DNA of 64,000 bases from Flagellimonas meridianipacifica (lineage in GTDB: Bacteria; Bacteroidota; Bacteroidia; Flavobacteriales; Flavobacteriaceae), in NCBI RefSeq assembly GCF_003001695.1, contig NZ_PVYX01000001.1, positions 496,001-560,000 of the forward strand. The letters run 5' to 3'. Numbering within the stretch: the stretch's first letter is position 1; every line of letters starts with the position of its first letter. Both the position numbers and the translations under genes were made by a program. Shown piece after piece: positions 1-64,000 of the stretch. The notes below the pieces were generated by a model. That model ran no database searches and was not told where the DNA came from. It worked only from the letters and a program-made list of their open reading frames with translations.

Positions 1-126
1 CAAGTTATTTTTATTAATGATGTATGTCATATTGGAATCTACTATGGAGTGCAGTTAACCACTCAACCAAGTCAAGATAAAGCTGCTTATAACAAAGACC
101 ATAATTCATTACTGCGTTCTTACTAA
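1..126 (+). CDS. C-terminal end of an unidentified protein (truncated by window start)
   Basis: Frame 1 is open from the first base to a TAA at 124-126 and encodes 41 residues ending in LLRSY. The start lies outside the window. No domain can be recognised in so short a piece. It is followed by a small hairpin and then by an independent exported oxidoreductase gene on the same strand. It could also be non-coding sequence that happens to be open. Confidence 0.4.
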   Translation, partial: QVIFINDVCHIGIYYGVQLTTQPSQDKAAYNKDHNSLLRSY

Positions 127-157
127 CTTTAGACTCACCAACTAATAAAACCGCAGG

Positions 158-186
158 ATTTCAATTGGAGCATTTCCTATTGAAAT
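158..186 (+). terminator. Hairpin after the truncated CDS, possible weak terminator
   Basis: ATTTCAAT (158-165) and ATTGAAAT (179-186) are perfect inverted repeats. GGA/TCC extends the stem inwards past one mismatch, leaving a 5-nt loop. It starts 32 nt after the stop of the upstream partial gene. There is no clear T-run after it, so terminator function is doubtful. The rest of 127-276 shows nothing else I can support. Confidence 0.3.
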
Positions 187-276
187 TGTTGTATCAAAAT
201 CTTAACCAAAAGCATAACATTCGATTAAATTACTGATAAACCAATAAGAAGAGGAGCTATCAAACAAAACTAGAAA

Positions 277-1419
277 ATGAAAAAAAACAGACGCGAGTTT
301 TTGGGAATGGGGCTTGCTTTAGGATTAACATCAATTGTAGAAGCTAGTCCGGTAAAAAGCATAATCGATTATAAATGGAATGACAAAAAACTAAAAATCC
401 TCATTCTTGGAGGAACAAGTTTTTTAGGTCCGCATCAGATTGCATACGCCCTAGATAGAGGACACGAAGTAACAACCTTTACGAGAGGAAAAACCATTCC
501 CAGCGTTCATCAAAAGCTTTTTCCAAAAGTTGAACAACTCGTTGGGGATAGAGAAGACAATCTGGAAGCACTTAAAAACAGAACATGGGATGTGGTCATA
601 GACAACTCTGGACGTAAAACGAAATGGACAGAAGACACAGCTCAGTTATTAAAAGATCAGGTTGGATATTACATGTACACTTCTTCAATCAGTGTTTATT
701 ATCCGTATTATGGAGAAGATTTTTCTGAAGACCGGTCGGTTGTGTTGGAAGTACCCAAAGAAGCAGAGGGAGATGCAAAATATACCTACGAATATGGTGT
801 GATGAAGGCCAACTCAGAATTGGCGACCATAAACCATTTCGGAGCTGACAGATCTATCATCGTACGACCATCATTGATTGTTGGCCCTGGCGATCGTACA
901 GATCGTTTTCCATATTGGTTGGCCAGACTTGAAAAAGGAGGGGATATAATCATTCCAGGGGACAGAAATGAGGTGGTCCAGTACATTGATGTAAGGGACT
1001 TGGCAGAATGGATGATACGATTGCTTGAAAACAAGTCGGCGGGGACTTACAATGCTTCAGGTCCTTGTTTTCCCATGACAACCAATGCTTTTGTCCACGG
1101 AGTTCATGCCTGCTATAATTCTCCAGTGAACTACATACAAATTGATGACCTCAACTTTCTGAAAGACAATGAAATCATCGGAATTCAGCCATGGGTTATC
1201 CAATTACCGGAATATGCAGGTATGTCCAAAAGTGATAACGGTAGAGCCATTGCGGCCGGCCTACAATTTAGACCACTGGCAGAAACCGTTATGGCTACTA
1301 AAGAATGGTGGTATTCCAATGCCATTACACAAGAACGTCGAGATAACATATTGAATGGTGAACGCTCCTTTATGAATAGGGAAAAAGATATATTAACCAA
1401 ATGGAAAGCAAGGAAATAG
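277..1419 (+). CDS. NAD-dependent epimerase/dehydratase family protein with Tat-like signal
   Basis: A 380-residue extended short-chain dehydrogenase/reductase. The N-terminus (KKNRREFLGMGLALGL) resembles a twin-arginine signal, so a folded, cofactor-loaded enzyme may be exported. A Rossmann dinucleotide loop GGTSFLG sits at about residues 45-51, followed by a typical strand-helix pattern and an acidic 'VGDRED' segment near 89-94. Thr/Ser residues at 135-137 and a YxxxK pair (Y173, K177) match the SDR catalytic arrangement. The family acts on nucleotide sugars or related substrates; this substrate is unknown. It is followed on the same strand, 101 nt later, by an exported peptidase with no obvious functional link. 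Similar Tat-exported epimerase-like proteins are common in Bacteroidota. Confidence 0.8.
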   Translation: MKKNRREFLGMGLALGLTSIVEASPVKSIIDYKWNDKKLKILILGGTSFLGPHQIAYALDRGHEVTTFTRGKTIPSVHQKLFPKVEQLVGDREDNLEALKNRTWDVVIDNSGRKTKWTEDTAQLLKDQVGYYMYTSSISVYYPYYGEDFSEDRSVVLEVPKEAEGDAKYTYEYGVMKANSELATINHFGADRSIIVRPSLIVGPGDRTDRFPYWLARLEKGGDIIIPGDRNEVVQYIDVRDLAEWMIRLLENKSAGTYNASGPCFPMTTNAFVHGVHACYNSPVNYIQIDDLNFLKDNEIIGIQPWVIQLPEYAGMSKSDNGRAIAAGLQFRPLAETVMATKEWWYSNAITQERRDNILNGERSFMNREKDILTKWKARK

Positions 1420-1520
1420 TTAATAAAAACTAAGAAAAGACCATAACAAAATATGGCAATAATTCATAGCTTGACCGTTCAATGCTACCATTTAAAAACG
1501 TTTTAAAGCGAAAACAACAA

Positions 1521-3545
1521 ATGTCCCTTATACAAAAACCTTTCATTTTTTTGATTGTATTGTGTTTTACAATCAATCTAAGCGCACAAAAAAGAGCCAT
1601 GACGACCGACGATGGCCTTAACATGATTCGATTACAAGGCGCCTACATTTCACCCAATGGCAATCAAATTCTTTATGGTAAATCTGTACTGGATTGGGCA
1701 AAAAACAAACGCAATACGAAATACCACAGCATTCTTCCCAATGGGTCGGATGATTATCAGTTTCTAGGAAAGGACGGTGGGAGCAACATCCAGTTTTCAC
1801 CTGATGGAAAGTATATAAGTTTAACACGTACTATAGAAAAAAAATCGCAATTGTTTTTGCTCCGAGCCAATGGTGGTGAGGCCATCCAGCTAAGTAAACA
1901 CAGCGAAAGTATTAGGTCATATCAGTGGTCTCCCGATAGTAAAAAAATCTATTTTTTAGCAAACCAAACGCTTTCCAAAGAAGCCAAAAAAGATAAAAAA
2001 GACGGGTATGACCATGTGGTTGTGGACGAAGGCCCCAATGGACAACGTGCATCCGAATGGAGGCATCTATTCGTGATTGACGTAGAAGATAAGAAGATTC
2101 AACCGCTGTTAAAGAAAGAATTGCTTATTGGCAATATGAAAGTGAGTCCCGATGGAAAACATATCGCCTATACCGCACGTACTGAAAACCGCAGAAATCA
2201 GAGAGATCTGTCAGAGATTTTCTTTTATCATGTGGCAGATAGCTCTATAACCCAGCTCACTGACAATAGGGCTCCGGAGGGAGGATTAGCTTGGTCTCCA
2301 GACAGTAAAATGCTCAGTTTCACGGCCGCTGATGATAAGAGATGGGAGCTGAAAAACGCAAAGATTTGGACAGTGGATGTGAACACAAAAAGCATACAGA
2401 TTCGTTCTGGAAAGTTTGAAGGAAACATACGCGGCCATTATTGGGCACCTGATGGAAAGTCTATCTTTTTTAGCGGACAGCAAGGCATCAACTCCAATGT
2501 CTATAGCTTAAATCTGGAATCAGGGGATTACACCAATATCAGCAACGGAACGGGCACTTGGAGAATTCTTGGAATGGACAAAAGTCGAAGTAAAATGGTT
2601 TTAAGCTTCAGCGACTTTGATACCCCCACTGATCTTTACTTCTCGACAGTCGCTCCCTTCCAACCCAAAAAACTGACCAGCCTCAATCCCTGGATTGAAA
2701 AAGATATCGAACTGGCCAAAATGGAACCCGTTCAATGGGAGTCAACCGATGGATTGTCAATCGAAGGACTGTTGTTTCAACCTGCGAAATCTGCTTCCAA
2801 GAAATCCCCTTTTCTACTTCATATCCATGGTGGTCCCGCTGGGGTTTTTTCCAATTCATTTAGCTATTGCTATCATGTATGGGCAGGTTTGGGCTATGTT
2901 CAATTAGCCCCCAATGTTCGTGGAAGTAGTGGGTATACGGATGCACTCCTGCGTGGCAATATGAAGGATATTGGTGGAGGGGATTACAATGATCTCATGA
3001 GTGGAGTGGATTTTGTAATTGACAAGGGCTTAATTGACTCCAGCAAAATGGCCGTCCGTGGATGGAGTTATGGAGGAATTCTAGGAGGTACGGTGATTGG
3101 TAAAACCAATCGCTTCAAAGCTGCTTCTTTGGGCGCTATGGTATCGGATTGGCGCTCAGAATATGGAATCGGATTTAACTTTGATGTCAGGCTATGGTAC
3201 ATCGGTGGGACTTTTTGGGAGAACCCAAAAGGGTATCGCGAAAAGTCTGCCCTAACCCATGTAGAAAAGGTAGAAACGCCTCTCCTACTTTTACATGGAG
3301 ACAAAGACATCACTGATACCGAAGCACAGAGCATGATGTATTTTGCCGCACTGAAAGATCTTGGAAAAACGGTACGATACCTAAAATTCCCTCGTGAACC
3401 TCACGGTTTTAAGGAGCCATGTCATATTCGTACCAGGGATATCGAGGAAATCAAGTGGGTTCAAAAGCATACCCTAGGAAAAGATTGGAAACCCTGGGAA
3501 CGCAAGAAGGATAAAAAGGAGGAAGAGAAAGAGGAAAAAGACTAA
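1521..3545 (+). CDS. Exported S9 family peptidase (prolyl oligopeptidase/DPP-like)
   Basis: About 674 residues from the ATG at 1521. An upstream in-frame ATG at 1482 is possible, but the later start gives a clean signal peptide (MSLIQKPFIFLIVLCFTINLSAQ). The first ~380 residues contain WSPD/SPDGK repeats typical of a TolB/WD40-like beta-propeller. The C-terminal alpha/beta-hydrolase domain has the nucleophile motif GWSYGG (S516), HGDKD with the likely catalytic Asp at D596, and EPHGF (H628), the Ser-Asp-His order of clan SC family S9. Expected role: removal of dipeptides or cleavage after Pro or other residues in scavenged peptides, in the periplasm. The C-terminus is a very Lys/Glu-rich tail. 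The next gene, another exported peptidase, starts 7 nt after the stop, so the two are probably co-transcribed. Confidence 0.9.
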   Translation: MSLIQKPFIFLIVLCFTINLSAQKRAMTTDDGLNMIRLQGAYISPNGNQILYGKSVLDWAKNKRNTKYHSILPNGSDDYQFLGKDGGSNIQFSPDGKYISLTRTIEKKSQLFLLRANGGEAIQLSKHSESIRSYQWSPDSKKIYFLANQTLSKEAKKDKKDGYDHVVVDEGPNGQRASEWRHLFVIDVEDKKIQPLLKKELLIGNMKVSPDGKHIAYTARTENRRNQRDLSEIFFYHVADSSITQLTDNRAPEGGLAWSPDSKMLSFTAADDKRWELKNAKIWTVDVNTKSIQIRSGKFEGNIRGHYWAPDGKSIFFSGQQGINSNVYSLNLESGDYTNISNGTGTWRILGMDKSRSKMVLSFSDFDTPTDLYFSTVAPFQPKKLTSLNPWIEKDIELAKMEPVQWESTDGLSIEGLLFQPAKSASKKSPFLLHIHGGPAGVFSNSFSYCYHVWAGLGYVQLAPNVRGSSGYTDALLRGNMKDIGGGDYNDLMSGVDFVIDKGLIDSSKMAVRGWSYGGILGGTVIGKTNRFKAASLGAMVSDWRSEYGIGFNFDVRLWYIGGTFWENPKGYREKSALTHVEKVETPLLLLHGDKDITDTEAQSMMYFAALKDLGKTVRYLKFPREPHGFKEPCHIRTRDIEEIKWVQKHTLGKDWKPWERKKDKKEEEKEEKD

Positions 3546-3552
3546 GCTTCCA

Positions 3553-4692
3553 ATGAACAACAATTTACTTACGATTAGAATCTTACTTGCACTCTTAGCA
3601 ACAAATGCTATGCTTTCGTTTTCCCAAAACAAAAGGCTGCGGGATTACGGGATTGAGATTGGCGTTTTAAAAACCGGCAAGTACAATGCCATCACGGATG
3701 TGGATGGAGTTAAAGTGGGTCATACCACATTGATTATTGGGGACAGTATACGAACCGGTGTGACCGCAATTCTGCCTCACAGCGAAAACATTTTTCAATT
3801 CAAAGTTCCTGCGGCTATTTATATTGGAAATGGTTTTGGGAAGTTGGCAGGTTATAGCCAAGTCAAAGAATTAGGGAATATTGAAACACCCATTATTCTT
3901 ACCAACACATTGAGCGTTCCTGTTGCTTCGGATGCGCTGATTACCTATACCTTGAAAGAAAATGAAAACGTACGCTCGGTAAATTCAGTAGTTGGAGAAA
4001 CAAATGATGGTTGGTTAAATGATATCAGAGGGAGACACATTAAATCCGAACATGTGTTAAGCGCCATACAAAACGCGCAGGGAGGACGTATAGAAGAAGG
4101 CAATGTGGGAGCAGGAACAGGAACCATTTGTTTTCAGTACAAAGGGGGCATTGGGACTTCTTCCCGCATTATTCCTGAAGAATTTGGAGGATATACCGTT
4201 GGTGTTTTGGTTCAATCCAATTTTGGTGGGGTGCTGGAGATTAACGGAGCTCCAATAGCCAAAGAACTGGACAATTATCCCTCCCAATTCAAATATGATG
4301 TGGATGGTTCGTGTATGATGGTGGTGATGACCGATGCCCCACTGGATTCAAGAAATCTTGAAAGATTGGCAAAAAGGGCCATTATGGGATTGGCAAAAAC
4401 AGGTGGAATTGCATCCAATGGAAGCGGGGATTACGTTATAGCAGTGTCAACAGCAAAAAAGAACCGTATTCCCCATTCAAGTGACTCGTTATTTAATGAG
4501 ACCAAAGTATTGCGCAATGGAGCAATAACACCCTTGTTTTTAGCAACTATTGAAGCAACCGAAGAGGCCATTATAAACTCCTTATTTGCCGCAGAGACCA
4601 TGACTGGAAGAAATGGTCATACGATAAACTCCATTCCTAAGGACAAAGTCCTCAACATTTTGAAGAAATACAACAAAATTCGTGTGGATTGA
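3553..4692 (+). CDS. Exported P1 family peptidase (DmpA/L-aminopeptidase D-esterase type)
   Basis: 379 residues with an N-terminal signal peptide ending near LSFSQ. 'DVDGVKVGHTT', the 'NVGAGTGTICF' segment and the late 'ASNGSGDY' motif are hallmarks of the S58/P1 (DmpA) family. Members self-cleave before a Ser that becomes the N-terminal nucleophile; here the G290-S291 bond in NGSGD is the expected site. The family removes N-terminal residues, including D- or beta-amino acids in some members. It sits directly behind an S9 peptidase (7-nt gap), which suggests a two-gene peptide-scavenging unit. Length is normal for the family. Confidence 0.9.
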   Translation: MNNNLLTIRILLALLATNAMLSFSQNKRLRDYGIEIGVLKTGKYNAITDVDGVKVGHTTLIIGDSIRTGVTAILPHSENIFQFKVPAAIYIGNGFGKLAGYSQVKELGNIETPIILTNTLSVPVASDALITYTLKENENVRSVNSVVGETNDGWLNDIRGRHIKSEHVLSAIQNAQGGRIEEGNVGAGTGTICFQYKGGIGTSSRIIPEEFGGYTVGVLVQSNFGGVLEINGAPIAKELDNYPSQFKYDVDGSCMMVVMTDAPLDSRNLERLAKRAIMGLAKTGGIASNGSGDYVIAVSTAKKNRIPHSSDSLFNETKVLRNGAITPLFLATIEATEEAIINSLFAAETMTGRNGHTINSIPKDKVLNILKKYNKIRVD

Positions 4693-4772
4693 CGTCATCA
4701 GTGTTTATATGGAATAAACGGCATTACTATAACCATCCATAGGGTTCGTAGTGCGTCAAAAAAATAAAATAA

Positions 4773-5297
4773 ATGGTTTTTGAACTTGACAAAGCGATTG
4801 AAATTCTTGAGAGAACGCCTGCATCCATAGAGACGTTATTACATGGGATCTCCAATGAATGGCTAATGCACAATGAAGGTGATAACACCTGGAGTCCTTA
4901 TGAAATTATTGGACATTTAATTCATGGTGAAAAAACGGATTGGATACCAAGAGCCAAAATAATTCTCTCGCAATCACAAAACAAAACCTTTGAACCATTT
5001 GACAGATTCGCGCAAAACAAGCAAGGTCAAACAAAGACTATCTCAGAATTACTGAAGGAATTTAAAAAATTGAGGGCTGAAAATATAAAAGAATTACTAG
5101 CATTAAACATTGACAAGCTAGCCCTAAAAAAAACGGGTATTCATCCTGAATTGGGTGAGGTTAACTTACAGGAACTCCTGTCCACATGGGTAGTGCATGA
5201 TTTAGGACACATAGCGCAAATTTCACGAGTTATGGCAAAACAATACAAAGATGAAGTTGGCGTATGGCAAGCATATTTAGGAATTTTAAAAAAATAA
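4773..5297 (+). CDS. DinB-like superfamily protein
   Basis: 174 residues, no signal peptide, predicted four-helix bundle. The pattern is that of the DinB/YfiT superfamily: a first-helix His in 'IIGHLIHGE' (H48) and the distal pair in 'VVHDLGHIAQI' (H142, H146) make a plausible three-His metal site. Some relatives are thiol-dependent S-transferases (bacillithiol, mycothiol) or metal-dependent hydrolases; the substrate here is unknown. It begins a run of three small cytosolic enzymes (this, a RibD-C reductase, a GNAT) that may share a transcript. Confidence 0.8.
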   Translation: MVFELDKAIEILERTPASIETLLHGISNEWLMHNEGDNTWSPYEIIGHLIHGEKTDWIPRAKIILSQSQNKTFEPFDRFAQNKQGQTKTISELLKEFKKLRAENIKELLALNIDKLALKKTGIHPELGEVNLQELLSTWVVHDLGHIAQISRVMAKQYKDEVGVWQAYLGILKK

Positions 5298-5338
5298 AGA
5301 ACACAACACAAAAGAATATACACGCTACAATTTGAGCA

Positions 5339-5893
5339 ATGAAAGTAAAAGATTCAAGAATAACGATTCATATGGTTTCCAGTGTTGATGGTTTTATTGC
5401 CAAGAAAGATGGAGACGTTTCTTGGATGCACTCAAAAGATACTTACCCTAAAGGAATAGAGCTGACAAAAGAGTACATAGCTGAATTTCTCGAGTCCATA
5501 GATTGCTATGTTATGGGTTCCCGAACCTATGAGCATGCCGTTGAACTAGGCTGGCCTTATGGTAAAACGCCGGTTTTTGTGCTTACGAACAGAGACTTAA
5601 AATCGGACAAAAAAAGCGTGCAATTTCTTTCCGGTGATTTGACCAAAATCGTGAATCACGAGTTAAAGCCAAAATTTGAAAACATCTGGATGGTTGGCGG
5701 AACTATGCTTACCAAAGAATTTCTGCAACAAGGATTGGCTGATGAAATATGCATCACCACAGTCCCTACCCTTTTAGGTGATGGAATACTCTTTTTCGAA
5801 TATATTGGCAAGCAAATTCCATTGCATTTAAAAAACGTAACGGCTTTTAGGGATGGAATGGTTGAAATGGTTTATGAGATACATAAACTGTAG
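5339..5893 (+). CDS. Dihydrofolate reductase-family protein (RibD C-terminal domain)
   Basis: 184 residues of the RibD-C/bifunctional-deaminase-reductase fold. It opens with 'HMVSSVDGFIAKKDG', has 'YVMGSRTYEHA' near residues 58-68 (the family's 'mGRkTye' motif), and ends with 'IWMVGGTMLTKEFL' (NADPH-binding GG) and 'LLGDGILFF'. Such stand-alone domains are NAD(P)H reductases of uncertain substrate, not true folate enzymes. The gap to the preceding DinB-like gene is 41 nt. Nothing unusual was seen in length or motifs. Confidence 0.82.
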   Translation: MKVKDSRITIHMVSSVDGFIAKKDGDVSWMHSKDTYPKGIELTKEYIAEFLESIDCYVMGSRTYEHAVELGWPYGKTPVFVLTNRDLKSDKKSVQFLSGDLTKIVNHELKPKFENIWMVGGTMLTKEFLQQGLADEICITTVPTLLGDGILFFEYIGKQIPLHLKNVTAFRDGMVEMVYEIHKL

Positions 5894-5977
5894 CTGGTAA
5901 GGACTAGGGTTCATTATAATTTCTTGAGATTGCAGAAATCGAAACCAAAACCATTACATGTAACTTGACAAAGACAG

Positions 5978-6826
5978 ATGGAGATTAAAAGCTTAGTAGG
6001 AATTAAGCACACTGACATTCTCAATGTCTTTAATGAGTCCTTTTCCGACTATTTTGTTCCTTTTCGATTGAACGAAGAGCAACTGAAATCCAAAATGATC
6101 GCAGACCAAACTGACCTAGAATTGTCAGTTGGTGTTTTTCACAATCAAAAACTGATTGCTTTTATTCTTCACGGTTGGGACACTATTAAAAATCGAAAAG
6201 TAGTCTATAATGGAGGAACAGGTGTCATCCCCTCTAAAAGAGGGAATGGATTGACCAAACGAATGTACCTGTTCAGTCTACCAGTTCTAGAGAAAAATGG
6301 GGTTGATAAAATTGTCCTGGAGGTTATCTCCCAAAATATTCAAGCTATTAAATCTTATGAAAAATCTGGCTTTGTCAAAACAAGGAAATTGGCTTGTTTC
6401 AAAGGAAGTTTTAAATCCAATAAGACCAACAAAGATTTAGAAATCCGTCCACTGCTAGTTTATTCATGGAAAACAATGGAATCTTTCTGGGATATAAATC
6501 CTACATGGCAAAACTCTAAAAATGTGATGAATACGTTGAGAACGGTCAATGCTTCTTTTGGAGCCTATCTAAACGACCAACTCGTGGGTTATCTCATATA
6601 CAATCCACAAAGCAAACGGATACAACAAGTCGCTGTGCATAAAGATTATAGAAAAAATGGAATAGCTTCAACTTTGCTCTCTAATCTGGCAAAAGGACAT
6701 GGAGACACCTTTTCTATTATCAATGTAGATAAAAAAGCAAAAAACATGACCAATTTTTTTAATTCAGTAGGACTTGAAAATTATCTGGAACAATTTGAAA
6801 TGGAATTGGAACTCACTAAAAACTAG
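5978..6826 (+). CDS. Tandem GNAT-fold N-acetyltransferase
   Basis: 282 residues with two GNAT-like halves. The first half carries 'GVIPSKRGNGLTKRMY', an acetyl-CoA pyrophosphate-binding motif A. The second carries a better one, 'VAVHKDYRKNGIASTLL'. Both halves have the beta-bulge/helix order expected for GNATs, so this is a duplicated-domain acetyltransferase. The substrate cannot be deduced. It follows the RibD-C gene on the same strand after 84 nt. Confidence 0.8.
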   Translation: MEIKSLVGIKHTDILNVFNESFSDYFVPFRLNEEQLKSKMIADQTDLELSVGVFHNQKLIAFILHGWDTIKNRKVVYNGGTGVIPSKRGNGLTKRMYLFSLPVLEKNGVDKIVLEVISQNIQAIKSYEKSGFVKTRKLACFKGSFKSNKTNKDLEIRPLLVYSWKTMESFWDINPTWQNSKNVMNTLRTVNASFGAYLNDQLVGYLIYNPQSKRIQQVAVHKDYRKNGIASTLLSNLAKGHGDTFSIINVDKKAKNMTNFFNSVGLENYLEQFEMELELTKN

Positions 6827-7033
6827 TGCTGTTCAAGTGAGGAACATTCTAAGCCCGAAACAAGACTAATGTAAAAAGTGAATTGACAATTGCAGGGATA
6901 CAAATCACCATTTATCAATTCAACTTCTCGTGAAAAGCAAAAAAGCTTCCACAAGGTCTATGACTCATTTTGGCGTTCTTGTTAACTTTATGTAATTACT
7001 ATCACGCAGGCCAAATTTCATAAAACTAGAACC

Positions 7034-8770
7034 ATGAAAAAGACAAGCTTACTCCTTCTACTTATTGTATGTATTCTTTGGCAATGTAAAACAAATACGT
7101 CTAAAGAATTAAAAACAGTCACTTTAGAAAAACAATCCAATGAAGGTGTTGTTGCCGCTAATGGAATGGTAGTTACTGCTCATCCCATTGCAACGCAAAT
7201 AGGCTTGGATGTTTTGAAGAAAGGAGGCAACGCCTTCGATGCAGCAGTGGCCGTGAAGTATGCCCTATCCGTGGTTTTGCCAAAAGCTGGTAATCTTGGC
7301 GGAGGAGGCTATATGGTTTATCGGACCGCCGATGGCAAAAAAGGGGCACTGGATTTTCGAGAAACAGCGCCTGCGGGAGCCAGTCGAGATATGTTCATTG
7401 ACACGAAAACGGATTCAGTGATGAAACAAAAAGCACTTTTGGGGCACTTGGCTGCTTGCACTCCAGGCACAGTGGACGGTATGGACAAAATCTATAAAAA
7501 ATTCTGTACTCTACGTTTTGACACTTTAATTCAACCTGCCATTGATGTAGCGAAAAACGGTTATGCTGTTTCAGAATATGATGCGTGGACTTTTAATCGA
7601 GCTCAACAAGATTTTCGTGCAGTTAATGATTCAACGATGTTGTTTATCAAAAACAAACCATGGATGCAAGGGGATTCCTTGATTCAAAAAAATCTGGCTA
7701 ACACCCTTGAACGCATTAGGGATTTTGGGAGAGATGGTTTTTATAAAGGAGAAACGGCTCAACTCCTTTTGGACGAAATGAATTCTGGTGGAGGTATCAT
7801 CAGTAAGGAAGACTTGGAAAACTACAGTTCTGTGTGGAGAGACCCCATTGAAGGTGTTTATCGGGATTCTTTCAACATTATTTCAATGCCTCCCTCATCA
7901 AGCGGTGGCATTATCATAGTTCAACTCTTAAAAGGTTCCAACGCGTACGATATTAAAAAAATGGGACACAACACTCCCGAAACGATTCATGTAATGACGG
8001 AATTGCAGCGTAGAGCATATGCAGATAGAGCCGAACATATGGGAGACCTGGATTTTTATGATGTGCCCATTGAAATGCTTTTGGATAAGGAATATATTGC
8101 CAGCAGGAATGCTTCAATCGATATGAAAAAGGCAACACCTTCAGCAGAAATTAAAGCTGGGAAAGTAGATAAAATCGAAAGCCTTGAAACTACCCATTTT
8201 TCCATAGTTGATAAGGAAGGAAATGCGGTTTCCATAACCACCACTTTAGTGGGTTACTTTGGTTGTAAGGTATTGGTGGATAATGCGGGATTCTTTTTAA
8301 ATAATGAGATGAACAATTTTAGTTTAAAACCTGGTTTTCCAAACATTTTTGGCCTTATAGGGGGTGAAGCCAATGCTATTGCCCCAGGAAAAAGAATGTT
8401 GAGCAGTATGAGTCCGACCATCGTTGAAAAAAATGGGGACTTATTTATGGTTTTAGGTACTCCTGGAGGCTCAACCATAATAAATGTCAACTACCAGAAC
8501 ATTATCAATGTCATTGACCACGGTATGACCATGCAAGAAGCTGTTGATGCTAAAAAACATCATTCACAATGGCTACCCGATACAATTGTAATGGAAGAAG
8601 GGGCATTGGATAGTTTGACCATTACAAGATTAAAAGAACTGGGACATACATCTTTCAGGGAAGTTGAACAATTAGGAAGAACCGAGGCTATTTTAGTAAG
8701 ACCTGACGGCTCCTATGAAGGTGCAGCGGATAATACACGAACTGGTGATGCGGTAGCTGAAGGATATTGA
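7034..8770 (+). CDS. ggt: Gamma-glutamyltransferase, lipoprotein form
   Basis: 578 residues. It cleaves gamma-glutamyl bonds (glutathione and gamma-glutamyl peptides) or transfers the glutamyl group; it matures by self-cleavage into two subunits. The N-terminus MKKTSLLLLLIVCILWQC gives a lipobox Cys at 18, so it is probably anchored in the envelope. Family marks: 'MVVTAHPIATQIGLDVLKKGGNAFDAAVA', 'KAGNLGGGGYM', the autoprocessing site before T386 in 'LETTHFSIVDKEG' (nucleophile Thr of the small subunit), the 'RMLSSMSPTIV' substrate-binding segment, and the 'GTPGGSTI' oxyanion glycines. Length is normal. It fits the peptide-scavenging character of this region but stands alone as a transcription unit (207-nt upstream gap). 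Confidence 0.93.
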   Translation: MKKTSLLLLLIVCILWQCKTNTSKELKTVTLEKQSNEGVVAANGMVVTAHPIATQIGLDVLKKGGNAFDAAVAVKYALSVVLPKAGNLGGGGYMVYRTADGKKGALDFRETAPAGASRDMFIDTKTDSVMKQKALLGHLAACTPGTVDGMDKIYKKFCTLRFDTLIQPAIDVAKNGYAVSEYDAWTFNRAQQDFRAVNDSTMLFIKNKPWMQGDSLIQKNLANTLERIRDFGRDGFYKGETAQLLLDEMNSGGGIISKEDLENYSSVWRDPIEGVYRDSFNIISMPPSSSGGIIIVQLLKGSNAYDIKKMGHNTPETIHVMTELQRRAYADRAEHMGDLDFYDVPIEMLLDKEYIASRNASIDMKKATPSAEIKAGKVDKIESLETTHFSIVDKEGNAVSITTTLVGYFGCKVLVDNAGFFLNNEMNNFSLKPGFPNIFGLIGGEANAIAPGKRMLSSMSPTIVEKNGDLFMVLGTPGGSTIINVNYQNIINVIDHGMTMQEAVDAKKHHSQWLPDTIVMEEGALDSLTITRLKELGHTSFREVEQLGRTEAILVRPDGSYEGAADNTRTGDAVAEGY

Positions 8771-8907
8771 TTTTGATTCTTTTCTCCTCCTAAATCCGTT
8801 TCGGTCCTCTTAAAAAATCCGGTGCTAAAATGGTCGGATTATAGTATCTTTAAGGTGTTTGCTTTTGATGGAAAGGCTACGAAACGACTAACGAAAACAC
8901 CTTCCTA

Positions 8908-11900
8908 ATGAAAAAATCCTACCCTATCGCATTTGTATGCGCACTACTTGCTTGTTTTTTCAATTCATCTGCTCAAGAATCAACTCAGAATACGGAGATT
9001 GACTCTAGTTTTTACAGTGGTCTAAAATGGCGAAATATTGGTCCCAAACGTGGAGGCCGCTCCCTAGGTTGTGCGGGTAGCCCAAGCCGCCCCAACGAGT
9101 ATTATTTTGGTGCTACTGGTGGCGGATTGTGGAAAACAATTGATGGTGGAAATGAATGGAAACCCGTAACCGATGGACAAGTAACTAGTTCCTCAGTAGG
9201 TGCCGTTGCCGTTGCAGAAACTAATCCTGACATTGTTTACATTGGCATGGGCGAAGTCCAATTGCGCGGCAGTATTACCCAAGGCGATGGGGTATACAAA
9301 TCTGAAGATGCTGGGAAAACTTGGAAGCATTTAGGACTAAAGGAAACTCAAGCTGTTGCGAGAATAAGAATTCATCCCACAAATCCTGACTTGGTCTATG
9401 TGGCGGCTTTGGGCCATCCCTATGGTGATAATGAAGAAAGGGGCGTATTCCGAAGCAAAGATGGGGGTGAAAATTGGGAAAAAGTACTGTACGTTGGACC
9501 CAAAGCGGGTGCGGTGGATTTAATTATTGATAGAAACAATCCTGACGTTCTATATGCAACTACCTGGCAAGTGTATCGCAAGGCTTGGAAAATGTGGGGT
9601 GGCGGAGGCCAGAGCAAGCTGTGGAAATCTACAGATGGTGGCGACACTTGGACTGACCTCACCCAAAATTCCGGGATACCTAAAGGCCCCATTGGAAAAA
9701 TTGGAGTAACTGTTTCTCCTGCTGATTCCAAAAGAGTGTGGGCCATTGTTGAAGCCAATGAAGGAGGGGTATTTCGTTCCGATGATGCGGGTAAAACTTG
9801 GGAAAAGACCAATGATGAACGTAAACTCAGGCAACGTGCTTTCTACTATTCCAGAATTTATGCCGACCCTTTGGATAAAGAAACGGTTTACGGACTGAAT
9901 ACTCGAATGTATATGTCAACAGATGGAGGAAAAACGTTCGATTCCATCATTCAGACACCCCACGGCGATAACCATGATTTATGGATTGACCCAAATAATC
10001 CAAAACGCATGATTAATTCCAACGATGGAGGAGGTAATGTTACCATCAATGGAGGTAAAACATGGACAGAACAAGATTTTGTCACCACACAGTTCTATCA
10101 TGTGATGACCACTAATGATGTGCCGTATCATGTTGCTGGAGCACAACAAGATAACAGTACTCTTGCCATGCCGAGCGATGGCTGGAGCCACATGCAAGCC
10201 AGAGGCCATAACAAAGGCTGGTATTATGCTGTAGGAGGTGGAGAAAGTGGATGGATTACCCAACACCCTGAAAATTTGGACATTTTCTATGCGGGCAGTC
10301 AAGGAGCCCTATTAACTAGATATGACAGAAGTAATGGTCAAATTCGAGATATTCAGGTATATCCACGATTCTTTTCAGGAGAGCCAGCAGAGGCCCTTCC
10401 TGAAAGATGGCAATGGACCTTCCCTATTATGTTCGCGCCTCAAGACAGCAAGGTAATGTACACCTGTTCCCAACACGTTTGGAAAACCACAAATGATGGG
10501 CAGACTTGGGAAAAGATAAGTCCTGATTTGACCTATGCCGACCCAAGTACTTTAGGAAAAACTGGTGGGGTAATTACGATGGACATGAATGGCCCCGAGA
10601 TTTATGCGACCGTCTTTGCATTGGCACCCTCTTTCCATGATATAAATACCATTTGGGCAGGATCGGACGATGGAAAAATCCATATTACGCGTGATGGAGG
10701 TAAAAACTGGGAAGACATCACCCCATCCGATTTGCCGAAATTCTCAAGGGTAAGCATTATTGACGAATCAAAACACCGACCTGGTACTTTATATGTGGCA
10801 GCAAATCGCTATCAAGTAGATGATAGACAGCCCTATGTCTTCAAGACTCATGACTATGGTAAAACGTGGACCAAAATCATCAACGGAATTGAAGATGGGC
10901 ATTTTGCCAGAGCTATTCGCGAAGATCATGTAAGAGAGGGGCTCCTGTTTTTAGCAACGGAACACGGGGTGTATTTTTCTATGGATGACGGCGCGAAGTG
11001 GCGAAGCCTGCAATTGAACCTTCCGGATACGCCCATTCGTGATTTGGTCATTAAGGACAACGATGTGGTTTTGGGTTCACATGGCCGTGGGTTCTGGATA
11101 TTGGATGATATTCTTCCGCTGCGTCAATTTAAGCCAGAAATGTTGAACCAATCGGTAGTACTTTTTGAACCCAGGGACGCCATTCGCGGTATTTCGGAAG
11201 CTTCTGTGCAGTATTATCTGAAAGAACAACTGGACACCATCACTTTTGAAGTTCTGGATGCCAATGACAACCTCATTGATACGTTTACAGGTAGCAAACC
11301 CAAATATAAAGTGGATAAAAACATTCCATGGTGGCGACGGGGCGGCTCTTCCAAACCAACCACCGCAAAAGGGCTGAACACCTTCACTTGGGATTTGCGT
11401 TATAAAGGTGCTACGGATTTTGAGGGGATGATCATTTGGAGTGCACGACCTACAAGAGGTCCAAAAGCCCCCATTGGAGATTACAAAGTGAAAATCAAAT
11501 CAGGCGACTATGAAAAGACCTATCCTTTTTCAATTCATATGAATCCTAATTTAAAAGGAATCACTAAGGAAGATTTGGACGAACAGTTTCAATTGGCGAA
11601 TAAAATTATGCAGAAAACAAGTACAGCCAATGAAGCAGTTATCCATATTCGAGAGATAAAAAAACAACTCAAGGAACATGAAGAAAAACTGTCCAGTAAT
11701 GCTATGAAAAGAACAATCACTCCTTTTATCAGTAAACTAAGTGCTATTGAAGAAAACTTATATCAAGTTAAAAATCAGTCTGGACAAGACCCATTGAACT
11801 TCCCTATTAAGTTGAACAATAGATTGGCTTCCTTGCGACGCAGTGTCGAAAATGGGGACGCCAAGCCAACGGATGGGGCCTACAAAGTGTTTCAAGAGCT

Positions 11901-12018
11901 TTCAGCAGAACTTGAGATTGAGTTGAGCAATTTGGACAATATTCTAAGAAAAGATCTCCCCAAGGTGAACAAAGCCCTTCAGGTGATTGACGCAGATAGT
12001 ATAGAAATTACGGAATAA
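8908..12018 (+). CDS. Large exported BNR/VPS10-like beta-propeller protein
   Basis: 1036 residues with a signal peptide ending about 'FNSSAQ'. Repeated Asp-box-like motifs (for example 'SEDAGKTWKHLG', 'SKDGGENWEKV', 'STDGGDTWTDL', 'SDDAGKTWEKT', 'TNDGQTWEKIS') fill most of the first ~700 residues and predict one or two sortilin/VPS10 or BNR propellers. The last ~250 residues are alpha-helical and Lys/Glu-rich with an Ig-like strand stretch before them. Proteins of this architecture are abundant in Bacteroidota and often named 'glycosyl hydrolase' from the Asp boxes, but no sialidase active site can be assigned. It lies alone between ggt and a small lipoprotein gene. Confidence 0.85.
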   Translation: MKKSYPIAFVCALLACFFNSSAQESTQNTEIDSSFYSGLKWRNIGPKRGGRSLGCAGSPSRPNEYYFGATGGGLWKTIDGGNEWKPVTDGQVTSSSVGAVAVAETNPDIVYIGMGEVQLRGSITQGDGVYKSEDAGKTWKHLGLKETQAVARIRIHPTNPDLVYVAALGHPYGDNEERGVFRSKDGGENWEKVLYVGPKAGAVDLIIDRNNPDVLYATTWQVYRKAWKMWGGGGQSKLWKSTDGGDTWTDLTQNSGIPKGPIGKIGVTVSPADSKRVWAIVEANEGGVFRSDDAGKTWEKTNDERKLRQRAFYYSRIYADPLDKETVYGLNTRMYMSTDGGKTFDSIIQTPHGDNHDLWIDPNNPKRMINSNDGGGNVTINGGKTWTEQDFVTTQFYHVMTTNDVPYHVAGAQQDNSTLAMPSDGWSHMQARGHNKGWYYAVGGGESGWITQHPENLDIFYAGSQGALLTRYDRSNGQIRDIQVYPRFFSGEPAEALPERWQWTFPIMFAPQDSKVMYTCSQHVWKTTNDGQTWEKISPDLTYADPSTLGKTGGVITMDMNGPEIYATVFALAPSFHDINTIWAGSDDGKIHITRDGGKNWEDITPSDLPKFSRVSIIDESKHRPGTLYVAANRYQVDDRQPYVFKTHDYGKTWTKIINGIEDGHFARAIREDHVREGLLFLATEHGVYFSMDDGAKWRSLQLNLPDTPIRDLVIKDNDVVLGSHGRGFWILDDILPLRQFKPEMLNQSVVLFEPRDAIRGISEASVQYYLKEQLDTITFEVLDANDNLIDTFTGSKPKYKVDKNIPWWRRGGSSKPTTAKGLNTFTWDLRYKGATDFEGMIIWSARPTRGPKAPIGDYKVKIKSGDYEKTYPFSIHMNPNLKGITKEDLDEQFQLANKIMQKTSTANEAVIHIREIKKQLKEHEEKLSSNAMKRTITPFISKLSAIEENLYQVKNQSGQDPLNFPIKLNNRLASLRRSVENGDAKPTDGAYKVFQELSAELEIELSNLDNILRKDLPKVNKALQVIDADSIEITE

Positions 12019-12104
12019 CGAGCTTAATATAGTTTGATTTATAGATTCAATAACCTTAAGCAATTTCCATTTAGAAATCATTGCCGTAATACTGAAAAAA
12101 CTAT

Positions 12105-12677
12105 ATGAAGTATTTAATGTTGGTTTTATGTTTGGCTCTTACAAGCTGTAAAACTGAAAAGAAACCTAAACCGGAAACTATTGCGGAAAAGCAAAAGAAT
12201 AATCAAAATGAATATGGTATTTCTCCTTCTGCAATGTGGAAAGATTATACTGAATCAAATCCTAGAGCAGAAAACGAGCAAATTCCCGAATCTGATTTTT
12301 TTCATAATAATCGAGAAGATGCAAATCGTCTTGCAGAATTAACCTTGAAAGGTAAAAAGAAGGCTTCCTCCGGACTTTATCGCTTGTACAAACAATACAA
12401 TGTGGATTTGCCTAGTGTTGGAGCAATACAGATAATAACAGATTTCGACGGGAAAGCAAAAGCCATAATAAAAAATGTAAGTGTTGATACAATTCCATTC
12501 AACAAGATTTCCAAAGAATATGCTGAACTGGATATGGGGACAGATATTGAACCTCTTAAAAAATGGAAGAAAGCACACTGGGACTTTTTTGAAAACTTTT
12601 TGAAGGAAAGTGGCGAGAAACCAACCGAGGAAATGCTGATAGTCTGTGTAAGATTTGAAAAAGTATGGCCCAAATAA
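12105..12677 (+). CDS. Small lipoprotein of unknown function
   Basis: 190 residues. The N-terminus MKYLMLVLCLALTSCKTEKK has a good lipobox (LTSC, Cys15), so the protein is probably lipid-anchored. The rest is soluble, with 'SVGAIQIITDFDGKAKAIIKNVSVD' in the middle, and no domain I recognise. It stands alone, 86 nt downstream of the BNR protein. Confidence 0.7.
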   Translation: MKYLMLVLCLALTSCKTEKKPKPETIAEKQKNNQNEYGISPSAMWKDYTESNPRAENEQIPESDFFHNNREDANRLAELTLKGKKKASSGLYRLYKQYNVDLPSVGAIQIITDFDGKAKAIIKNVSVDTIPFNKISKEYAELDMGTDIEPLKKWKKAHWDFFENFLKESGEKPTEEMLIVCVRFEKVWPK

Positions 12678-12804
12678 CGTACTAGAATTATCATCATTTG
12701 TGATTGATTACTAACCTCTGCAACCATCAAATTTCACTAAATTTATAGTACAGAGAAGTCCGTGGCTCATCTAGGCCCTTAGGCTTCATTCAAAACAGCA
12801 AAGA

Positions 12805-13578
12805 GTGAAAAAATTCATTGAATTAAACCCCGAAAATATCGCTTCGGAGCACATCTGTTGCGCCATATCCGACAAGAAATGTGCTGACAGCTATCAGGCA
12901 AAAAAAGACTGGTTAAAGAAAGAGTTTGCCAATGGATATGTCTTTAGAAGACTTGATGAGAGGGCAAAAGTATTTATAGAATACGGCCCTGCAGAAAATG
13001 CTTGGATTCCCATAACAGCACCCAATTACTTAAATGTAAACTGTTTTTGGGTTTCAGGTAAATATAAGAAGAACGGTTATGGAAAAGCCCTTTTGCAATC
13101 AGCTGTTGAAGATGCAAAAGCGCAAAATAAAAATGGCCTTGCAACTGTAGTAGGTACAAAAAAGTTCCATTTTATGAGTGATACCAAATGGTTGTTAAGA
13201 CAAGGATTTGAAGAAGTGGAAAGGATTACGAGCGGGTTCAGTTTATTGGCATTAAAGTTTAATAAAAGTTCTGAAAACCCCAAGTTCAATGAATCAGTAT
13301 TGAGTGGGGAATGCCCAGACAGAGAAGGGATTGTTGTGTATTACTCAAACCGATGTCCTTTTGCCGAATTTCACGCCATGAACTCATTGGTTGAAACAGC
13401 AGAAAAAAGAAATCTTCCTTTAAAAGTGATTAAGCTCAAAACAATGGAAGAAGCCCAAAACTGCCCGAGTCCTGCAACTATTTTCAGCTTGTTTTTAGAT
13501 GGTAAGTTTATGACCACCGACCTCAGTGTCTGTATGGACAGTAGGTACGACAAAGTGATTGAGAAGGCAAAAAAGTAA
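12805..13578 (+). CDS. GNAT N-acetyltransferase fused to YoaP-like thioredoxin-fold domain
   Basis: 257 residues from a GTG start. Residues ~1-155 are a GNAT domain with motif A 'VSGKYKKNGYGKALLQSAVEDAK'. The C-terminal ~75 residues ('GIVVYYSNRCPFAEFHAMNSL' onward, ending near 'TTDLSVC') resemble the YoaP C-terminal domain, a thioredoxin-like module with a Cys in the first loop. Such GNAT-YoaP proteins occur in Bacillus and many environmental bacteria; their substrate is not established. The ORF is Cys-rich near the N-terminus (EHICCAISDKKCADS), which suggests a metal- or thiol-related role, but this is only an inference. Confidence 0.75.
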   Translation: MKKFIELNPENIASEHICCAISDKKCADSYQAKKDWLKKEFANGYVFRRLDERAKVFIEYGPAENAWIPITAPNYLNVNCFWVSGKYKKNGYGKALLQSAVEDAKAQNKNGLATVVGTKKFHFMSDTKWLLRQGFEEVERITSGFSLLALKFNKSSENPKFNESVLSGECPDREGIVVYYSNRCPFAEFHAMNSLVETAEKRNLPLKVIKLKTMEEAQNCPSPATIFSLFLDGKFMTTDLSVCMDSRYDKVIEKAKK

Positions 13579-13709
13579 GTAAGGACAAAAAGTACAACAG
13601 TATACTCTAAAATTTTAGTTAAAAGAGATTAACTAGAGGGATTTTTATGCTTCTCTACGTGTGCCTTAAGTATGTTTAAGTCGTATTTTTAGAGCCTTAA
13701 ACCTAATTC

Positions 13710-14753
13710 ATGCGTAAACCTTTTTTCCTATTCCTGGTCAGTTTGTTCCTGTGCAGTCATAATCTGTACTTAAAAATGGAAACCTATTTCTTGCAACCTA
13801 ATCAAGGAGCCGTTTTGAGCTTATACAACGGGACTTTTGAACAGAGTGAAAATATCATCACTCGGGATAGAATGTTGGATGCCTCTCTCATTGCTCAAGG
13901 CGAAAGGATAGCCATTGACCCTAAGCAGTGGAAGGATCAGGATAGCACTATTACTCAATTAACTTTCAATACAGGTGTAGCCGGAACCTATGTGGCAGGG
14001 GTCTCTACCAAAGCAAGAAACATTGAACTCAGCGCGGAAAAGTTTAATAGCTACTTAGAACATGACGGTGTCCTCGATATGCTTGAACAACGTACCAATG
14101 ACAGCCTTTTAGATCAAGATGCGGTAGAGAGTTATGAAAAACATGTAAAAGCCATCTATCAGGTAGGCGACGTAAAAACAAACGACTGGAGTACAGCGCT
14201 AGGCTATCCAATTGAGTTTGTTCCGAAAGCGAATCCATATGAAAAATATAGTGGCGAAAAGTTGAAAATACAGTTGCTTCTCGATGGTGAACCGTTATCC
14301 AACCAACTAGTCTTTGCTGATTATATTAAAGGTTCCCACGCTCATACACATAATGATCACGACCATAATCACACACATGATGGAACTGAACATTCCCATA
14401 ATCATGAACACTCGGGTGATGGGCATGGTCATTCCCATGAATCACAAACAGGGGAAACACATACCCATACCAGTGGGCAGCAATTACGAACCAATGACGA
14501 AGGTATGGTTCTTGTAGACCTACCTGAAGACGGTATCTACTATCTGCGGACCATTCACATGACCCGAGTCACTGATAGTGACGAATTGACCCATCAGTCC
14601 AAGTGGGCGACACTTGCTTTTGAAGTGAGCCACAAACATGGTGCAGATACGCATACACATGATCATGACCATGAACATGATTATGCCACCTGGATTTTTG
14701 TTCTGGGCAGTTTACTAATCATAGGATTGTTGTTCCTAGTCTTCAGAAAATAG
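13710..14753 (+). CDS. Exported His-rich protein (DUF4198-like) with C-terminal membrane anchor
   Basis: 347 residues: signal peptide, a DUF4198-like beta-rich domain ('METYFLQPNQGAVLSLYNGTF' start), a strongly His/Asp-rich insertion at about residues 210-253 (HAHTHNDHDHNHTHDG type), a second short His cluster near 313-326, and a final transmembrane helix (about 328-346). DUF4198 proteins are periplasmic and are often linked to Ni, Co or other metal uptake. Exposed His repeats would bind Zn, Ni, Co or Cu. The stop is 8 nt before a HupE/UreJ-type permease gene, so the two probably work together in metal handling. The exact metal is not indicated. Confidence 0.8.
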   Translation: MRKPFFLFLVSLFLCSHNLYLKMETYFLQPNQGAVLSLYNGTFEQSENIITRDRMLDASLIAQGERIAIDPKQWKDQDSTITQLTFNTGVAGTYVAGVSTKARNIELSAEKFNSYLEHDGVLDMLEQRTNDSLLDQDAVESYEKHVKAIYQVGDVKTNDWSTALGYPIEFVPKANPYEKYSGEKLKIQLLLDGEPLSNQLVFADYIKGSHAHTHNDHDHNHTHDGTEHSHNHEHSGDGHGHSHESQTGETHTHTSGQQLRTNDEGMVLVDLPEDGIYYLRTIHMTRVTDSDELTHQSKWATLAFEVSHKHGADTHTHDHDHEHDYATWIFVLGSLLIIGLLFLVFRK

Positions 14754-14761
14754 AATTAAGG

Positions 14762-15439
14762 ATGTCTGCACGTTTAAAGCAAGTTTTGCTGTTAGTCCTG
14801 TTGTTTGTTCCACTTCTTGGATTTGCACATGATGTTACAAGTGCTGATCAGGAGATTTTACGCAATGGCGGTTTGTTAGCCTATATTCGTGTAGGGGCAA
14901 CACACATGCTCACAGGTTATGATCACCTGCTTTTTCTTACTGGTGTCATATTCTTTCTAAAAGGTTTTAAAGATATCTTGATCTTCATTACCGTTTTTAC
15001 TATAGGGCATTGTATAACCCTTATAGGCGCTACTTATGCAGGAATTACAGCAAATGAACATTTGGTAGATGCGGTAATTGCCCTAAGTGTTTTGTATAAA
15101 GGGTTCGAGAATTTGGGTGGTTTTGAAAAATTAAAAGTAAAGTCGCCCAATTTGCTCCTAATGGTGGGTCTTTTTGGATTGATTCACGGATTTGGACTTT
15201 CTACAAGGCTACAATCCTTTGACATAGGAAAAGAACAGTTTTTGGCAAAAATTCTGTGCTTTAACCTGGGGGTGGAAGTAGGGCAGATACTTGCATTGAT
15301 TCCAATCGTTTTTATAATTACGCTTTCGCGAAAGCATAAGCAGTTTCCCGCTTTTTACCAAGCAGTGAATTGGTATCTGGTGTTGGCAGGAATAGGTCTG
15401 TTTGCCTATCAGTTGTATGGCTATTTTACTGGGCATTGA
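14762..15439 (+). CDS. HupE/UreJ family membrane protein
   Basis: 225 residues, signal peptide then about six hydrophobic helices. The family signature 'GATHMLTGYDHLLFL' is present at about residues 41-55, with the HxxxGxDH metal-ligand pattern, and 'FTIGHCITL' follows. HupE/UreJ proteins are nickel/cobalt secondary permeases. The open reading frame starts 8 nt after the His-rich protein. No hydrogenase or urease gene is seen in the window, so a general metal-homeostasis role is more likely than support of either enzyme. Confidence 0.85.
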   Translation: MSARLKQVLLLVLLFVPLLGFAHDVTSADQEILRNGGLLAYIRVGATHMLTGYDHLLFLTGVIFFLKGFKDILIFITVFTIGHCITLIGATYAGITANEHLVDAVIALSVLYKGFENLGGFEKLKVKSPNLLLMVGLFGLIHGFGLSTRLQSFDIGKEQFLAKILCFNLGVEVGQILALIPIVFIITLSRKHKQFPAFYQAVNWYLVLAGIGLFAYQLYGYFTGH

Positions 15440-15546
15440 TTCTATAGTCTAAGAGATATTCTTGTATTTAAAAGATGTTTTAATTCTGAAATGGTGAAAA
15501 AAGACTGATGTTGTCTTTGGCCATCAAATTCAAAACAAATCCCAAA

Positions 15547-16257
15547 ATGAAAAATATAATTATTATCCTGGTTTTATGTCTAGGCTTAGGATGTAAAAAT
15601 GATCGTCAAGACACGCTTAAAAAAGATGCAAAAACGCATAGTGAAGAGCATAAGCATGAAAAGCATTCGGGACATGCTTCAGCCAATGAGTTCATGCATA
15701 AATCTTCCTTCGATGACCTTATAGCGCGATTCGAGTCTCCTGAAAGGGATGCTTATCAACACCCCTATAAGGTATTAAACCATTTAGGGGATATCCAGGG
15801 ACAGACCATCATGGATATTGGAGCCGGTTCAGGTTATTTTTCTGTAAAACTCGCGAAAAAGGGAGCTAAGGTGATTGCAGCAGATGTAGATGATCGTTTT
15901 CTTGAATTCATCCAAAACCGAATTGAAGGAAACGCGCTAGAAAACATTGAAACCCGCAAAATCCCATATGATTCGCCTAATTTAGAGGAAGACGAGGTAG
16001 ATTTGGTATTGGTAGTCAATACGTACCATCATATTGAAAATAGGCCAGAATACTTTGCGCAGGTAAGGAAGGGAACGAAAACCAATGGAAAATTGGTCAT
16101 TATTGATTTCTTCAAAACAGATACTCCTGTAGGGCCACCTTCAGATCATAAACTATCTATGGACGTGGTGGTTGACGAACTTAAAAAAGCAGGGTATTCT
16201 TCCTTTGATGTAAATGTGGATTTACTACCTTATCAATATATTATTACGGCAAAATAA
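15547..16257 (+). CDS. Lipoprotein class I SAM-dependent methyltransferase with His-rich linker
   Basis: 236 residues from the ATG at 15547 (an earlier in-frame ATG at 15508 would spoil the signal peptide). MKNIIIILVLCLGLGC gives a lipobox Cys16. A His/Lys/Glu-rich linker follows (residues ~30-51), then a Rossmann methyltransferase domain with motif I 'IMDIGAGSGYF' (88-98), an acidic post-I segment 'AADVDD', and 'VLVVNTYHHI' as motif IV. An exported methyltransferase is odd because SAM is cytosolic. Similar lipoprotein methyltransferases are annotated in marine Bacteroidota. The His-rich linker and position behind the HupE pair suggest a metal link. The next gene starts 1 nt after its stop. 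Confidence 0.8.
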   Translation: MKNIIIILVLCLGLGCKNDRQDTLKKDAKTHSEEHKHEKHSGHASANEFMHKSSFDDLIARFESPERDAYQHPYKVLNHLGDIQGQTIMDIGAGSGYFSVKLAKKGAKVIAADVDDRFLEFIQNRIEGNALENIETRKIPYDSPNLEEDEVDLVLVVNTYHHIENRPEYFAQVRKGTKTNGKLVIIDFFKTDTPVGPPSDHKLSMDVVVDELKKAGYSSFDVNVDLLPYQYIITAK

Positions 16258-16258
16258 A

Positions 16259-16717
16259 ATGGACCCCAATCCACAACTCAAAAAATTTTTGGAACCTTAT
16301 GATGATAGCATCCAAAGATTGACTTTGGATTTACGCAGCTTCATATTGGACATAGTGCCAGAGACCAACGAATTAATTTGGGACAATTACAACGCTGTTG
16401 CCATCGCATACTCTAAATCGGAAAAACTAAAAGATGCATTTTGTCATATTGCAGTGTATAAAAAACATGTGAATTTTGGATTTAACCGTGGAGCAGAACT
16501 AACAAAGACAAACGTAAAGCTAAGTGGTACAGGTAAGTTAATACGCCATATTTCGGTAAAGGACTTTCACTCCTTCCCTTCTGAAGAAATAAAGCCCATG
16601 ATTTGGGAAGCCGTTGGAATTTCTGAACACATGAACAGTTCGTTACTGGATAGAAACAACAATCCAAAAAGTATTGTGATGTCTATCTCTGAAAAGAAAA
16701 TACGACCAAAATCATGA
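16259..16717 (+). CDS. DUF1801 domain protein
   Basis: 152 residues from the ATG at 16259, which lies 1 nt past the upstream stop; the longer reading from 16214 overlaps that gene and is unlikely. The sequence follows the DUF1801/YdhG-like pattern: 'LRSFILDIVPETNELIWDNYNAVAIAYS', then 'CHIAVYKKHVNFGFNRGAEL' and 'GTGKLIRHISVKD'. The function is unknown; the fold binds a ligand in frataxin-like relatives. It overlaps the next gene by 4 bp (ATGA), so the MTase, this gene and the following one are probably one operon. Confidence 0.78.
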   Translation: MDPNPQLKKFLEPYDDSIQRLTLDLRSFILDIVPETNELIWDNYNAVAIAYSKSEKLKDAFCHIAVYKKHVNFGFNRGAELTKTNVKLSGTGKLIRHISVKDFHSFPSEEIKPMIWEAVGISEHMNSSLLDRNNNPKSIVMSISEKKIRPKS

Positions 16718-17235
16718 AGAAACTGATTCTTGGCCTTAGCATGCTTTTTGTGACCCTGGGTCATGGTCAAACTGAATTTACCATTACAGCGGACGGAATA
16801 TACCCAAAAGCCATAACGTCCGAGATAGGTGCCTACACAACCTCGCAATTGTATAAAAAAACCATTGACTGGATTGAGGAAAATTCAGAGACCCATAACC
16901 TCACGATAGATTGTACTGCCGAAGATATTTCCATTCATATTTCTTCCCTAAAAAACAATGCGGCAAACCTAGAGAAACAGTATTACAATGCAACCTATAG
17001 GGTAAACATCCGCTTTGAATCCGGAAAATACACATTTGAGCCCACTCAAATTCAGTTAAAGCTAAACAGCAAGTATGATATGGGTTGGGAGGATTTTGAC
17101 CTCAACAATGGGTCGCTATATTTCAAAAAAGGAAAACCACTGCGAAAGTATAGGGCCTATTTAGAAAATATCCCCAAGGTATTGAATGAGCTTCATACGG
17201 AACTTGATGGTCATTTAAAAGTAAAAGAAAACTAG
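16714..17235 (+). CDS. Exported DUF4468-like protein
   Basis: 173 residues, signal peptide MKKLILGLSMLFVTLGHGQ, then a single beta-rich domain. The opening 'TITADGIYPKAITSEI' and the later 'KYTFEPTQIQLK' resemble the Bacteroidota DUF4468 (TBP-like fold) family of periplasmic proteins of unknown role. Translation is coupled to the upstream DUF1801 gene by an ATGA overlap. The family call is moderate; exported nature is clear. Confidence 0.65.
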   Translation: MKKLILGLSMLFVTLGHGQTEFTITADGIYPKAITSEIGAYTTSQLYKKTIDWIEENSETHNLTIDCTAEDISIHISSLKNNAANLEKQYYNATYRVNIRFESGKYTFEPTQIQLKLNSKYDMGWEDFDLNNGSLYFKKGKPLRKYRAYLENIPKVLNELHTELDGHLKVKEN

Positions 17236-17298
17236 TTTACCCTGGAGCCAAGAATTACTAAGTTTTCAGAGTTTCAATCAGTATAAGATTTTCGAATA

Positions 17299-17685
17299 AT
17301 GCTTGGTAGAATACGAAATAGCTTTTTTACTAGAATCCTCTGGGGATTTATTGGGCTTTACCTTCTCAATATGAGTGTTGATAGTTCAGACCCCTTCCCA
17401 GATTATATCCCAGAAGACCTGTCTTTCAATGACCAAGAAAGCATTATTGAAATTTTGGTAGAACAGGTTTTAGGTTTTGAAAATGCTTTTGAGGAGTATG
17501 ATGACCATGATACAGAAGACCACAACAAAAAAAAGAATATAAAGATTGAACTATTGGTTCATACAACCAAAAACAAGGAAATCACACATCGATACCTCAC
17601 TGAAAAAGAAATGCTTTGCCTTCATTATGAAGCCAGATTAACCAAAGGCTTCAAAGAAATAGATTCTCCTCCGCCCAAAGCTTGA
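17299..17685 (+). CDS. Small acidic conserved hypothetical protein
   Basis: 128 residues. A short hydrophobic N-terminal stretch (ILWGFIGLYLLNMSV) looks like a signal or anchor. It is followed by an acidic part 'PEDLSFNDQESIIEILVEQVLGFENAFEEYDDHDTED' spread over about residues 40-78. No known domain is recognised. The gene sits just upstream of the 'HAEPLY' envelope protein, and its stop codon lies in the left arm of the inverted repeat that forms that gene's leader, so the two may be a functional pair. This is inference from position only. Confidence 0.6.
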   Translation: MLGRIRNSFFTRILWGFIGLYLLNMSVDSSDPFPDYIPEDLSFNDQESIIEILVEQVLGFENAFEEYDDHDTEDHNKKKNIKIELLVHTTKNKEITHRYLTEKEMLCLHYEARLTKGFKEIDSPPPKA

Positions 17686-17760
17686 TTTGTTTTTTATGAT
17701 TCTAAAATCCCTATGACCAAAAGGACGTAGGGATAATTCTTAATGCTTAAAACAAATCAA
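17682..17760 (+). promoter_or_regulatory. Structured leader: nested inverted repeats upstream of the HAEPLY gene
   Basis: TTGATTTGTTTT (17682-17693) and AAAACAAATCAA (17749-17760) form a perfect 12-bp inverted repeat. Inside it, ATCCCTA (17707-17713) and TAGGGAT (17728-17734) form a second stem, extended by a T.G and a G-C pair and, past one mismatch, CC/GG, with an AAAA loop. The left arm includes the stop codon of the upstream gene; the right arm ends 2 nt before the ATG at 17763. In RNA this could hide the start site. No T-run follows, so it is not a simple terminator. Confidence 0.5.
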
Positions 17761-17762
17761 AA

Positions 17763-18623
17763 ATGAATATCAAAATAAAAACTATGCTAATCATTGTATT
17801 GGCATACCCAACCTATGGAGTATCCCAAAAAACTGATAACGAGAAAGATCTTCTCTATATTCAACAAGTTGAAGACCATAAAGAACCTGATAAGGTTTTA
17901 CATGCCGAACCCCTTTACATTGATTTGATACGCGACTTGGGAGCAAGAAAAGGCGAAAAAGAATGGAACATAGGATTAGGGCTTACCGATAATTTGAAAT
18001 TCGATTCTTACGAAGCTTTAATAGAGTATGAATGGGCTCCTATAAACAGATTGGGATTGGAAGTCGAATTGCCTTTTACCTTTTATTCCCCAGTAAACGG
18101 GACGGTAAGAGATTCGGTCCCATCCAACCAATTGAATAGTATAAAAATTGCTGCTCAATGGTCATTCTTTGTAAGCGAACCAATGGCTACTTCAATGGCG
18201 CTAGGATACATAAACGAGTTTGAACTCTCAGAATTCAGAAATTTAGGAAGGCCCTTCATTAAAGGAAATATTTACAATCCCTTCTTAGTAGTGGCCAAGC
18301 GCTGGGGGAATAACTTTCATTCATTGATATATACAGGTCCTCTGATAGAGCAAAACTTCGATTCTAATAGGTTTCACACTACGTATGACATCAATAGCAG
18401 TTTTCATTACATGATTTCGGGCACAAGAAACTTTCTGGGTGTTGAGTTTAACAAGACCATCTTAAAAAAAGACTTTGACATGACAGTTCGACCTCAGATG
18501 AGACTGGGAATTGCAGATAATTTGTTAATCGGAATTATTGCAGGAATTCCGGTAAGTAGGGAAAATCAAAGGTTAAGCTCCTTTGTTCGGTTGATATGGG
18601 AACCCGGGCATAAAAAAGAATAA
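17763..18623 (+). CDS. HAEPLY-motif envelope protein, predicted outer-membrane beta-barrel
   Basis: 286 residues with a signal peptide ending near YGVSQ. After a short acidic segment comes the strongly conserved block HAEPLYIDLIRDLGARKG at about residues 46-63, followed by 'EWNIGLGLTDN' and alternating hydrophobic/aromatic strands ending in '...FVRLIWEPGHKKE'. Proteins with this block are known in Proteobacteria and Bacteroidota but lack an assigned function. Strand pattern and length suggest a small outer-membrane barrel. The upstream leader is structured. No stress or metal gene directly adjoins it. Confidence 0.7.
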   Translation: MNIKIKTMLIIVLAYPTYGVSQKTDNEKDLLYIQQVEDHKEPDKVLHAEPLYIDLIRDLGARKGEKEWNIGLGLTDNLKFDSYEALIEYEWAPINRLGLEVELPFTFYSPVNGTVRDSVPSNQLNSIKIAAQWSFFVSEPMATSMALGYINEFELSEFRNLGRPFIKGNIYNPFLVVAKRWGNNFHSLIYTGPLIEQNFDSNRFHTTYDINSSFHYMISGTRNFLGVEFNKTILKKDFDMTVRPQMRLGIADNLLIGIIAGIPVSRENQRLSSFVRLIWEPGHKKE

Positions 18624-18640
18624 ACAGGAACTCCCACAGG

Positions 18641-18744
18641 GTATAGACGTAATGCGGGAAAAAAGTTCAAATAGAGTACTTTGCACCTATTAAAGCTTTG
18701 GTGTCGGACAAGAATCACATTGGAATCCCGCATTTCGTTTATAC
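18641..18744. repeat. 18-bp imperfect inverted repeat bounding a 104-bp intergenic segment
   Basis: Left arm GTATAGACGTAATGCGGG (18641-18658) pairs with right arm CCCGCATTTCGTTTATAC (18727-18744) at 16 of 18 positions. The inner 68 bp contain a further CACC/GGTG stem. It is not followed by T's and lies between two same-strand genes. It may be a small mobile (MITE-like) element, a structured mRNA leader of the GyrI-like gene, or a protein-binding site. No target-site duplication was seen. Confidence 0.5.
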
Positions 18745-18780
18745 GAGGTTATTAACTTTAGGCCCAGAGAAACATTGTTG

Positions 18781-19284
18781 ATGATAATTCATATTCCCGT
18801 GAAACCCAGAATTGAAATATTACCAGAAAAGAAGCTAGTAGGAAATACAATGTCCATGAGTATTTCCCACAATAAAACAGGCCAGCTTTGGGGACAGTTT
18901 GGTCCAAAAATCCACGAAATAAATAATCGTATATCTCGCGATAAGATTTCAATGCAGGTTTATCCGTTATCCTACTTCGACTCCTTCAATCCCATGGCTG
19001 AGTTCGAAAAGTGGGCTGCTGTAGAAGTTGAAGATTTTGCAAATGTTCCACAAGGGATGGAGACCTTCGTTTTGCAAGAAGGGCTTTATGCCGTTTTTGA
19101 TTATAAAGGGTTAAGTTCGGATAACTCTATATTCCAGTACATTTTTACCGAATGGTTACCTAGTTCAAAATATGTTCTAGATAATAGACCTCATTTTGAA
19201 GTACTGGGTCCCAATTATAAGAACAACGACCCCGAATCTGAAGAAGAAATCTGGATTCCGATAAAGCCGGTATCCGAAACTTAA
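18781..19284 (+). CDS. GyrI-like small-molecule-binding domain protein
   Basis: 167 residues from ATG at 18781; in-frame TTG codons just upstream are alternatives. The pattern 'PRIEILPEKKLVGNTMSMSI', 'LWGQFGPKIHEINN', 'FEKWAAVEVEDF' and a final 'FEVLGPNY...EEEIWIPIKP' is the GyrI/AraC-effector-binding (SHS2) fold as a stand-alone protein. Relatives bind amphipathic drugs or other ligands, and some are hydrolases of cyclopropanoid toxins. No fused regulator domain is present, so regulation by DNA binding is not expected. Confidence 0.78.
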   Translation: MIIHIPVKPRIEILPEKKLVGNTMSMSISHNKTGQLWGQFGPKIHEINNRISRDKISMQVYPLSYFDSFNPMAEFEKWAAVEVEDFANVPQGMETFVLQEGLYAVFDYKGLSSDNSIFQYIFTEWLPSSKYVLDNRPHFEVLGPNYKNNDPESEEEIWIPIKPVSET

Positions 19285-19325
19285 TCATGTAGTTACAAAC
19301 CATTGTTTACTTTTACGAAAAAACC

Positions 19326-20996
19326 ATGCTTTCCAAAATTTACAACATTAAGAATCTAAGAGGTGATTTTACTGGAGGTCTAGTTGCCGGTGTTGTTGCT
19401 TTACCCTTAGCCCTAGCGTTTGGGGTTCAATCTGGAATGGGAGCTACAGCGGGTCTTTATGGAGCCATTGCCGTAGGAATCTTTGCTGCTTTGTTCGGAG
19501 GAACGGAAACTCAAGCCAGTGGTCCAACCGGTCCAATGACTGTGGTCTCTGCCGCTTTGGTTGCAACTGCCATAGAAATGAACGGCAGTCTGGAGAGTGC
19601 GCTTCCTATCATCTTGGCCACTTTTTTGGCAGGAGGGCTTTTTCAAGTGATTTTTGGATTCATGAATATTGCGAGCTACGTAAAATACTTTCCCTATCCT
19701 GTGGTTTCGGGTTTTATGAGTGGTGTAGGGTTGATTATCGTCATTTTACAGCTTTTTCCTTTTGCCGGGCTTGATTCAGCTAAATCTACAGTAACGGTCA
19801 TACAAAATTTTCCTAGCCTTTTTGCTGAGGCGAACATCTACGCATTACTCTTAGGGGGAGTGACGATTGCCATCTATTTTCTCTTTCCAAAACTCACAAA
19901 GGCCATTCCCAGTGCATTGGTTGCCATGATTGTAGCTACCCTAATTGCGTATTTTACCAAAATGGATGTTCCTGTAATTGGAGAAATACCCTCAGGACTC
20001 CCCTCTTTTCAACTTGGAGGAATTCTAACCATTGATTCTGGAGCGTACTCCACAATTTTGGAGTATGGATTGGTACTTGCTGTACTGGGCAGTATTGACT
20101 CCCTATTGACTTCCGTTATTGCAGACAACATTACGAAGACCAAACACAACAGTAATAGGGAACTTATTGGTCAGGGTATTGGAAACATGTTAGCCGCGGC
20201 CATTGGAGGAATCCCAGGAGCTGGTGCTACCAAAGGAACCGTGGTAAACATCAATGCAGGTGGTAGAACAAGGCTATCTGGAATTCTTCATGGTGTTTTC
20301 CTTCTTGCGGTCCTTCTAGGTCTTGGTCAACTTGCAGCTCATATCCCATTATGTGTGCTAGCCGGTTTACTAATTCCCATTGGTTTTAAAATCGTTGACT
20401 TCAAAGGTTTAAAACACTTGACAAAAGTACCGAGGGCCGATGCCATCGTCCTTGTAATTGTTTTGCTAATCACAACATTTGGCAGCTTGATTTATGCAGT
20501 AGGTATCGGTGTAACTCTTGCCTGTCTGTTATTTATGAAAAAATCAGGTGATATTAGTGAAAATGGGATGGAAGTAGGTAGCATTTCAGATATGGACGGT
20601 TCTAAACCTTGGCAAGATGAGCAGGAGTTTTACGAAGAATACAAAGATAAAGTCATTATCAAACACCTGTATGGTCCATTGTTTTTTGGCTTTACTTCGT
20701 ACTTTAAAGACCAAATAAGCAACCTTCCAAAAGACATTACTGCAATTATTTTGAGAATGGACAGGGTTCCTTATATAGATCAGTCCGGTTTGTACACTTT
20801 GGAAGGAATTATCTTTGATTTACGTAAACAGAACATCGAAGTCATTCTTGTAGGCCTTAAAGAACAACCTTTGGATATGCTTAAAGCTGTTGACATTATT
20901 CCAGATCTTGTCCCTGAAGAAGACATATTCCAGAATATTGGGAACAGTTTTAGCTACCTACGGGAAAAGCTAAAAGAAGAAAATACTGTTTCATAA
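19326..20996 (+). CDS. SulP family anion permease with STAS domain
   Basis: 556 residues. The first ~400 form the SulP transmembrane core with the repeated Gly/Ala-rich helices ('GDFTGGLVAGVVALPLALAFG' near residues 13-33) and 'GSIDSLLTSVIADNITKTKHNSNREL', typical of the family. The last ~120 residues after 'NGMEVGSISD' include a STAS domain with 'RMDRVPYIDQSGLYTLEGI'. SulP proteins carry sulfate, bicarbonate, chloride or other anions, mostly with Na+ or H+. It is monocistronic; its ion is not indicated by neighbours, although the histidine decarboxylase next door releases CO2. Confidence 0.92.
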   Translation: MLSKIYNIKNLRGDFTGGLVAGVVALPLALAFGVQSGMGATAGLYGAIAVGIFAALFGGTETQASGPTGPMTVVSAALVATAIEMNGSLESALPIILATFLAGGLFQVIFGFMNIASYVKYFPYPVVSGFMSGVGLIIVILQLFPFAGLDSAKSTVTVIQNFPSLFAEANIYALLLGGVTIAIYFLFPKLTKAIPSALVAMIVATLIAYFTKMDVPVIGEIPSGLPSFQLGGILTIDSGAYSTILEYGLVLAVLGSIDSLLTSVIADNITKTKHNSNRELIGQGIGNMLAAAIGGIPGAGATKGTVVNINAGGRTRLSGILHGVFLLAVLLGLGQLAAHIPLCVLAGLLIPIGFKIVDFKGLKHLTKVPRADAIVLVIVLLITTFGSLIYAVGIGVTLACLLFMKKSGDISENGMEVGSISDMDGSKPWQDEQEFYEEYKDKVIIKHLYGPLFFGFTSYFKDQISNLPKDITAIILRMDRVPYIDQSGLYTLEGIIFDLRKQNIEVILVGLKEQPLDMLKAVDIIPDLVPEEDIFQNIGNSFSYLREKLKEENTVS

Positions 20997-21069
20997 GACA
21001 AGAATGGCATAATCCTCGACTGAACGTTTCATTTTCTTTTTCAAAGTCTAATATCAATTCTATAAAGGT

Positions 21070-21100
21070 TTGTTGCATTTACAACAATCCATTACCTTGC
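21070..21100 (+). promoter_or_regulatory. Promoter candidate with overlapping inverted repeat upstream of hdc
   Basis: TTG (21073-21075), 17 nt, then TACCTTGC (21093-21100), close to the Bacteroidota TTG/TAnnTTTG consensus. TTGTTG (21070-21075) and CAACAA (21082-21087) form an inverted repeat across the -33 region, a candidate operator. It lies 21 nt upstream of the ATG of the histidine decarboxylase gene. Confidence 0.4.
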
Positions 21101-21120
21101 CGTTACAAAACCAATAATAC

Positions 21121-22287
21121 ATGAACAATTCAGAGGACCTGGAACGGTTGGCTGAAGCAGAGATTCGGCTGTCCTATTTCTTAGCAGAGCAAATCAAGAA
21201 TTCTACTACCTATTTCGGTTATCCAGAAGTTCCCGAAAATAATGATCTTTCCATTCTGGGGATTAGTAGTCTGGCCAAATTACATCTGAACAATGCGGGT
21301 GATCCATGGGTACACGGAAATGCCAAAATGCATACTAAGGAATTTGAGCAAGAAGCGTTGGATTTTGTTGCCCATCTCTATGGAATTGAAGATAATTACT
21401 GGGGCTACATCACCAGCGGCGGAACAGAGGGCAATTTATACGGCATGTACACAGGTCGTGATTACCTTGCCAACCAAGGAAAGCGCCCCGTTTTTTTATT
21501 TTCATCATCAAGTCATTATTCTATCCCCAAGAACGCACATCTGCTGGGTATAAAAGCTCTCCAAGTTTCAGCACAGACAAGTGGCGAAATGGATTATGAC
21601 GACTTAGCAAAAAAGCTGAAAACCATAGAAAATCAAGATGGTATTATAGTCAACCTGAATTTGGGAACAACCATGACAGGGGCCATGGATTCTTTAACTC
21701 AAATTAATACGGTCATTAATGATTTAGGCATTCCCAGAGATAGGGTTTTTATTCATGCGGATGCCGCTTTAATGGGATTTATTTATCCTTTTCTGGAAAA
21801 TGCAGAGTCTTTATTTGAAAATGGGGTGAACAGCATTGCGATTTCGGGTCATAAGTTTCCTGGGGCCATACACCCCTGTGGCATTGTTTTAAGCCAGAAA
21901 AAAGTACACGACATAGCTTTTGGTGAAAACTGGGTGCCTTATGTAGGAACGAAGGATACAACCATAAGCGGTTCGCGCAATGGTTTTTTGGCCCTGAATC
22001 TTTGGTATATTTTTCAGAAAAAAGGAATTCAAGGTTTTAGGGATGAAGGTATGCAGTGCATTGAAAATGCCAAATACCTTACACAGAAACTAAAGGATAT
22101 GAACTATCCAGATGTTTTCCATTTTCCCAATCAAATCATAGTTACTTTCAAAAATCCTATCCCTGCCCTGGTTCGGAAATATCAATTGGCCACACAAGGA
22201 GATATGGCCCATGTGGTGGTCATGCAGCATATTACCAAATCCCGGATTGATAGTTTTTGTAAAGACTTGATGAAAAATATAGTGTAG
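21121..22287 (+). CDS. hdc: Pyridoxal-phosphate-dependent histidine decarboxylase (group II)
   Basis: 388 residues, the length and layout of bacterial PLP-type histidine decarboxylases. 'YFGYPEVPENNDLSILG' near the start, 'ITSGGTEGNLYGMY' (cofactor phosphate loop), 'HADAALMGF' (Asp pairing with the pyridine nitrogen), and 'SISGHKFPGAIHPCG' with the Schiff-base Lys K245. Expected reaction: histidine to histamine plus CO2; other aromatic or acidic amino acids cannot be excluded by motif alone. The next gene, a membrane-bound methyltransferase, begins 28 nt downstream and is probably co-transcribed. Confidence 0.88.
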   Translation: MNNSEDLERLAEAEIRLSYFLAEQIKNSTTYFGYPEVPENNDLSILGISSLAKLHLNNAGDPWVHGNAKMHTKEFEQEALDFVAHLYGIEDNYWGYITSGGTEGNLYGMYTGRDYLANQGKRPVFLFSSSSHYSIPKNAHLLGIKALQVSAQTSGEMDYDDLAKKLKTIENQDGIIVNLNLGTTMTGAMDSLTQINTVINDLGIPRDRVFIHADAALMGFIYPFLENAESLFENGVNSIAISGHKFPGAIHPCGIVLSQKKVHDIAFGENWVPYVGTKDTTISGSRNGFLALNLWYIFQKKGIQGFRDEGMQCIENAKYLTQKLKDMNYPDVFHFPNQIIVTFKNPIPALVRKYQLATQGDMAHVVVMQHITKSRIDSFCKDLMKNIV

Positions 22288-22315
22288 CAGCATTGAGTAC
22301 AATAAATAGGTCAAG

Positions 22316-23122
22316 ATGAAACGATTACAGCTTTTTGAATTCGAGGATTTTGATTGGTTACCACTTGACCTACGTTCTGGAGCTACAAACCTCATCAAGG
22401 TTCTTCACCGTTTAGTAGGTACTTCTGAGGTATTGTCCAACCTAATTCTAAGTGTAAGGGAAAAAGTTGATTTTAATCAAATTGTGGATTTGGGCTCTGG
22501 TTCTGGAGGACCTATGATTGAAACCATATGGAAAATCAATGAGGAAAGACAAGACTCCCAAGTTAACTTGTTATTAACTGACCTATATCCAAATACCAAA
22601 ACCATTGCGGACATTAATGCTTTAAACCTTTCTAATGTTTCCTATCATCCTGAATCATTGGATGCGCAGAAAATGGATACCGCTCCTGAAGGGCTTAAAA
22701 CCATGATTGCTAGTTTTCATCACATGAGACCATCCATTGCCAAACAGATTTTGGATAAGGCCGAACATAGCGGTGAGCCCCTGTTGATTTACGAAATTGC
22801 CAAAAACAACGTTCCCATACTAATTTGGTGGATTCTTCTTCCCATTTCACTTATAATCCTGGTGATCATGTCCTTGTGCATGACTCTTTTTGTAAGACCC
22901 CTAAGAGCGAAGCAACTCCTTTTTACCTATCTGATTCCATTGATTCCCATAATCTATGCATGGGATGGACAAGCCTCATTAATGAGAACCTATACATTCA
23001 AGGACGTTGAGGAGTTATTAGGAGAACGAAAAAACGAAAAATATGTATGGGAGATAAGTGATGCTAAAAAAAGAAATGGTAAAAATGCAGGATACTACAT
23101 TCTAGGATATCCTGTCAAATAA
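22316..23122 (+). CDS. Class I SAM methyltransferase with central membrane helices
   Basis: 268 residues. Methyltransferase motif I appears as 'QIVDLGSGSGGP' near residues 57-68, an acidic residue ends strand beta2 ('LLLTDLYPN'), and 'TMIASFHHM' sits at motif IV. Two closely spaced hydrophobic helices (about 164-185 and 197-213) interrupt the C-terminal part, so it should be membrane-associated, with its catalytic half cytosolic. Similar proteins are common next to metabolic genes in Bacteroidota, without known substrate. Close coupling to the histidine decarboxylase is suggestive but does not prove histamine as substrate. Confidence 0.75.
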   Translation: MKRLQLFEFEDFDWLPLDLRSGATNLIKVLHRLVGTSEVLSNLILSVREKVDFNQIVDLGSGSGGPMIETIWKINEERQDSQVNLLLTDLYPNTKTIADINALNLSNVSYHPESLDAQKMDTAPEGLKTMIASFHHMRPSIAKQILDKAEHSGEPLLIYEIAKNNVPILIWWILLPISLIILVIMSLCMTLFVRPLRAKQLLFTYLIPLIPIIYAWDGQASLMRTYTFKDVEELLGERKNEKYVWEISDAKKRNGKNAGYYILGYPVK

Positions 23123-23142
23123 TAATCTACCACAAGATTATT
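23121..23142. terminator. Weak bidirectional hairpin between convergent genes
   Basis: AATAATCT (23121-23128) pairs with AGATTATT (23135-23142) around a 6-nt loop. It spans the end of the methyltransferase gene and the end of the convergent rluB gene. No T-run of more than three follows on either strand, so efficiency would be low. Confidence 0.3.
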
Positions 23143-23983
23143 TAATCATCTTCAAATTGATTATCTCCTGCTCGGTAAGATGTCGCCAATGTCCACGGGG
23201 CAAGTCTTTTTTGGTCAAACCGGCAAAGACCACCCGGTCCAACTTGATGACGTTGTAGCCCAAGTGTTCAAAAATCCGACGGACTATGCGGTTACGTCCG
23301 CTATGGATAATTACCCCTATCTCTTTTTTGGGAGCACCTTGAACATAGCTTACATCATCCACCTGAACAGGTCCATCTTCCAATTCCAATCCTTCTTGGA
23401 TTTTATGTAGGTCGGACATGCTCAAATTGTTGTCCAAGGTAACCTGATACATTTTTCGAACGCCATGTCGTGGATGTGTGAGTTTAGTTGTCAAATCACC
23501 ATCGTTGGTAAACAACAAAAGGCCTGTGGTGTTTCTATCCAAACGACCCACGGGCAATAAACGCGATTTGGAGGCACTGGACACCAGTTCCATTACCGTA
23601 CGCCTACCCTTTTCATCATTGGTGGTTGTGATAAAGTTTTTGGGTTTGTTTAAAAGAACGTATTCCTTTTTCTCTGGATTCAATTTTCTGCCATCAAACC
23701 GCACATCGTCCGAGCGTTTTACTTTGTAACCCATTTCCGTAATTACTTTTCCGTTTACGGTTACATTCCCTGCTGCGATATAGGTGTCCGCTTCCCTACG
23801 GGAACAAATCCCGGCATTGGCAATATATCGGTTCAATCTAATTTCATCTGGATTGGAAGAACGATTGTTTTTTTGTTGCCTGCCTGAAGGGTTGGATTTT
23901 TTTGAAAATGGCTTTCGTTGAAACCCTTTTTGAGAAGTACGGGAAGGTCTCTTGCCTCCTTTGTTGAAGTCTGATTTCGCCAT
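23138..23983 (-). CDS. rluB: Ribosomal large-subunit pseudouridine synthase B type
   Basis: 281 residues. A basic, disordered N-terminal tail (KPSRTSQKGFQRKPFSKKSN pattern) leads to an S4 RNA-binding domain ('IRLNRYIANAGICSRREADTYI') and the RsuA/RluB/E/F catalytic domain with 'PVGRLDRNTTGLLLFTNDG' holding the catalytic Asp. 'GRNRIVRRIFEHLGYNVIKLDR' completes the family signature. Expected role: pseudouridine formation in helix 89 of 23S rRNA, in the cytosol. In other Flavobacteriaceae this gene often lies close to the UbiA/mevalonate kinase genes; here about 5 kb of other genes separate them. Confidence 0.9.
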   Translation of the reverse strand: MAKSDFNKGGKRPSRTSQKGFQRKPFSKKSNPSGRQQKNNRSSNPDEIRLNRYIANAGICSRREADTYIAAGNVTVNGKVITEMGYKVKRSDDVRFDGRKLNPEKKEYVLLNKPKNFITTTNDEKGRRTVMELVSSASKSRLLPVGRLDRNTTGLLLFTNDGDLTTKLTHPRHGVRKMYQVTLDNNLSMSDLHKIQEGLELEDGPVQVDDVSYVQGAPKKEIGVIIHSGRNRIVRRIFEHLGYNVIKLDRVVFAGLTKKDLPRGHWRHLTEQEIINLKMIK

Positions 23984-24125
23984 CAGTCATAATTTTTGGC
24001 AAATGTAGATAATCCCTTTAAATAACCCTAGTAAATATGTTGTTGAAAGCAAGGGAACTGGGTCCACTTTCACCCGAGGTAAATGAAAGGTATCGACTAT
24101 ATTTACAAGGCAAATCAAAACAACC

Positions 24126-26924
24126 ATGTTCAAAAGAATTCTTGTATTCCTGTTGCTGGTCGTTCCGGCCATTTCTTTCGCTCAAAAAAAGGTGTTGGAT
24201 CACATCGATTATGATATTTGGAGCACTGTCCAAGACGAAGCTATAGCTCCAAATGGCTCCCATATCCTTTATAGTCTCTGGAAAGGAGAAAAAGACCATT
24301 TCTTCAAAGTTCAAGATGCTAAAGGAAAGTACGTATTGGAATACGACCGTGGAAAAGAAGGGCATTTCACTTACGATTCAAACTACGTTGTTTTTACAAT
24401 CAATGCATGGAAAGACAGTGTTATGGACATGCAAAGAAGAAGGGTTAAAAAGGATAAGCTCCCTAAAGACTCTTTGGGAATTTTCAATCTAAAAACCAAA
24501 AGCCTACAAAAGATTGGACATATCAAGTCTTTTAAGATTCCTGAGAAATGGTCCGGCTATCTAGCCTACCAATTGGAGGAAATCAAAAAAGAGAAAGAGA
24601 AGGAAGAAAAGGATTCGGTAAGCGAATCAAAAAAGAAAAAGGATAAACCCAAAAAAGTTGGAAAGAAAACTGGATACCATCTGGTAGTTCTGAATCTAGA
24701 AACCAAAACCCGGGACACCTTAAAGTTTGTTACGGACTACGTCTTCGCCAAAAAAGGAAAATGGTTGGCCTATGCTACCACAGGGGAGACAAAGGATAGC
24801 GATGCAGGTGTTTTTGTCCGCAATCTAGAAACCAATGAAACGCTAAACTTACACGGAGCCCCAAAGGCCAAGTATTTCCAACTTGGATTTAGTGAATCCG
24901 GTAAAAATTTCGGTTTCATAGCAGATACAGACACGACCAAAGTACAGCTAAGACCCAACCAGCTTTATGTATGGCAAGAAGGAAATTCTAAAGCCGAAAA
25001 AGTCATGGACAACGCTATGAGCCCAGAAGGTTATGTGGTCTCTAAACATGGAGAAATACATTTTTCCAAAGACGAGTCTAAAATGTACTTTGGATTAGCC
25101 AGACCCCCTATTGAAAAAGATACCTCCTTGCTGGAAGAAGAAATTGTGAATGTAGAAGTTTGGACCTATGATGAACCTCGGTTGTATACCGTTCAGGAGT
25201 TGCAGTTAAAAAATGATTCCATTCAATCCTTTTCAACGGTTTATCATTTGGGTGACAAAAAAACAATCCCACTAGCCAATAGCACTTATGAAGATATTGA
25301 TTTAGGAGATAAGGGAAATGCTGGATTAGCTTTGATTCGAAACGCCAAACCATATGATTTATCCAGCCAATGGACAGCGAGACGCTATTATGATTACAAA
25401 GTAATCAACACTAGCTCTGGAAAAACAGAACATGAGTTCAAGAAAGTACCCCGATTGCAAATAAGTCCGAAAGGGAACTATGGATACTCTTATAGTAGAG
25501 TGGATAGTACATGGGTTAGTTATAGTCTTATGACGGGAAAGCAAACTTCTTTGACCAAAGACCTCGTTTCCTATAGTGAGGAGAACGATTACCCCAATTA
25601 TCCATTTCCTTATGGATTTGCAGGGTGGACTCAAGATGACGAACACTTTTTGGTCTATGATCGATATGATATCTGGAAAATACATCCAGACACCGGAGCA
25701 AAAGTAAAGTTGACTGATGGCAGGGATTCCAAAACTGTATATCGTTATTTGGATTTGGATGAAGAAGAAGAGGCTATCGATTTCAGTAAACCCTTGCTTT
25801 TTAGCACTTTTAACGAAACAACTAAAGATGCTGGCTATTCCAAGTTTAATCCCAAAAACAATAAGGTTACTTCTTTAATTTCGGGACCTTACCGCTACTC
25901 TTCTCCCAAGAAGGCCTTGTTAGACGATGCTTTGATATTCACCCGTCAGTCATTTGAAGAATTTCCAGATTTGCGAATTACGGACCTAAGTTTCAAGAAA
26001 CAAATCAAGCTGAGCAATGCCAATCCGCAGCAAACAGACTACAATTGGGGCACTATTGAACTGATGGACTGGATTTCCTTGGATGGAAAAAAACTTCAAG
26101 GTATGTTGGTAAAACCTGAGAATTTTGACCCCAACAAGAAATATCCGCTTCTGGTAAACTTCTATGAAAAGAGTTCTGATGGCATCCACAGACACCGATA
26201 TCCGAAAGCTGAGCGTTCTTCAATAAACTATAGTTTTTATACCAGTAGAGGGTACATCATTTTTAACCCGGATGTGGAATATCGAGTGGGTTATCCTGGA
26301 GAAAGTGCATACAACTGCGTCATTCCTGGAGTCACCTCCTTGGTGGAAAAAGGTTTTATAGATAAGGACAACATAGGTGTGCAAGGGCATAGTTGGGGAG
26401 GCTACCAAATTGCCTATTTGGTTACCAAAACTGATATTTTTAAAGCAGCCGAAGCAGGGGCACCAGTTCCCAACATGATAAGTGCCTATGGTGGTATACG
26501 ATGGTGGACTGGCCTAAGCAGACAGTTTCAATATGAGCATACCCAAAGTAGAATAGGTGGCACCCCTTGGGAATACCCTTCGCGGTATATAGAAAACTCA
26601 CCCATATTCAATGTGGATAAGATTAATACCCCTTTGTTGGTCATGCACAATGATGCCGATGGCCATGTGCCATGGTATCAAGGCATTGAATTTTTTGTGA
26701 GTTTACGTCGTTTGGGAAAACCATCTTGGTTCCTAAATTATAATGGAGAGCCCCATTGGCCTTTAAAAATGCAAAACCGAAAGGATTTCAGTATTCGAAT
26801 GGCCCAATATTTTGATTACTATTTGAAAGGAGATGGAAAACCCTCATGGATGGACAGAGGGGTTCCACCTATTGAAAAAGGAATCCGTCAGGGGTATGAA
26901 TTATTGGATAAAGGTTCCGATTAA
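24126..26924 (+). CDS. Large exported S9 family peptidase
   Basis: 932 residues, signal peptide ending 'ISFAQ'. A long N-terminal propeller region with Lys/Glu-rich insertion (residues ~155-180) precedes the alpha/beta-hydrolase catalytic domain. Catalytic motif 'QGHSWGGYQ' with S756; 'MHNDADGHVPW' with D845; 'GEPHWPLK' with H877, the Ser-Asp-His order of S9 enzymes. The length is at the upper end for the family and matches Bacteroidota exported prolyl-oligopeptidase-like proteins. The regulator gene downstream starts 23 nt after its stop and may be on the same transcript. Confidence 0.9.
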   Translation: MFKRILVFLLLVVPAISFAQKKVLDHIDYDIWSTVQDEAIAPNGSHILYSLWKGEKDHFFKVQDAKGKYVLEYDRGKEGHFTYDSNYVVFTINAWKDSVMDMQRRRVKKDKLPKDSLGIFNLKTKSLQKIGHIKSFKIPEKWSGYLAYQLEEIKKEKEKEEKDSVSESKKKKDKPKKVGKKTGYHLVVLNLETKTRDTLKFVTDYVFAKKGKWLAYATTGETKDSDAGVFVRNLETNETLNLHGAPKAKYFQLGFSESGKNFGFIADTDTTKVQLRPNQLYVWQEGNSKAEKVMDNAMSPEGYVVSKHGEIHFSKDESKMYFGLARPPIEKDTSLLEEEIVNVEVWTYDEPRLYTVQELQLKNDSIQSFSTVYHLGDKKTIPLANSTYEDIDLGDKGNAGLALIRNAKPYDLSSQWTARRYYDYKVINTSSGKTEHEFKKVPRLQISPKGNYGYSYSRVDSTWVSYSLMTGKQTSLTKDLVSYSEENDYPNYPFPYGFAGWTQDDEHFLVYDRYDIWKIHPDTGAKVKLTDGRDSKTVYRYLDLDEEEEAIDFSKPLLFSTFNETTKDAGYSKFNPKNNKVTSLISGPYRYSSPKKALLDDALIFTRQSFEEFPDLRITDLSFKKQIKLSNANPQQTDYNWGTIELMDWISLDGKKLQGMLVKPENFDPNKKYPLLVNFYEKSSDGIHRHRYPKAERSSINYSFYTSRGYIIFNPDVEYRVGYPGESAYNCVIPGVTSLVEKGFIDKDNIGVQGHSWGGYQIAYLVTKTDIFKAAEAGAPVPNMISAYGGIRWWTGLSRQFQYEHTQSRIGGTPWEYPSRYIENSPIFNVDKINTPLLVMHNDADGHVPWYQGIEFFVSLRRLGKPSWFLNYNGEPHWPLKMQNRKDFSIRMAQYFDYYLKGDGKPSWMDRGVPPIEKGIRQGYELLDKGSD

Positions 26925-26947
26925 ATACCCTATCATTTCTTTTTAGG

Positions 26948-27886
26948 ATGAACAATAAAGATTACTTCGCTCATTTATATGATATCGCCAGTCATTTAAA
27001 CAAGGAGTACTCTTTGCATTCAGCGCTCAGTAAATCCCTTGAAAAAACAGCTGAAATACTGGATTTGGAAACAGGATGGATTTGGCTTACCGAACCAGAC
27101 AACAAGTCTGTTTATCTAGCCGTTTCCCATAATCTACCACCTGCTCTTAGCAACTATCCTGAACGTCTGTCGGGCTGGTGCTACTGCATAAAACAGTATT
27201 TGTCGGATGATATGGAAGAAGCGGTAAATATCTCAGAAATCGCTTGTTCTCGGTTAAAGGATATCAATTCTGGCACGAACGACTTGAGATTTCATGCCAC
27301 AATCCCGATTATCATTGAAGGCCAAAAAGTTGGATTAATAAATCTGCTGAGCAGGGAGTCTAGAAAATTGAATGAACAACAGCTTACCATTTTGAATACT
27401 ATTGGGGAATTGGTTGGCACCTGCATCCAGCGAGCTCGCCTACAAACATCGTTTGGAAGAAAAGAAATCAACCCAAAATCCGACCTAGGGCGGGTATCCG
27501 AAGGAGTAATTCTTCCCAAGTTAGAATCAATAATTACTTCATTACAAAGTGGAATGGGTGATAGCCTCAAAGTAAAAGCCGCTTTGCAGGAATTGATTCA
27601 TCTTCAAAAAGATTTAAACCAGCTTTTGTTTGAATCCAATACATTGAAGGATAACAAGAATCCATCCAATGCATTCAGCTATCCCAAAAATCCAATTACG
27701 AAACGTGAGCTTCAAGTACTCACGCTAATCAAAGATGGTCTTACCAATGAAGCCATCGGCAACAGATTGCACATTACAGAAAGAACTGTGAAGTTTCATA
27801 TTACCTCAATTCTATCCAAACTAAACGCCAAAAATAGAACCGAAGCTATAGATATAGCTTTAAAAAGAGGTCTCTTTAGTGTCTAA
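26948..27886 (+). CDS. GAF domain LuxR-type transcriptional regulator
   Basis: 312 residues. A GAF domain covers roughly residues 15-150 ('TAEILDLETGWIWLTEPDNKSVYLAVSHNLPP' start, 'IPIIIEGQKVGLINLLSRE' end), with a Cys pair in 'SGWCYCIKQYL'. A C-terminal LuxR/FixJ HTH (about 247-305) has 'ITKRELQVLTLIKDGLTNEAIGNRL' and 'ITERTVKFHITSILSKL'. It probably senses a small ligand or redox state and acts as a transcription factor. A 16-bp palindrome sits in the gap just behind it. Confidence 0.85.
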   Translation: MNNKDYFAHLYDIASHLNKEYSLHSALSKSLEKTAEILDLETGWIWLTEPDNKSVYLAVSHNLPPALSNYPERLSGWCYCIKQYLSDDMEEAVNISEIACSRLKDINSGTNDLRFHATIPIIIEGQKVGLINLLSRESRKLNEQQLTILNTIGELVGTCIQRARLQTSFGRKEINPKSDLGRVSEGVILPKLESIITSLQSGMGDSLKVKAALQELIHLQKDLNQLLFESNTLKDNKNPSNAFSYPKNPITKRELQVLTLIKDGLTNEAIGNRLHITERTVKFHITSILSKLNAKNRTEAIDIALKRGLFSV

Positions 27887-27908
27887 ACCGATTTTGTACT
27901 TGAATTAA

Positions 27909-27924
27909 CTGTACTAAAGTACAG
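27909..27924. promoter_or_regulatory. 16-bp palindrome between GAF-LuxR and VOC genes
   Basis: CTGTACT-AA-AGTACAG is a perfect inverted repeat with a 2-nt spacer. A further half-site CTGTAC lies at 27933-27938 and a TTGTAC just upstream. The spacing suits a dimeric regulator; the LuxR-type protein encoded just upstream is the obvious candidate. There is no T-run, so it is not a terminator. Confidence 0.45.
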
Positions 27925-28000
27925 GTCGTTTTCTGTACGGAGGTTCATTTTTCATATTCTGCTCTATTTGGAAATTTGCTCTGAACAAAAACAACGTACC

Positions 28001-28420
28001 ATGAAGCAGCAGATATACTTAGAACATGCCAACATCACAGTCAATAATATTCAAGAAGCAATAAAATTCTTTCAAGTTGCCTTTCCTCATTTTAAGATAC
28101 GAGGAGCCGGAAATGACCTTCGGGAATGGGTCCATCTAGGTGATGATTACACCTATATTGCAATCAATCAAGCCATAAACAAACATACAAAGGCGGAGAA
28201 GAATTATGCCAAAGTGGGTATTAACCATATTGGTTTTGTAGTCCCTAATGTTGAAGAAATAGCGAAAAATCTATTAGAGCATGGGTACAAACGTGACTAT
28301 CCTAAACAAGTGGAGCAATTTAGAATACGGGATTACTTTGCGGATGCAGATGGAAACCAATATGAGTTTGTGCAGTACCTCAGCGAACTCCATGAAGAGA
28401 GAAACAGGTATAGCAACTAA
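28001..28420 (+). CDS. VOC (glyoxalase/bleomycin-resistance fold) protein
   Basis: 139 residues from the ATG at 28001; an in-frame TTG at 27968 is less likely. One VOC unit: 'YLEHANITVNNIQEAIKFFQVAFP' at the start, 'INHIGFVVPNVEEIAKNLLEHGY' in the middle, and 'DADGNQYEFVQYL' at the end, with His/Glu at the usual metal-ligand positions. The substrate is unknown. It follows the GAF-LuxR regulator with a palindrome in between, and an intrinsic terminator comes after it. Confidence 0.82.
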   Translation: MKQQIYLEHANITVNNIQEAIKFFQVAFPHFKIRGAGNDLREWVHLGDDYTYIAINQAINKHTKAEKNYAKVGINHIGFVVPNVEEIAKNLLEHGYKRDYPKQVEQFRIRDYFADADGNQYEFVQYLSELHEERNRYSN

Positions 28421-28445
28421 AAGTTGAAACAATCAAAAACGATGG

Positions 28446-28483
28446 AAAGGGCAACAAAACACTATGTTTTGATGTCCTTTTTT
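28446..28483 (+). terminator. Intrinsic terminator after the VOC gene
   Basis: AAAGGGCAACAAAACA (28446-28461) pairs with TGTTTTGATGTCCTTT (28465-28480) around a 3-nt loop, with one A/A mismatch and one G.T pair. The T-run continues to 28483. It ends the plus-strand transcript and faces the end of the minus-strand nitrilase gene. Confidence 0.75.
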
Positions 28484-28506
28484 AGCAAAAGGAATAATCA
28501 GAATAA

Positions 28507-29457
28507 CTAATCTTTTATTTTAACGGTGGATTGCCGTTCTCGATTTACGGTAAGCTGTGTTACATCCGGTCTGGAATAATGGCCCACAGGGTCAAAATTT
28601 TGATGTTCTTGGTACACTCGATTAATATCCAAAGTATGGTAAATCAACCCTTCTGTACCAACAACAGGCTCAACTTCCCATTCTCCATCAGGTCCCGCAA
28701 TACAAGAGCCCCCATCTGCCAACACCTGTGGAGCTTTTTCCAGAATAGCATTTAAGTGAGGTGTATCCTTTGGAAAATTATCCACGTGCATCAAAGAGGA
28801 AACTGAAATAACATAACCGCGGGATTCACGAGCAATAAACCGGGTAATATCCTTGGTATTGTGTAGCCCGCCGGGCCACACTGCTACGTGCAAATTCTCA
28901 CCTTGGGCATAAAGCGCTGTACGTGGCAAGGGCATCCAATTTTCCCAGCAATTCAAGCCTCCCACAGTGAACTTTTTTAATGCATGAACCTTAAGTCCGT
29001 TTCCATCACCTGGAGCCCAAGTAAGGCGCTCATCATAAGTGGGTTGCAGTTTACGATGCACTGATTGAATTTCTCCGTTGGAATCAATATAGACCAAAGA
29101 ACAATATAGACTATGCCCACCTCTATCCTTGGCGCGTTCCATCATTCCTAAGTAAATTGCTATGCTTTTTTCCTTGGCCAATTGGCACAATGTATCCAAT
29201 TCCTCGGCCTCAATCTGAATGGAATTTCGGGTATAATGCGCATGCAATTCCTTGTTCACCTTTAAATCCCATGCTGCTCCATCGGTATGGGCCAGCCAAA
29301 AAGGATATCCTGGTAGAAATGCCTCTCCGAATACTACTAGTTCTGCCCCATTATCCGCAGCTTCTGCGACCGTGCTTATGGTTTTCTCAAGAGTAGCTTT
29401 CTTGTTTAACCAGACCGGCGAAATCTGCGCTATGGCCACTTTAAGTTTGTCTTCCAT
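28507..29457 (-). CDS. Nitrilase-branch carbon-nitrogen hydrolase
   Basis: 316 residues. The CN-hydrolase triad is visible: Glu in 'VVFGEAFLPGYPFW', Lys in 'VHRKLQPTYDERLTW' and Cys170 in 'GGLNCWENWMPL'. The 'PTYDERLTW' and 'CWENWMPLPR' segments are those of true nitrilases rather than amidases. Expected reaction: nitrile to carboxylic acid plus ammonia in the cytosol. Its start codon overlaps the stop of the upstream UbiA gene by 1 nt (TAATG), so it is translationally coupled to isoprenoid genes, an unexpected partner. Confidence 0.9.
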   Translation of the reverse strand: MEDKLKVAIAQISPVWLNKKATLEKTISTVAEAADNGAELVVFGEAFLPGYPFWLAHTDGAAWDLKVNKELHAHYTRNSIQIEAEELDTLCQLAKEKSIAIYLGMMERAKDRGGHSLYCSLVYIDSNGEIQSVHRKLQPTYDERLTWAPGDGNGLKVHALKKFTVGGLNCWENWMPLPRTALYAQGENLHVAVWPGGLHNTKDITRFIARESRGYVISVSSLMHVDNFPKDTPHLNAILEKAPQVLADGGSCIAGPDGEWEVEPVVGTEGLIYHTLDINRVYQEHQNFDPVGHYSRPDVTQLTVNRERQSTVKIKD

Positions 29458-30362
29458 TATAAAATTCGGTTTAATACGAGGTCTACATCAATAAGGAGAA
29501 TACTGAAAACTCCTCCCACAATGATGAACTTTAAAATATTGTGGAGCCAAACATAATGCTTTTTGCCACTGGCCTTCGCCAACAAAATGATAAAAAGTGT
29601 CAAGAGTCCAATACATATCCAGAAGTAAAGGTACATATAGCCTACATCAAAAACTTGTATAAGAAGCAGTGCGGGAACTAGGGTCAAAAAAATCAAAAAC
29701 CCTATAATTCCCTTTGAAACTTTGGTGCCGTATAATATGGGAACGGTTTTATAATTCTGAGCCATATCGCCCGCCATATTTTCCAAGTCTTTTATCAGCT
29801 CCCTGGCCAGGATAAGTAGAAAGAGAAATACCGCGTGCACAAAAATTACAGTTTCAAAGTTTCTGTAGTACACAAATACCACAAAAAATGGCGCTATGGC
29901 CAAAGTAGCCGAAACCAAGTTCCCTAAAAAAGGAATGCGTTTGAGTTTATGTGAGTAAATCCAAATTCCAAAAATATAAGCCGAAAAGAAGAATACCGCC
30001 CTGAAGGAAATATAACTTGCTGCGAAAACCGCCAAAAAATTGAGGATAAAGTATGTAGTCAGTTTAAATCGCTGACTTACCAATCTATCCAGCATACTCT
30101 TCGTAGGTTTGTTTATTAAATCTTTTTCCGCATCATAAAAATTGTTGATAATGTATCCACTGGCTATGACCAAGGCTGATGCAGTAACGATTAAAAAGAG
30201 GTTAAAATCAAAAACGACTTCTCTTAACGGAAGATCGGGTGAAAGTATATAAATGGAAGTGAGGTATTGGGCTAAGGTAATGATTAGAATGTTGTAACCA
30301 CGAACAACCGAAAACAAACTCAATAGCTTGAAAAGCAAGAGTTTATTTTTTCTACTAAGCAT
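29457..30362 (-). CDS. UbiA family prenyltransferase (geranylgeranylglycerol-phosphate geranylgeranyltransferase-like)
   Basis: 301 residues, eight or nine hydrophobic helices. The first Asp-rich motif is 'NNFYDAEKDLINKP' (N73, N74, D77, D81) and the second lies in 'LENMAGDMAQNYKTVPI', both needed to bind prenyl diphosphate through Mg. Relatives in Flavobacteriaceae are annotated as digeranylgeranylglyceryl-phosphate synthase-like enzymes, but quinone or other prenylation is possible. The gene starts 9 nt after mevalonate kinase and overlaps the nitrilase start by 1 nt: an operon with precursor supply upstream. Confidence 0.82.
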   Translation of the reverse strand: MLSRKNKLLLFKLLSLFSVVRGYNILIITLAQYLTSIYILSPDLPLREVVFDFNLFLIVTASALVIASGYIINNFYDAEKDLINKPTKSMLDRLVSQRFKLTTYFILNFLAVFAASYISFRAVFFFSAYIFGIWIYSHKLKRIPFLGNLVSATLAIAPFFVVFVYYRNFETVIFVHAVFLFLLILARELIKDLENMAGDMAQNYKTVPILYGTKVSKGIIGFLIFLTLVPALLLIQVFDVGYMYLYFWICIGLLTLFIILLAKASGKKHYVWLHNILKFIIVGGVFSILLIDVDLVLNRIL

Positions 30363-30371
30363 GTGATGGGA

Positions 30372-31310
30372 TTAGAAGTTGTATACCACTTCCAATTTAT
30401 GGCCGCTCAACGCTTTTTTAGCCTTGTCCAAATCCTGGGTGAATCCAAGTATATATCCACCACCACCGGAACCGCAAAGCTTAAGGTAATACTCATTGCT
30501 TTCTATCCCTTTTTGCCACAAGTCATGAAATTTAGAGGGAATCATGGGTTTGAAGTTGTCCAAAACCACATTTGAAAGTTCTTTAAGATTTCCAAAAAGC
30601 GATTTTACATTACCGCTAAGAAAATCCTCTACACAAGCATCCGTATGTTTAATGAACTGGTCTTTGAGCATATTTCTGAAGCCCTCTTGCTTCATTTTCT
30701 CCATAAAAATCTGCACCATAGGAGCCGTCTCACCTGTCATTCCACTATCCAATAAAAAAACAGCACCCTTTCCTTCCTTATTTTGGGAAGGGATACTGGT
30801 GGATTCTATATTATCCTTGGAATTTATTAAGATTGGTAGGCTCAAATAGCTATTCAATGGGTCTAGACCAGAAGACTTTCCATGAAAGAAAGATTCCATT
30901 TTGGAGAAGATGGATTTCAGGGTAAGTAGTTTTTCACGGGTCAAATTCTCCAGAACCGTGATTTTATTATTGGCATACTTATCATAAATCGCAGCCACTA
31001 AAGCGCCGCTACTACCAATACCGTATCCCTGCGGAATGGAGCTGTCGAAGTACATCCCCTCAGCCACGTCGGCCTCCAATTTGGGAAAGTCGAAAGAAAC
31101 CAAATCAGGCTCATGGGATTCCATTTCCTTCAAATAATCCACAAACCGCTTTAGGCTTTCATTGGATGCTTTAGCTGAATCGGAAAGGTTCCCATCGGTT
31201 TTCAAAGCGCCTTTAAAAAAGTTGTAAGGGATGGAAAGTCCTTTGGAATCCTTTATGATTCCATACTCGCCAAAAAGTAAAATCTTAGAGTAAAAAAGTG
31301 GCCCTTTCAT
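30372..31310 (-). CDS. mvk: Mevalonate kinase-type GHMP kinase
   Basis: 312 residues. GHMP kinase layout: 'KILLFGEYGIIKD' at the start, ATP loop 'SIPQGYGIGSSGALVAAIY' near residue 90-108, a central 'FHGKSSGLDPLNSYLS' segment typical of mevalonate kinases, and the C-terminal 'KLCGSGGGGYILGF'. It phosphorylates mevalonate in the mevalonate route to isopentenyl diphosphate. It lies between diphosphomevalonate decarboxylase (118-nt gap) and UbiA prenyltransferase (9-nt gap). The mevalonate route is normal for Flavobacteriaceae. Confidence 0.88.
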   Translation of the reverse strand: MKGPLFYSKILLFGEYGIIKDSKGLSIPYNFFKGALKTDGNLSDSAKASNESLKRFVDYLKEMESHEPDLVSFDFPKLEADVAEGMYFDSSIPQGYGIGSSGALVAAIYDKYANNKITVLENLTREKLLTLKSIFSKMESFFHGKSSGLDPLNSYLSLPILINSKDNIESTSIPSQNKEGKGAVFLLDSGMTGETAPMVQIFMEKMKQEGFRNMLKDQFIKHTDACVEDFLSGNVKSLFGNLKELSNVVLDNFKPMIPSKFHDLWQKGIESNEYYLKLCGSGGGGYILGFTQDLDKAKKALSGHKLEVVYNF

Positions 31311-31428
31311 ATGCTAAAAAGATTTTGTTTAACCTTTTTCAAAATAAAGATAAACAAAAAAGTTGGTTTTACTTCAATTAGGTTATAGTTTAAAACAACA
31401 ATAACGTTTCCAATGCCCAGAGATTATG

Positions 31429-32517
31429 CTATTCTTCAAATAATTGCTTAGCTCCGGTTCCAATTTGGTCGCAAATATAGTGTCCATTCTCACAATGCGC
31501 AACCAGTTCATCCTTAATAAATTGAATTGCTTTTTCCTTTACTGATTCTGGATACAAAACATGCACATTGGCTCCGGCATCCAAAGTAAAACATATCGGC
31601 ACATTGGTCTCTTTGCGAAATCTCCAAAGTTTATTAATGATTTCCAGGGTATCTGGCATCATAAGAATAAAATAGGGCATGCTGGTCATCATCATGGCAT
31701 GTAGGGTCAATGCTTCACTTTCCACTAGCTGCATAAAACCCTGAAGGTCTCCTTCTTCTAGAATCGGCTTCAATTTATCCAAGTTCAAATGTGCTTGTTC
31801 AAACCGCTTTTCAGCATAGGGATGATCGTGCATTAAATTATGGCCCACTGTACTGCCCACTTGTTTTTGTCCCTTATGCACAAGTAATATGGTGTCCTGA
31901 TAGTTTTTGAAAATTGGGTCTACTACAAAAGGATATTTTATGCCATACAAATCCGAACTCATTTCTAGGCCTTGGTGATGGCCCCATTGCACCAAATCGC
32001 CTTCAATGCTTCTGCAAGCACTTCCCGAACCCAATCGAGCTAAAAAAGAGGCTTTTTTCTTAAAAAAATCGAGTTCCATATCCTGAATTTTGCTTTCAAT
32101 GCTCAAAAAACATAACGCTAATGCAGACATACCACTGGCAGAAGAAGCTATACCACTACTATGAGGAAATGAGTTGGAAGTTTCTATGACAAAGTGATAC
32201 TTTTTCAAAAAGGGCAAGTAAGGTTCTATCCGCTCCAAAAAAGTTTGAATCTTGGGTTTAAAATCCTCTTTGGGCTTACCTTCAAACAATAAATCGAATG
32301 AAAAGCCATTGGAATCAACTTTCTTTTTAGTGTACGAAACCTGTGTTATGGTCGCACTAACATCAAGCGTGAAGCTTATGGAGGGATTGGCTGGAATTTG
32401 ATTGGCTTTTTTACCCCAATATTTCACCAAAGCAATATTACTAGGTGCCTTCCAGCCCACTTTTCCCTTTTCAGGAAAGTTGGTATATGCTTTTGGTATA
32501 AACTCAGTTTCCGTCAT
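31429..32517 (-). CDS. mvaD: Diphosphomevalonate decarboxylase
   Basis: 362 residues. 'APSNIALVKYWGKK' at the start, 'PSISFTLDVSATIT', the ATP loop 'PHSSGIASSASGMSALAL', 'ARLGSGSACRSIEG' and 'CFTLDAGANVHVLYP' are specific family motifs, including the Lys of 'KYWGKK', the Ser/Asp of the active site. It forms isopentenyl diphosphate from mevalonate diphosphate in an ATP-dependent step. It is first in the minus-strand isoprenoid gene set. Confidence 0.93.
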   Translation of the reverse strand: MTETEFIPKAYTNFPEKGKVGWKAPSNIALVKYWGKKANQIPANPSISFTLDVSATITQVSYTKKKVDSNGFSFDLLFEGKPKEDFKPKIQTFLERIEPYLPFLKKYHFVIETSNSFPHSSGIASSASGMSALALCFLSIESKIQDMELDFFKKKASFLARLGSGSACRSIEGDLVQWGHHQGLEMSSDLYGIKYPFVVDPIFKNYQDTILLVHKGQKQVGSTVGHNLMHDHPYAEKRFEQAHLNLDKLKPILEEGDLQGFMQLVESEALTLHAMMMTSMPYFILMMPDTLEIINKLWRFRKETNVPICFTLDAGANVHVLYPESVKEKAIQFIKDELVAHCENGHYICDQIGTGAKQLFEE

Positions 32518-32607
32518 CCAATAAAAATTTGAGCAAATATAGCTATGCTTTGGCAGCCCAAATGGAAGAATGAAATAAATTGTTATTTTAGAGAGCCAAC
32601 ACCCGTC

Positions 32608-33081
32608 ATGAAAAAGAAAGTCACTTATATCGGTATTGCCGTACTTGTTTGCCTGTTTATTGGCTTTCTTTCCAGCTTTGCTACGCAGAGCTCTGTGAAT
32701 ACTTGGTACACCACCTTGAACAAACCCAGTTTTAATCCTCCAAATGCAGTTTTTGCTCCCGTCTGGACCGTGCTTTATGTTTTAATGGGAGTCGCTGCAG
32801 GTATTGTATGGTCCAAAGGTTTTCATCATATATGGGTGAAAACGGCGCTGTACCATTTCGGGTTTCAACTTTTGTTCAACGCCCTGTGGAGTATTGTGTT
32901 TTTTGGATTTAAAAATCCGTTTTGGGCATTAATTGTCATCCTAACCCTTTTGACGCTTATTATCCTCACCATTCGTTGGTTCAGGGTTGTCAGTAAGGTA
33001 GCTGCGCTTCTCTTGGTTCCCTATTTACTGTGGGTTGGTTTCGCAACACTACTGAATTTTTCCATCTGGAGACTTAACTAA
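32608..33081 (+). CDS. TspO/MBR family membrane protein
   Basis: 157 residues from the ATG at 32608; the longer reading from 32545 adds an unlikely hydrophilic extension. Five hydrophobic helices with the family marks 'WYTTLNKPSFNPPNAVFAPVWTVLYVLMG' (residues ~30-60) and 'LLFNALWSIVFFG', then 'LLLVPYLLWVGFATLLNFSIW'. TspO binds porphyrins and cholesterol-like ligands and modulates stress or tetrapyrrole responses. Its 3' end overlaps the convergent DUF1697 gene by 4 bp. Confidence 0.9.
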   Translation: MKKKVTYIGIAVLVCLFIGFLSSFATQSSVNTWYTTLNKPSFNPPNAVFAPVWTVLYVLMGVAAGIVWSKGFHHIWVKTALYHFGFQLLFNALWSIVFFGFKNPFWALIVILTLLTLIILTIRWFRVVSKVAALLLVPYLLWVGFATLLNFSIWRLN

Positions 33082-33614
33082 GAATCCAGAAGCTCCTGTA
33101 GTTTTTCCATGGTTTTTAGGTTGCGGGTCGTAGCTTCCACCCCCAGTTTGTTCTCTATAAAATTATTGTTGAGTTTTGAGTTTCTGTAGTTATCTGAAAA
33201 ACTCAAATACACGCAATTCTCGGTAAAATGAAAGTTCTCATTCTCAAATTGGTATTTCTTGAAATCGGATACCTTTTCTGAATCGGGAGTAGTTTTTAGT
33301 AAAGTGAAAAACATTAAGTTCTTTTCAGGTTTTTCAGCAAAAGGATTGTTGTCCAAAAGGTTTCGCAATTCCCCGGCGGTAATCACCAAAACAGGAACTT
33401 GAAACCCAAATTTGTCCTCAATAAGCTGCTTAATCTTTTTAGCAAGTTCCAGAGAGGTCTGACTTTTGGTTTGAAAAATTATATTACCACTTTGAATATA
33501 GGTTTGAACTTCCTGGAATCCGTTGCAAGACAATACTTCTCTAAGTTCTGCCATTTTTATTTTTTTATGCCCTCCTACGTTGATCCCCCTTAAAAGGGCT
33601 ATGTGTTTTTTCAT
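33078..33614 (-). CDS. DUF1697 domain protein
   Basis: 178 residues. 'HIALLRGINVGGHKKIKMAELREVLS' and 'TYIQSGNIIFQT' are the DUF1697 hallmarks, followed by 'IEDKFGFQVPVLVIT' and 'RNLKTMEKLQELL' at the end. The function is unknown; no metal or cofactor motif stands out. It overlaps the end of tspO and is divergent from glpK, whose promoter lies in the gap. Confidence 0.87.
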   Translation of the reverse strand: MKKHIALLRGINVGGHKKIKMAELREVLSCNGFQEVQTYIQSGNIIFQTKSQTSLELAKKIKQLIEDKFGFQVPVLVITAGELRNLLDNNPFAEKPEKNLMFFTLLKTTPDSEKVSDFKKYQFENENFHFTENCVYLSFSDNYRNSKLNNNFIENKLGVEATTRNLKTMEKLQELLDS

Positions 33615-33631
33615 CGATTGAATTTTAAGTT

Positions 33632-33659
33632 TTGATCGGACAACTCCGATTTATTTTAG
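33632..33659 (+). promoter_or_regulatory. glpK promoter with inverted repeat in the spacer
   Basis: TTG (33632-33634), 17 nt, then TATTTTAG (33652-33659), a good match to the Bacteroidota promoter consensus 29 nt before the glpK ATG. The spacer holds ATCGGA-CAAC-TCCGAT (33635-33650), a 16-bp inverted repeat well placed for a repressor. Confidence 0.55.
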
Positions 33660-33688
33660 TAAATTCAGCGATGTTAAATTAACCAAAA

Positions 33689-35185
33689 ATGAGTCAGTAT
33701 ATACTTGCCTTAGATCAAGGCACTACCAGTTCCAGAGCAGTTGTGGTAGACAAACAGGGAACCATTGTTTCAGTTGCCCAAAAAGAATTTACACAGATTT
33801 TTCCAAAACCGGGATGGGTAGAGCACGATGCAACAGAAATATGGGCCACTCAGGCAGGAATGGCAGCGGAAGCTGTTAGCAAGAAGGGAATAAAGGGAGA
33901 CCAAATTGCTGCCATTGGAATAACAAATCAAAGGGAAACGGTAGTGGTTTGGGACAAAAATACTGGCGAACCCGTCTATAACGCCATTGTTTGGCAAGAC
34001 AAACGTACATCCGCCTATTGCGATGAACTGAAGCAACAAGGCAAATCTGAAATGATTCGAGAAAAAACAGGTTTGGTCATTGACTCTTATTTTTCGGGAA
34101 CTAAGGTTAAGTGGATACTGGACAATGTAGAAGGGGCCCGCGAAAAAGCGGAAGCTGGAGATTTGGTCCTTGGCACCATTGACACTTGGCTCATTTGGAA
34201 AATGACAGAGGGCAAGCTACATGTTACTGATGTCACCAATGCTTCCCGCTCGCTTATTTTCAATATCAACACCATGGATTGGGACGATGAACTGTTGGAA
34301 CTATTGACCATTCCAAAAAGCATGCTTCCTGAAGTAAAACAATCCAGTGAAGTCTACGGACATACAGGACCCAATTTTTTTGCAGCCAAAATTCCAATCT
34401 CGGGTATTGCCGGGGATCAACAGGCTGCATTGTTTGGTCAAATGTGCACCAAGCAAGGTATGGTAAAAAACACTTACGGTACTGGTTGTTTTATGCTGAT
34501 GAATATTGGTGAAAAACCTATTGTGTCCAAAAACAATCTTCTTACAACCGTAGCTTGGAAAATCAATGGAAAAACAGAATATGCGCTAGAAGGAAGTATT
34601 TTCATCGCTGGTGCCGTTGTACAATGGCTTCGAGATAGCCTTAAAGTCATAAAGAATTCATCAGATGTTGAAGATTTGGCAGGTTCCATTGATTCATCCG
34701 AAGGGGTGTATTTTGTTCCAGCTTTTGCCGGTCTAGGCGCACCACATTGGAATCAATATGCCCAAGGGACCATTTTTGGTTTAACCCGTGGAAGCACAGA
34801 TGCCCATATTGCTAGGGCAGCTTTGGAATCCATCGCCTACCAAACCATGGATATTTTAAAGGCCATGGAAGCGGATTCGGGCATATCTATTAAAGAACTT
34901 CGCGTGGATGGAGGCGCAACCGTAAATAATATGTTGATGCAGTTTCAAGCTGATGTATTGAATACAGTTGCCGTTCGACCGAAAATAGTGGAAACCACGG
35001 TCATGGGAGCAGCGTATCTAGCAGGTTTGGCAGTAGGCTTTTGGGAAAGTGCTGAGGAAATCCAGAAAATTTGGGAAACCGATGTGCGCTTTACTCCAAC
35101 CGAAGAACGAGAAGTCATCGAAAATGGAATAAAGGGCTGGTATCGTGCTATTGAAGCATTGGAGCATTGGACCAAAACCAATTAA
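33689..35185 (+). CDS. glpK: Glycerol kinase
   Basis: 498 residues, full length. FGGY kinase marks: '[17 protein letters not shown]' at the N-terminus, '[15 protein letters not shown]', '[15 protein letters not shown]', 'VWQDKRT', '[12 protein letters not shown]', '[13 protein letters not shown]' and '[21 protein letters not shown]'. It phosphorylates glycerol to sn-glycerol 3-phosphate in the cytosol. The glycerol facilitator gene follows after 12 nt, so they form a glpK-glpF operon, driven by the promoter upstream. Confidence 0.97.
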
Positions 35186-35197
35186 TATCATTTTAGT

Positions 35198-35926
35198 ATG
35201 ACACCCTTTGTTGCTGAGATAGTAGGCACTTTCTTATTGATTCTACTGGGATGCGGTGTAAACGCAAACGTATCCCTCAAAGGAACTTTTGGCAGTCAAT
35301 CCGGATGGATTGTAATTACAACCGGATGGGCGTTTGCCGTATATACCGGGGTTGTAGTTGCCGGCCCTTATAGCGGGGCACATATGAACCCTGCAGTCAC
35401 TGTTGGACTAGCACTTTCAGGTGACTTTTCAATCTATGATGTCCCCCATTATATCATTGCGCAGTTTATTGGGGCCATGCTTGGCGCTTTTTTCGTTTGG
35501 GCGATTCATAAAGATCATTTTGATGCAACCGAAGATGGGAACAGCAAACGGGCAGTATTCTGTAACGCTCCGGCAATACCAAATACTTTCTTGAATGTTT
35601 TGACAGAAACCATAGGCACCTTCGTATTGGTTTTTGCGGTACTGTATTTCACCGATGCGACCCTAATGAAAGACAACAGTATTATTGGATTAGGTTCACT
35701 TGGTGCACTTCCTGTAGCTCTTATTGTTTGGGGAATTGGCTTATCGCTAGGTGGGACCACTGGGTATGCTATAAACCCTGCACGTGATCTTGGACCAAGA
35801 ATAGTACATGCACTGGTTCCTATCAAAAATAAAGGTTCAAATGGTTGGGGATATTCATGGATTCCTGTAGTTGGCCCCATTTTGGGTGCCGCTTTGGCCG
35901 CTTTTTTGTCTATGTGGTTACAGTAA
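35198..35926 (+). CDS. glpF: Glycerol uptake facilitator (aquaglyceroporin)
   Basis: 242 residues, six transmembrane helices and two half-helices bearing the MIP family NPA motifs: 'SGAHMNPAVTVGLAL' and 'TGYAINPARDLGPR'. The Asp after the second NPAR motif is typical of glycerol rather than water channels. It passively admits glycerol for the kinase encoded just upstream. Its last 17 bp overlap the end of the convergent flavoprotein gene. Confidence 0.95.
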   Translation: MTPFVAEIVGTFLLILLGCGVNANVSLKGTFGSQSGWIVITTGWAFAVYTGVVVAGPYSGAHMNPAVTVGLALSGDFSIYDVPHYIIAQFIGAMLGAFFVWAIHKDHFDATEDGNSKRAVFCNAPAIPNTFLNVLTETIGTFVLVFAVLYFTDATLMKDNSIIGLGSLGALPVALIVWGIGLSLGGTTGYAINPARDLGPRIVHALVPIKNKGSNGWGYSWIPVVGPILGAALAAFLSMWLQ

Positions 35927-37196
35927 GTGACCTAGATGCTATTTCTTGGGCGGCAAGGTATGCCCCAGTCCATGCGTTTTGAAAGTTATAACCACCCGTA
36001 ATCCCATCAACATCGATAATCTCTCCTGCGAAAAATAGGTTAGGGAACAATTTGCTCTCAAATGTCTTGAAATTGATTTCCTTTAAATCTACACCTCCCG
36101 CAGTCACGAATTCTTCTTTAAATGTACTTTTCCCTTCCACTTTAAACGAACAAGCCGTAAGTTGTCTTGACAAATTCTTCAATTGTTCCTTGTTCACCTC
36201 TCCCCACCTGAGTTCCTTGGATATTCCGGCGGCACCAACTAACCTCATCCATAATCGCTTGGGTAAGGTTAGTGCTTGTGTCCTTGAAACTGTTTTCTTG
36301 GCTTCCACTTCTTTTACTTCACGTAAAAACCCTTCCATAGAAGCGGTAGAATACTCTGGCGTCCAATTAACTATGACCCTAAAATTGTATTTATACTTTT
36401 CCAAAATTCTTGCCCCCCATGCGGATGATTTCAAAATAGCAGGGCCGCTAAGACCCCAATGAGTAATGAGCACAGGACCTTCTGACTCCAGAACTGGATG
36501 TTGCTTGGGTGCACTCTTTAAATCTACGCTAATGGTTGAAGAGAATATTTTCTTGGGAGGAATCTCAATAGAAGCATCGACACTGATTCCAGGTATTCCT
36601 TTGATGCGCTCATCATTAATATTAAATGTGAACAATGAAGGCACAGGAGGCACAATGGTATGGCCCATATCTTGTAAAAAACTCCATACCCTGGTATTGC
36701 TCCCTGTGGCCAAAAGCAGTATCCGCGTCTCATAGTTCTTATTCATTGTGGATACTTGCCAATTCCCATTTTTCAGCTTCTCAAAACCTTTTACGGAACT
36801 GTTTTTTAGAAGTTGGATTCCATGTTTTTCTATCTCATTCAGAAAGCAATCTATAACACATTGAGAGGAATCGCTTTTAGGAAATATCCGGCCGTCTTCC
36901 TCAGTTTTGAGTGGCACCCCTCTCTCTTCAAAAAATGCAACAACATCTCCTGGAGCATGGGTATGAAAGGGCCCCAGTAATTCTTTTTGTCCTCTTGGAT
37001 AGCCATCCACTAGTTCATTCGCATAAAACTTGGCTTGGGTAACGTTGCACCTACCCCCTCCAGATATTTTTACCTTGGAAAGCACTGTTTTTCCCCGTTC
37101 AAGAATAGCAATTTTAAGAGTTGGGTTTTTTTGGGCAATTTGAATAGCAGCATAAAAACCTGCAGCACCTCCACCCGCCACAATAACATCGAACAT
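35910..37196 (-). CDS. YhiN/HI0933-type FAD-dependent oxidoreductase
   Basis: 428 residues. 'FDVIVAGGGAAGFYAAIQIA' is the FAD-binding Rossmann motif at the N-terminus; 'KISGGGRCNVT' near residue 45-56 and the C-terminal 'FFAGEIIDVDGITGGYNFQNAWTGAYLA' are diagnostic of the YhiN/BaiN family. The physiological reaction is mostly unknown; one relative (BaiN) is a bile-acid reductase. Its start overlaps the end of the glycerophosphodiesterase gene by 1 nt, implying an operon on this strand. Confidence 0.9.
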   Translation of the reverse strand: MFDVIVAGGGAAGFYAAIQIAQKNPTLKIAILERGKTVLSKVKISGGGRCNVTQAKFYANELVDGYPRGQKELLGPFHTHAPGDVVAFFEERGVPLKTEEDGRIFPKSDSSQCVIDCFLNEIEKHGIQLLKNSSVKGFEKLKNGNWQVSTMNKNYETRILLLATGSNTRVWSFLQDMGHTIVPPVPSLFTFNINDERIKGIPGISVDASIEIPPKKIFSSTISVDLKSAPKQHPVLESEGPVLITHWGLSGPAILKSSAWGARILEKYKYNFRVIVNWTPEYSTASMEGFLREVKEVEAKKTVSRTQALTLPKRLWMRLVGAAGISKELRWGEVNKEQLKNLSRQLTACSFKVEGKSTFKEEFVTAGGVDLKEINFKTFESKLFPNLFFAGEIIDVDGITGGYNFQNAWTGAYLAAQEIASRSLTVTT

Positions 37197-37945
37197 TAAT
37201 TCACGCGTTCAGGATAATTCGTAATGATTCCATCCACACCATAATCGACCATGCCTTGAATATCGGCAGGTTCATTCACGGTCCAAGTGTAAATCTTAAA
37301 CCCTTCTTTTTTTATTTGAGCTATATTCTCCGCTGTCAGCTTCTTAAAGTAAGGATTAATGGCGACCGCATTCAATTCTTTTGCTACGCCTATAGCTTTT
37401 AGAGGGTCTTCTTCAGTTAATACGGCAATATTTATGGAAGGATTTCGCTCTCGCATTTTTCGCAACTCATCCCATTTAAAACTAGAAATGATGAAGTTAT
37501 CCAATGACCATCCTCTTTCTCTAACATAATAGTCGATTATGAAGTTTACCCTGTCGGTTGTATTGGCTCCCTTCAATTCAATGTTAAGTGCCACCTTGTT
37601 ATCAATAAGGTCCAATACCTCCTGTAACATTGGAATCTTGTGATTCCCATCTAAAATCAATTGCTTCACATCAAAAATATTGTATTCCTCAATCCTACCT
37701 CCGCTGTTGGCCAAGCGGTCCACTCGTTCATCATGAAAAACTACAATTTCACCACTTTCGATGATGAACACATCAATTTCAATCATATCCACCCCTAAAT
37801 CCAAGGCTTTTTGAACCGAGGCCAATGTATTTTCCGTTTCATGCCCCATAGCACCGCGGTGTCCGATTACCAAAGGTTTTGAATTCATCATTGTACATGC
37901 ATTGAAGAGAAACACAATTCCTAAAAATCGCAAAGCAGTTTTCAT
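37196..37945 (-). CDS. Glycerophosphodiester phosphodiesterase, exported
   Basis: 249 residues. N-terminus MKTALRFLGIVFLFNAC looks like a lipoprotein or secretory signal (the lipobox FNAC is slightly atypical). The catalytic domain has 'IGHRGAMGHETENTLASVQKAL' (His-Arg and Glu-Asn), 'MIEIDVFIIESGEIVVFHDERVDR' (Glu, Asp, His) and a C-terminal 'VNEPADIQGMVDYGVDGIITNYPE'. It cleaves glycerophosphodiesters to glycerol 3-phosphate plus an alcohol, in the envelope. It thus complements the nearby glpK-glpF, though on the other strand. Confidence 0.9.
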   Translation of the reverse strand: MKTALRFLGIVFLFNACTMMNSKPLVIGHRGAMGHETENTLASVQKALDLGVDMIEIDVFIIESGEIVVFHDERVDRLANSGGRIEEYNIFDVKQLILDGNHKIPMLQEVLDLIDNKVALNIELKGANTTDRVNFIIDYYVRERGWSLDNFIISSFKWDELRKMRERNPSINIAVLTEEDPLKAIGVAKELNAVAINPYFKKLTAENIAQIKKEGFKIYTWTVNEPADIQGMVDYGVDGIITNYPERVN

Positions 37946-38062
37946 TCTAGTTGATTTGATGCCTAAAAATACAATTTGGTTAGAAAACGGTTAAAACAAG
38001 AATGCTCTAAATCCAGCTGGAAGGGCATTTAAAAATAAGATTAATAATCACAACTTACTTGT

Positions 38063-38078
38063 ATTGTCAAATTGTCAA
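38063..38078. repeat. Tandem 8-bp repeat (ATTGTCAA x2) upstream of a small membrane protein gene
   Basis: Two adjacent copies of ATTGTCAA lie 49 nt before the ATG at 38127 in very A+T-rich DNA. They could mark a regulator site or overlap the -33 region, but no consensus -7 element is at the right distance. The same 181-nt gap holds an imperfect hairpin at 38001-38029. Confidence 0.3.
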
Positions 38079-38126
38079 ATAATATTTAATATTTTTATCA
38101 TATTAACAACCAATTAATTAGCAAAC

Positions 38127-38546
38127 ATGTTTTCAAAATCAAACTTGTTGGCCACTCTTGTTGCAGGGGTGGTCATGTTTTTCTTAGGATACCTCATTTG
38201 GGGTATTGCTACCGCCGACTTTTTTGAGGAACACTCCTTGGTCAATGTGATGAAGGAAGTACCGAATTTGGGACTAATTGCCCTTGGAAATATTGTTGGG
38301 GCTTTTGTATTAAGCTCTTTGTACAGTAAATGGGCAAGAGGACATCATTCTTTAGGTGAGGGTTTTCAATTTGGTGCTTTGATTGGTGCCTTCGTTGGCA
38401 TTTCCATGGGGCTTATTTGGTATGCTACCGCCAATTGGATGGATATGACCGGTCATATTGCTGAGGCTGTAATAGACATTTTATATTATGGTATAGTCGG
38501 AGCCATCATCGCATTGGTATATCAAAAAACAGCCAGTAAGAAATAA
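38127..38546 (+). CDS. Small four-helix membrane protein (DUF1761-like)
   Basis: 139 residues with four hydrophobic segments (about 6-27, 47-65, 81-101, 112-132). The start 'SNLLATLVAGVVMFFLGYLIWG' and a spaced Gly/Ala/Trp pattern resemble the DUF1761 group of small membrane proteins of unknown role. No charged catalytic residue pattern is visible. It is a single-gene unit that ends in a good intrinsic terminator. Confidence 0.65.
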   Translation: MFSKSNLLATLVAGVVMFFLGYLIWGIATADFFEEHSLVNVMKEVPNLGLIALGNIVGAFVLSSLYSKWARGHHSLGEGFQFGALIGAFVGISMGLIWYATANWMDMTGHIAEAVIDILYYGIVGAIIALVYQKTASKK

Positions 38547-38572
38547 GGACAATTAACCGACCTTTAACTGGC

Positions 38573-38603
38573 GGGCGGGTTGTATATCAATCTGCCCTTT
38601 TTT
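38573..38603 (+). terminator. Intrinsic terminator of the small membrane protein gene
   Basis: GGGCGGGTTG (38573-38582) pairs with CAATCTGCCC (38588-38597), two G.U pairs included, around a TATAT loop. Six T's follow (38598-38603). It touches the stop codon of the convergent GH13 gene. Confidence 0.75.
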
Positions 38604-40473
38604 ATGATTTCAGACTCAGGATAAGAGATTCCAATGGTTGGATTTCAATATTGATTTTGCCTAAACCTTTCTCGACCATCAATTGGAAAAGTGCATTACC
38701 ATATAATTCTTCCTTAAGGTCATAGTTTCCATCTTTCAAATCCCATTTTTGAATAAGATGTTCCGGGATTTGTAGTTCAAAACTATAGGTTTTACCTTCC
38801 TCGAAGTTTGAAACTATAATGAGTTTTTCATTAGGAGACCATCTTACGTAAGAAAGTACTCTATGATCATAGTTTTCGGTATTTTCCTTGTTGAAGAAAT
38901 GGATATCCTCATACTCTCCCATCAAGGCTTCACTGGAAATCGTGAAATTCAATAGTCTTTTGTAGAAATCCCGAAGTTGCTTTTCCTGTTTAGAAAGTTG
39001 ACCTCCATCAAACCTTTTATCATTGATCCAGCGTTGGTGATGAGGCACTCCTATGTAGTCAAAAATTGATGTACGGGTTGGATCTCCAAAACCAGCCTCT
39101 TCTGCTCCGGGTTCACCTACTTCTTGCCCAAAGTAAATCATGGTGGGCGAAGTACTTATGGTCGCCGAAACCACCATCGCAGGTTTTGCTAATTCTGCAT
39201 TTCCTGCAAAGTCTGGACTGGCAATACGCTGTTCGTCATGATTTTCCAAGAAATGTAGCATGTGGTGTTCAATATCCTGAATTCCTTTTTGAACAACGGG
39301 AATATGGTCGGTCCAACCGTATCCTTTAATAATGTGTTTGATACTATCATAAAGCTCTACTTTATCATATAGGTAATCCATTTTTCCTTTATGGATATAT
39401 TCTCGGTACAATTCCGGATTGTACACTTCCGCCAAGAGAAAAGCTTCTGGATTTTTCATCTTGATGTTGGAGTTCATGTAACTCCAAAACTCTACGGGGA
39501 CCATTTCGGCCATATCAAAACGGAATCCATCTACACCAAAATCCAACCAATACAAGGCGATGTCCCTGAATTTTATCCAAGAATCCGGTATCTTTTTATC
39601 CTGCCAAAAGTTATAATGTTCTTGATAGCCTTTGTCCTTATATGATTCAGGTAATTCCTTAAAATCCTTTATTCCATCAGGTCTTACTCCATAATTAACT
39701 TTAACCGTCTCATACCAATCGTTGAAATGGGGTTGGGCCAATCTTGACCCATTACCTGTCCACTTGGCTGGAATCTCTTTAAATTTACCATCGGAAAGTA
39801 CATTGTTTTCACCTCCTAAAGGTTGATAATCTCCATCCCAACTGGGCACTTTGAACTCCTCTCCAACTACGTAGTAGAAATTGTTGTTTACATGATACTC
39901 CAAAGACGTGTCATCTTTCGCTCCAAAGTCCAGTACTCCTTCTGGATTGGTAAGGCCTTCGTAGTTTCGTGCCACATGATTTGGCACAATATCAATCAAC
40001 ACTTTCATTCCGGCTTTATGGGTCCTATCCACCAAATCCTTAAACTCCTGCAACCTATTTTCTGGGTTATCGGCAAGGTCAGGATTCACGTTGTAATAGT
40101 CTTTAACAGCATAAGGCGAACCTGCTCGTCCTTTCACAACATCGGGGTCATCATTGGAAATACCAAATTCTGTGTAGTCATTAATCACGGCATGATGAGG
40201 AATGCCTGTATACCAAATGTGGGTAACTCCTAAGTCTCTTATTTCGGAAAGAGCGGTTTCGGTAAAATCTGAAAACTTTCCAATACCATTATCGTCAATG
40301 GTTCCCCATGGCTTATTTGTAGTGTTGGTATTCCCAAAAAGTCTTGTAAATACCTGATAAATCACTGCCTTTCTTTCTGTAATTGATTCCACTTCTTTGG
40401 TTTTGATATTTGATTCGCACGCCAGAAAGCCCCCAAGTATCAGAAAAAAACAACCGAAGGCCCATTTTTTCAT
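38602..40473 (-). CDS. GH13 alpha-amylase family lipoprotein
   Basis: 623 residues, lipoprotein signal MKKWAFGCFFLILGGFLAC (Cys19), so probably periplasmic or surface anchored. The (beta/alpha)8 barrel has the GH13 regions: 'VLIDIVPNHVA', 'VDGFRFDMAEM' (nucleophile D320), 'FLLAEVYNP' (acid/base E349) and 'FLENHDEQR' (D413). A C-terminal beta-sandwich domain follows. It hydrolyses alpha-1,4-glucans or short malto-oligosaccharides; which one is not determined. The start overlaps the stop of the GH65 gene by 4 bp (ATGA). Its role in the locus is to trim glucans that the phosphorylase then uses. Confidence 0.92.
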   Translation of the reverse strand: MKKWAFGCFFLILGGFLACESNIKTKEVESITERKAVIYQVFTRLFGNTNTTNKPWGTIDDNGIGKFSDFTETALSEIRDLGVTHIWYTGIPHHAVINDYTEFGISNDDPDVVKGRAGSPYAVKDYYNVNPDLADNPENRLQEFKDLVDRTHKAGMKVLIDIVPNHVARNYEGLTNPEGVLDFGAKDDTSLEYHVNNNFYYVVGEEFKVPSWDGDYQPLGGENNVLSDGKFKEIPAKWTGNGSRLAQPHFNDWYETVKVNYGVRPDGIKDFKELPESYKDKGYQEHYNFWQDKKIPDSWIKFRDIALYWLDFGVDGFRFDMAEMVPVEFWSYMNSNIKMKNPEAFLLAEVYNPELYREYIHKGKMDYLYDKVELYDSIKHIIKGYGWTDHIPVVQKGIQDIEHHMLHFLENHDEQRIASPDFAGNAELAKPAMVVSATISTSPTMIYFGQEVGEPGAEEAGFGDPTRTSIFDYIGVPHHQRWINDKRFDGGQLSKQEKQLRDFYKRLLNFTISSEALMGEYEDIHFFNKENTENYDHRVLSYVRWSPNEKLIIVSNFEEGKTYSFELQIPEHLIQKWDLKDGNYDLKEELYGNALFQLMVEKGLGKINIEIQPLESLILSLKS

Positions 40474-42776
40474 GCCTGAACTACTTTTCCTGGAGTTAAG
40501 GTAACCGTCTTCCCATTCACCAAAACATCTAAATCAGTATCTCCGGTAACCGAAAAACTAGATGTGCCCTTCTCCACCTTGATGGTAATGATTTGTCCCC
40601 TGAAATTTACTTTGAAGGCATAGGATTGCCATTGTTCCGGAATTTGTGGTTCAAAAGACAATTGATTGTCCTTGACCCGCATTCCTCCAAAACCTTCCAC
40701 TATGCTCATCCATGTTCCGGCCATTGAGGTAATGTGCAGCCCTTCCTCTACTTCTTTATTGTAATCGTCCAAATCCAACCTAGAGGTTCTTAAATAAAAG
40801 GTATAGGCCTGCTCCATCCGACCCAACTTGGCGGCCTGAATGCTATGGACACAAGGAGACAAAGATGATTCATGGACCGTGAAGGGTTCATAAAAATCGA
40901 AATGCTTTTCAAGTTGCCCTTGCGAAAAATGGTCTTCAAAAAAATAAAAACCTTGAAGCACATCTGCCTGTTTAATATATGGTGAGCGTAATATCCTATC
41001 CCAGCTCCATTTTTGATTAATTGGCCGTTCCGATTTTGCCAAATCCTTGACACGAATCATTTCCTTGTCCAGAAAACCGTCTTGTTGCAAGTACACGTCA
41101 TACTTTTCGGAGAAAGGAAAATAAATATTGGATGCCAATTTATCCCATGCATTGGTTTCTGCAACAGTTAATTGAGTTTTACTGATTATCCTAGCGTAAT
41201 CTTCTGGGTACTCCTTTTCTACTTTCCCTAGTTGTTCGGATGTGTATTCAATACACCACTTGGCCAAATAATTGGTATACCAATTGTTGTTTATGTTATT
41301 TTCATATTCATTAGGCCCAGTTACTCCCAACATGACATAGCTTTGCTTGTCTTCGGAATAGTTGAAACGTTGTTGCCAAAAACGAGCTATTCCTATTAAT
41401 ACCTCCAGCCCCATTTTTGGAACATAGCTATAATCATTGGTATAGCGATGATAATTATAGATGGCAAAGGCAATAGCCCCATTTCTATGTATTTCTTCAA
41501 AAGTGATTTCCCATTCATTGTGGCACTCTTCACCATTCATCGTAACCATAGGATAAAGTGCTGCGCCATCTTTGAACCCTAACTTCTCAGCATTCTCAAT
41601 GGCCTTTTCTAGGTGGTTGTACCGATACTCCAGAAGACTCCATGCCACTTCTTGATTTTTTGTAGCCATGTAAAATGGTAGACAATAGGCTTCGGTATCC
41701 CAATAGGTACTTCCTCCGTACTTTTCTCCAGTAAATCCTTTAGGGCCTATATTCAATCTGGAATCTTTACCTAAATACGTTTGGTTCAGCTGAAAAATAT
41801 TAAAACGGATGCCTTGCTGTGCCTTGATATCACCTTCAATTTCAATATCGCTCATTTCCCAAATACTCGCCCAATCTTTCTTTTGCTGTTCAAATAGGCC
41901 ATCGAATCCAATTTCAGAAGCTTTGTCCAAAGTACTATTGGCGGCATTCCTCAATTCTGAGGAATTATGATTTCTTGAAACAGTGTATCCCCCATATTTT
42001 TGAAGCGCAATCTTTTCTCCCTTTTTTGCTTCAACCACAAAACTCATTCCAACTGCTAGTTCATCTTTTTTGTGAACCGGTTCAGTTTCATATGCATTGC
42101 CATCCCGATAAAGAGTGGCTTCCATAAAGGTGCAAGTGGCAAAATTGGTTTTTAGGGTGTGGGACTCAATAAAAGCACGATTACCTTCAGAATGGACACG
42201 GGTTGTGTTCCAAAACTGGTCATCCCAATTACTGTCCATATTCTTGATCCCACTGTCCAGATATGCGAATGCAGTAATTTCAGCTTCTCTGTTCAAAACT
42301 TGAACTTCGTACTTAATTGCTCCCAATTCATCTAGATGTAGGCTTAGAAAACGGGTAGAAACAACTGAAACCTCAATACCATTGGGCATTGTAGCAACGA
42401 AGGACCGTTGGTACCAACCTTCCTTCATATTAAGCTGACGTGCAAAGTCTTTTACTTCCCTACATGTGTTTAGGTCCAAAGGTTCTCCATCAATGGATAT
42501 ATCAATACCAATCCAATTGGGTGCGTTCAATACCTTGGCAAAATACTCTGGATACCCATTTTTCCACCACCCGACTCTGGTTTTGTCAGGATAATATACC
42601 CCAGCAATATAGCTTCCTTGAAAAGTTTCCCCTGTGTAGGTTTCCTCAAAATTGGCCCGTTGGCCCATAGCGCCATTTCCAATGCTAAAAAGACTTTCGG
42701 AAGATTTTACACGTTCTTTGTCAAACCCTTCTTCGATAATTGACCAGGGGTCTGCCTTTATATAATCTTGGTTCAT
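40470..42776 (-). CDS. GH65 disaccharide phosphorylase (maltose/kojibiose/trehalose phosphorylase family)
   Basis: 768 residues, no signal peptide, hence cytosolic. GH65 layout: N-terminal beta-sandwich, (alpha/alpha)6 barrel, C-terminal jelly-roll. The strongly conserved stretch HNEWEITFEEIHRN (residues 419-432) holds the general acid Glu of the family, and 'TVHESSLSPCVHSI' supplies the phosphate-binding loop, so phosphorolysis is expected rather than hydrolysis. 'GGSTYWDTEAYCLPFY' is also typical. Maltose is the likely substrate from the context with an amylase and SusCD, giving beta-glucose 1-phosphate plus glucose; kojibiose, nigerose or trehalose cannot be excluded. No beta-phosphoglucomutase gene, which would be needed next, is seen nearby. 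Confidence 0.92.
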   Translation of the reverse strand: MNQDYIKADPWSIIEEGFDKERVKSSESLFSIGNGAMGQRANFEETYTGETFQGSYIAGVYYPDKTRVGWWKNGYPEYFAKVLNAPNWIGIDISIDGEPLDLNTCREVKDFARQLNMKEGWYQRSFVATMPNGIEVSVVSTRFLSLHLDELGAIKYEVQVLNREAEITAFAYLDSGIKNMDSNWDDQFWNTTRVHSEGNRAFIESHTLKTNFATCTFMEATLYRDGNAYETEPVHKKDELAVGMSFVVEAKKGEKIALQKYGGYTVSRNHNSSELRNAANSTLDKASEIGFDGLFEQQKKDWASIWEMSDIEIEGDIKAQQGIRFNIFQLNQTYLGKDSRLNIGPKGFTGEKYGGSTYWDTEAYCLPFYMATKNQEVAWSLLEYRYNHLEKAIENAEKLGFKDGAALYPMVTMNGEECHNEWEITFEEIHRNGAIAFAIYNYHRYTNDYSYVPKMGLEVLIGIARFWQQRFNYSEDKQSYVMLGVTGPNEYENNINNNWYTNYLAKWCIEYTSEQLGKVEKEYPEDYARIISKTQLTVAETNAWDKLASNIYFPFSEKYDVYLQQDGFLDKEMIRVKDLAKSERPINQKWSWDRILRSPYIKQADVLQGFYFFEDHFSQGQLEKHFDFYEPFTVHESSLSPCVHSIQAAKLGRMEQAYTFYLRTSRLDLDDYNKEVEEGLHITSMAGTWMSIVEGFGGMRVKDNQLSFEPQIPEQWQSYAFKVNFRGQIITIKVEKGTSSFSVTGDTDLDVLVNGKTVTLTPGKVVQA

Positions 42777-42831
42777 TTGTTAAGTATATGGTAGAAGTTA
42801 AGATTGTAGATTGAATTCTAAAGGGACAAAC

Positions 42832-43851
42832 TTAGTTAATTGTTGAGTCTCTTACTACCAAAGTAGGTTCCAAAATTTTGGTTTGAAAAGTTTCTTCCTC
42901 TTTTTCACTTTCCACTTTATCAATCAGCATTTGAGCAGAAATCTCACCCATTTTTTCTCCATGCTGAGCTACAACCGTCAAACTAGGATTAGCATACTTG
43001 GACAGAAGTCCGTTGGTAAATCCAATCACAGCGACATCATCAGGTATCTTCAAGCCTTTTTCCAAAGCCACCCGCATACTAAAAACAGCAAAAATTTCGT
43101 TCACACAGAGAACAGCGTCAAACTCAATGCTATCAAAAAAACTGCGTATACGTTCTTCGTCCATTTCCATGGTAGGGAGTTTGAGGATTCGAGATTCATC
43201 AACTTCCAAGCCACTATCTATCAAAGCTTTTCTGTGACCTTGCCCTCTAGCTTTGCTTACACTTAAATAATCATCAGTTGTAATAAGGGCTATTTTCCGT
43301 TTTCCTTGCTCAATCAGTTTCTTGGTTGCGAGGTAGCCTCCTAATTTGTCATCTATAATTACCTTATCACAATCAATTTCATTGGTTATCCTATCGAATA
43401 AAACTACTGGAATTCCTTGCTCCATTACCTCCTTGAGATGATTGAAATCCTTTTTTGCCTGTGTTTCTGAGGAAAGTGACATTATAAAACCATCAATGCT
43501 GCCGTTTGCCAACATCTCCATGTTTATTACTTCTTTGTCAAATGACTCTTCGGAAAGACAAACAATTACATTGTACCCCTTGGCATTCGCATACTTTTCG
43601 ATACCTCTTATAACCGTAGTAAAAAAATGGTGAACAATATCTGGAATCACAACACCGATATTTTTGGTACGCTTGTTCTTTAAGCTAATAGCAATGTTGT
43701 TTGGCTTATAGTTGTACAAACGTGCAAATGCCTGAACCTTTTCCTTGGTATCCCTACTGATTTCTTCGCTGTTCTTCAGCGCCTTGGAAACGGTGGAAAT
43801 GGAAACTTCAAGTTCCCTTGCTATATCCTTTAATGTGATTTTTGATTTCAA
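42832..43851 (-). CDS. LacI family regulator of the alpha-glucan locus
   Basis: 339 residues if translation starts at the TTG at 43851, giving the usual N-terminus 'LKSKITLKDIARELEVSISTVSKAL'; an ATG at 43935 would add 28 hydrophobic residues not found in the family. HTH at residues ~5-25, hinge helix 'YKPNNIAISLKNKRT' near 47-61, then a periplasmic-binding-protein-like effector domain ('IGVVIPDIVHHFFTTVIRGIEKYA' onward). It should bind a sugar. It lies 55 nt before the GH65 gene and is divergent from susC; the imperfect palindrome upstream of the susC promoter is its likely site. Confidence 0.9.
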   Translation of the reverse strand: MKSKITLKDIARELEVSISTVSKALKNSEEISRDTKEKVQAFARLYNYKPNNIAISLKNKRTKNIGVVIPDIVHHFFTTVIRGIEKYANAKGYNVIVCLSEESFDKEVINMEMLANGSIDGFIMSLSSETQAKKDFNHLKEVMEQGIPVVLFDRITNEIDCDKVIIDDKLGGYLATKKLIEQGKRKIALITTDDYLSVSKARGQGHRKALIDSGLEVDESRILKLPTMEMDEERIRSFFDSIEFDAVLCVNEIFAVFSMRVALEKGLKIPDDVAVIGFTNGLLSKYANPSLTVVAQHGEKMGEISAQMLIDKVESEKEEETFQTKILEPTLVVRDSTIN

Positions 43852-44109
43852 TAGTTTATTCTCAAATCTTAAAAAGTAAATGGAAAAATAACCAAAACAG
43901 TGTATTAACAGTTCTTTTAGATAAACATTTAACAAAACACTAAGAAGAAATGAAATTCATCAATGAAGGTCGCTAAATCTAGTGATTGAAATAAAATAGT
44001 ATATTCGTAGGGTATTATTAATTTCGTTAAAAAGCCGCATTATTATTAAGATTTGATTAAATTAGGCCTTAAAGATTTATCAAACCAACATTTTCCCAAA
44101 CTTATCAAC

Positions 44110-44125
44110 ACGAAACCGTTTTCGT
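44110..44125. promoter_or_regulatory. LacI-type operator candidate upstream of susC
   Basis: ACGAAACC|GTTTTCGT is a 16-bp palindrome with one mismatched pair and the central CG step that LacI-family hinge helices insert into. It ends 24 bp upstream of the susC -33 element, a position that fits activation better than simple repression. The adjacent lacI gene is the obvious regulator; binding is inferred. Confidence 0.55.
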
Positions 44126-44149
44126 TAAACACTGAATAATGCTTAAATT

Positions 44150-44178
44150 TTGATTAACCTTTTTTTTATATATGTTTA
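44150..44178 (+). promoter_or_regulatory. susC promoter
   Basis: TTG (44150-44152), 18 nt, then TATGTTTA (44171-44178), a near match to the Bacteroidota consensus TTG-N17..19-TAnnTTTG. Transcription would start about 35 nt before the susC ATG. Confidence 0.6.
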
Positions 44179-44219
44179 ACACTTGAATTGAAATTAACTA
44201 AACTTAAAATTAATTATTT

Positions 44220-47200
44220 ATGAAGATTACGCTACTTAGAGGCTTTCTTTTTATTGGGGCATTATTATGTTTCGGTATGGTTAAGGCCCAAACAGTAACC
44301 GGTACGGTTTCAGATGCCAGTGGACCTTTGCCGGGAGCCAGTGTTGTAGTCAAAGGCACAACCAATGGTACGCAAACTGATTTTGATGGTAATTATACAC
44401 TTAATGATGTTGCAGCTGACGCAGTCATCGTTTTCAGTTACATCGGTTTTGCATCACAGGAAATTCCTGTAAATGGACAAACTACAATAAATGTGACCCT
44501 TCAAGAAGATGCCAGTCAACTGGATGAAGTTGTAGTTGTCGGTTACGGTACTCAATCAAGAAGAACTTCTGTTGGTGCAGTTGAAAGTGTAAAAGCTGAA
44601 GAATTCAACAAAGGTGTAATTGTCAATCCGCAACAATTAATTCAAGGTAAAACTGCGGGGGTGCAGATTTCCGCCACCACTGGTGAACCTGGTGCAGCGG
44701 TAAATGTGAGAATTCGTGGTACTGCCTCGGTGCGTTCCAACAATAACCCACTATATGTAGTGGATGGTATTCCATTGAATGGGGGTAATACTTCCGGAGT
44801 CTCTGGGGGAGGAAATACCGATATCGGTACAGCCGCCGCTTTGGACCCTTTAAGTTTCCTTAATCCAGCAGATATTGCTAGTATCGACATCTTAAAAGAT
44901 GCTTCAGCAACAGCTATTTATGGTTCAAGAGGCGCCAATGGTGTCGTCTTGATAACCACCAGAAGTGGTTCTGCTGGGAAAAGTACCTTAGAGTTTTCCT
45001 CCACTTTCTCTGTTGGGTATGTACCCAATCAATTGGATTTATTAACTCCTGACCAATTTTTACAAGCACAAACTGACTTGGGTGGAACTGCTTCTGATTT
45101 TGATTTTGGCGCTAGGAATTCATGGCAAGACGAAATCTATAGAACATCATTCACCCAGAATTACAACCTGGCCTATGGAGGTGGTAATGATTCTGGAAAC
45201 TATAGAATCTCCTTTGGGTACCAAGATCAAGAAGGTGAAGTCGAGGACAGTACGTTTGATAGGTTAACGGCAAGATTCAATGCCTCACAGCGATTTTTTG
45301 ATGACAAATTGAAATTAAGTACACAAGCTACTATTTCGAATATTGAAGCGCAAAGACCTCCAATTGCAGATAACCCCAACGCTCGTGGTGACCTATTGGC
45401 AACCACTTGGGCATTTAACCCTACGCAACCAATATTCAATGATGATGGTTCCTTCAACCAACCAACATTTGAAACACGGAACCCTCTAGCCGTGCTTGGT
45501 CTAACTAGAAACATCTCAAGTACGTTGAGAGCGTTGATTAACGTTGGGGCTGAATATAAAATTACGGATAACCTTAAATTCAACACGAACATAGGTTTGG
45601 ACAAGTCCACATCTTCTGCGAATTCAGCTATTTCGAGTTTATTCAATTCCGAACAGACTTTTGGACAAGGTAGAGCTACTTTCTTTGAAGTCGATTTGAC
45701 TAATACAACATGGGAATCGTATATTAATTACAACAAGAGTTTTGGTCCAAACGACAACGTTCTGGACATTACATTAGGACATTCTTATCAAGAGTTCGTT
45801 GCCGAGAACATAACTATTGAGGCAGCAAATTTCAGAACAACTGACCTTTTCCAAATGGTGAATAACCTTGCTTCTGCGCAAACATTCTCAAACCAGAGTT
45901 CTTTAACTCGTGATGAATTGCAGTCTTTCTTTCTAAGAACTAATTATTCCATTCAGGGTAAATATAACTTATCTGGTACACTGAGAATTGATGGTTCGTC
46001 AAGGTTTGGTGGTAACAACCAATATGGTACTTTTGGTGCTGTAGGAGCAGCTTGGACAATGTCAGAAGAAGACTGGTTCCCAGAGTTCTTTGATAGATTC
46101 AAACTTCGTGTGGCATGGGGTGTTACTGGAAACCAAGAAGGATTAGGTGCAAATCAGTTTACCAGACGAGAAAGGTTTAATGTAGGAAATATTGACCAAA
46201 CCCCACCTGCCACGGGAGGTATAGATAATGGTGGTACCTTTCAACCAGGGGGCACTCTTTTCGTTGCATTCGAGGATCCAGATTTACGCTGGGAAGAAAA
46301 TGAGCAACTAAATATTGGTTTGGACTTCGCTATTCTAGATAGCAGAGTTAGCGGCTCTTTGGAATACTACAGTAGAATTACCTCTGGTTTCCTTCTTCAG
46401 GTACAAAGTGCCCAACCTGCTGTCCAGCCATTTGCTTTTCAAAATGTAGATGGAGAAATCAAAAACTCCGGTGTAGAATTTAACTTAAATGCCACTATCG
46501 TTGAGAACGAGGACTTCTCTTGGGATACCAACTTTAACGTAGGTTATAACGACAATATTATCCAAAACTTTACTGGGCAGCCTATTCAAACTGGAGCGAT
46601 TAATGGTCCTGGTCTGACAGGTGCATTTGCCCAACAATTGGAGAATGGTCAACCACTTTTTAGCTTTTTCTTAAATGATTGGAGAGGCCTGACTCCTGTT
46701 GCCGATCCAAACAATATTGGCCCAACTGAGGGTGTAAATATTTTCTTGGATGCAAATGGGGAAGAATCCACAGTTGGAACACCTCGTTTTGTTGGCGAAA
46801 GTGCTTTACCGGATGTTACCTTAGGATTTACTCAGAATTTCCGTTACAGAAATTGGGATGCAAGCATCTTTTTCAATGGCCAGTTCGGTCAGTCTATTTA
46901 CAGTAACAACAGAAATGCATTCTTTGCAATCGGTAACCTTGCACAGGGCCGAAACGTAACAGCCGATGTATTGCCTTTTGTTGGAGCAGAAAACCCGTTG
47001 AATATTGCAGAAGTTTCTTCAAGATTCTTGGAAGATGGTTCCTTTTTAAGGCTTCAGAACGTAACTGTAGGACATAACTTCCCACTCCCTGAAGATAGCC
47101 TTTTCAGCAGTTTACGTATATTTGCGAGTGGTCAGAACCTTTTTGTTATAACTGACTACAGTGGTCAAGACCCTGAAGTTTCAGTAGACAGGAACCTTAA

Positions 47201-47282
47201 TAATGTTCCTTCTTTAGGGATAGACCTTACAGCATTTCCTAGACCAACAACTTTTTCTTTAGGCTTTAATGCAACTTTTTAA
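44220..47282 (+). CDS. SusC/RagA family TonB-dependent outer-membrane transporter
   Basis: 1020 residues. Signal peptide ends near MVKAQ. A carboxypeptidase-regulatory-like domain follows ('VTGTVSDASGPLPGASVVVKG', residues ~25-100), then the SusC signature and TonB-plug region 'LDEVVVVGYGTQSRRTSVGAV', the plug with 'LYVVDGIPLNGG' and 'ASATAIYGSRGANGVVLITT', and a ~750-residue beta-barrel ending in Phe. It imports oligosaccharides or similar ligands through the outer membrane using TonB energy, with the SusD lipoprotein encoded 15 nt downstream as lid. Context with GH13 and GH65 suggests alpha-glucan; the sulfonate gene set downstream offers an alternative ligand, since susCD lies between the two. 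Confidence 0.95.
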   Translation: MKITLLRGFLFIGALLCFGMVKAQTVTGTVSDASGPLPGASVVVKGTTNGTQTDFDGNYTLNDVAADAVIVFSYIGFASQEIPVNGQTTINVTLQEDASQLDEVVVVGYGTQSRRTSVGAVESVKAEEFNKGVIVNPQQLIQGKTAGVQISATTGEPGAAVNVRIRGTASVRSNNNPLYVVDGIPLNGGNTSGVSGGGNTDIGTAAALDPLSFLNPADIASIDILKDASATAIYGSRGANGVVLITTRSGSAGKSTLEFSSTFSVGYVPNQLDLLTPDQFLQAQTDLGGTASDFDFGARNSWQDEIYRTSFTQNYNLAYGGGNDSGNYRISFGYQDQEGEVEDSTFDRLTARFNASQRFFDDKLKLSTQATISNIEAQRPPIADNPNARGDLLATTWAFNPTQPIFNDDGSFNQPTFETRNPLAVLGLTRNISSTLRALINVGAEYKITDNLKFNTNIGLDKSTSSANSAISSLFNSEQTFGQGRATFFEVDLTNTTWESYINYNKSFGPNDNVLDITLGHSYQEFVAENITIEAANFRTTDLFQMVNNLASAQTFSNQSSLTRDELQSFFLRTNYSIQGKYNLSGTLRIDGSSRFGGNNQYGTFGAVGAAWTMSEEDWFPEFFDRFKLRVAWGVTGNQEGLGANQFTRRERFNVGNIDQTPPATGGIDNGGTFQPGGTLFVAFEDPDLRWEENEQLNIGLDFAILDSRVSGSLEYYSRITSGFLLQVQSAQPAVQPFAFQNVDGEIKNSGVEFNLNATIVENEDFSWDTNFNVGYNDNIIQNFTGQPIQTGAINGPGLTGAFAQQLENGQPLFSFFLNDWRGLTPVADPNNIGPTEGVNIFLDANGEESTVGTPRFVGESALPDVTLGFTQNFRYRNWDASIFFNGQFGQSIYSNNRNAFFAIGNLAQGRNVTADVLPFVGAENPLNIAEVSSRFLEDGSFLRLQNVTVGHNFPLPEDSLFSSLRIFASGQNLFVITDYSGQDPEVSVDRNLNNVPSLGIDLTAFPRPTTFSLGFNATF

Positions 47283-47297
47283 TAAAAAAAAATCAAA

Positions 47298-48845
47298 ATG
47301 ATGAGAAAAAAAATGTTTAAAAAAGGATTGGTCCAATCTCTAGGATTAGCATCGCTACTCCTGTTAGGCCAGTCCTGTACAGATTTGGAAGTTCCTCTTC
47401 AAGACTCAGTTTCTGTTGCCCAATCAGATGGTTCGTTTGGAGGTGTTGTGAGTGCTGCTAACTCCTTGGAGTCGCTTTACAATAATCTTGAAAACCTAAA
47501 TGCGCAAAATAACGAGTATGCCTGTATGGAGGTTGCAGCAAATAATGTTGCTGTTTTAACTAGAGGTGCTGACTGGGGTGATAATGGAGTATGGCGACAA
47601 TTGCATAATCATACTTGGAATCCTACCCAATTATATGTATTGAATTCTTGGAACAATCGTAACTCCCAGATTCTAGCAGCTACACAGCTTTTAGATCCCG
47701 CTAGCTCTGCTGGAAGAACAGCAACGCAAGTTGCACAGGCACAAGTAATAAGAGCCATAAATACATTCATGGTACTTAACTTCTTTGGCCAGGTTCCTTT
47801 TAGGGGAGTAAATGATGGTGTTGATGTTGATCCAGCTGTCTTGAGTGCACAAGAGGCATTTGATTTGATTATTTCAGATTTGGACGCAGCGATTTCCAGT
47901 GGAGATCTTCATACAGACGGGCCTGACGGTGACCTTTTCACTATTGGAGAGGCTGCTGCTCGCTTTATCAGAGCCAAGGTCAACTTAAATTCTGGTAGTA
48001 TTCTTGGTGCGGCACCAGCCGGAGCCATGGACGCGGTAATCGCAGATGTAGATGCTATTGAGGATTTTGGGTTCATGTTGGATGATGGCGATGGTCAATA
48101 CGGTTATTTTGATATCTGGGATTTATCTACCAATGATGAGGTAATCATGGCATTGGATACTGGTACTGGACAAAGGGTATTTAACATGATTCACCCTAAC
48201 CAAACAGGATGGAACGGTTTTGTAACCCTAACCGAGACCTTTAGGCTTCATGGCACCAATGATGTAGCTGATGATGCTAGGCTTGGATTGGACGGACCGG
48301 ATTTTAATGGCCTATCTACTGGATACCTGAGGGGACAACAGTTGGACGGTTCTGGAGCCCCACTTCAAGACAGACAAGGAACCGATTTGGTTTACGAAGA
48401 TGAGCTTTTAACCAGTTTGGAAATCAACAATGAGCGAAACGGAATACGCGTGGTAAAATATCCACAACGTGGAGATGATGGTTTTCCAAGCCCTACAAAT
48501 GATTTTGTATGGTTGAGATTTGCCGAGGCGCTACTTATGAGAGCTGAAGCGGGTCTTCGCGGTGGTACGGGTGCAGACCCAGTAGCGGACGTCAACCTGA
48601 TTAGAGAAAGAGCAGGTGTTCCTGCTTTGGGATCTATTACTCTGGAAGAACTCAATGACGAGATTACAAAAGAGTTAAACACTGAGGCTAATATTGCAGG
48701 AAACAGAGCGGTACAAATTCGCTTTGGCACTTTCGCAGATACATGGGAAATGAAAACTGTTCAAGATGAGTTCCGTAGGCTTTACCCAATACCAGCTACA
48801 GCACTTGGTTCTAACCCAAACTTGGTACAAAACGAAGGTTATTAA
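47298..48845 (+). CDS. RagB/SusD family nutrient-binding lipoprotein
   Basis: 515 residues with lipoprotein signal ending 'LLLLGQSC' (Cys27). The SusD pattern is a helical TPR-like scaffold: 'LNSWNNRNSQILAATQLL', 'QAQVIRAINTFMVLNFFGQVPF' (family helix), 'FIRAKVNLNSGSILG', and a C-terminal 'LRFAEALLMRAEAGLR...DVNLIRERAGVPAL...EFRRLYPIPATAL' order diagnostic of SusD. It caps the SusC barrel and binds the oligosaccharide at the cell surface. No SusE/F-type gene follows; an intrinsic terminator does. Confidence 0.95.
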   Translation: MMRKKMFKKGLVQSLGLASLLLLGQSCTDLEVPLQDSVSVAQSDGSFGGVVSAANSLESLYNNLENLNAQNNEYACMEVAANNVAVLTRGADWGDNGVWRQLHNHTWNPTQLYVLNSWNNRNSQILAATQLLDPASSAGRTATQVAQAQVIRAINTFMVLNFFGQVPFRGVNDGVDVDPAVLSAQEAFDLIISDLDAAISSGDLHTDGPDGDLFTIGEAAARFIRAKVNLNSGSILGAAPAGAMDAVIADVDAIEDFGFMLDDGDGQYGYFDIWDLSTNDEVIMALDTGTGQRVFNMIHPNQTGWNGFVTLTETFRLHGTNDVADDARLGLDGPDFNGLSTGYLRGQQLDGSGAPLQDRQGTDLVYEDELLTSLEINNERNGIRVVKYPQRGDDGFPSPTNDFVWLRFAEALLMRAEAGLRGGTGADPVADVNLIRERAGVPALGSITLEELNDEITKELNTEANIAGNRAVQIRFGTFADTWEMKTVQDEFRRLYPIPATALGSNPNLVQNEGY

Positions 48846-48870
48846 TAGTAGTTTATCAACCATAATTATA

Positions 48871-48898
48871 AAGAGGGCTAATTGCCCTCTTTTTTTTT
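48871..48898 (+). terminator. Intrinsic terminator after susD
   Basis: AAGAGGGC (48871-48878) and GCCCTCTT (48884-48891) form a perfect 8-bp stem with a 5-nt loop, running into nine T's. It separates the susCD transcript from the following UnbV lipoprotein gene. Confidence 0.9.
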
Positions 48899-49001
48899 CC
48901 ATAACCTTCCAGTTTGCTTCCAATATCAGTGTTAATCTACACCAGTGTCTATGATAATTAGATGAAAATTTTTAGCTTTCCGGATTACAGAATTTCATTC
49001 A

Positions 49002-52000
49002 ATGTTATATAAATCAATCTTCCCGACATTACTTTTAACAACCGTTTTAATACTCTCCTGTAATACCAAAACGATAAAAGAAGATACCCATGAAAATACC
49101 TCTAAACTTTTCTCTCTGCTGAATAGCACCCAAACGGGAATCTCTTTTGAAAACACTGTAGAAAATGAAGAAGACTTCAACATTTTTCTGTATCGAAATT
49201 TTTACAACGGCGGAGGTGTTGCTATAGGAGATGTAAACAATGACGGTTTGGCAGATGTTTATTTGACCGCTAACAGGAAGCAAAACAAGCTATTCCTTAA
49301 CAAGGGGGATTTTACCTTCGAAGATATTTCGAATTCGGCGAGAGTGGAAGGCAACAAAGCTTGGTCCACCGGTGTGGTTTTTGTGGACATCAATTCCGAT
49401 GGTTTGCTCGATATCTATGTCTGCAATGCCGGAAACATTCAAGGAGACGATCAAAAAAATGAGCTTTTTATCAATAACGGAGACTTGACGTTCACAGAAA
49501 AAGCAGAAGAATACAACCTTGCGGATAGTGGTTTTACCACACATGCCGCATTTTTTGACTATGATAAAGACGGAGATTTAGATGTCTACATGTTGAACAA
49601 CAGCTTTATCCCTGTTGCCAGTTTAGGTTACGATAATAAAAGGGATGTTAGGGCAGAAGACTGGAATGTTATTGACGAAATTAAAGGTGGTGGAGATAAA
49701 CTATTACGAAACGACGGTGGCGTTTTCAAGGATGTAAGTGAAGAAGCCAACATTTATGGCAGTCTTATCGGTTTTGGTCTTGGAGTTACAGTAGGCGATG
49801 TTAACGAGGATTTTTATCCAGATATTTATGTGTCCAATGATTTTTTTGAACACGATTATCTCTACATAAACAATCAGGATGGGACCTTTACCGAAAGCAT
49901 AAAAGAATGGACGAATCATTTAAGTCTGTTCTCCATGGGAGCGGACATGGCTGATATAAATAATGATGGAAAGTCGGATATATTCGTAACGGATATGTTA
50001 CCGGAAAGTGATGAACGTCTGAAAACGACAACAACTTTTGAAACATATGATATTCATCAGCGTAAACTATTAAACGACTACTATTACCAGTTTATGCAAA
50101 ACACTTTACAGTTGAATCTGGGAGGTTTCTTTTCCGAAGTTGCGCATTACAGTGGTATTTCAAAAACGGATTGGAGCTGGGGCGCCTTGTTGTTTGATAT
50201 GGACAATGACGGTTATCGCGATGTGTTTGTTTGTAATGGTATTTATCACGATCTCACCAATCAAGATTTTATTGATTTCTTTGAAGATGTTACTAGACAA
50301 CAAACCGCTGTTTATGGGAACAAAGAGCAAAAGGATGCGGTAATCAACGCAATGCCTTCAAAACCAATTCCGAATTACGCATTTAAAAACAATCAAGATT
50401 TGACTTTTACCAACCGTTCGGAAGATTGGGGTCTGGCTACTCCTAGTTTTTCCAATGGCGCAGCCTATGGCGATTTGGACAATGATGGTGATTTAGATTT
50501 AGTGGTAAACAATGTAAATCAACAACTTTTTGTTTACAGAAACAACAGTGAAACGCTAGGCAACAATTACCTAAAAATTGAATTGAAAGGAGAAAATCCC
50601 AACACACGAGGAATAGGAAGTCTTGTTGAAATATTTTCAAATGAAGAAATCATTCAGCAAGAAATGATTCCTTCCAGAGGATTCCAATCATCAATTGATT
50701 ATATAATGACCATCGGCCTTGGGAAAAGTAGTCCAGATTCCTTAAGAATCATTTGGCCCAACGGAATGTATCAGACTTTGAAAAATGTAGAGCCCAACAC
50801 CCAGATTACATTGAATCAAACCGATGCTTCGCAAAAGTATTCCCCTTCGATAAAAGAAAAGACCGTATTACTAGCCGAAGTATCTTCAAAGCTACCCAAG
50901 CATATAGAGGATAAACATGTCGATTATGATTACGAAGGACTTATCACTAAAATGCTATCGCAAGAAGGCCCAACAGTTTCCATTGCTGACATTGATAATG
51001 ATGGGGATGAAGATGTTTTTATGGGAGGATCTAGGGGAGCGGCTGCCAAATTACTATTCCACCAAAACAATGGAAACTTAGAACTAACTTTTTCACAAGA
51101 TATCTTTCGAGAAGATAGAAGATATGAAGATACAGCTTCTGCATTTGTAGATATAGATGGTGATGGGGATATGGATCTTGTAGTGGCCTCAGGGGGAAAT
51201 ATTCCGGATAATCGCGTTTCCCCTAAAAACCGAATTTATGTAAATGATGGAAAGGGGAACTTCACTAAAAGTAATAATACAATTCCAAGTTTAAGCAACA
51301 ATGTATCTGTAATTGCCTCCTATGATTATGACGAAGATGGTGATCAAGATCTTTTTATAGGAAGTAGAAGCGTCCCTGGAATTTACGGTGTAAATCCAGA
51401 ACACTTATTTCTAGAGAATGATGGAGACGGAAACTTTTCGAACGTTACCGAAAACAAAGCCTTCCATCTTAAAAATATTGGAATGGTCACCGACGCCATT
51501 TGGACTGATTATGACGGTGATTCGAAAAAAGACCTAATTATCACCACCGATTGGGGCTCAATCAAAGTTTTCAAGAATAATGGAAGGAGATTAAGTCCAA
51601 GGGAAACCAGTTTGGATAGTTTGTCCGGTTGGTGGAACACAATTTATGCTGAAGACTTGGATGCAGATGGAGATATGGACTTCGTCCTCGGGAACCAAGG
51701 AAGCAATTTTAGCTATAAAGCGGATACCTCCTCTCCTTTAAAGATGTTTGTCAACGATTTTGATGATAATGGAACAATAGAGCAATTGTTCACAAAGAAT
51801 TATAATGGCAAAGATGTCCCGATAACTCTGAAAAGGGAACTAACCGCACAACTAAATTCCTTAAAAAAAGAAAATCTCAAGTTTTCAGATTTTGCTACCA
51901 AGAGTGTGGAAGAACTGATAGATACCACTATTTTGAAAAAATCCATTATTAAGGAAATAAATACAACACAAACTGTTGTCGCCCTTAATGAAGGAAATGG

Positions 52001-52340
52001 GCAGTTCAAGGTAGTAAGCCTACCAAAAGAGGTTCAGTTTTCCTGTGTTTGCGATGTGAACTGTACCGATATCAATGGCGATGGAAACTTGGATTTGATT
52101 ATTGGTGGAAACAACTATGACTTCAAACCACAATTCAGCAGATTGGATGCCAGCTATGGTGGCGTTCTTTTAGGTTCTGGTGATGGAAGCTTTGATTGGA
52201 CTCCTTATGACGAATCCGGATTTTATGTGAAAGGCGAGATTAAACATCTCTCCAAATTTAAAGACAAGAATGGTAAAGAGTTTTTATTCGTAGCCATTAA
52301 CAATGAAGCCCCAAGAGTATTTGAGTTTAATAGGGATTGA
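49002..52340 (+). CDS. VCBS/FG-GAP repeat lipoprotein with UnbV (ASPIC) domain, copy 1
   Basis: 1112 residues; lipobox LILSC (Cys20) predicts surface or periplasmic anchoring. Many FG-GAP calcium loops of the type DVNNDGLADVY, DINSDGLLDIY, DYDKDGDLDVY, DLDNDGDLDLV are spread over the chain, predicting integrin-like propellers. An ASPIC/UnbV domain is visible around residues 520-600 ('NYLKIELKGENPNTRGIGSLVEIF', '...GLGKSSPDSLRIIWPNG'), followed by more repeats. Such proteins are frequent next to SusCD genes in marine Bacteroidota, perhaps as substrate-binding or adhesion proteins; enzymatic activity is unknown. A collinear paralogue begins at 62311. A perfect 30-bp palindrome starts 11 nt after the stop. 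Confidence 0.9.
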   Translation: MLYKSIFPTLLLTTVLILSCNTKTIKEDTHENTSKLFSLLNSTQTGISFENTVENEEDFNIFLYRNFYNGGGVAIGDVNNDGLADVYLTANRKQNKLFLNKGDFTFEDISNSARVEGNKAWSTGVVFVDINSDGLLDIYVCNAGNIQGDDQKNELFINNGDLTFTEKAEEYNLADSGFTTHAAFFDYDKDGDLDVYMLNNSFIPVASLGYDNKRDVRAEDWNVIDEIKGGGDKLLRNDGGVFKDVSEEANIYGSLIGFGLGVTVGDVNEDFYPDIYVSNDFFEHDYLYINNQDGTFTESIKEWTNHLSLFSMGADMADINNDGKSDIFVTDMLPESDERLKTTTTFETYDIHQRKLLNDYYYQFMQNTLQLNLGGFFSEVAHYSGISKTDWSWGALLFDMDNDGYRDVFVCNGIYHDLTNQDFIDFFEDVTRQQTAVYGNKEQKDAVINAMPSKPIPNYAFKNNQDLTFTNRSEDWGLATPSFSNGAAYGDLDNDGDLDLVVNNVNQQLFVYRNNSETLGNNYLKIELKGENPNTRGIGSLVEIFSNEEIIQQEMIPSRGFQSSIDYIMTIGLGKSSPDSLRIIWPNGMYQTLKNVEPNTQITLNQTDASQKYSPSIKEKTVLLAEVSSKLPKHIEDKHVDYDYEGLITKMLSQEGPTVSIADIDNDGDEDVFMGGSRGAAAKLLFHQNNGNLELTFSQDIFREDRRYEDTASAFVDIDGDGDMDLVVASGGNIPDNRVSPKNRIYVNDGKGNFTKSNNTIPSLSNNVSVIASYDYDEDGDQDLFIGSRSVPGIYGVNPEHLFLENDGDGNFSNVTENKAFHLKNIGMVTDAIWTDYDGDSKKDLIITTDWGSIKVFKNNGRRLSPRETSLDSLSGWWNTIYAEDLDADGDMDFVLGNQGSNFSYKADTSSPLKMFVNDFDDNGTIEQLFTKNYNGKDVPITLKRELTAQLNSLKKENLKFSDFATKSVEELIDTTILKKSIIKEINTTQTVVALNEGNGQFKVVSLPKEVQFSCVCDVNCTDINGDGNLDLIIGGNNYDFKPQFSRLDASYGGVLLGSGDGSFDWTPYDESGFYVKGEIKHLSKFKDKNGKEFLFVAINNEAPRVFEFNRD

Positions 52341-52350
52341 TGTAGAAAGG

Positions 52351-52380
52351 AATAAAAATGTAAACGTTTACATTTTTATT
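52351..52380. promoter_or_regulatory. Perfect 30-bp palindrome, LacI-type operator for yeiH-lacI
   Basis: All 30 bases form a perfect inverted repeat with central CG; the core is AATGTAAACGTTTACATT (52357-52374). The same 18-bp core recurs at 54942-54959. A -7-like TAGTTTTA (52383-52390) lies 3 nt further and the gene for the YeiH-type protein starts at 52404, so a bound regulator would cover the -33 region. The LacI-family gene of the same operon is the likely binder (autoregulation). A role as terminator of the upstream gene is possible but no T-run longer than five follows the stem. Confidence 0.8.
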
Positions 52381-52403
52381 TGTAGTTTTACATCCGTTCG
52401 CAA

Positions 52404-53336
52404 ATGCTCTCTAAAGTAAGTACCTACATATTATGTATCGCCGTGCTCTTAGGCACCCTAATGGGTTACATCTCTCCCGCCCTAGCTTTGGCAGCAGGTA
52501 TGGTTTCGGGAATCTTTAAAATTGCTAACGACGATTTTGTTCAAAAAAGTAAAAAATTCCAAAAACTTCTCTTACAACTATCCGTGGTTGGCCTTGGTTT
52601 TGGAATACATATGCAGCAGGCTGTGGAAGTTGGCTCGAACAGCTTTTTTATAACATTGATTACGATTGTCTGCACATTCATCATAGCATTTGCTATTGGA
52701 AAAATTCTCAAATCAGAGCGTATAACCACAATTTTGGTAGCCTCAGGAACAGCAATTTGTGGAGGCAGCGCTATTGCCGCAGTAAGCCCGAGCCTAAAGG
52801 CAGACTCATCACAAACATCAATTTCGTTGGCCATTGTATTTCTTCTCAATGCAATTGCCCTGTTTATTTTTCCATATATAGGCCATTATTTTGGTTTGGA
52901 CCAAAGTCAGTTTGGAACGTGGAGCGCCATTGCTATCCATGATACTAGTTCCGTAGTGGGGGCTGCCGAGGTTTACGGCAATGAGGCTTTGAATATTGCC
53001 ACAACTACTAAACTCGTTAGAACATTATGGATCATTCCGTTGGTTTTAATAATTTCTTTTGGTTCCAATTCAAAGGAAAGATTTGCCTTTCCTTGGTTTA
53101 TCTTCGGATTTATTGGTGCTATGCTTATTAGTTCATATGTCCCAGAAGCAGGTCAAGTAAGTGAAAGTATTGTTTGGATTGCTAGGAAGGCCCTTATCTT
53201 CACTCTATTCTTAATTGGAATGCAAATCAACATTGCCCAACTAAAAAAATTGGGCTTTAACATTCTTATAGTAGGTATCACCACCTGGATTGTGTTAGGC
53301 GCAATTTCCCTTTTCTACGTTTTAAATTATTTGTAA
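52404..53336 (+). CDS. YeiH-type (UPF0324, PSE family) putative sulfate/sulfite exporter
   Basis: 310 residues, about ten hydrophobic helices. 'LLQLSVVGLGFGIHM', 'VASGTAICGGSAIAAVSPSLKADSSQTSIS' and 'GTWSAIAIHDTSSVVGAAEVYG' are the family's conserved segments. YeiH/PSE proteins have been proposed to export sulfite or sulfate and appear in several sulfonate-degradation gene clusters. Here it heads a two-gene operon with a LacI-type regulator (8-nt gap) and sits beside a sulfonate monooxygenase cluster, so discharge of sulfite or sulfate is a reasonable role; direct evidence is lacking. Confidence 0.88.
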   Translation: MLSKVSTYILCIAVLLGTLMGYISPALALAAGMVSGIFKIANDDFVQKSKKFQKLLLQLSVVGLGFGIHMQQAVEVGSNSFFITLITIVCTFIIAFAIGKILKSERITTILVASGTAICGGSAIAAVSPSLKADSSQTSISLAIVFLLNAIALFIFPYIGHYFGLDQSQFGTWSAIAIHDTSSVVGAAEVYGNEALNIATTTKLVRTLWIIPLVLIISFGSNSKERFAFPWFIFGFIGAMLISSYVPEAGQVSESIVWIARKALIFTLFLIGMQINIAQLKKLGFNILIVGITTWIVLGAISLFYVLNYL

Positions 53337-53344
53337 AATACATC

Positions 53345-54352
53345 ATGGGAGGTATAAAGGAAATAGCAAAAATGACCGGGGTTTCCCTCGCCACTGTTTC
53401 CCGCGTCTTCAACAATAGCGCCTTGGTCTCTCCCAAAACACGTGAAAAAGTCTTAAAAGCGGCAAAAGATATCGACTACAGGCCAAATGTAATGGCCGCC
53501 GCCCTGCGCAGTGGAAAAAGTAAAATCATCGGGGTTATCGTTCCAGAGGTTAATAACTCTTTCTTCAGCGATATCATCAATGGTATTGAAGGTGTTGTAA
53601 GTGATTCGGGTTTTAACATCATCATTTCACAAACCCATGAAAAACAGGAAAGAGAAAATGCCGCACTAAACTCACTTTTGGAACTCAATGTAGATGGTAT
53701 ATTGATGTCCATTTCAAAGGAAACAAAAGATTACACCCAGATTCAAAAAATAATTGATAGCAAAACGCCTATTGTTTTTTTTGACCGGCGCCCTACACTT
53801 GATGCTATCAATGCAGTTCTACTTAATAATTACCTAGGGGCATATATAGCAACTGAACATCTTATCGATATGGACTGCGAAAATATCTTGCATATCGCGG
53901 GCAACCCCGATGTAAGTATTTTTGAAGAAAGAAAGAAAGGTTTCGTAGCTGCGGCTCAAAAACATCGTGTCCAGTATTTGGTGAACCATCTTCCCAATAT
54001 CAAATCAAACCCAGAAGAAGATTTAAACAGTCTAAAAGACATATTAAAAAAGCACCCTAATATAGATGGTATTTTTGCCTATGGTGATGAAATGGCCATC
54101 CACTTGCTCAATTTGTTGAACACCTTAAAGATTGAAGTTCCCAAACAGGTAAAATTAATAGGTTTTGGCAACGCCAACTTTAGTGCACTGACACAACCTA
54201 GTTTAAGCTCAATAGATCAAGAAAGCTCTCTAATGGGTGAGCTTTCGGCGAACCTGCTACTTCAAAATCTGAAGAGAAAAACAAAACCCACAGCAAAAGT
54301 GTTATCCCCGAAACTCATTCGGCGAGAGTCCACCAAAAACCTTGATCAATAG
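53345..54352 (+). CDS. LacI family regulator of the sulfonate gene set
   Basis: 335 residues. N-terminal HTH 'GIKEIAKMTGVSLATVSRVFNNSALVS', hinge helix 'YRPNVMAAALRSGKSK' with the Leu that opens a central CG step, then the ligand-binding domain from 'IIGVIVPEVNNSFFSDIINGIEGV'. LacI proteins respond mostly to sugars, which supports a sugar-like inducer here. Two identical operator cores flank this gene's own promoter and the divergent FMN-reductase/aldo-keto reductase promoters. Its last 7 bp overlap the end of the convergent FMN reductase gene. Confidence 0.93.
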   Translation: MGGIKEIAKMTGVSLATVSRVFNNSALVSPKTREKVLKAAKDIDYRPNVMAAALRSGKSKIIGVIVPEVNNSFFSDIINGIEGVVSDSGFNIIISQTHEKQERENAALNSLLELNVDGILMSISKETKDYTQIQKIIDSKTPIVFFDRRPTLDAINAVLLNNYLGAYIATEHLIDMDCENILHIAGNPDVSIFEERKKGFVAAAQKHRVQYLVNHLPNIKSNPEEDLNSLKDILKKHPNIDGIFAYGDEMAIHLLNLLNTLKIEVPKQVKLIGFGNANFSALTQPSLSSIDQESSLMGELSANLLLQNLKRKTKPTAKVLSPKLIRRESTKNLDQ

Positions 54353-54888
54353 TTAAGAAACTGTTGAATTTGCTTTTGAAGGGTCTCTATGGCTTCATCA
54401 TTTACTGAGTTATCCTCCGAATTGAGCATTTTATAAATAGAAGAGATTGGATTTTTATTAGGATGGACATGAATTCCTAAATGATTCAATACTTCTGCCA
54501 AATGATCCATCCCTCTAAGATTTCCAGCCCTGCCTGAAGCAATACCAGTGATACAAGCTTTTTTATCGGCAAAACTTGTTTTATACTCCCTAACGGACAT
54601 TGAATCCAAGAGAAGTTTAACAATTCCTGGATAACTTCCGTTGTACTCCGGAATAAAAAACCAAAACTTACCCGCTGGTATAAAGTATTCGTCTTGAATA
54701 TGTTGAACTACTTCGGGTTGTTCTGAATCTTTGTACATAGACACGTTGACCACATTTCCCGCAAATTCGGAGATGTCCAGAAACTTTACTTCCTCATTTG
54801 CCATTTTCTTCAATTCTTCAAATACGTATTTGGCAAAGTGTATGGTCTTATTATTCTTTCGATTTGATCCCGAGATAATCGTTATCAT
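54346..54888 (-). CDS. SsuE-like NAD(P)H-dependent FMN reductase
   Basis: 180 residues of the flavodoxin-like FMN reductase family. 'ITIISGSNRKNNKTIHFAKYV' is the FMN phosphate loop (SGSNRKNN), 'WFFIPEYNGSYPGIVKLLLD' is the second FMN-binding motif (PEYNGSxPG), and 'ACITGIASGRAGNLRGMDHLAEVL' completes the fold. It supplies reduced FMN. Divergent from, and sharing an operator with, the monooxygenase operon, it is the natural electron partner of that SsuD-family enzyme, as SsuE is for SsuD and SmoA for SmoC; azo-, quinone- or chromate reductase activity is an alternative. Confidence 0.88.
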   Translation of the reverse strand: MITIISGSNRKNNKTIHFAKYVFEELKKMANEEVKFLDISEFAGNVVNVSMYKDSEQPEVVQHIQDEYFIPAGKFWFFIPEYNGSYPGIVKLLLDSMSVREYKTSFADKKACITGIASGRAGNLRGMDHLAEVLNHLGIHVHPNKNPISSIYKMLNSEDNSVNDEAIETLQKQIQQFLNY

Positions 54889-54941
54889 TTTCGTTACGGT
54901 TTTATTAGATGCAATTTATGGGCAATATTATGAAATTTTAT

Positions 54942-54959
54942 AATGTAAACGTTTACATT
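54942..54959. promoter_or_regulatory. 18-bp palindromic operator in the divergent FMN reductase / aldo-keto reductase region
   Basis: Perfect palindrome AATGTAAACGTTTACATT, identical to the core of the operator at 52357-52374. It lies 53 nt before the reductase start on the minus strand and 44 nt before the aldo/keto reductase ATG, so one regulator can control both. A downstream TAAATTTG (54975-54982) fully matches the -7 consensus, placing the operator over the expected -33 region. Confidence 0.85.
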
Positions 54960-54974
54960 TTTGGTTTAATTGGT

Positions 54975-54982
54975 TAAATTTG
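54975..54982 (+). promoter_or_regulatory. -7 element of the sulfonate catabolic operon
   Basis: TAAATTTG matches TAnnTTTG exactly, 21 nt before the ATG at 55004. No canonical TTG lies 17-19 nt upstream; that stretch is taken by the operator. Confidence 0.5.
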
Positions 54983-55003
54983 ACTCCAATTGAGAATTAT
55001 ACA

Positions 55004-55900
55004 ATGTATATGGCCTTAACCAAAGAAACCATTTCTCCCTTAATTATTGGTACCATGCGATTGGGTACTTGGGGAAGCCAGTTATCCACTTCCGAATATG
55101 AAAAATTCATCGAAGGATGTCTGGAACTCGGTCTTAAGGACTTTGACCATGCTGATATTTATGGACATTACACTACCGAAGAAGATTTTGGAAACGTACT
55201 GAAATCCAGAAATGATTTAAGGGAAAAAATGCGAATTACCACCAAATGTGGTATTAAGCTGATTTCACATAACAGGCCTAATCACAACGTCAAATCGTAT
55301 GACCTCTCCCCAAAACATATTTTGGAATCTGTGGATTTGTCATTGGAGAATTTAAAAACAGATTACATTGACGTCTTGTTGTTGCATAGACCTGATTATC
55401 TGTTTAATCCGCATGAGATAGCAGAGGTTTTTGAAAAACTAAAACAATCTGGAAAGGTATTGGAGTTTGGGGTATCAAACTTTTCACCTTCACAGTTTGA
55501 TTTGTTGCATGCCATCACGCCTTTGGTAACCAACCAGGTAGAGATTTCAGTTTTACAAAGAAGTGCATTTGAAGATGGAACCTTGGACCAATGTCTGAAA
55601 CACAATGTCATTCCAACGGCATGGTCTCCTCTGGGAGGAGGAAGCTTGTTTGGAAAGACCACGTCTCAGGAGATGGAGGCAATTAAAAATGTTCTGAATA
55701 CACTGGGTGAAAAATATGATGCTGCTCATGATCAGATTTTATATGCCTGGCTCAGAAAACATCCAGCAGGCATCATTCCCGTTTTAGGGACTTCAAAATT
55801 GGAACGAATACAAACAGCCCACAAAGCACTTGATATCAACCTTACCCATGAAGAGTGGTACATGCTTTGGGAAGCTGCAATAGGAAGAGAAATTGATTAA
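55004..55900 (+). CDS. Aldo/keto reductase (YdhF/SmoB-like)
   Basis: 298 residues from the ATG at 55004; a TTG at 54980 and an ATG at 55010 are alternatives. AKR barrel with the catalytic tetrad: Asp and Tyr in 'FDHADIYGHYT', Lys in 'RITTKCGI', His in 'DVLLLHRPD'. 'TNQVEISVLQ' and 'AWSPLGGG' near the NADPH site and 'IIPVLGTSKLERI' are typical. AKRs reduce aldehydes. Next to a sulfonate monooxygenase, whose product is an aldehyde, it could reduce 6-oxo-glucose to glucose as SmoB does; another aldehyde is possible. The monooxygenase gene starts 10 nt downstream. Confidence 0.9.
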   Translation: MYMALTKETISPLIIGTMRLGTWGSQLSTSEYEKFIEGCLELGLKDFDHADIYGHYTTEEDFGNVLKSRNDLREKMRITTKCGIKLISHNRPNHNVKSYDLSPKHILESVDLSLENLKTDYIDVLLLHRPDYLFNPHEIAEVFEKLKQSGKVLEFGVSNFSPSQFDLLHAITPLVTNQVEISVLQRSAFEDGTLDQCLKHNVIPTAWSPLGGGSLFGKTTSQEMEAIKNVLNTLGEKYDAAHDQILYAWLRKHPAGIIPVLGTSKLERIQTAHKALDINLTHEEWYMLWEAAIGREID

Positions 55901-55910
55901 AAATAAAATA

Positions 55911-57071
55911 ATGGATAATTCAAAAATAACAATTCGATCACCTCATCTCGAAGGAGCTGAAGTTTCTTGGTTTGCACCTATTTGTAATGGTGATGACAGA
56001 TATTTGGGTGAAAGAAGCATGGACTACAAAAGTACATTTGAAAATGCTTCAGAAATCTTGTTGACCGCCGATAAAAATGGTTTTAGAAATATTCTGTGCC
56101 CGTCGTCCTATCAAGTAGGTCAGGACACACTGCCTTTTGTTTCTGCAGTGGCGCCAATGACCCAACAAATCAATATGCTGGCCGCTGTTCGTTGTGGAGA
56201 AATCCATCCAGCTATGCTCGGCAGGACCCTATCCACGATTGACCATATTCTTAAAGGTCGATTTACCATCAATATTATTTCATCTCCGCTTCCTGGTGAA
56301 GAAAGCATGTCCTCTGAAGACCGTTACCAGCGATCCAGGGAGGTCATTGAAATCCTAAAACAGGGATGGACCCAAGATGAAATAGACTATCAAGGTCAAT
56401 TCTATAGCATGAAAGTCCCTTCACTGCCAATGAAATCCTATCAAAATGGTGGCCCATTGCTATACTTTGGGGGATATTCACCAGCTGCTGTTGAGCTATG
56501 TGCTGAACATTGTGATGTCTACTTGATGTGGCCAGAGACTGAGGAAAACCTTAGAAAGCTTATGGAAAACATGAGTGCGAAAGCTGCAACTTATGGCCGA
56601 AAAGTGGATTTTGGACTTCGTGTTCATGTTGTGGTTAGAGAAACTGAGGAAGAAGCACGGGAATATGCAGATAGCATTGTGTCCAAACTCGAGGTAGAAC
56701 AAGGAAAAGAGATACGGGAAAGGGCTTTGGACGCAAAGTCCTACGGGGTAAGTAGACAGGCACAGATGAGGGAGCTTTCCGAGGATGATGGTTACGTAGA
56801 ACCTCATATGTGGACTGGTATTGGTAGAGGACGTTCAGGTTGTGGAGCTGCCTTGGTTGGAAACCCTGACCAAATTGTTGAGAAGCTCAATAGATATATG
56901 GATATGGGTATTCGAGCTTTTATCTTCTCTGGGTATCCCCATAAAGAAGAGTGTGAGCGTTTTGCCAAGTTGGTATTGCCCAAACTAAAAACCTTCTCCA
57001 TGCCAATAGTACAAGGAAAAGTAGGCGCTGAAGAACCTTCTACTCCCCTTGCCGCTGGAGTGAGAATATAG
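55911..57071 (+). CDS. SsuD-family FMNH2-dependent sulfonate monooxygenase (SmoC-like candidate)
   Basis: 386 residues from ATG 55911. Bacterial luciferase-like (LLM) barrel with alkanesulfonate monooxygenase features: 'NIISSPLPGEES', 'YFGGYSPAAVELCAEHCDVYLMWPE', the sulfonate-binding RxH in 'GLRVHVVVRETEEEA' (R237, H239), and the C-terminal active-site loop 'GIGRGRSGCGAALVG' containing R308, equivalent to the mobile-loop Arg of SsuD. Such enzymes use FMNH2 and O2 to split a C-S bond, giving sulfite and an aldehyde. The substrate is unproven; neighbours argue for a sulfosugar. It belongs to a five-gene operon with the reductase, a symporter, sulfite dehydrogenase and cytochrome. Confidence 0.9.
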   Translation: MDNSKITIRSPHLEGAEVSWFAPICNGDDRYLGERSMDYKSTFENASEILLTADKNGFRNILCPSSYQVGQDTLPFVSAVAPMTQQINMLAAVRCGEIHPAMLGRTLSTIDHILKGRFTINIISSPLPGEESMSSEDRYQRSREVIEILKQGWTQDEIDYQGQFYSMKVPSLPMKSYQNGGPLLYFGGYSPAAVELCAEHCDVYLMWPETEENLRKLMENMSAKAATYGRKVDFGLRVHVVVRETEEEAREYADSIVSKLEVEQGKEIRERALDAKSYGVSRQAQMRELSEDDGYVEPHMWTGIGRGRSGCGAALVGNPDQIVEKLNRYMDMGIRAFIFSGYPHKEECERFAKLVLPKLKTFSMPIVQGKVGAEEPSTPLAAGVRI

Positions 57072-57222
57072 CAGATATCTAGGGCTTTTATTGAAAACAA
57101 AATAGTATATTGGGTAGTTAAATAGTATTTCCATAACCGACCTTTTTCCTATACCTATGATTAAACATCTTTGTAATTTGGATTCATGTGCTATGGAACT
57201 AACTTCTATAACCACCTAGTAT

Positions 57223-58767
57223 ATGATTGATTTACTTATTGTAAGTGCCTATTTTATTATCGTTTTTGTAACTGCGATTACGGGCAGAACCTCTAAAGAA
57301 GCTACGACCGAGGAATATTTTTTAAGTGGAAGAAACTTGAGATGGCCCTCAATTGCCTTTTCAACAATTGCCACTAATGTTCAAGGGTATCAGTTTCTTG
57401 GTTTCATGGGTTCCGCCTATCTCTATGGATTGGCTCAGGCCAACTTTGAAATAAATGCCATTCAAGGTCTTTTGTTGGCTGCGTTCATCTTTGTTCCCAT
57501 GTATTTACGGGAAAAAATCATTACGATTACGCAGTTTATTAAAACCAGATTGGGTAGTACGGTTGCCCTTTTGTATTCCGGCTCGAACATATTGCTATTC
57601 TCGACAATCACCTTAGGTGCGGCTCTCTTCTGGGGGGCTTACTCAGTTGATTTGGTATTTGGTGATTACCTATCGTTCATCCATCAAGATAGATTGATTC
57701 GGATAGCGATTCTCATTCTTTTTCTAGGGCTATTCTCAGCTACCTATACCTATTTTGGCGGGTTGGCGGCAGTGGTACGTACCGATGTTATCCAGTTCGC
57801 TATTTTATTGACTGGAGGTGTTGTGGTAATGTTTATTGCGATTTATCACCTAGGCGGATGGTCCCAGCTCTATGAAAAGACAGGGCATTTGATGCACTTA
57901 CATTTACCAGCTGATCACGATACATTACCTTGGATACATATTTTTGGAGCTTTCCTATTGAATATTAATTACTGGTGTGCCAATCAATCCGTTGTTCAAC
58001 GTTCGTTGGCCGCCAAAAGTCTGAAAGATGTTCAAATCGGTCTCATGGTAGGTGGACTTATGAAGTATTTCATGGCTGCCATTATCATCTTGCCAGGTAT
58101 AGCACTCGTAGGAATTTTGGGTGATAACGGCCTTCCAGAACCAGACGCAGCTTTTCCCTATTTGGTAAATACATATCTACCAGTAGGAGTAAAAGGTCTC
58201 ATTCTTTGTGCCCTGTTCGCTTCATTGATGAGTACGGTAGATTCTACCTTTAATTCTCTGGCTACATTATGGTCCATCGACATTTACAAAGTGTATGTGA
58301 ACAAGAATGCCTCGGACCAACAAGTGGTTCGTTCTGGGAAAAGAGCCATATTGATTTCATTCATATCTGGTGTTATTATCGGAATTGTGCTCCTATATCT
58401 CAAGTTCCAAGATCCTGGTGCGGCCTTTACCCATACGTTGAACCAGCTTAGGTACTTCATTAACTGCGGTATCGTAGTACTTATTTCAGCGGCTGCGTTC
58501 TTGGCATTTCCTAAACACAGAGTGGCACTGTTTGGCTTCTTGGCAACCGTTCCCCTACAATTCTTCTTTTTGGAGTTTTTCCCCGATATGAACTACTTCA
58601 TAAGGGCTATGTGGGTGATTTTGATTGGATTTACCATTATTTGGATAGGGTCTAGAACCGGTTTTGTTAGAGATAAGCTCAGGGCCGAACCAGCTTCTCC
58701 CATGTTAGGTAAAGCTGGTATTGGTATGCTGTTATCCCTTATCGCATTGCACATCATATTCCATTAG
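57223..58767 (+). CDS. Sodium:solute symporter (SSS family), cluster transporter 1
   Basis: 514 residues, about 13-14 hydrophobic helices. SSS signs: 'YFLSGRNLRWPSIAFSTIATNVQGYQFLGFMGSAYL' at the N-terminus, 'TYTYFGGLAAVVRTDVIQFAILLTGG', and 'ALFASLMSTVDSTFNSLATLWSIDIYK' (sodium-site Ser/Thr). It imports an organic solute with Na+. It lies in the putative desulfonation operon (151 nt after the monooxygenase, 6 nt before the sulfite dehydrogenase), so it is the best candidate for inner-membrane uptake of the sulfonate. Confidence 0.92.
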   Translation: MIDLLIVSAYFIIVFVTAITGRTSKEATTEEYFLSGRNLRWPSIAFSTIATNVQGYQFLGFMGSAYLYGLAQANFEINAIQGLLLAAFIFVPMYLREKIITITQFIKTRLGSTVALLYSGSNILLFSTITLGAALFWGAYSVDLVFGDYLSFIHQDRLIRIAILILFLGLFSATYTYFGGLAAVVRTDVIQFAILLTGGVVVMFIAIYHLGGWSQLYEKTGHLMHLHLPADHDTLPWIHIFGAFLLNINYWCANQSVVQRSLAAKSLKDVQIGLMVGGLMKYFMAAIIILPGIALVGILGDNGLPEPDAAFPYLVNTYLPVGVKGLILCALFASLMSTVDSTFNSLATLWSIDIYKVYVNKNASDQQVVRSGKRAILISFISGVIIGIVLLYLKFQDPGAAFTHTLNQLRYFINCGIVVLISAAAFLAFPKHRVALFGFLATVPLQFFFLEFFPDMNYFIRAMWVILIGFTIIWIGSRTGFVRDKLRAEPASPMLGKAGIGMLLSLIALHIIFH

Positions 58768-58773
58768 ATTTAG

Positions 58774-59997
58774 ATGAATAGAAGGCGTTTTATATCCCAA
58801 ACCTCATTAACCTCATTCGCCACTATATTAGGTGCAGATATTGTTTTTGGAAACAATTTACCTAAAGGGTATACTCCTTTAGCCCTGCAAGACACGGACC
58901 CTTTCAAATTATTCGACAAGGATTCAGGAATGTCCGTGCTCAACAACAAGCCCTGGAACATTGAGGCCAAAGCCCACTTATTGGATGATAAAGTAACTCC
59001 AAACAAGTACATGTTCATTCGCAACAATGGGCTGATACCTGAAAATATTGATGCCAAGAGTTGGAAATTGACCATCGATGGAGAATCTGTTTCAAAACCA
59101 AAAACCTACACCCTAGATGAGTTAAAGTCCAAATTCCAACACCATACCTATCAACTGACTTTGGAATGCGGAGGTAATGGCAGAAGCGAGTTCAATCCCC
59201 CTGCAAAGGGAAATCAATGGACAGTGGGAGCTGTTTCTTGTGCCAATTGGACCGGAGTTCGTTTAAAAGATGTTTTACAAGATGTAGGTTTCAAAGAAAA
59301 TGCGGTTTACATAGGATATCATGCAGCTGATATTCATCTTAGCCGGAATCCTGAGAAGGAACCTATTTCCCGTGGAGTACCTATGGCAAAAGCATTGCAA
59401 GACGAAACCTTGTTAGCATTTCAAATGAATGGAAAAGACATTCCCCTGGTACATGGTTATCCTCTTCGATTGATTGCAGGAGGTTGGCCAGCATCCGCTT
59501 CTGGTAAATGGGTTAACCGACTTAGCATTCGGGACAAAGTCCATGATGGAGCTAAAATGACAGGGACCTCATATAGGGTACCGTGCGAACCGGTTGCTCC
59601 TGGGGAAAAAGTGGCTGATGAAGATATGTGCATTATCGAATCCATGCCAGTTAAATCTTTGATTACCTATCCAAAGTCTGGAGCCATCATCAAAAAAGGA
59701 CAAGCACTGAACATTCGAGGGCATGCTTGGGCGGGAGAGCTTGAAGTTCAAAGTATGGAGTACTCCATAGATTTCGGCTCCACCTGGCATTCGTGTTCGC
59801 TGCAAAAACCTGCCAATCGATTGGCATGGCAAAATTTTAGTGCTTCCATCAACCATTTCCCAAAAAAAGGATATTATGAGGTTTGGGCCCGAGCCAAAGA
59901 TTCCAATGGAAAAAGCCAACCCATGCTTTTACCAGGATGGAACCCAAAAGGCTATTTAAACAATGCTTGTCATCGAATTGCAATAAAAGTTTCCTGA
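58774..59997 (+). CDS. Tat-exported molybdopterin sulfite dehydrogenase (SorA/SoxC-like)
   Basis: 407 residues. MNRRRFISQTSLTSFATI is a twin-arginine-type signal. The molybdopterin domain contains 'YQLTLECGGNGRSEFNPPAKGNQW' with the Mo-ligand C132, followed by 'GAVSCANWTGVRLKDVL' and 'DIPLVHGYPLRLIAGGW' and the C-terminal Mo-co dimerisation domain ('IKKGQALNIRGHAWAGELEVQSMEYSID'). Family reaction: sulfite + H2O to sulfate, passing electrons to a cytochrome c. A monohaem cytochrome gene follows 1 nt after. It would detoxify and use the sulfite released by the SsuD-like enzyme. Confidence 0.92.
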   Translation: MNRRRFISQTSLTSFATILGADIVFGNNLPKGYTPLALQDTDPFKLFDKDSGMSVLNNKPWNIEAKAHLLDDKVTPNKYMFIRNNGLIPENIDAKSWKLTIDGESVSKPKTYTLDELKSKFQHHTYQLTLECGGNGRSEFNPPAKGNQWTVGAVSCANWTGVRLKDVLQDVGFKENAVYIGYHAADIHLSRNPEKEPISRGVPMAKALQDETLLAFQMNGKDIPLVHGYPLRLIAGGWPASASGKWVNRLSIRDKVHDGAKMTGTSYRVPCEPVAPGEKVADEDMCIIESMPVKSLITYPKSGAIIKKGQALNIRGHAWAGELEVQSMEYSIDFGSTWHSCSLQKPANRLAWQNFSASINHFPKKGYYEVWARAKDSNGKSQPMLLPGWNPKGYLNNACHRIAIKVS

Positions 59998-59998
59998 T

Positions 59999-60469
59999 AT
60001 GTCTTTTGAGAATCGTTTTAAAAGTCAGGTTGAAACACTTTACAGGAAATTGATTATCGGTTTCAGTATCATCTTGCTTTGCATTTTTTCTTTGCTGTAC
60101 GTAATTCTGAACCCTTCCGTTTTTGAAAGACAACCTGATAAAACAGATTTGGTCGATATTCAAGAAGTGGAGGAAGATTTGATTGAAAATGGAATCCATG
60201 TTGCGACGGGCTTTGTTGATGGTGATGGATTGACAGAAGTTATTCAAAATTGTACTAACTGCCATTCTGCCAAATTGGTCACCCAAAATAGAATGTCCAA
60301 AGAAGGTTGGGTGGCTACCATTCGTTGGATGCAGGAAACCCAGAACTTATGGGACCTAGGTAATAACGAAGAGATTATTGTCAACTATCTGGCTACAAAT
60401 TATGCCCCTGACAAGAAAGGACGTCGTGATATTCTGACCGATATTGATTGGTATACTTTGGAAGAGTAG
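59999..60469 (+). CDS. Membrane-anchored monohaem cytochrome c, partner of the sulfite dehydrogenase
   Basis: 156 residues. An N-terminal helix (residues ~18-38, LIIGFSIILLCIFSLLYVIL) anchors a small c-type domain. The haem site CTNCH is at C85/C88/H89; a Met in 'QNRMSKEGW' (M99) or one in 'IRWMQETQN' is the likely distal ligand. As in SorAB-type enzymes, it should accept electrons from the Mo enzyme and pass them to the respiratory chain. It is last in the operon and converges with the second symporter gene (3-nt gap). Confidence 0.88.
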   Translation: MSFENRFKSQVETLYRKLIIGFSIILLCIFSLLYVILNPSVFERQPDKTDLVDIQEVEEDLIENGIHVATGFVDGDGLTEVIQNCTNCHSAKLVTQNRMSKEGWVATIRWMQETQNLWDLGNNEEIIVNYLATNYAPDKKGRRDILTDIDWYTLEE

Positions 60470-60472
60470 TTT

Positions 60473-62125
60473 CTATTTGGCGAAGTAGATATAAATTCCA
60501 ATTACAATCAAACAGATAATTGCGCCTGCTTGCTTCACATACCTAAAAGGTGTTATTTCCACTTGTTCCGTATACTTCTGGACAAAAGGTTCTTTGCGAG
60601 GATAGAACTTCCCAATAAGGAGCATGATTCCCGCATTCAACAAGAACAAAATTGCCATTACATGCAGAAAATGCGGGTACGCATCAGCTTCCACAATACG
60701 GAGAGCGGCTTCGTCCGTAATTCCCAAAGCTTTGGCATCTTCCACTGCTTTCCCCACCAAACTCGGGCCAATGATAAACTGACTCAAAATGTAGAGTCCG
60801 GAACCAAGGAATATGGCAATTTTTGCCGCAATGGCAGGCACTCGTTTTGTGAGATAACCCACTACAATTATGGTCAATATGGGGATGTTGTAAATACCAT
60901 TTATCTCTTGAAGATAGTTGAACAAGCTTCCAGCATTCGCAATCAACGGAGCAATAAACATGGCAGCCAAGGCTAAACATACCCCAAATATCTTCCCATA
61001 CTTTACCACGGTTACTTCGGGGGCCTCTTTGTTTATGTGCTGCTTGTAGATATCTATACCAAATAAGGTCACGGAACTATTGAGCACGCTATTGAAAGAA
61101 CTCAAAATAGCCCCAAACAAAACTGCTGCAAAAAAACCAACCAAATAATCTGGCAATACCTCTCCTACAAGGGCGGGATAAGCCAAATCGCTCGAAGCCA
61201 ATCCTCCCTCAAAATAGTGATAGGCAATCATACCGGGCAGAACCAATATGACAGGACCCAAAATCTTGAGAAAAGATGCCAAGAGCAATCCCTTTTGTCC
61301 TTCTGCCAAATTCTTGGCTCCAAGTGCACGCTGTATAATCTGTTGGTTTGTACCCCAATAAAACAGCTGGACCAGCATCATTCCCGTAAAGATGGTAGAA
61401 AAAGGCACTTCTTGTCCATGTTCACCAGTTGAATCAAAACGTTCTGGATTTGTAGACATCAAAGTCTCCAATCCATCAAGAGCACTTCCATCCCCAATGG
61501 CTATCAAACCAAAAATCGGGATAAGTACTCCCCCTATTATCAATCCAATTGCATTGATACTATCCGATACGGCTACAGCTTTCAAACCTCCAAAAACAGC
61601 GTAAATAGATCCGATGATTCCAATTCCCCAAATACAGATTACCAGAGCGGTAGAGTCAGAAACGTTCAAAAGCTCGGGTACTTTGAACATGCCACTTATT
61701 GCCACGGAACCTGAGTAAAGGATGACTGGCAACAAAACCACCACATATCCGGTCAAGAATAAACCTGAAGTAATGGTTTTGGTAGACACATCAAACCTGT
61801 CCGCTAAAAATTGTGGAACAGTTGTCAAGCCTCCTTTCAGATATCTCGGCAGCAAAAAGATTGCCGCGATTACCATAGCAATTGCGGCCAAAGTTTCCCA
61901 TGCCATAACGGATAGGCCGTCTTTGTACGCACTACCGTTAAGCCCAACAATCTGTTCCGTGGACAGATTTGTGAGCAATAAGGACCCTGCAATAACTCCT
62001 GCCGTTAAACTTCTTCCTCCCAAAAAATAACCATCCGAAGATTTTTCATCCGTAGAGCGGGTTGCCAGATATGCGATTATCCCTACTAAAGAGGTAAAAC
62101 CCAGGAATGATAGAATGCCCAACAT
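60473..62125 (-). CDS. Sodium:solute symporter (SSS family), cluster transporter 2
   Basis: 550 residues, about 14 hydrophobic helices, SGLT-type. 'GYFLGGRSLTAGVIAGSLLLTNLSTEQIVGLNGSAYKDG' at the N-terminus, 'YAVFGGLKAVAVSDSINAIGLIIGG', 'FYWGTNQQIIQRALGAKNL' (sugar-transporter-like) and 'GAILSSFNSVLNSSVTLFGIDIY'. The pattern is close to sugar symporters, so it may carry glucose or a related hexose. It is on the opposite strand from the operon and diverges from a second UnbV lipoprotein gene. Confidence 0.92.
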   Translation of the reverse strand: MLGILSFLGFTSLVGIIAYLATRSTDEKSSDGYFLGGRSLTAGVIAGSLLLTNLSTEQIVGLNGSAYKDGLSVMAWETLAAIAMVIAAIFLLPRYLKGGLTTVPQFLADRFDVSTKTITSGLFLTGYVVVLLPVILYSGSVAISGMFKVPELLNVSDSTALVICIWGIGIIGSIYAVFGGLKAVAVSDSINAIGLIIGGVLIPIFGLIAIGDGSALDGLETLMSTNPERFDSTGEHGQEVPFSTIFTGMMLVQLFYWGTNQQIIQRALGAKNLAEGQKGLLLASFLKILGPVILVLPGMIAYHYFEGGLASSDLAYPALVGEVLPDYLVGFFAAVLFGAILSSFNSVLNSSVTLFGIDIYKQHINKEAPEVTVVKYGKIFGVCLALAAMFIAPLIANAGSLFNYLQEINGIYNIPILTIIVVGYLTKRVPAIAAKIAIFLGSGLYILSQFIIGPSLVGKAVEDAKALGITDEAALRIVEADAYPHFLHVMAILFLLNAGIMLLIGKFYPRKEPFVQKYTEQVEITPFRYVKQAGAIICLIVIGIYIYFAK

Positions 62126-62255
62126 GTTTGTTTGGTTAAATTGGTTAATACTTTATAAATATATTGGTTTATTTAATAAGGATATACCAATTTGTCATAC
62201 CCAACTTTACAGAATCAACAATTTCTATGTTTTTGTTCTTTTTCAAACATTAACG

Positions 62256-62283
62256 ATTCCCCTTTTTCTGTTCTTGGGGGAAT
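62256..62283. repeat. 7-bp inverted repeat upstream of UnbV copy 2
   Basis: ATTCCCC (62256-62262) and GGGGAAT (62277-62283) with a 14-nt spacer, in the 185-bp gap between the divergent symporter and lipoprotein genes. TATATTTC at 62287-62294 could be a -7 element but has no TTG at the proper distance. The shared 18-bp LacI core is not present in this gap. Confidence 0.3.
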
Positions 62284-62310
62284 GTCTATATTTCACCCTA
62301 TTTTGTTTTC

Positions 62311-64000
62311 ATGGGAAGATTTTGTTGTTTTTTATGCCTAATGGGGATTTTGTTTTCGGGGTGCAAACAAAAACAGGAAAAGGAAAAACTCTTCAAAAAA
62401 AGAAGCGCTTCGGAGACCGGAGTTTCTTTCAAAAATCAATTGACTGACACTCCCGAGCTCAATATCCTGACCTATTTGTATTTCTACAACGGTGCAGGAG
62501 TGGCCGCCGGGGATTTTAACAACGATGGGCTACCGGATTTATATTTTACGTCAAATCAAGAGTCTGACCGTCTTTATTTGAACAATGGAAACCTTAATTT
62601 CACTGATATTACAGAAGCTTCCGGCATTGATAATTCGGATGAATGGACCACAGGGGTTACCCAAGTTGATATAAACAACGACGGTTGGTTGGATATTTAT
62701 GTCTGTAAGGTGGGGAACTACCAAACCTTAAAGGGCAAAAATCTGTTGTATGTGAATCAAGGGGCAGATAACAAGGGGATTCCCACCTTCAAAGAAGAAG
62801 CAGATAAGTATAACCTTGATTTCTCGGGATTCTCTACCCAAGCTGCTTTTTTTGACTACGATTTGGATGGTGATTTGGATATGTATCTCCTCAATCATTC
62901 AGTAAAACCAAACCGGACCTATGGTAAAGGAAGCAAGCGTAAACAAATCGATTCTCTATCCGGAGATATCCTTTTCAGAAATGATGATGGAAAGTTCATG
63001 GATGTATCCCAAGAAGCAGGCATTTTTCAGGGATCTATTGGTTATGGTTTAGGTATCGGGATTAGTGATGTCAATAATGACGGTTATCCAGATGTTTATA
63101 TTGGAAATGATTTTTTTGAAAATGATTATTTCTATTTCAATCAAGGGAATGGTACTTTCAAGGAAACCATTTCTTCCAACGAAAAAGTATTAGGCCATAC
63201 CTCCCATTTTTCCATGGGGAATACCATAGCTGATATTAACAATGATGGATGGACAGACATTATCTCTTTAGATATGCTCCCAGAAAACTTGGAAACCTAT
63301 AAAACTTCGGGTCTGGAATATGCTTTTCCAACATATGACCAATATTTAAGGAATGGATTTGCTCCTCAATACATGCAAAACACACTGCATTTGAACAGAA
63401 AGGGGCAAACTTTCAATGAAATTGCCCACATGAGCGGAGTGGCTGCCACAGAGTGGTCCTGGGGTGCCTTGTTTGCCGATTTTGACAATGACGGTCATAA
63501 AGACCTTTTTGTTTCAAATGGGATTAAAGGAGCTACCAATGACATGGATTTCATCAGCTTCATTGCCAATGAAAAAATCCAAAAGGCCATAGAGAGCGGT
63601 ATGACACAAAAGGAGATGAGCTTTATTGGTGAACTTCCAGAAAAAAAAGTGCCCAACTATTTCTTTAAAAATAATGGAGATTTGACTTTCAGTGACGTGA
63701 CCAACACTTGGAGTGAAAGTGAAGATTCATTTAGCCATGGTTGTGCCTATGTCGATTTGGATAATGATGGAGATTTGGATGTTGTGGTGAACAATGTCAA
63801 TGAAGAAGCCTACATTTTGGAAAATACCCAGAAGGACAATAATCGTTCTCTCTCCTTATCGTTCGAAGGAACTACAAAAAACAGATTTGGTGTTGGGGTA
63901 AAGGTCAAGGCTTACATAAAAGGGTCTACGTTGGTTGGAGAAAGCTTTCCCACAAAAGGGTATCTCTCGTCAACGACCAATACGATTCATTTAGGTTTGG
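62311..64000 (+). CDS. VCBS/FG-GAP repeat lipoprotein with UnbV (ASPIC) domain, copy 2 (truncated at window end)
   Basis: Open from the ATG at 62311 to the last base (563 codons read, no stop). Signal MGRFCCFLCLMGILFSGC gives lipobox Cys18. It has calcium-loop FG-GAP repeats such as DFNNDGLPDLY, DINNDGWLDIY, DYDLDGDLDMY, DVNNDGYPDVY and DLDNDGDLDVV, and is collinear with the lipoprotein at 49002, sharing blocks like 'AAFFDYDxDGDLDxYxLN' and 'FSMGxxxADINNDG'. The C-terminal part, including the end of the UnbV domain, lies beyond the window. The two paralogues bracket the sulfonate genes. Confidence 0.88.
   Translation, partial: MGRFCCFLCLMGILFSGCKQKQEKEKLFKKRSASETGVSFKNQLTDTPELNILTYLYFYNGAGVAAGDFNNDGLPDLYFTSNQESDRLYLNNGNLNFTDITEASGIDNSDEWTTGVTQVDINNDGWLDIYVCKVGNYQTLKGKNLLYVNQGADNKGIPTFKEEADKYNLDFSGFSTQAAFFDYDLDGDLDMYLLNHSVKPNRTYGKGSKRKQIDSLSGDILFRNDDGKFMDVSQEAGIFQGSIGYGLGIGISDVNNDGYPDVYIGNDFFENDYFYFNQGNGTFKETISSNEKVLGHTSHFSMGNTIADINNDGWTDIISLDMLPENLETYKTSGLEYAFPTYDQYLRNGFAPQYMQNTLHLNRKGQTFNEIAHMSGVAATEWSWGALFADFDNDGHKDLFVSNGIKGATNDMDFISFIANEKIQKAIESGMTQKEMSFIGELPEKKVPNYFFKNNGDLTFSDVTNTWSESEDSFSHGCAYVDLDNDGDLDVVVNNVNEEAYILENTQKDNNRSLSLSFEGTTKNRFGVGVKVKAYIKGSTLVGESFPTKGYLSSTTNTIHLGL

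Follow-up and report, generated by a model that had tools for sequence, protein, structure and literature searches.

A predicted LacI-controlled cluster for oxidative desulfonation of sulfoquinovose in the flavobacterium Flagellimonas meridianipacifica

The genes between positions 52341 and 60469 of the window (the whole stretch of 64,000 nucleotides analysed here) probably form a LacI-controlled regulon for the oxidative desulfonation of sulfoquinovose (SQ), that is, a Bacteroidota variant of the sulfo-SMO pathway. We computed the gene content, the near relationship of the monooxygenase to enzymes of the SmoC type, the operators and the synteny; every reaction of the pathway, including the use of SQ as substrate, is a prediction built on them. 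The SmoC-like monooxygenase, the operator, the sugar-type symporter and the conservation within the genus together point to a sulfo-SMO regulon that would convert SQ into sulfite and glucose. A sequence-only reading of this DNA had proposed the same conversion, and the grouping of the monooxygenase with SmoC, with 69 shared positions, supports it for a predicted SQ substrate. The features are as follows:

52357..52374, no strand: LacI operator AATGTAAACGTTTACATT, an 18-bp palindrome upstream of yeiH-lacI
52404..53336, + strand: YeiH-type membrane protein, predicted sulfite/sulfate exporter (PF03601, 9.7e-57)
53345..54352, + strand: LacI-family regulator, presumed binder of the two operators (PF00356 and Peripla_BP domains)
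54346..54888, - strand: NAD(P)H:FMN reductase, of another family than SmoA but presumed to fill its role by supplying FMNH2 (PF03358, 4.1e-20)
54942..54959, no strand: second LacI operator AATGTAAACGTTTACATT, in the divergent FMN reductase/AKR promoter
55004..55900, + strand: aldo/keto reductase (AKR), predicted 6-dehydroglucose reductase (SmoB/SquF role; PF00248, 4.4e-58)
55911..57071, + strand: SmoC-type flavin-dependent monooxygenase, predicted to act on sulfoquinovose from homology, trees and residues (Bac_luciferase, 2.3e-55)
57223..58767, + strand: SGLT-type sodium/solute symporter, predicted sulfosugar importer (SSF, 2.6e-46)
58774..59997, + strand: Tat-exported molybdenum sulfite dehydrogenase, SorA-like (Oxidored_molyb and Mo-co_dimer)
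59999..60469, + strand: c-type cytochrome with a single CxxCH (CTNCH), presumed to take up electrons from the sulfite dehydrogenase

Gene order, conservation and operators

The ORF list and the profile search bear out the gene list of the sequence-only reading, as all the named genes are intact ORFs with matching family matches. They follow in the order YeiH-type exporter, LacI, FMN reductase (divergent), AKR, monooxygenase, sodium symporter, molybdenum sulfite dehydrogenase and cytochrome. A genome of the same genus (G609, locus L138) keeps this order with all eight genes and both operators; the eight-gene set is also kept in loci L020, L022 and L023, and L021 has the cluster without sulfite dehydrogenase and cytochrome. 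In Flavobacterium sp. ASW18X (L024), AKR, monooxygenase and symporter are accompanied by a SorA-like gene. Xylose isomerase and kinase genes that follow the cytochrome in L020 and the symporter in L021 were judged to be a separate sugar module. We compared 81 loci, the window and 80 relatives, many of them ending at contig ends. The idea of a distinct Bacteroidota-style version holds in part: the pairing of monooxygenase with AKR, and that of monooxygenase with symporter, is found repeatedly in Bacteroidota, but the sulfite dehydrogenase is present in only 6 of these 81 loci, many of which end at contig ends, the cytochrome adjoining it in 6 of 81, window included.

The two operators are identical, so that the match proposed earlier is real. 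A scan of the whole 4.38-Mb genome found the exact 16-bp core at only two places, both in the cluster, with no further place at one mismatch and three at two mismatches; the reversed pattern, used as a control, gave 2 places at ≤2 mismatches. In the window alone, two sites at ≤3 mismatches were reached in 7 of 100 shuffles, and the case for the operator is therefore carried by its exactness, its rarity in the genome and its conservation in relatives. Among curated models the regulator comes closest to sugar-type ones, RbsR first, all below cut-off. Through the two operators, LacI would repress yeiH-lacI, the FMN reductase and the AKR-monooxygenase-symporter-(sulfite dehydrogenase-cytochrome) unit, in which symporter, sulfite dehydrogenase and cytochrome are presumably co-transcribed with the rest; SQ or an SQ derivative, the likely inducer, would lift the repression.

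The monooxygenase and its partner enzymes

In the PDB, the monooxygenase is 59 and 58% identical to 7oh2 and 7olf, which we take to be SmoC, the sulfoquinovose monooxygenase, although their PDB labels read otherwise. It scores 501 and 489 bits against these two, versus 228 for MsuD and 203 for SsuD, and its 273.3 bits against the curated SsuD model lie below the cut-off of 518.2. The sequence-only reading had called for a phylogeny in which clustering with a characterised non-sugar sulfonate clade would count against it. A tree of 102 rows made by a quick method places the enzyme with the SmoC/SquD-type enzymes, apart from SsuD and MsuD; in a careful tree of 39 rows hand-picked from the 102 (63 left out), the 37 SmoC/SquD-type rows separate from SsuD and MsuD with a support of 100/100. 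The 69 listed positions are common to 77 window-type rows and the five alphaproteobacterial rows of the SmoC set; they include loops near the active site, and 64 of them differ in SsuD, gaps counted as different. Characterised SQ enzymes do not flank the clade of the window enzyme: both SmoC and SquD fall in the other set, together with the Bacteroidota group B2. The enzyme is very probably of the SmoC type and distinct from SsuD and MsuD, with SQ as its predicted substrate; with O2, it would cleave the C-S bond of SQ to give sulfite and 6-dehydroglucose.

Group B2, which includes Spirosoma and Emticicia plasmids, is where a non-sugar substrate has to be weighed. Its enzymes are related LLM monooxygenases, 52-55% identical to that of the window, with SusC/D or a symporter nearby and, in two loci (L130 and L143), a sulfite dehydrogenase and cytochrome c. 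Unlike the window, L130 (Spirosoma) and L141 combine SusC/D with an amidohydrolase and an amino-acid permease, and B2 showed no AKR, either in the annotation (L123, L130) or when compared with the window AKR for similarity (L141-L145). These contexts suggest that the superfamily has probably diversified within Bacteroidota, and B2 may use a taurine derivative, an alkanesulfonate or a sulfonolipid head group. For the window enzyme such a substrate seems improbable: two motifs common to SmoC and the window enzyme are altered in B2 (SGYPH to SGYPL and FGGY to FGG(I/T), 7 of 7 each), and the AKR and a symporter nearest to sodium/glucose cotransporters fit a sugar.

The AKR lies directly upstream of the monooxygenase and probably starts at ATG 55004 or 55010 rather than at the TTG at 54980 of the ORF list, which overlaps a TAnnTTTG box at 54975-54982. 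Its sequence alone does not mark a SmoB: it is 42% identical to 7bby, presumably SmoB despite a PDB label that reads otherwise, 41% to E. coli YdhF and 36-37% to Novosphingobium AKRs, scoring 218 bits with 7bby and 216.5-227.5 bits with YdhF-like chains, so that YdhF and SmoB are about equally near; the AKR tree neither sets nor denies SmoB orthology. The gene is present in only 29 of the 81 loci, in 26 of these directly beside the monooxygenase. According to PMC13372026, a sulfo-SMO-positive genome encodes both SmoB and SmoC with matches inside a 10-ORF window, an arrangement found in our cluster when the AKR is taken by PF00248. The enzyme is predicted to reduce 6-dehydroglucose to glucose.

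The FMN reductase, earlier called SsuE-like, does belong to the FMN_red family but resembles SsuE only distantly: its matches to the SsuE model (1.6e-4) and the MsuE model (1.2e-7) lie far under the cut-offs. In 7 of the 81 loci, counting the window, its gene either diverges from that of the AKR or precedes the monooxygenase operon. The flavin reductase of the sulfo-SMO pathway, not present in all such clusters according to PMC9594981, would here be this FMN_red-family member, supplying FMNH2 to the monooxygenase.

The SmoABC systems of Agrobacterium, Rhizobium and Roseobacter (sulfo-SMO/sulfo-ASMO) share with the window a SmoC-type enzyme (55-60% identity), an adjoining AKR and a flavin reductase. 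They differ in having TRAP or ABC transport instead of a sodium symporter, a 'flavin reductase family' protein instead of an FMN_red-family reductase, GntR instead of LacI and an AKR only 38-42% identical, whereas the window adds a SorA-like enzyme and a cytochrome and its genome is without a detected GH188 or GH31 SQase. The Ruegeria and Rhizobium rows of the SmoC set come from clusters that combine LLM, AKR and flavin reductase with a Gfo/Idh/MocA gene, and the Marinovum cluster is similar, with genes labelled putative dehydrogenase and oxidoreductase. These contexts fit the account of Roseobacter sulfo-SMO clusters in PMC10755693, which describes GH188 SQases in them. The sphingomonad SquD/SquF clusters likewise bring together LLM, AKR, LacI and a TonB-dependent receptor, with an LLM 45-47% identical to ours (H18, H24). 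In Novosphingobium (L129) the line reads TonB, alpha-glucosidase, LacI, AKR, LLM, glycerol-3-phosphate dehydrogenase and glycerol kinase; unlike the window, it includes an alpha-glucosidase (43% to YihQ) and glycerol genes, and no symporter, exporter or sulfite dehydrogenase is annotated in that stretch.

Transport and sulfite disposal

The nearest solved relatives of the symporter are sodium/glucose cotransporters, closest 2xq2/3dh4, a galactose transporter. If Q69, E88, N260, K294 and Q428 are taken as the sugar contacts of vSGLT (with a numbering offset of +30), all 58 partner symporters, that of the window among them, keep the first four, as Q57, E76, N247 and K281, whereas 57 of the 58 have Asn for the fifth; R410 occurs in 57 of 58 where vSGLT has Thr. 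The protein is predicted to import SQ into the cytoplasm, both direction and substrate being read from these relationships. Together with the sugar-type LacI, it fits the earlier preference for a sulfosugar over a simple alkanesulfonate.

The galactose link would also suit another sulfosugar, such as sulfofucose (6-deoxy-6-sulfo-D-galactose) or another 6-sulfo-hexose, handled by the same machinery with the AKR yielding the matching hexose. Bacterial sulfofucose catabolism does exist, by another pathway (PMC12421959). We give this alternative a low probability, given the 69 positions held in common with the alphaproteobacterial SmoC set and the abundance of SQ, made on a gigaton scale (PMC13372026), against sulfofucose, called rare in PMC12421959.

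Sulfite from SQ would first be exported and then oxidised. The YeiH-type protein, with 126.5 bits against TIGR00698 (cut-off 232.6), would export it. Such an exporter is not peculiar to the Bacteroidota version: a gene with the annotation 'putative sulfate exporter family' is also part of the clusters in Ruegeria and Rhizobium. The molybdenum enzyme begins with a twin-arginine motif (MNRRRFISQ, RRRF) and scores 227.7 bits against the SorA model (cut-off 600) and 182 bits with sulfite oxidase 1sox, keeping the Cys region and changing RNH of 1sox to RNN; it is predicted to work like SorA while falling outside curated SorA. In the periplasm it would oxidise sulfite to sulfate and pass electrons to the adjacent cytochrome c, whose match to the SorB model is 7.9e-6 and 25.9 bits (cut-off 93).

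This predicted disposal bears on whether the genes scavenge sulfur under sulfate limitation, as SsuEADCB does, rather than serving carbon supply. SsuEADCB and MsuED share the enzyme superfamily and the flavin-reductase principle with our cluster, yet they occupy a separate deep branch of the monooxygenase tree, and the window has no ABC importer gene in the cluster, a sugar-type LacI with its own operator, and the exporter, SorA-like enzyme and cytochrome for sulfite. We regard scavenging as very improbable.

Glycoside sources and wider meaning

In the genome itself we found no GH188-like SQase (best 28.8 bits) and no close YihQ relative among GH31 (22% identity; nearest solved structures are alpha-glucosidases), and known SQase families were not found in the fetched stretches, of varying length, of 78 of the 80 relatives. 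Free SQ would need no SQase. Of the 80 loci, 3 have a GlpD-like gene immediately next to the monooxygenase, 4 others have one a few genes away, and 2 have glycerol kinase near it, which would be in keeping with sulfoquinovosyl glycerol as a source. In L024 and L029 a GH13 alpha-glucosidase gene lies behind the operator, in line with that of the FMN reductase; in L093 such a gene is part of the monooxygenase operon. The nearest solved structures are oligo-1,6-glucosidase (L024) and sucrose isomerase (L093); we do not claim the GH13 enzymes of L024, L029, L030 and L093 as new sulfoquinovosidases, as their catalytic motifs look canonical. An unlikely alternative order would be to desulfonate first: intact sulfoquinovosyl glycerol would be imported, desulfonated and reduced to glucosyl glycerol, which an ordinary alpha-glucosidase would split into glucose and glycerol. 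No sulfoquinovosidase would then be needed, which would explain its absence from the genome and the relatives' stretches, the GH13 genes of L024, L029 and L093 and the GlpD-like and GlpK neighbours.

The SusC/SusD pair at 44220-48845 is kept beside the cluster in L020-L023, and the edge of L138 shows part of a SusD. It was left out of the regulon because no operator was found upstream and because its neighbours are another LacI (42832-43935), a GH65 that most resembles maltose phosphorylase and a GH13; it more likely serves a maltose module.

Records of the monooxygenase branch come from Flavobacteriaceae, Saprospiraceae and Flammeovirgaceae, families that degrade algal matter, and sulfoquinovose is a plant and algal sulfosugar. 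Proteobacteria are known to carry out the core sulfo-SMO chemistry; what sets the present version apart is its transporter, its regulator and the way it would dispose of sulfite. The pathway is placed in alpha- and beta-proteobacteria in Table 1 of PMC12890257, is called 'largely' alpha- and beta-proteobacterial in PMC9594981, and is extended by a 2026 survey to Actinomycetota and Spirochaetota; in the literature searched we found no earlier description of a Bacteroidota version. The symporter is a candidate for a new class of sulfosugar transporter, and the Bacteroidota branch would add a little-recognised aerobic sink in which SQ is converted fully to glucose and sulfate.

Gene content and operators of the cluster

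Every gene that the sequence-only reading had named at 52341-60469 is present there according to the ORF listing and family profile matches, and its interpretation as a sulfo-SMO regulon, which would turn sulfoquinovose (SQ) into sulfite and glucose, is supported with corrections. Across the 4.38-Mb genome, PF00296 has a single match at E ≤ 0.001, the SmoC-type flavin monooxygenase (LLM).

Genes of the predicted sulfo-SMO cluster (ORF listing and family match)
52404-53336, + strand, yeiH, YeiH-like
53345-54352, + strand, lacI
54346-54888, - strand, FMN reductase
55004 or 55010-55900, + strand, aldo/keto reductase (AKR)
55911-57071, + strand, LLM monooxygenase
57223-58767, + strand, sodium symporter
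58774-59997, + strand, Mo enzyme (SorA-like)
59999-60469, + strand, cytochrome c

The palindrome AATGTAAACGTTTACATT is located upstream of yeiH-lacI and within the FMN reductase/AKR promoter, and its 16-mer core occurs exactly at only these two places in the genome, which holds no one-mismatch sites and three two-mismatch sites, about as many as with a reversed-pattern control (two). Since at least two sites with up to three mismatches appeared in 7 of 100 shuffles of the window, the site count in the window alone is modest evidence. Both sites are found in the related loci L020-L023 and L029, one in L067, and one each, with a change, in L030 and L024; G609, a genome of the same genus, has the full gene set together with both operators. 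A TAnnTTTG box, presumably the Bacteroidota -7 element, lies at 54975-54982, downstream of the second operator; none was found behind the first (52331-52410 scanned). The scan found no operator within the 151-bp gap upstream of the symporter, such that LacI would control this gene by read-through.

The monooxygenase and its relatives

Among solved structures, the LLM matches best 7oh2 (501 bits) and 7olf (489 bits), followed by MsuD (7jv3, 228) and SsuD (203). We take 7oh2 and 7olf, labeled by their depositors 'Alkanesulfonate monooxygenase' and 'Methanesulfonate sulfonatase', to be SmoC of Agrobacterium and Rhizobium. In a 39-row tree (rows picked from 102, midpoint root), they belong to a group of five with 100/100 support that takes in the enzymes of Ruegeria and Rhizobium SL42, which are encoded in LLM-AKR-flavin-reductase clusters that also hold a Gfo/Idh/MocA gene; the Marinovum cluster is similar, its genes being under other labels. 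These neighbors support the SmoC identity assigned to the two structures, and the make-up of the Ruegeria and SL42 clusters fits the Roseobacter sulfo-SMO clusters with GH188 reported in PMC10755693. According to PMC13372026, SQ use by this pathway has been validated in some Novosphingobium and Agrobacterium species.

The phylogeny proposed in the sequence-only reading sets the LLM apart from SsuD and MsuD, as the 37 SmoC/SquD-type rows of the 39-row tree (SquD being the Novosphingobium counterpart of SmoC) split from both at 100/100; in the 102-row quick tree this superclade, drawn open, has a support of 96. Alphaproteobacterial SmoC, Novosphingobium SquD, the Chloroflexota and Abditibacteriota enzymes and B2, a second Bacteroidota group, form one set in the 39-row tree (94/97, drawn open). 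Since the window clade branches among other Bacteroidota and not within this set, its SQ activity is unbracketed by characterized enzymes. The residue pattern argues for such a predicted activity: 69 listed positions are common to 77 window-type rows (conserved at ≥95%) and five alphaproteobacterial rows, and SsuD differs at 64 of them, gaps counted as different. They include the loops CPSSYQVGQD, FGGYSP, YLMWPE and SGYPH. In all seven B2 enzymes the His of SGYPH is Leu and the Tyr of FGGYSP is Ile or Thr; Novosphingobium retains the His, as do SsuD and MsuD, but its Tyr is replaced by Leu.

A search of genome contigs gave at least 588 confirmed relatives, of which the best 80, mostly metagenome bins, were analyzed; nearly all are Bacteroidota (Flavobacteriaceae, Saprospiraceae, Flammeovirgaceae and others), while the Chloroflexota contribute three, the Abditibacteriota one, and a single record is unassigned. 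Matches, with subtypes not distinguished, occur at E ≤ 1e-60 in 22 of 397 sampled genomes of the family (own included). At 1e-30 they occur in 15 of 395 of the phylum, seven of these having matches of at least 52% identity, three with SmoC-type loops (own included) and four of type B2. In the 81 loci made up of the window and these best 80, where many contigs end early and lower the counts, the symporter family is found in 60 (a few of another symporter type), AKR in 29, LacI in 9, YeiH and FMN reductase in 7 each, and SorA-like protein and cytochrome in 6 each. The AKR directly adjoins the LLM in 26 of its 29 loci (exceptions L051, L070 and L097). The order that the cluster genes have in the window is kept in L020-L023, L021 being without SorA and cytochrome.

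Predicted substrate supply and sulfite disposal

The nearest solved relatives of the symporter are bacterial and human sodium/glucose cotransporters. Residues Q57, E76, N247 and K281, which we take to correspond to the vSGLT sugar ligands (with an offset of +30), are kept in 58/58 partner symporters, window included; in 57/58, Asn407 takes the place of vSGLT Gln428 and Arg410 that of Thr431. We infer that an arginine beside the hexose site suits an anionic sugar.

No GH188-like protein was found in the own genome (best match 28.8 bits), and its only GH31 shares 22% identity with YihQ, its nearest solved structures being alpha-glucosidases. Among the best 80 of at least 588 loci, GH188-like matches occur in two and a YihQ-like match in one, all Chloroflexota: the SmoC-type loci L069 and L070 encode GH188-like proteins at 36-37% identity, and L069 a YihQ-like GH31. 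The source of SQ would be either free SQ, an unknown sulfoquinovosidase, or a glycoside desulfonated first; SmoC acts on free SQ, which weakens the last option.

Several related loci carry further genes. Glycerate kinase and a GntP-family permease lie directly upstream of, and in line with, LLM and symporter in flavobacterial L058, L075, L078 and L088, where glycerate may be an aglycone or co-substrate. Upstream of the LLM and on the other strand, a glycerol-3-phosphate dehydrogenase-like gene is adjacent in L041, L062 and L076 (in the latter two it is followed by glycerol kinase) and a few genes off in L059, L068, L073 and L074; the window has a glycerol kinase and MIP channel pair at 33689-35926, which precedes the cluster by at least some 16 kb. 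A GH13 oligo-1,6-glucosidase-like gene adjoins FMN reductase, LacI or monooxygenase in L024 (6772-8418), L029 (6771-8417), L030 (6198-7838) and L093 (4028-5692), with the motif NHDFPR in the first three and NHDNPR in L093. A GH78 alpha-L-rhamnosidase gene is divergent from AKR-LLM-symporter in L027 (3832-6576) and L028 (6222-8984), a CehA/McbA-like hydrolase (below cut-off) lies 3' of the symporter in L026-L028, and a protein combining sulfatase and 5'-nucleotidase domains is encoded upstream of the LLM in Saprospiraceae L054, L060 and L061 (domains seen in L054).

The AKR is equally close to YdhF-like chains and SmoB; as SmoB shares only 39-41% identity with the Novosphingobium AKRs, the three lineages have an AKR subfamily in common and not a close orthologue. 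Neither the YeiH-like nor the SorA-like protein reaches the curated cut-off of its model, and both are thus named by likeness only. The B2 LLM of L143 has a SorA relative nearby (60% identity) and that of Spirosoma a soxC-annotated gene, which makes sulfite oxidation recurrent next to Bacteroidota sulfonate oxygenases.

Neighboring modules and earlier descriptions

The B2 loci L130 (1408-12381) and L141 (1359-10766) encode SusC, SusD, amidohydrolase, LLM and amino-acid permease, followed in Spirosoma by cytochrome c and the soxC-annotated sulfite dehydrogenase; L130 and L141 perhaps serve N-acyl sulfonate (N-acyltaurine-like) utilization. The stretch 38602-48845 of the window is probably a maltodextrin module, in which the genes for LacI, a GH65 nearest to maltose phosphorylase and a GH13 run divergently from a SusC/SusD pair; a ACGAAACCGTTTTCGT site before susC, spotted by eye, is below the palindrome-scan threshold. 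Large FG-GAP-type proteins flank the region at 49002-52340 (with a UnbV_ASPIC domain) and 62311-64000 (classed from its sequence), and similar genes are found in L022 and L138.

No description of a Bacteroidota sulfo-SMO cluster was found in the literature that could be searched, mainly openly accessible papers. The word 'Bacteroidota' is absent from the main text of PMC13372026 and PMC12890257, as far as available, although Fig. 7B of the former may still show the phylum; 'Bacteroidetes' appears there once, inside a reference, and 'Bacteroid-' is absent from the available part of PMC10755693. The predicted sulfo-SMO cluster of the window would represent the known pathway in an apparently undescribed version.
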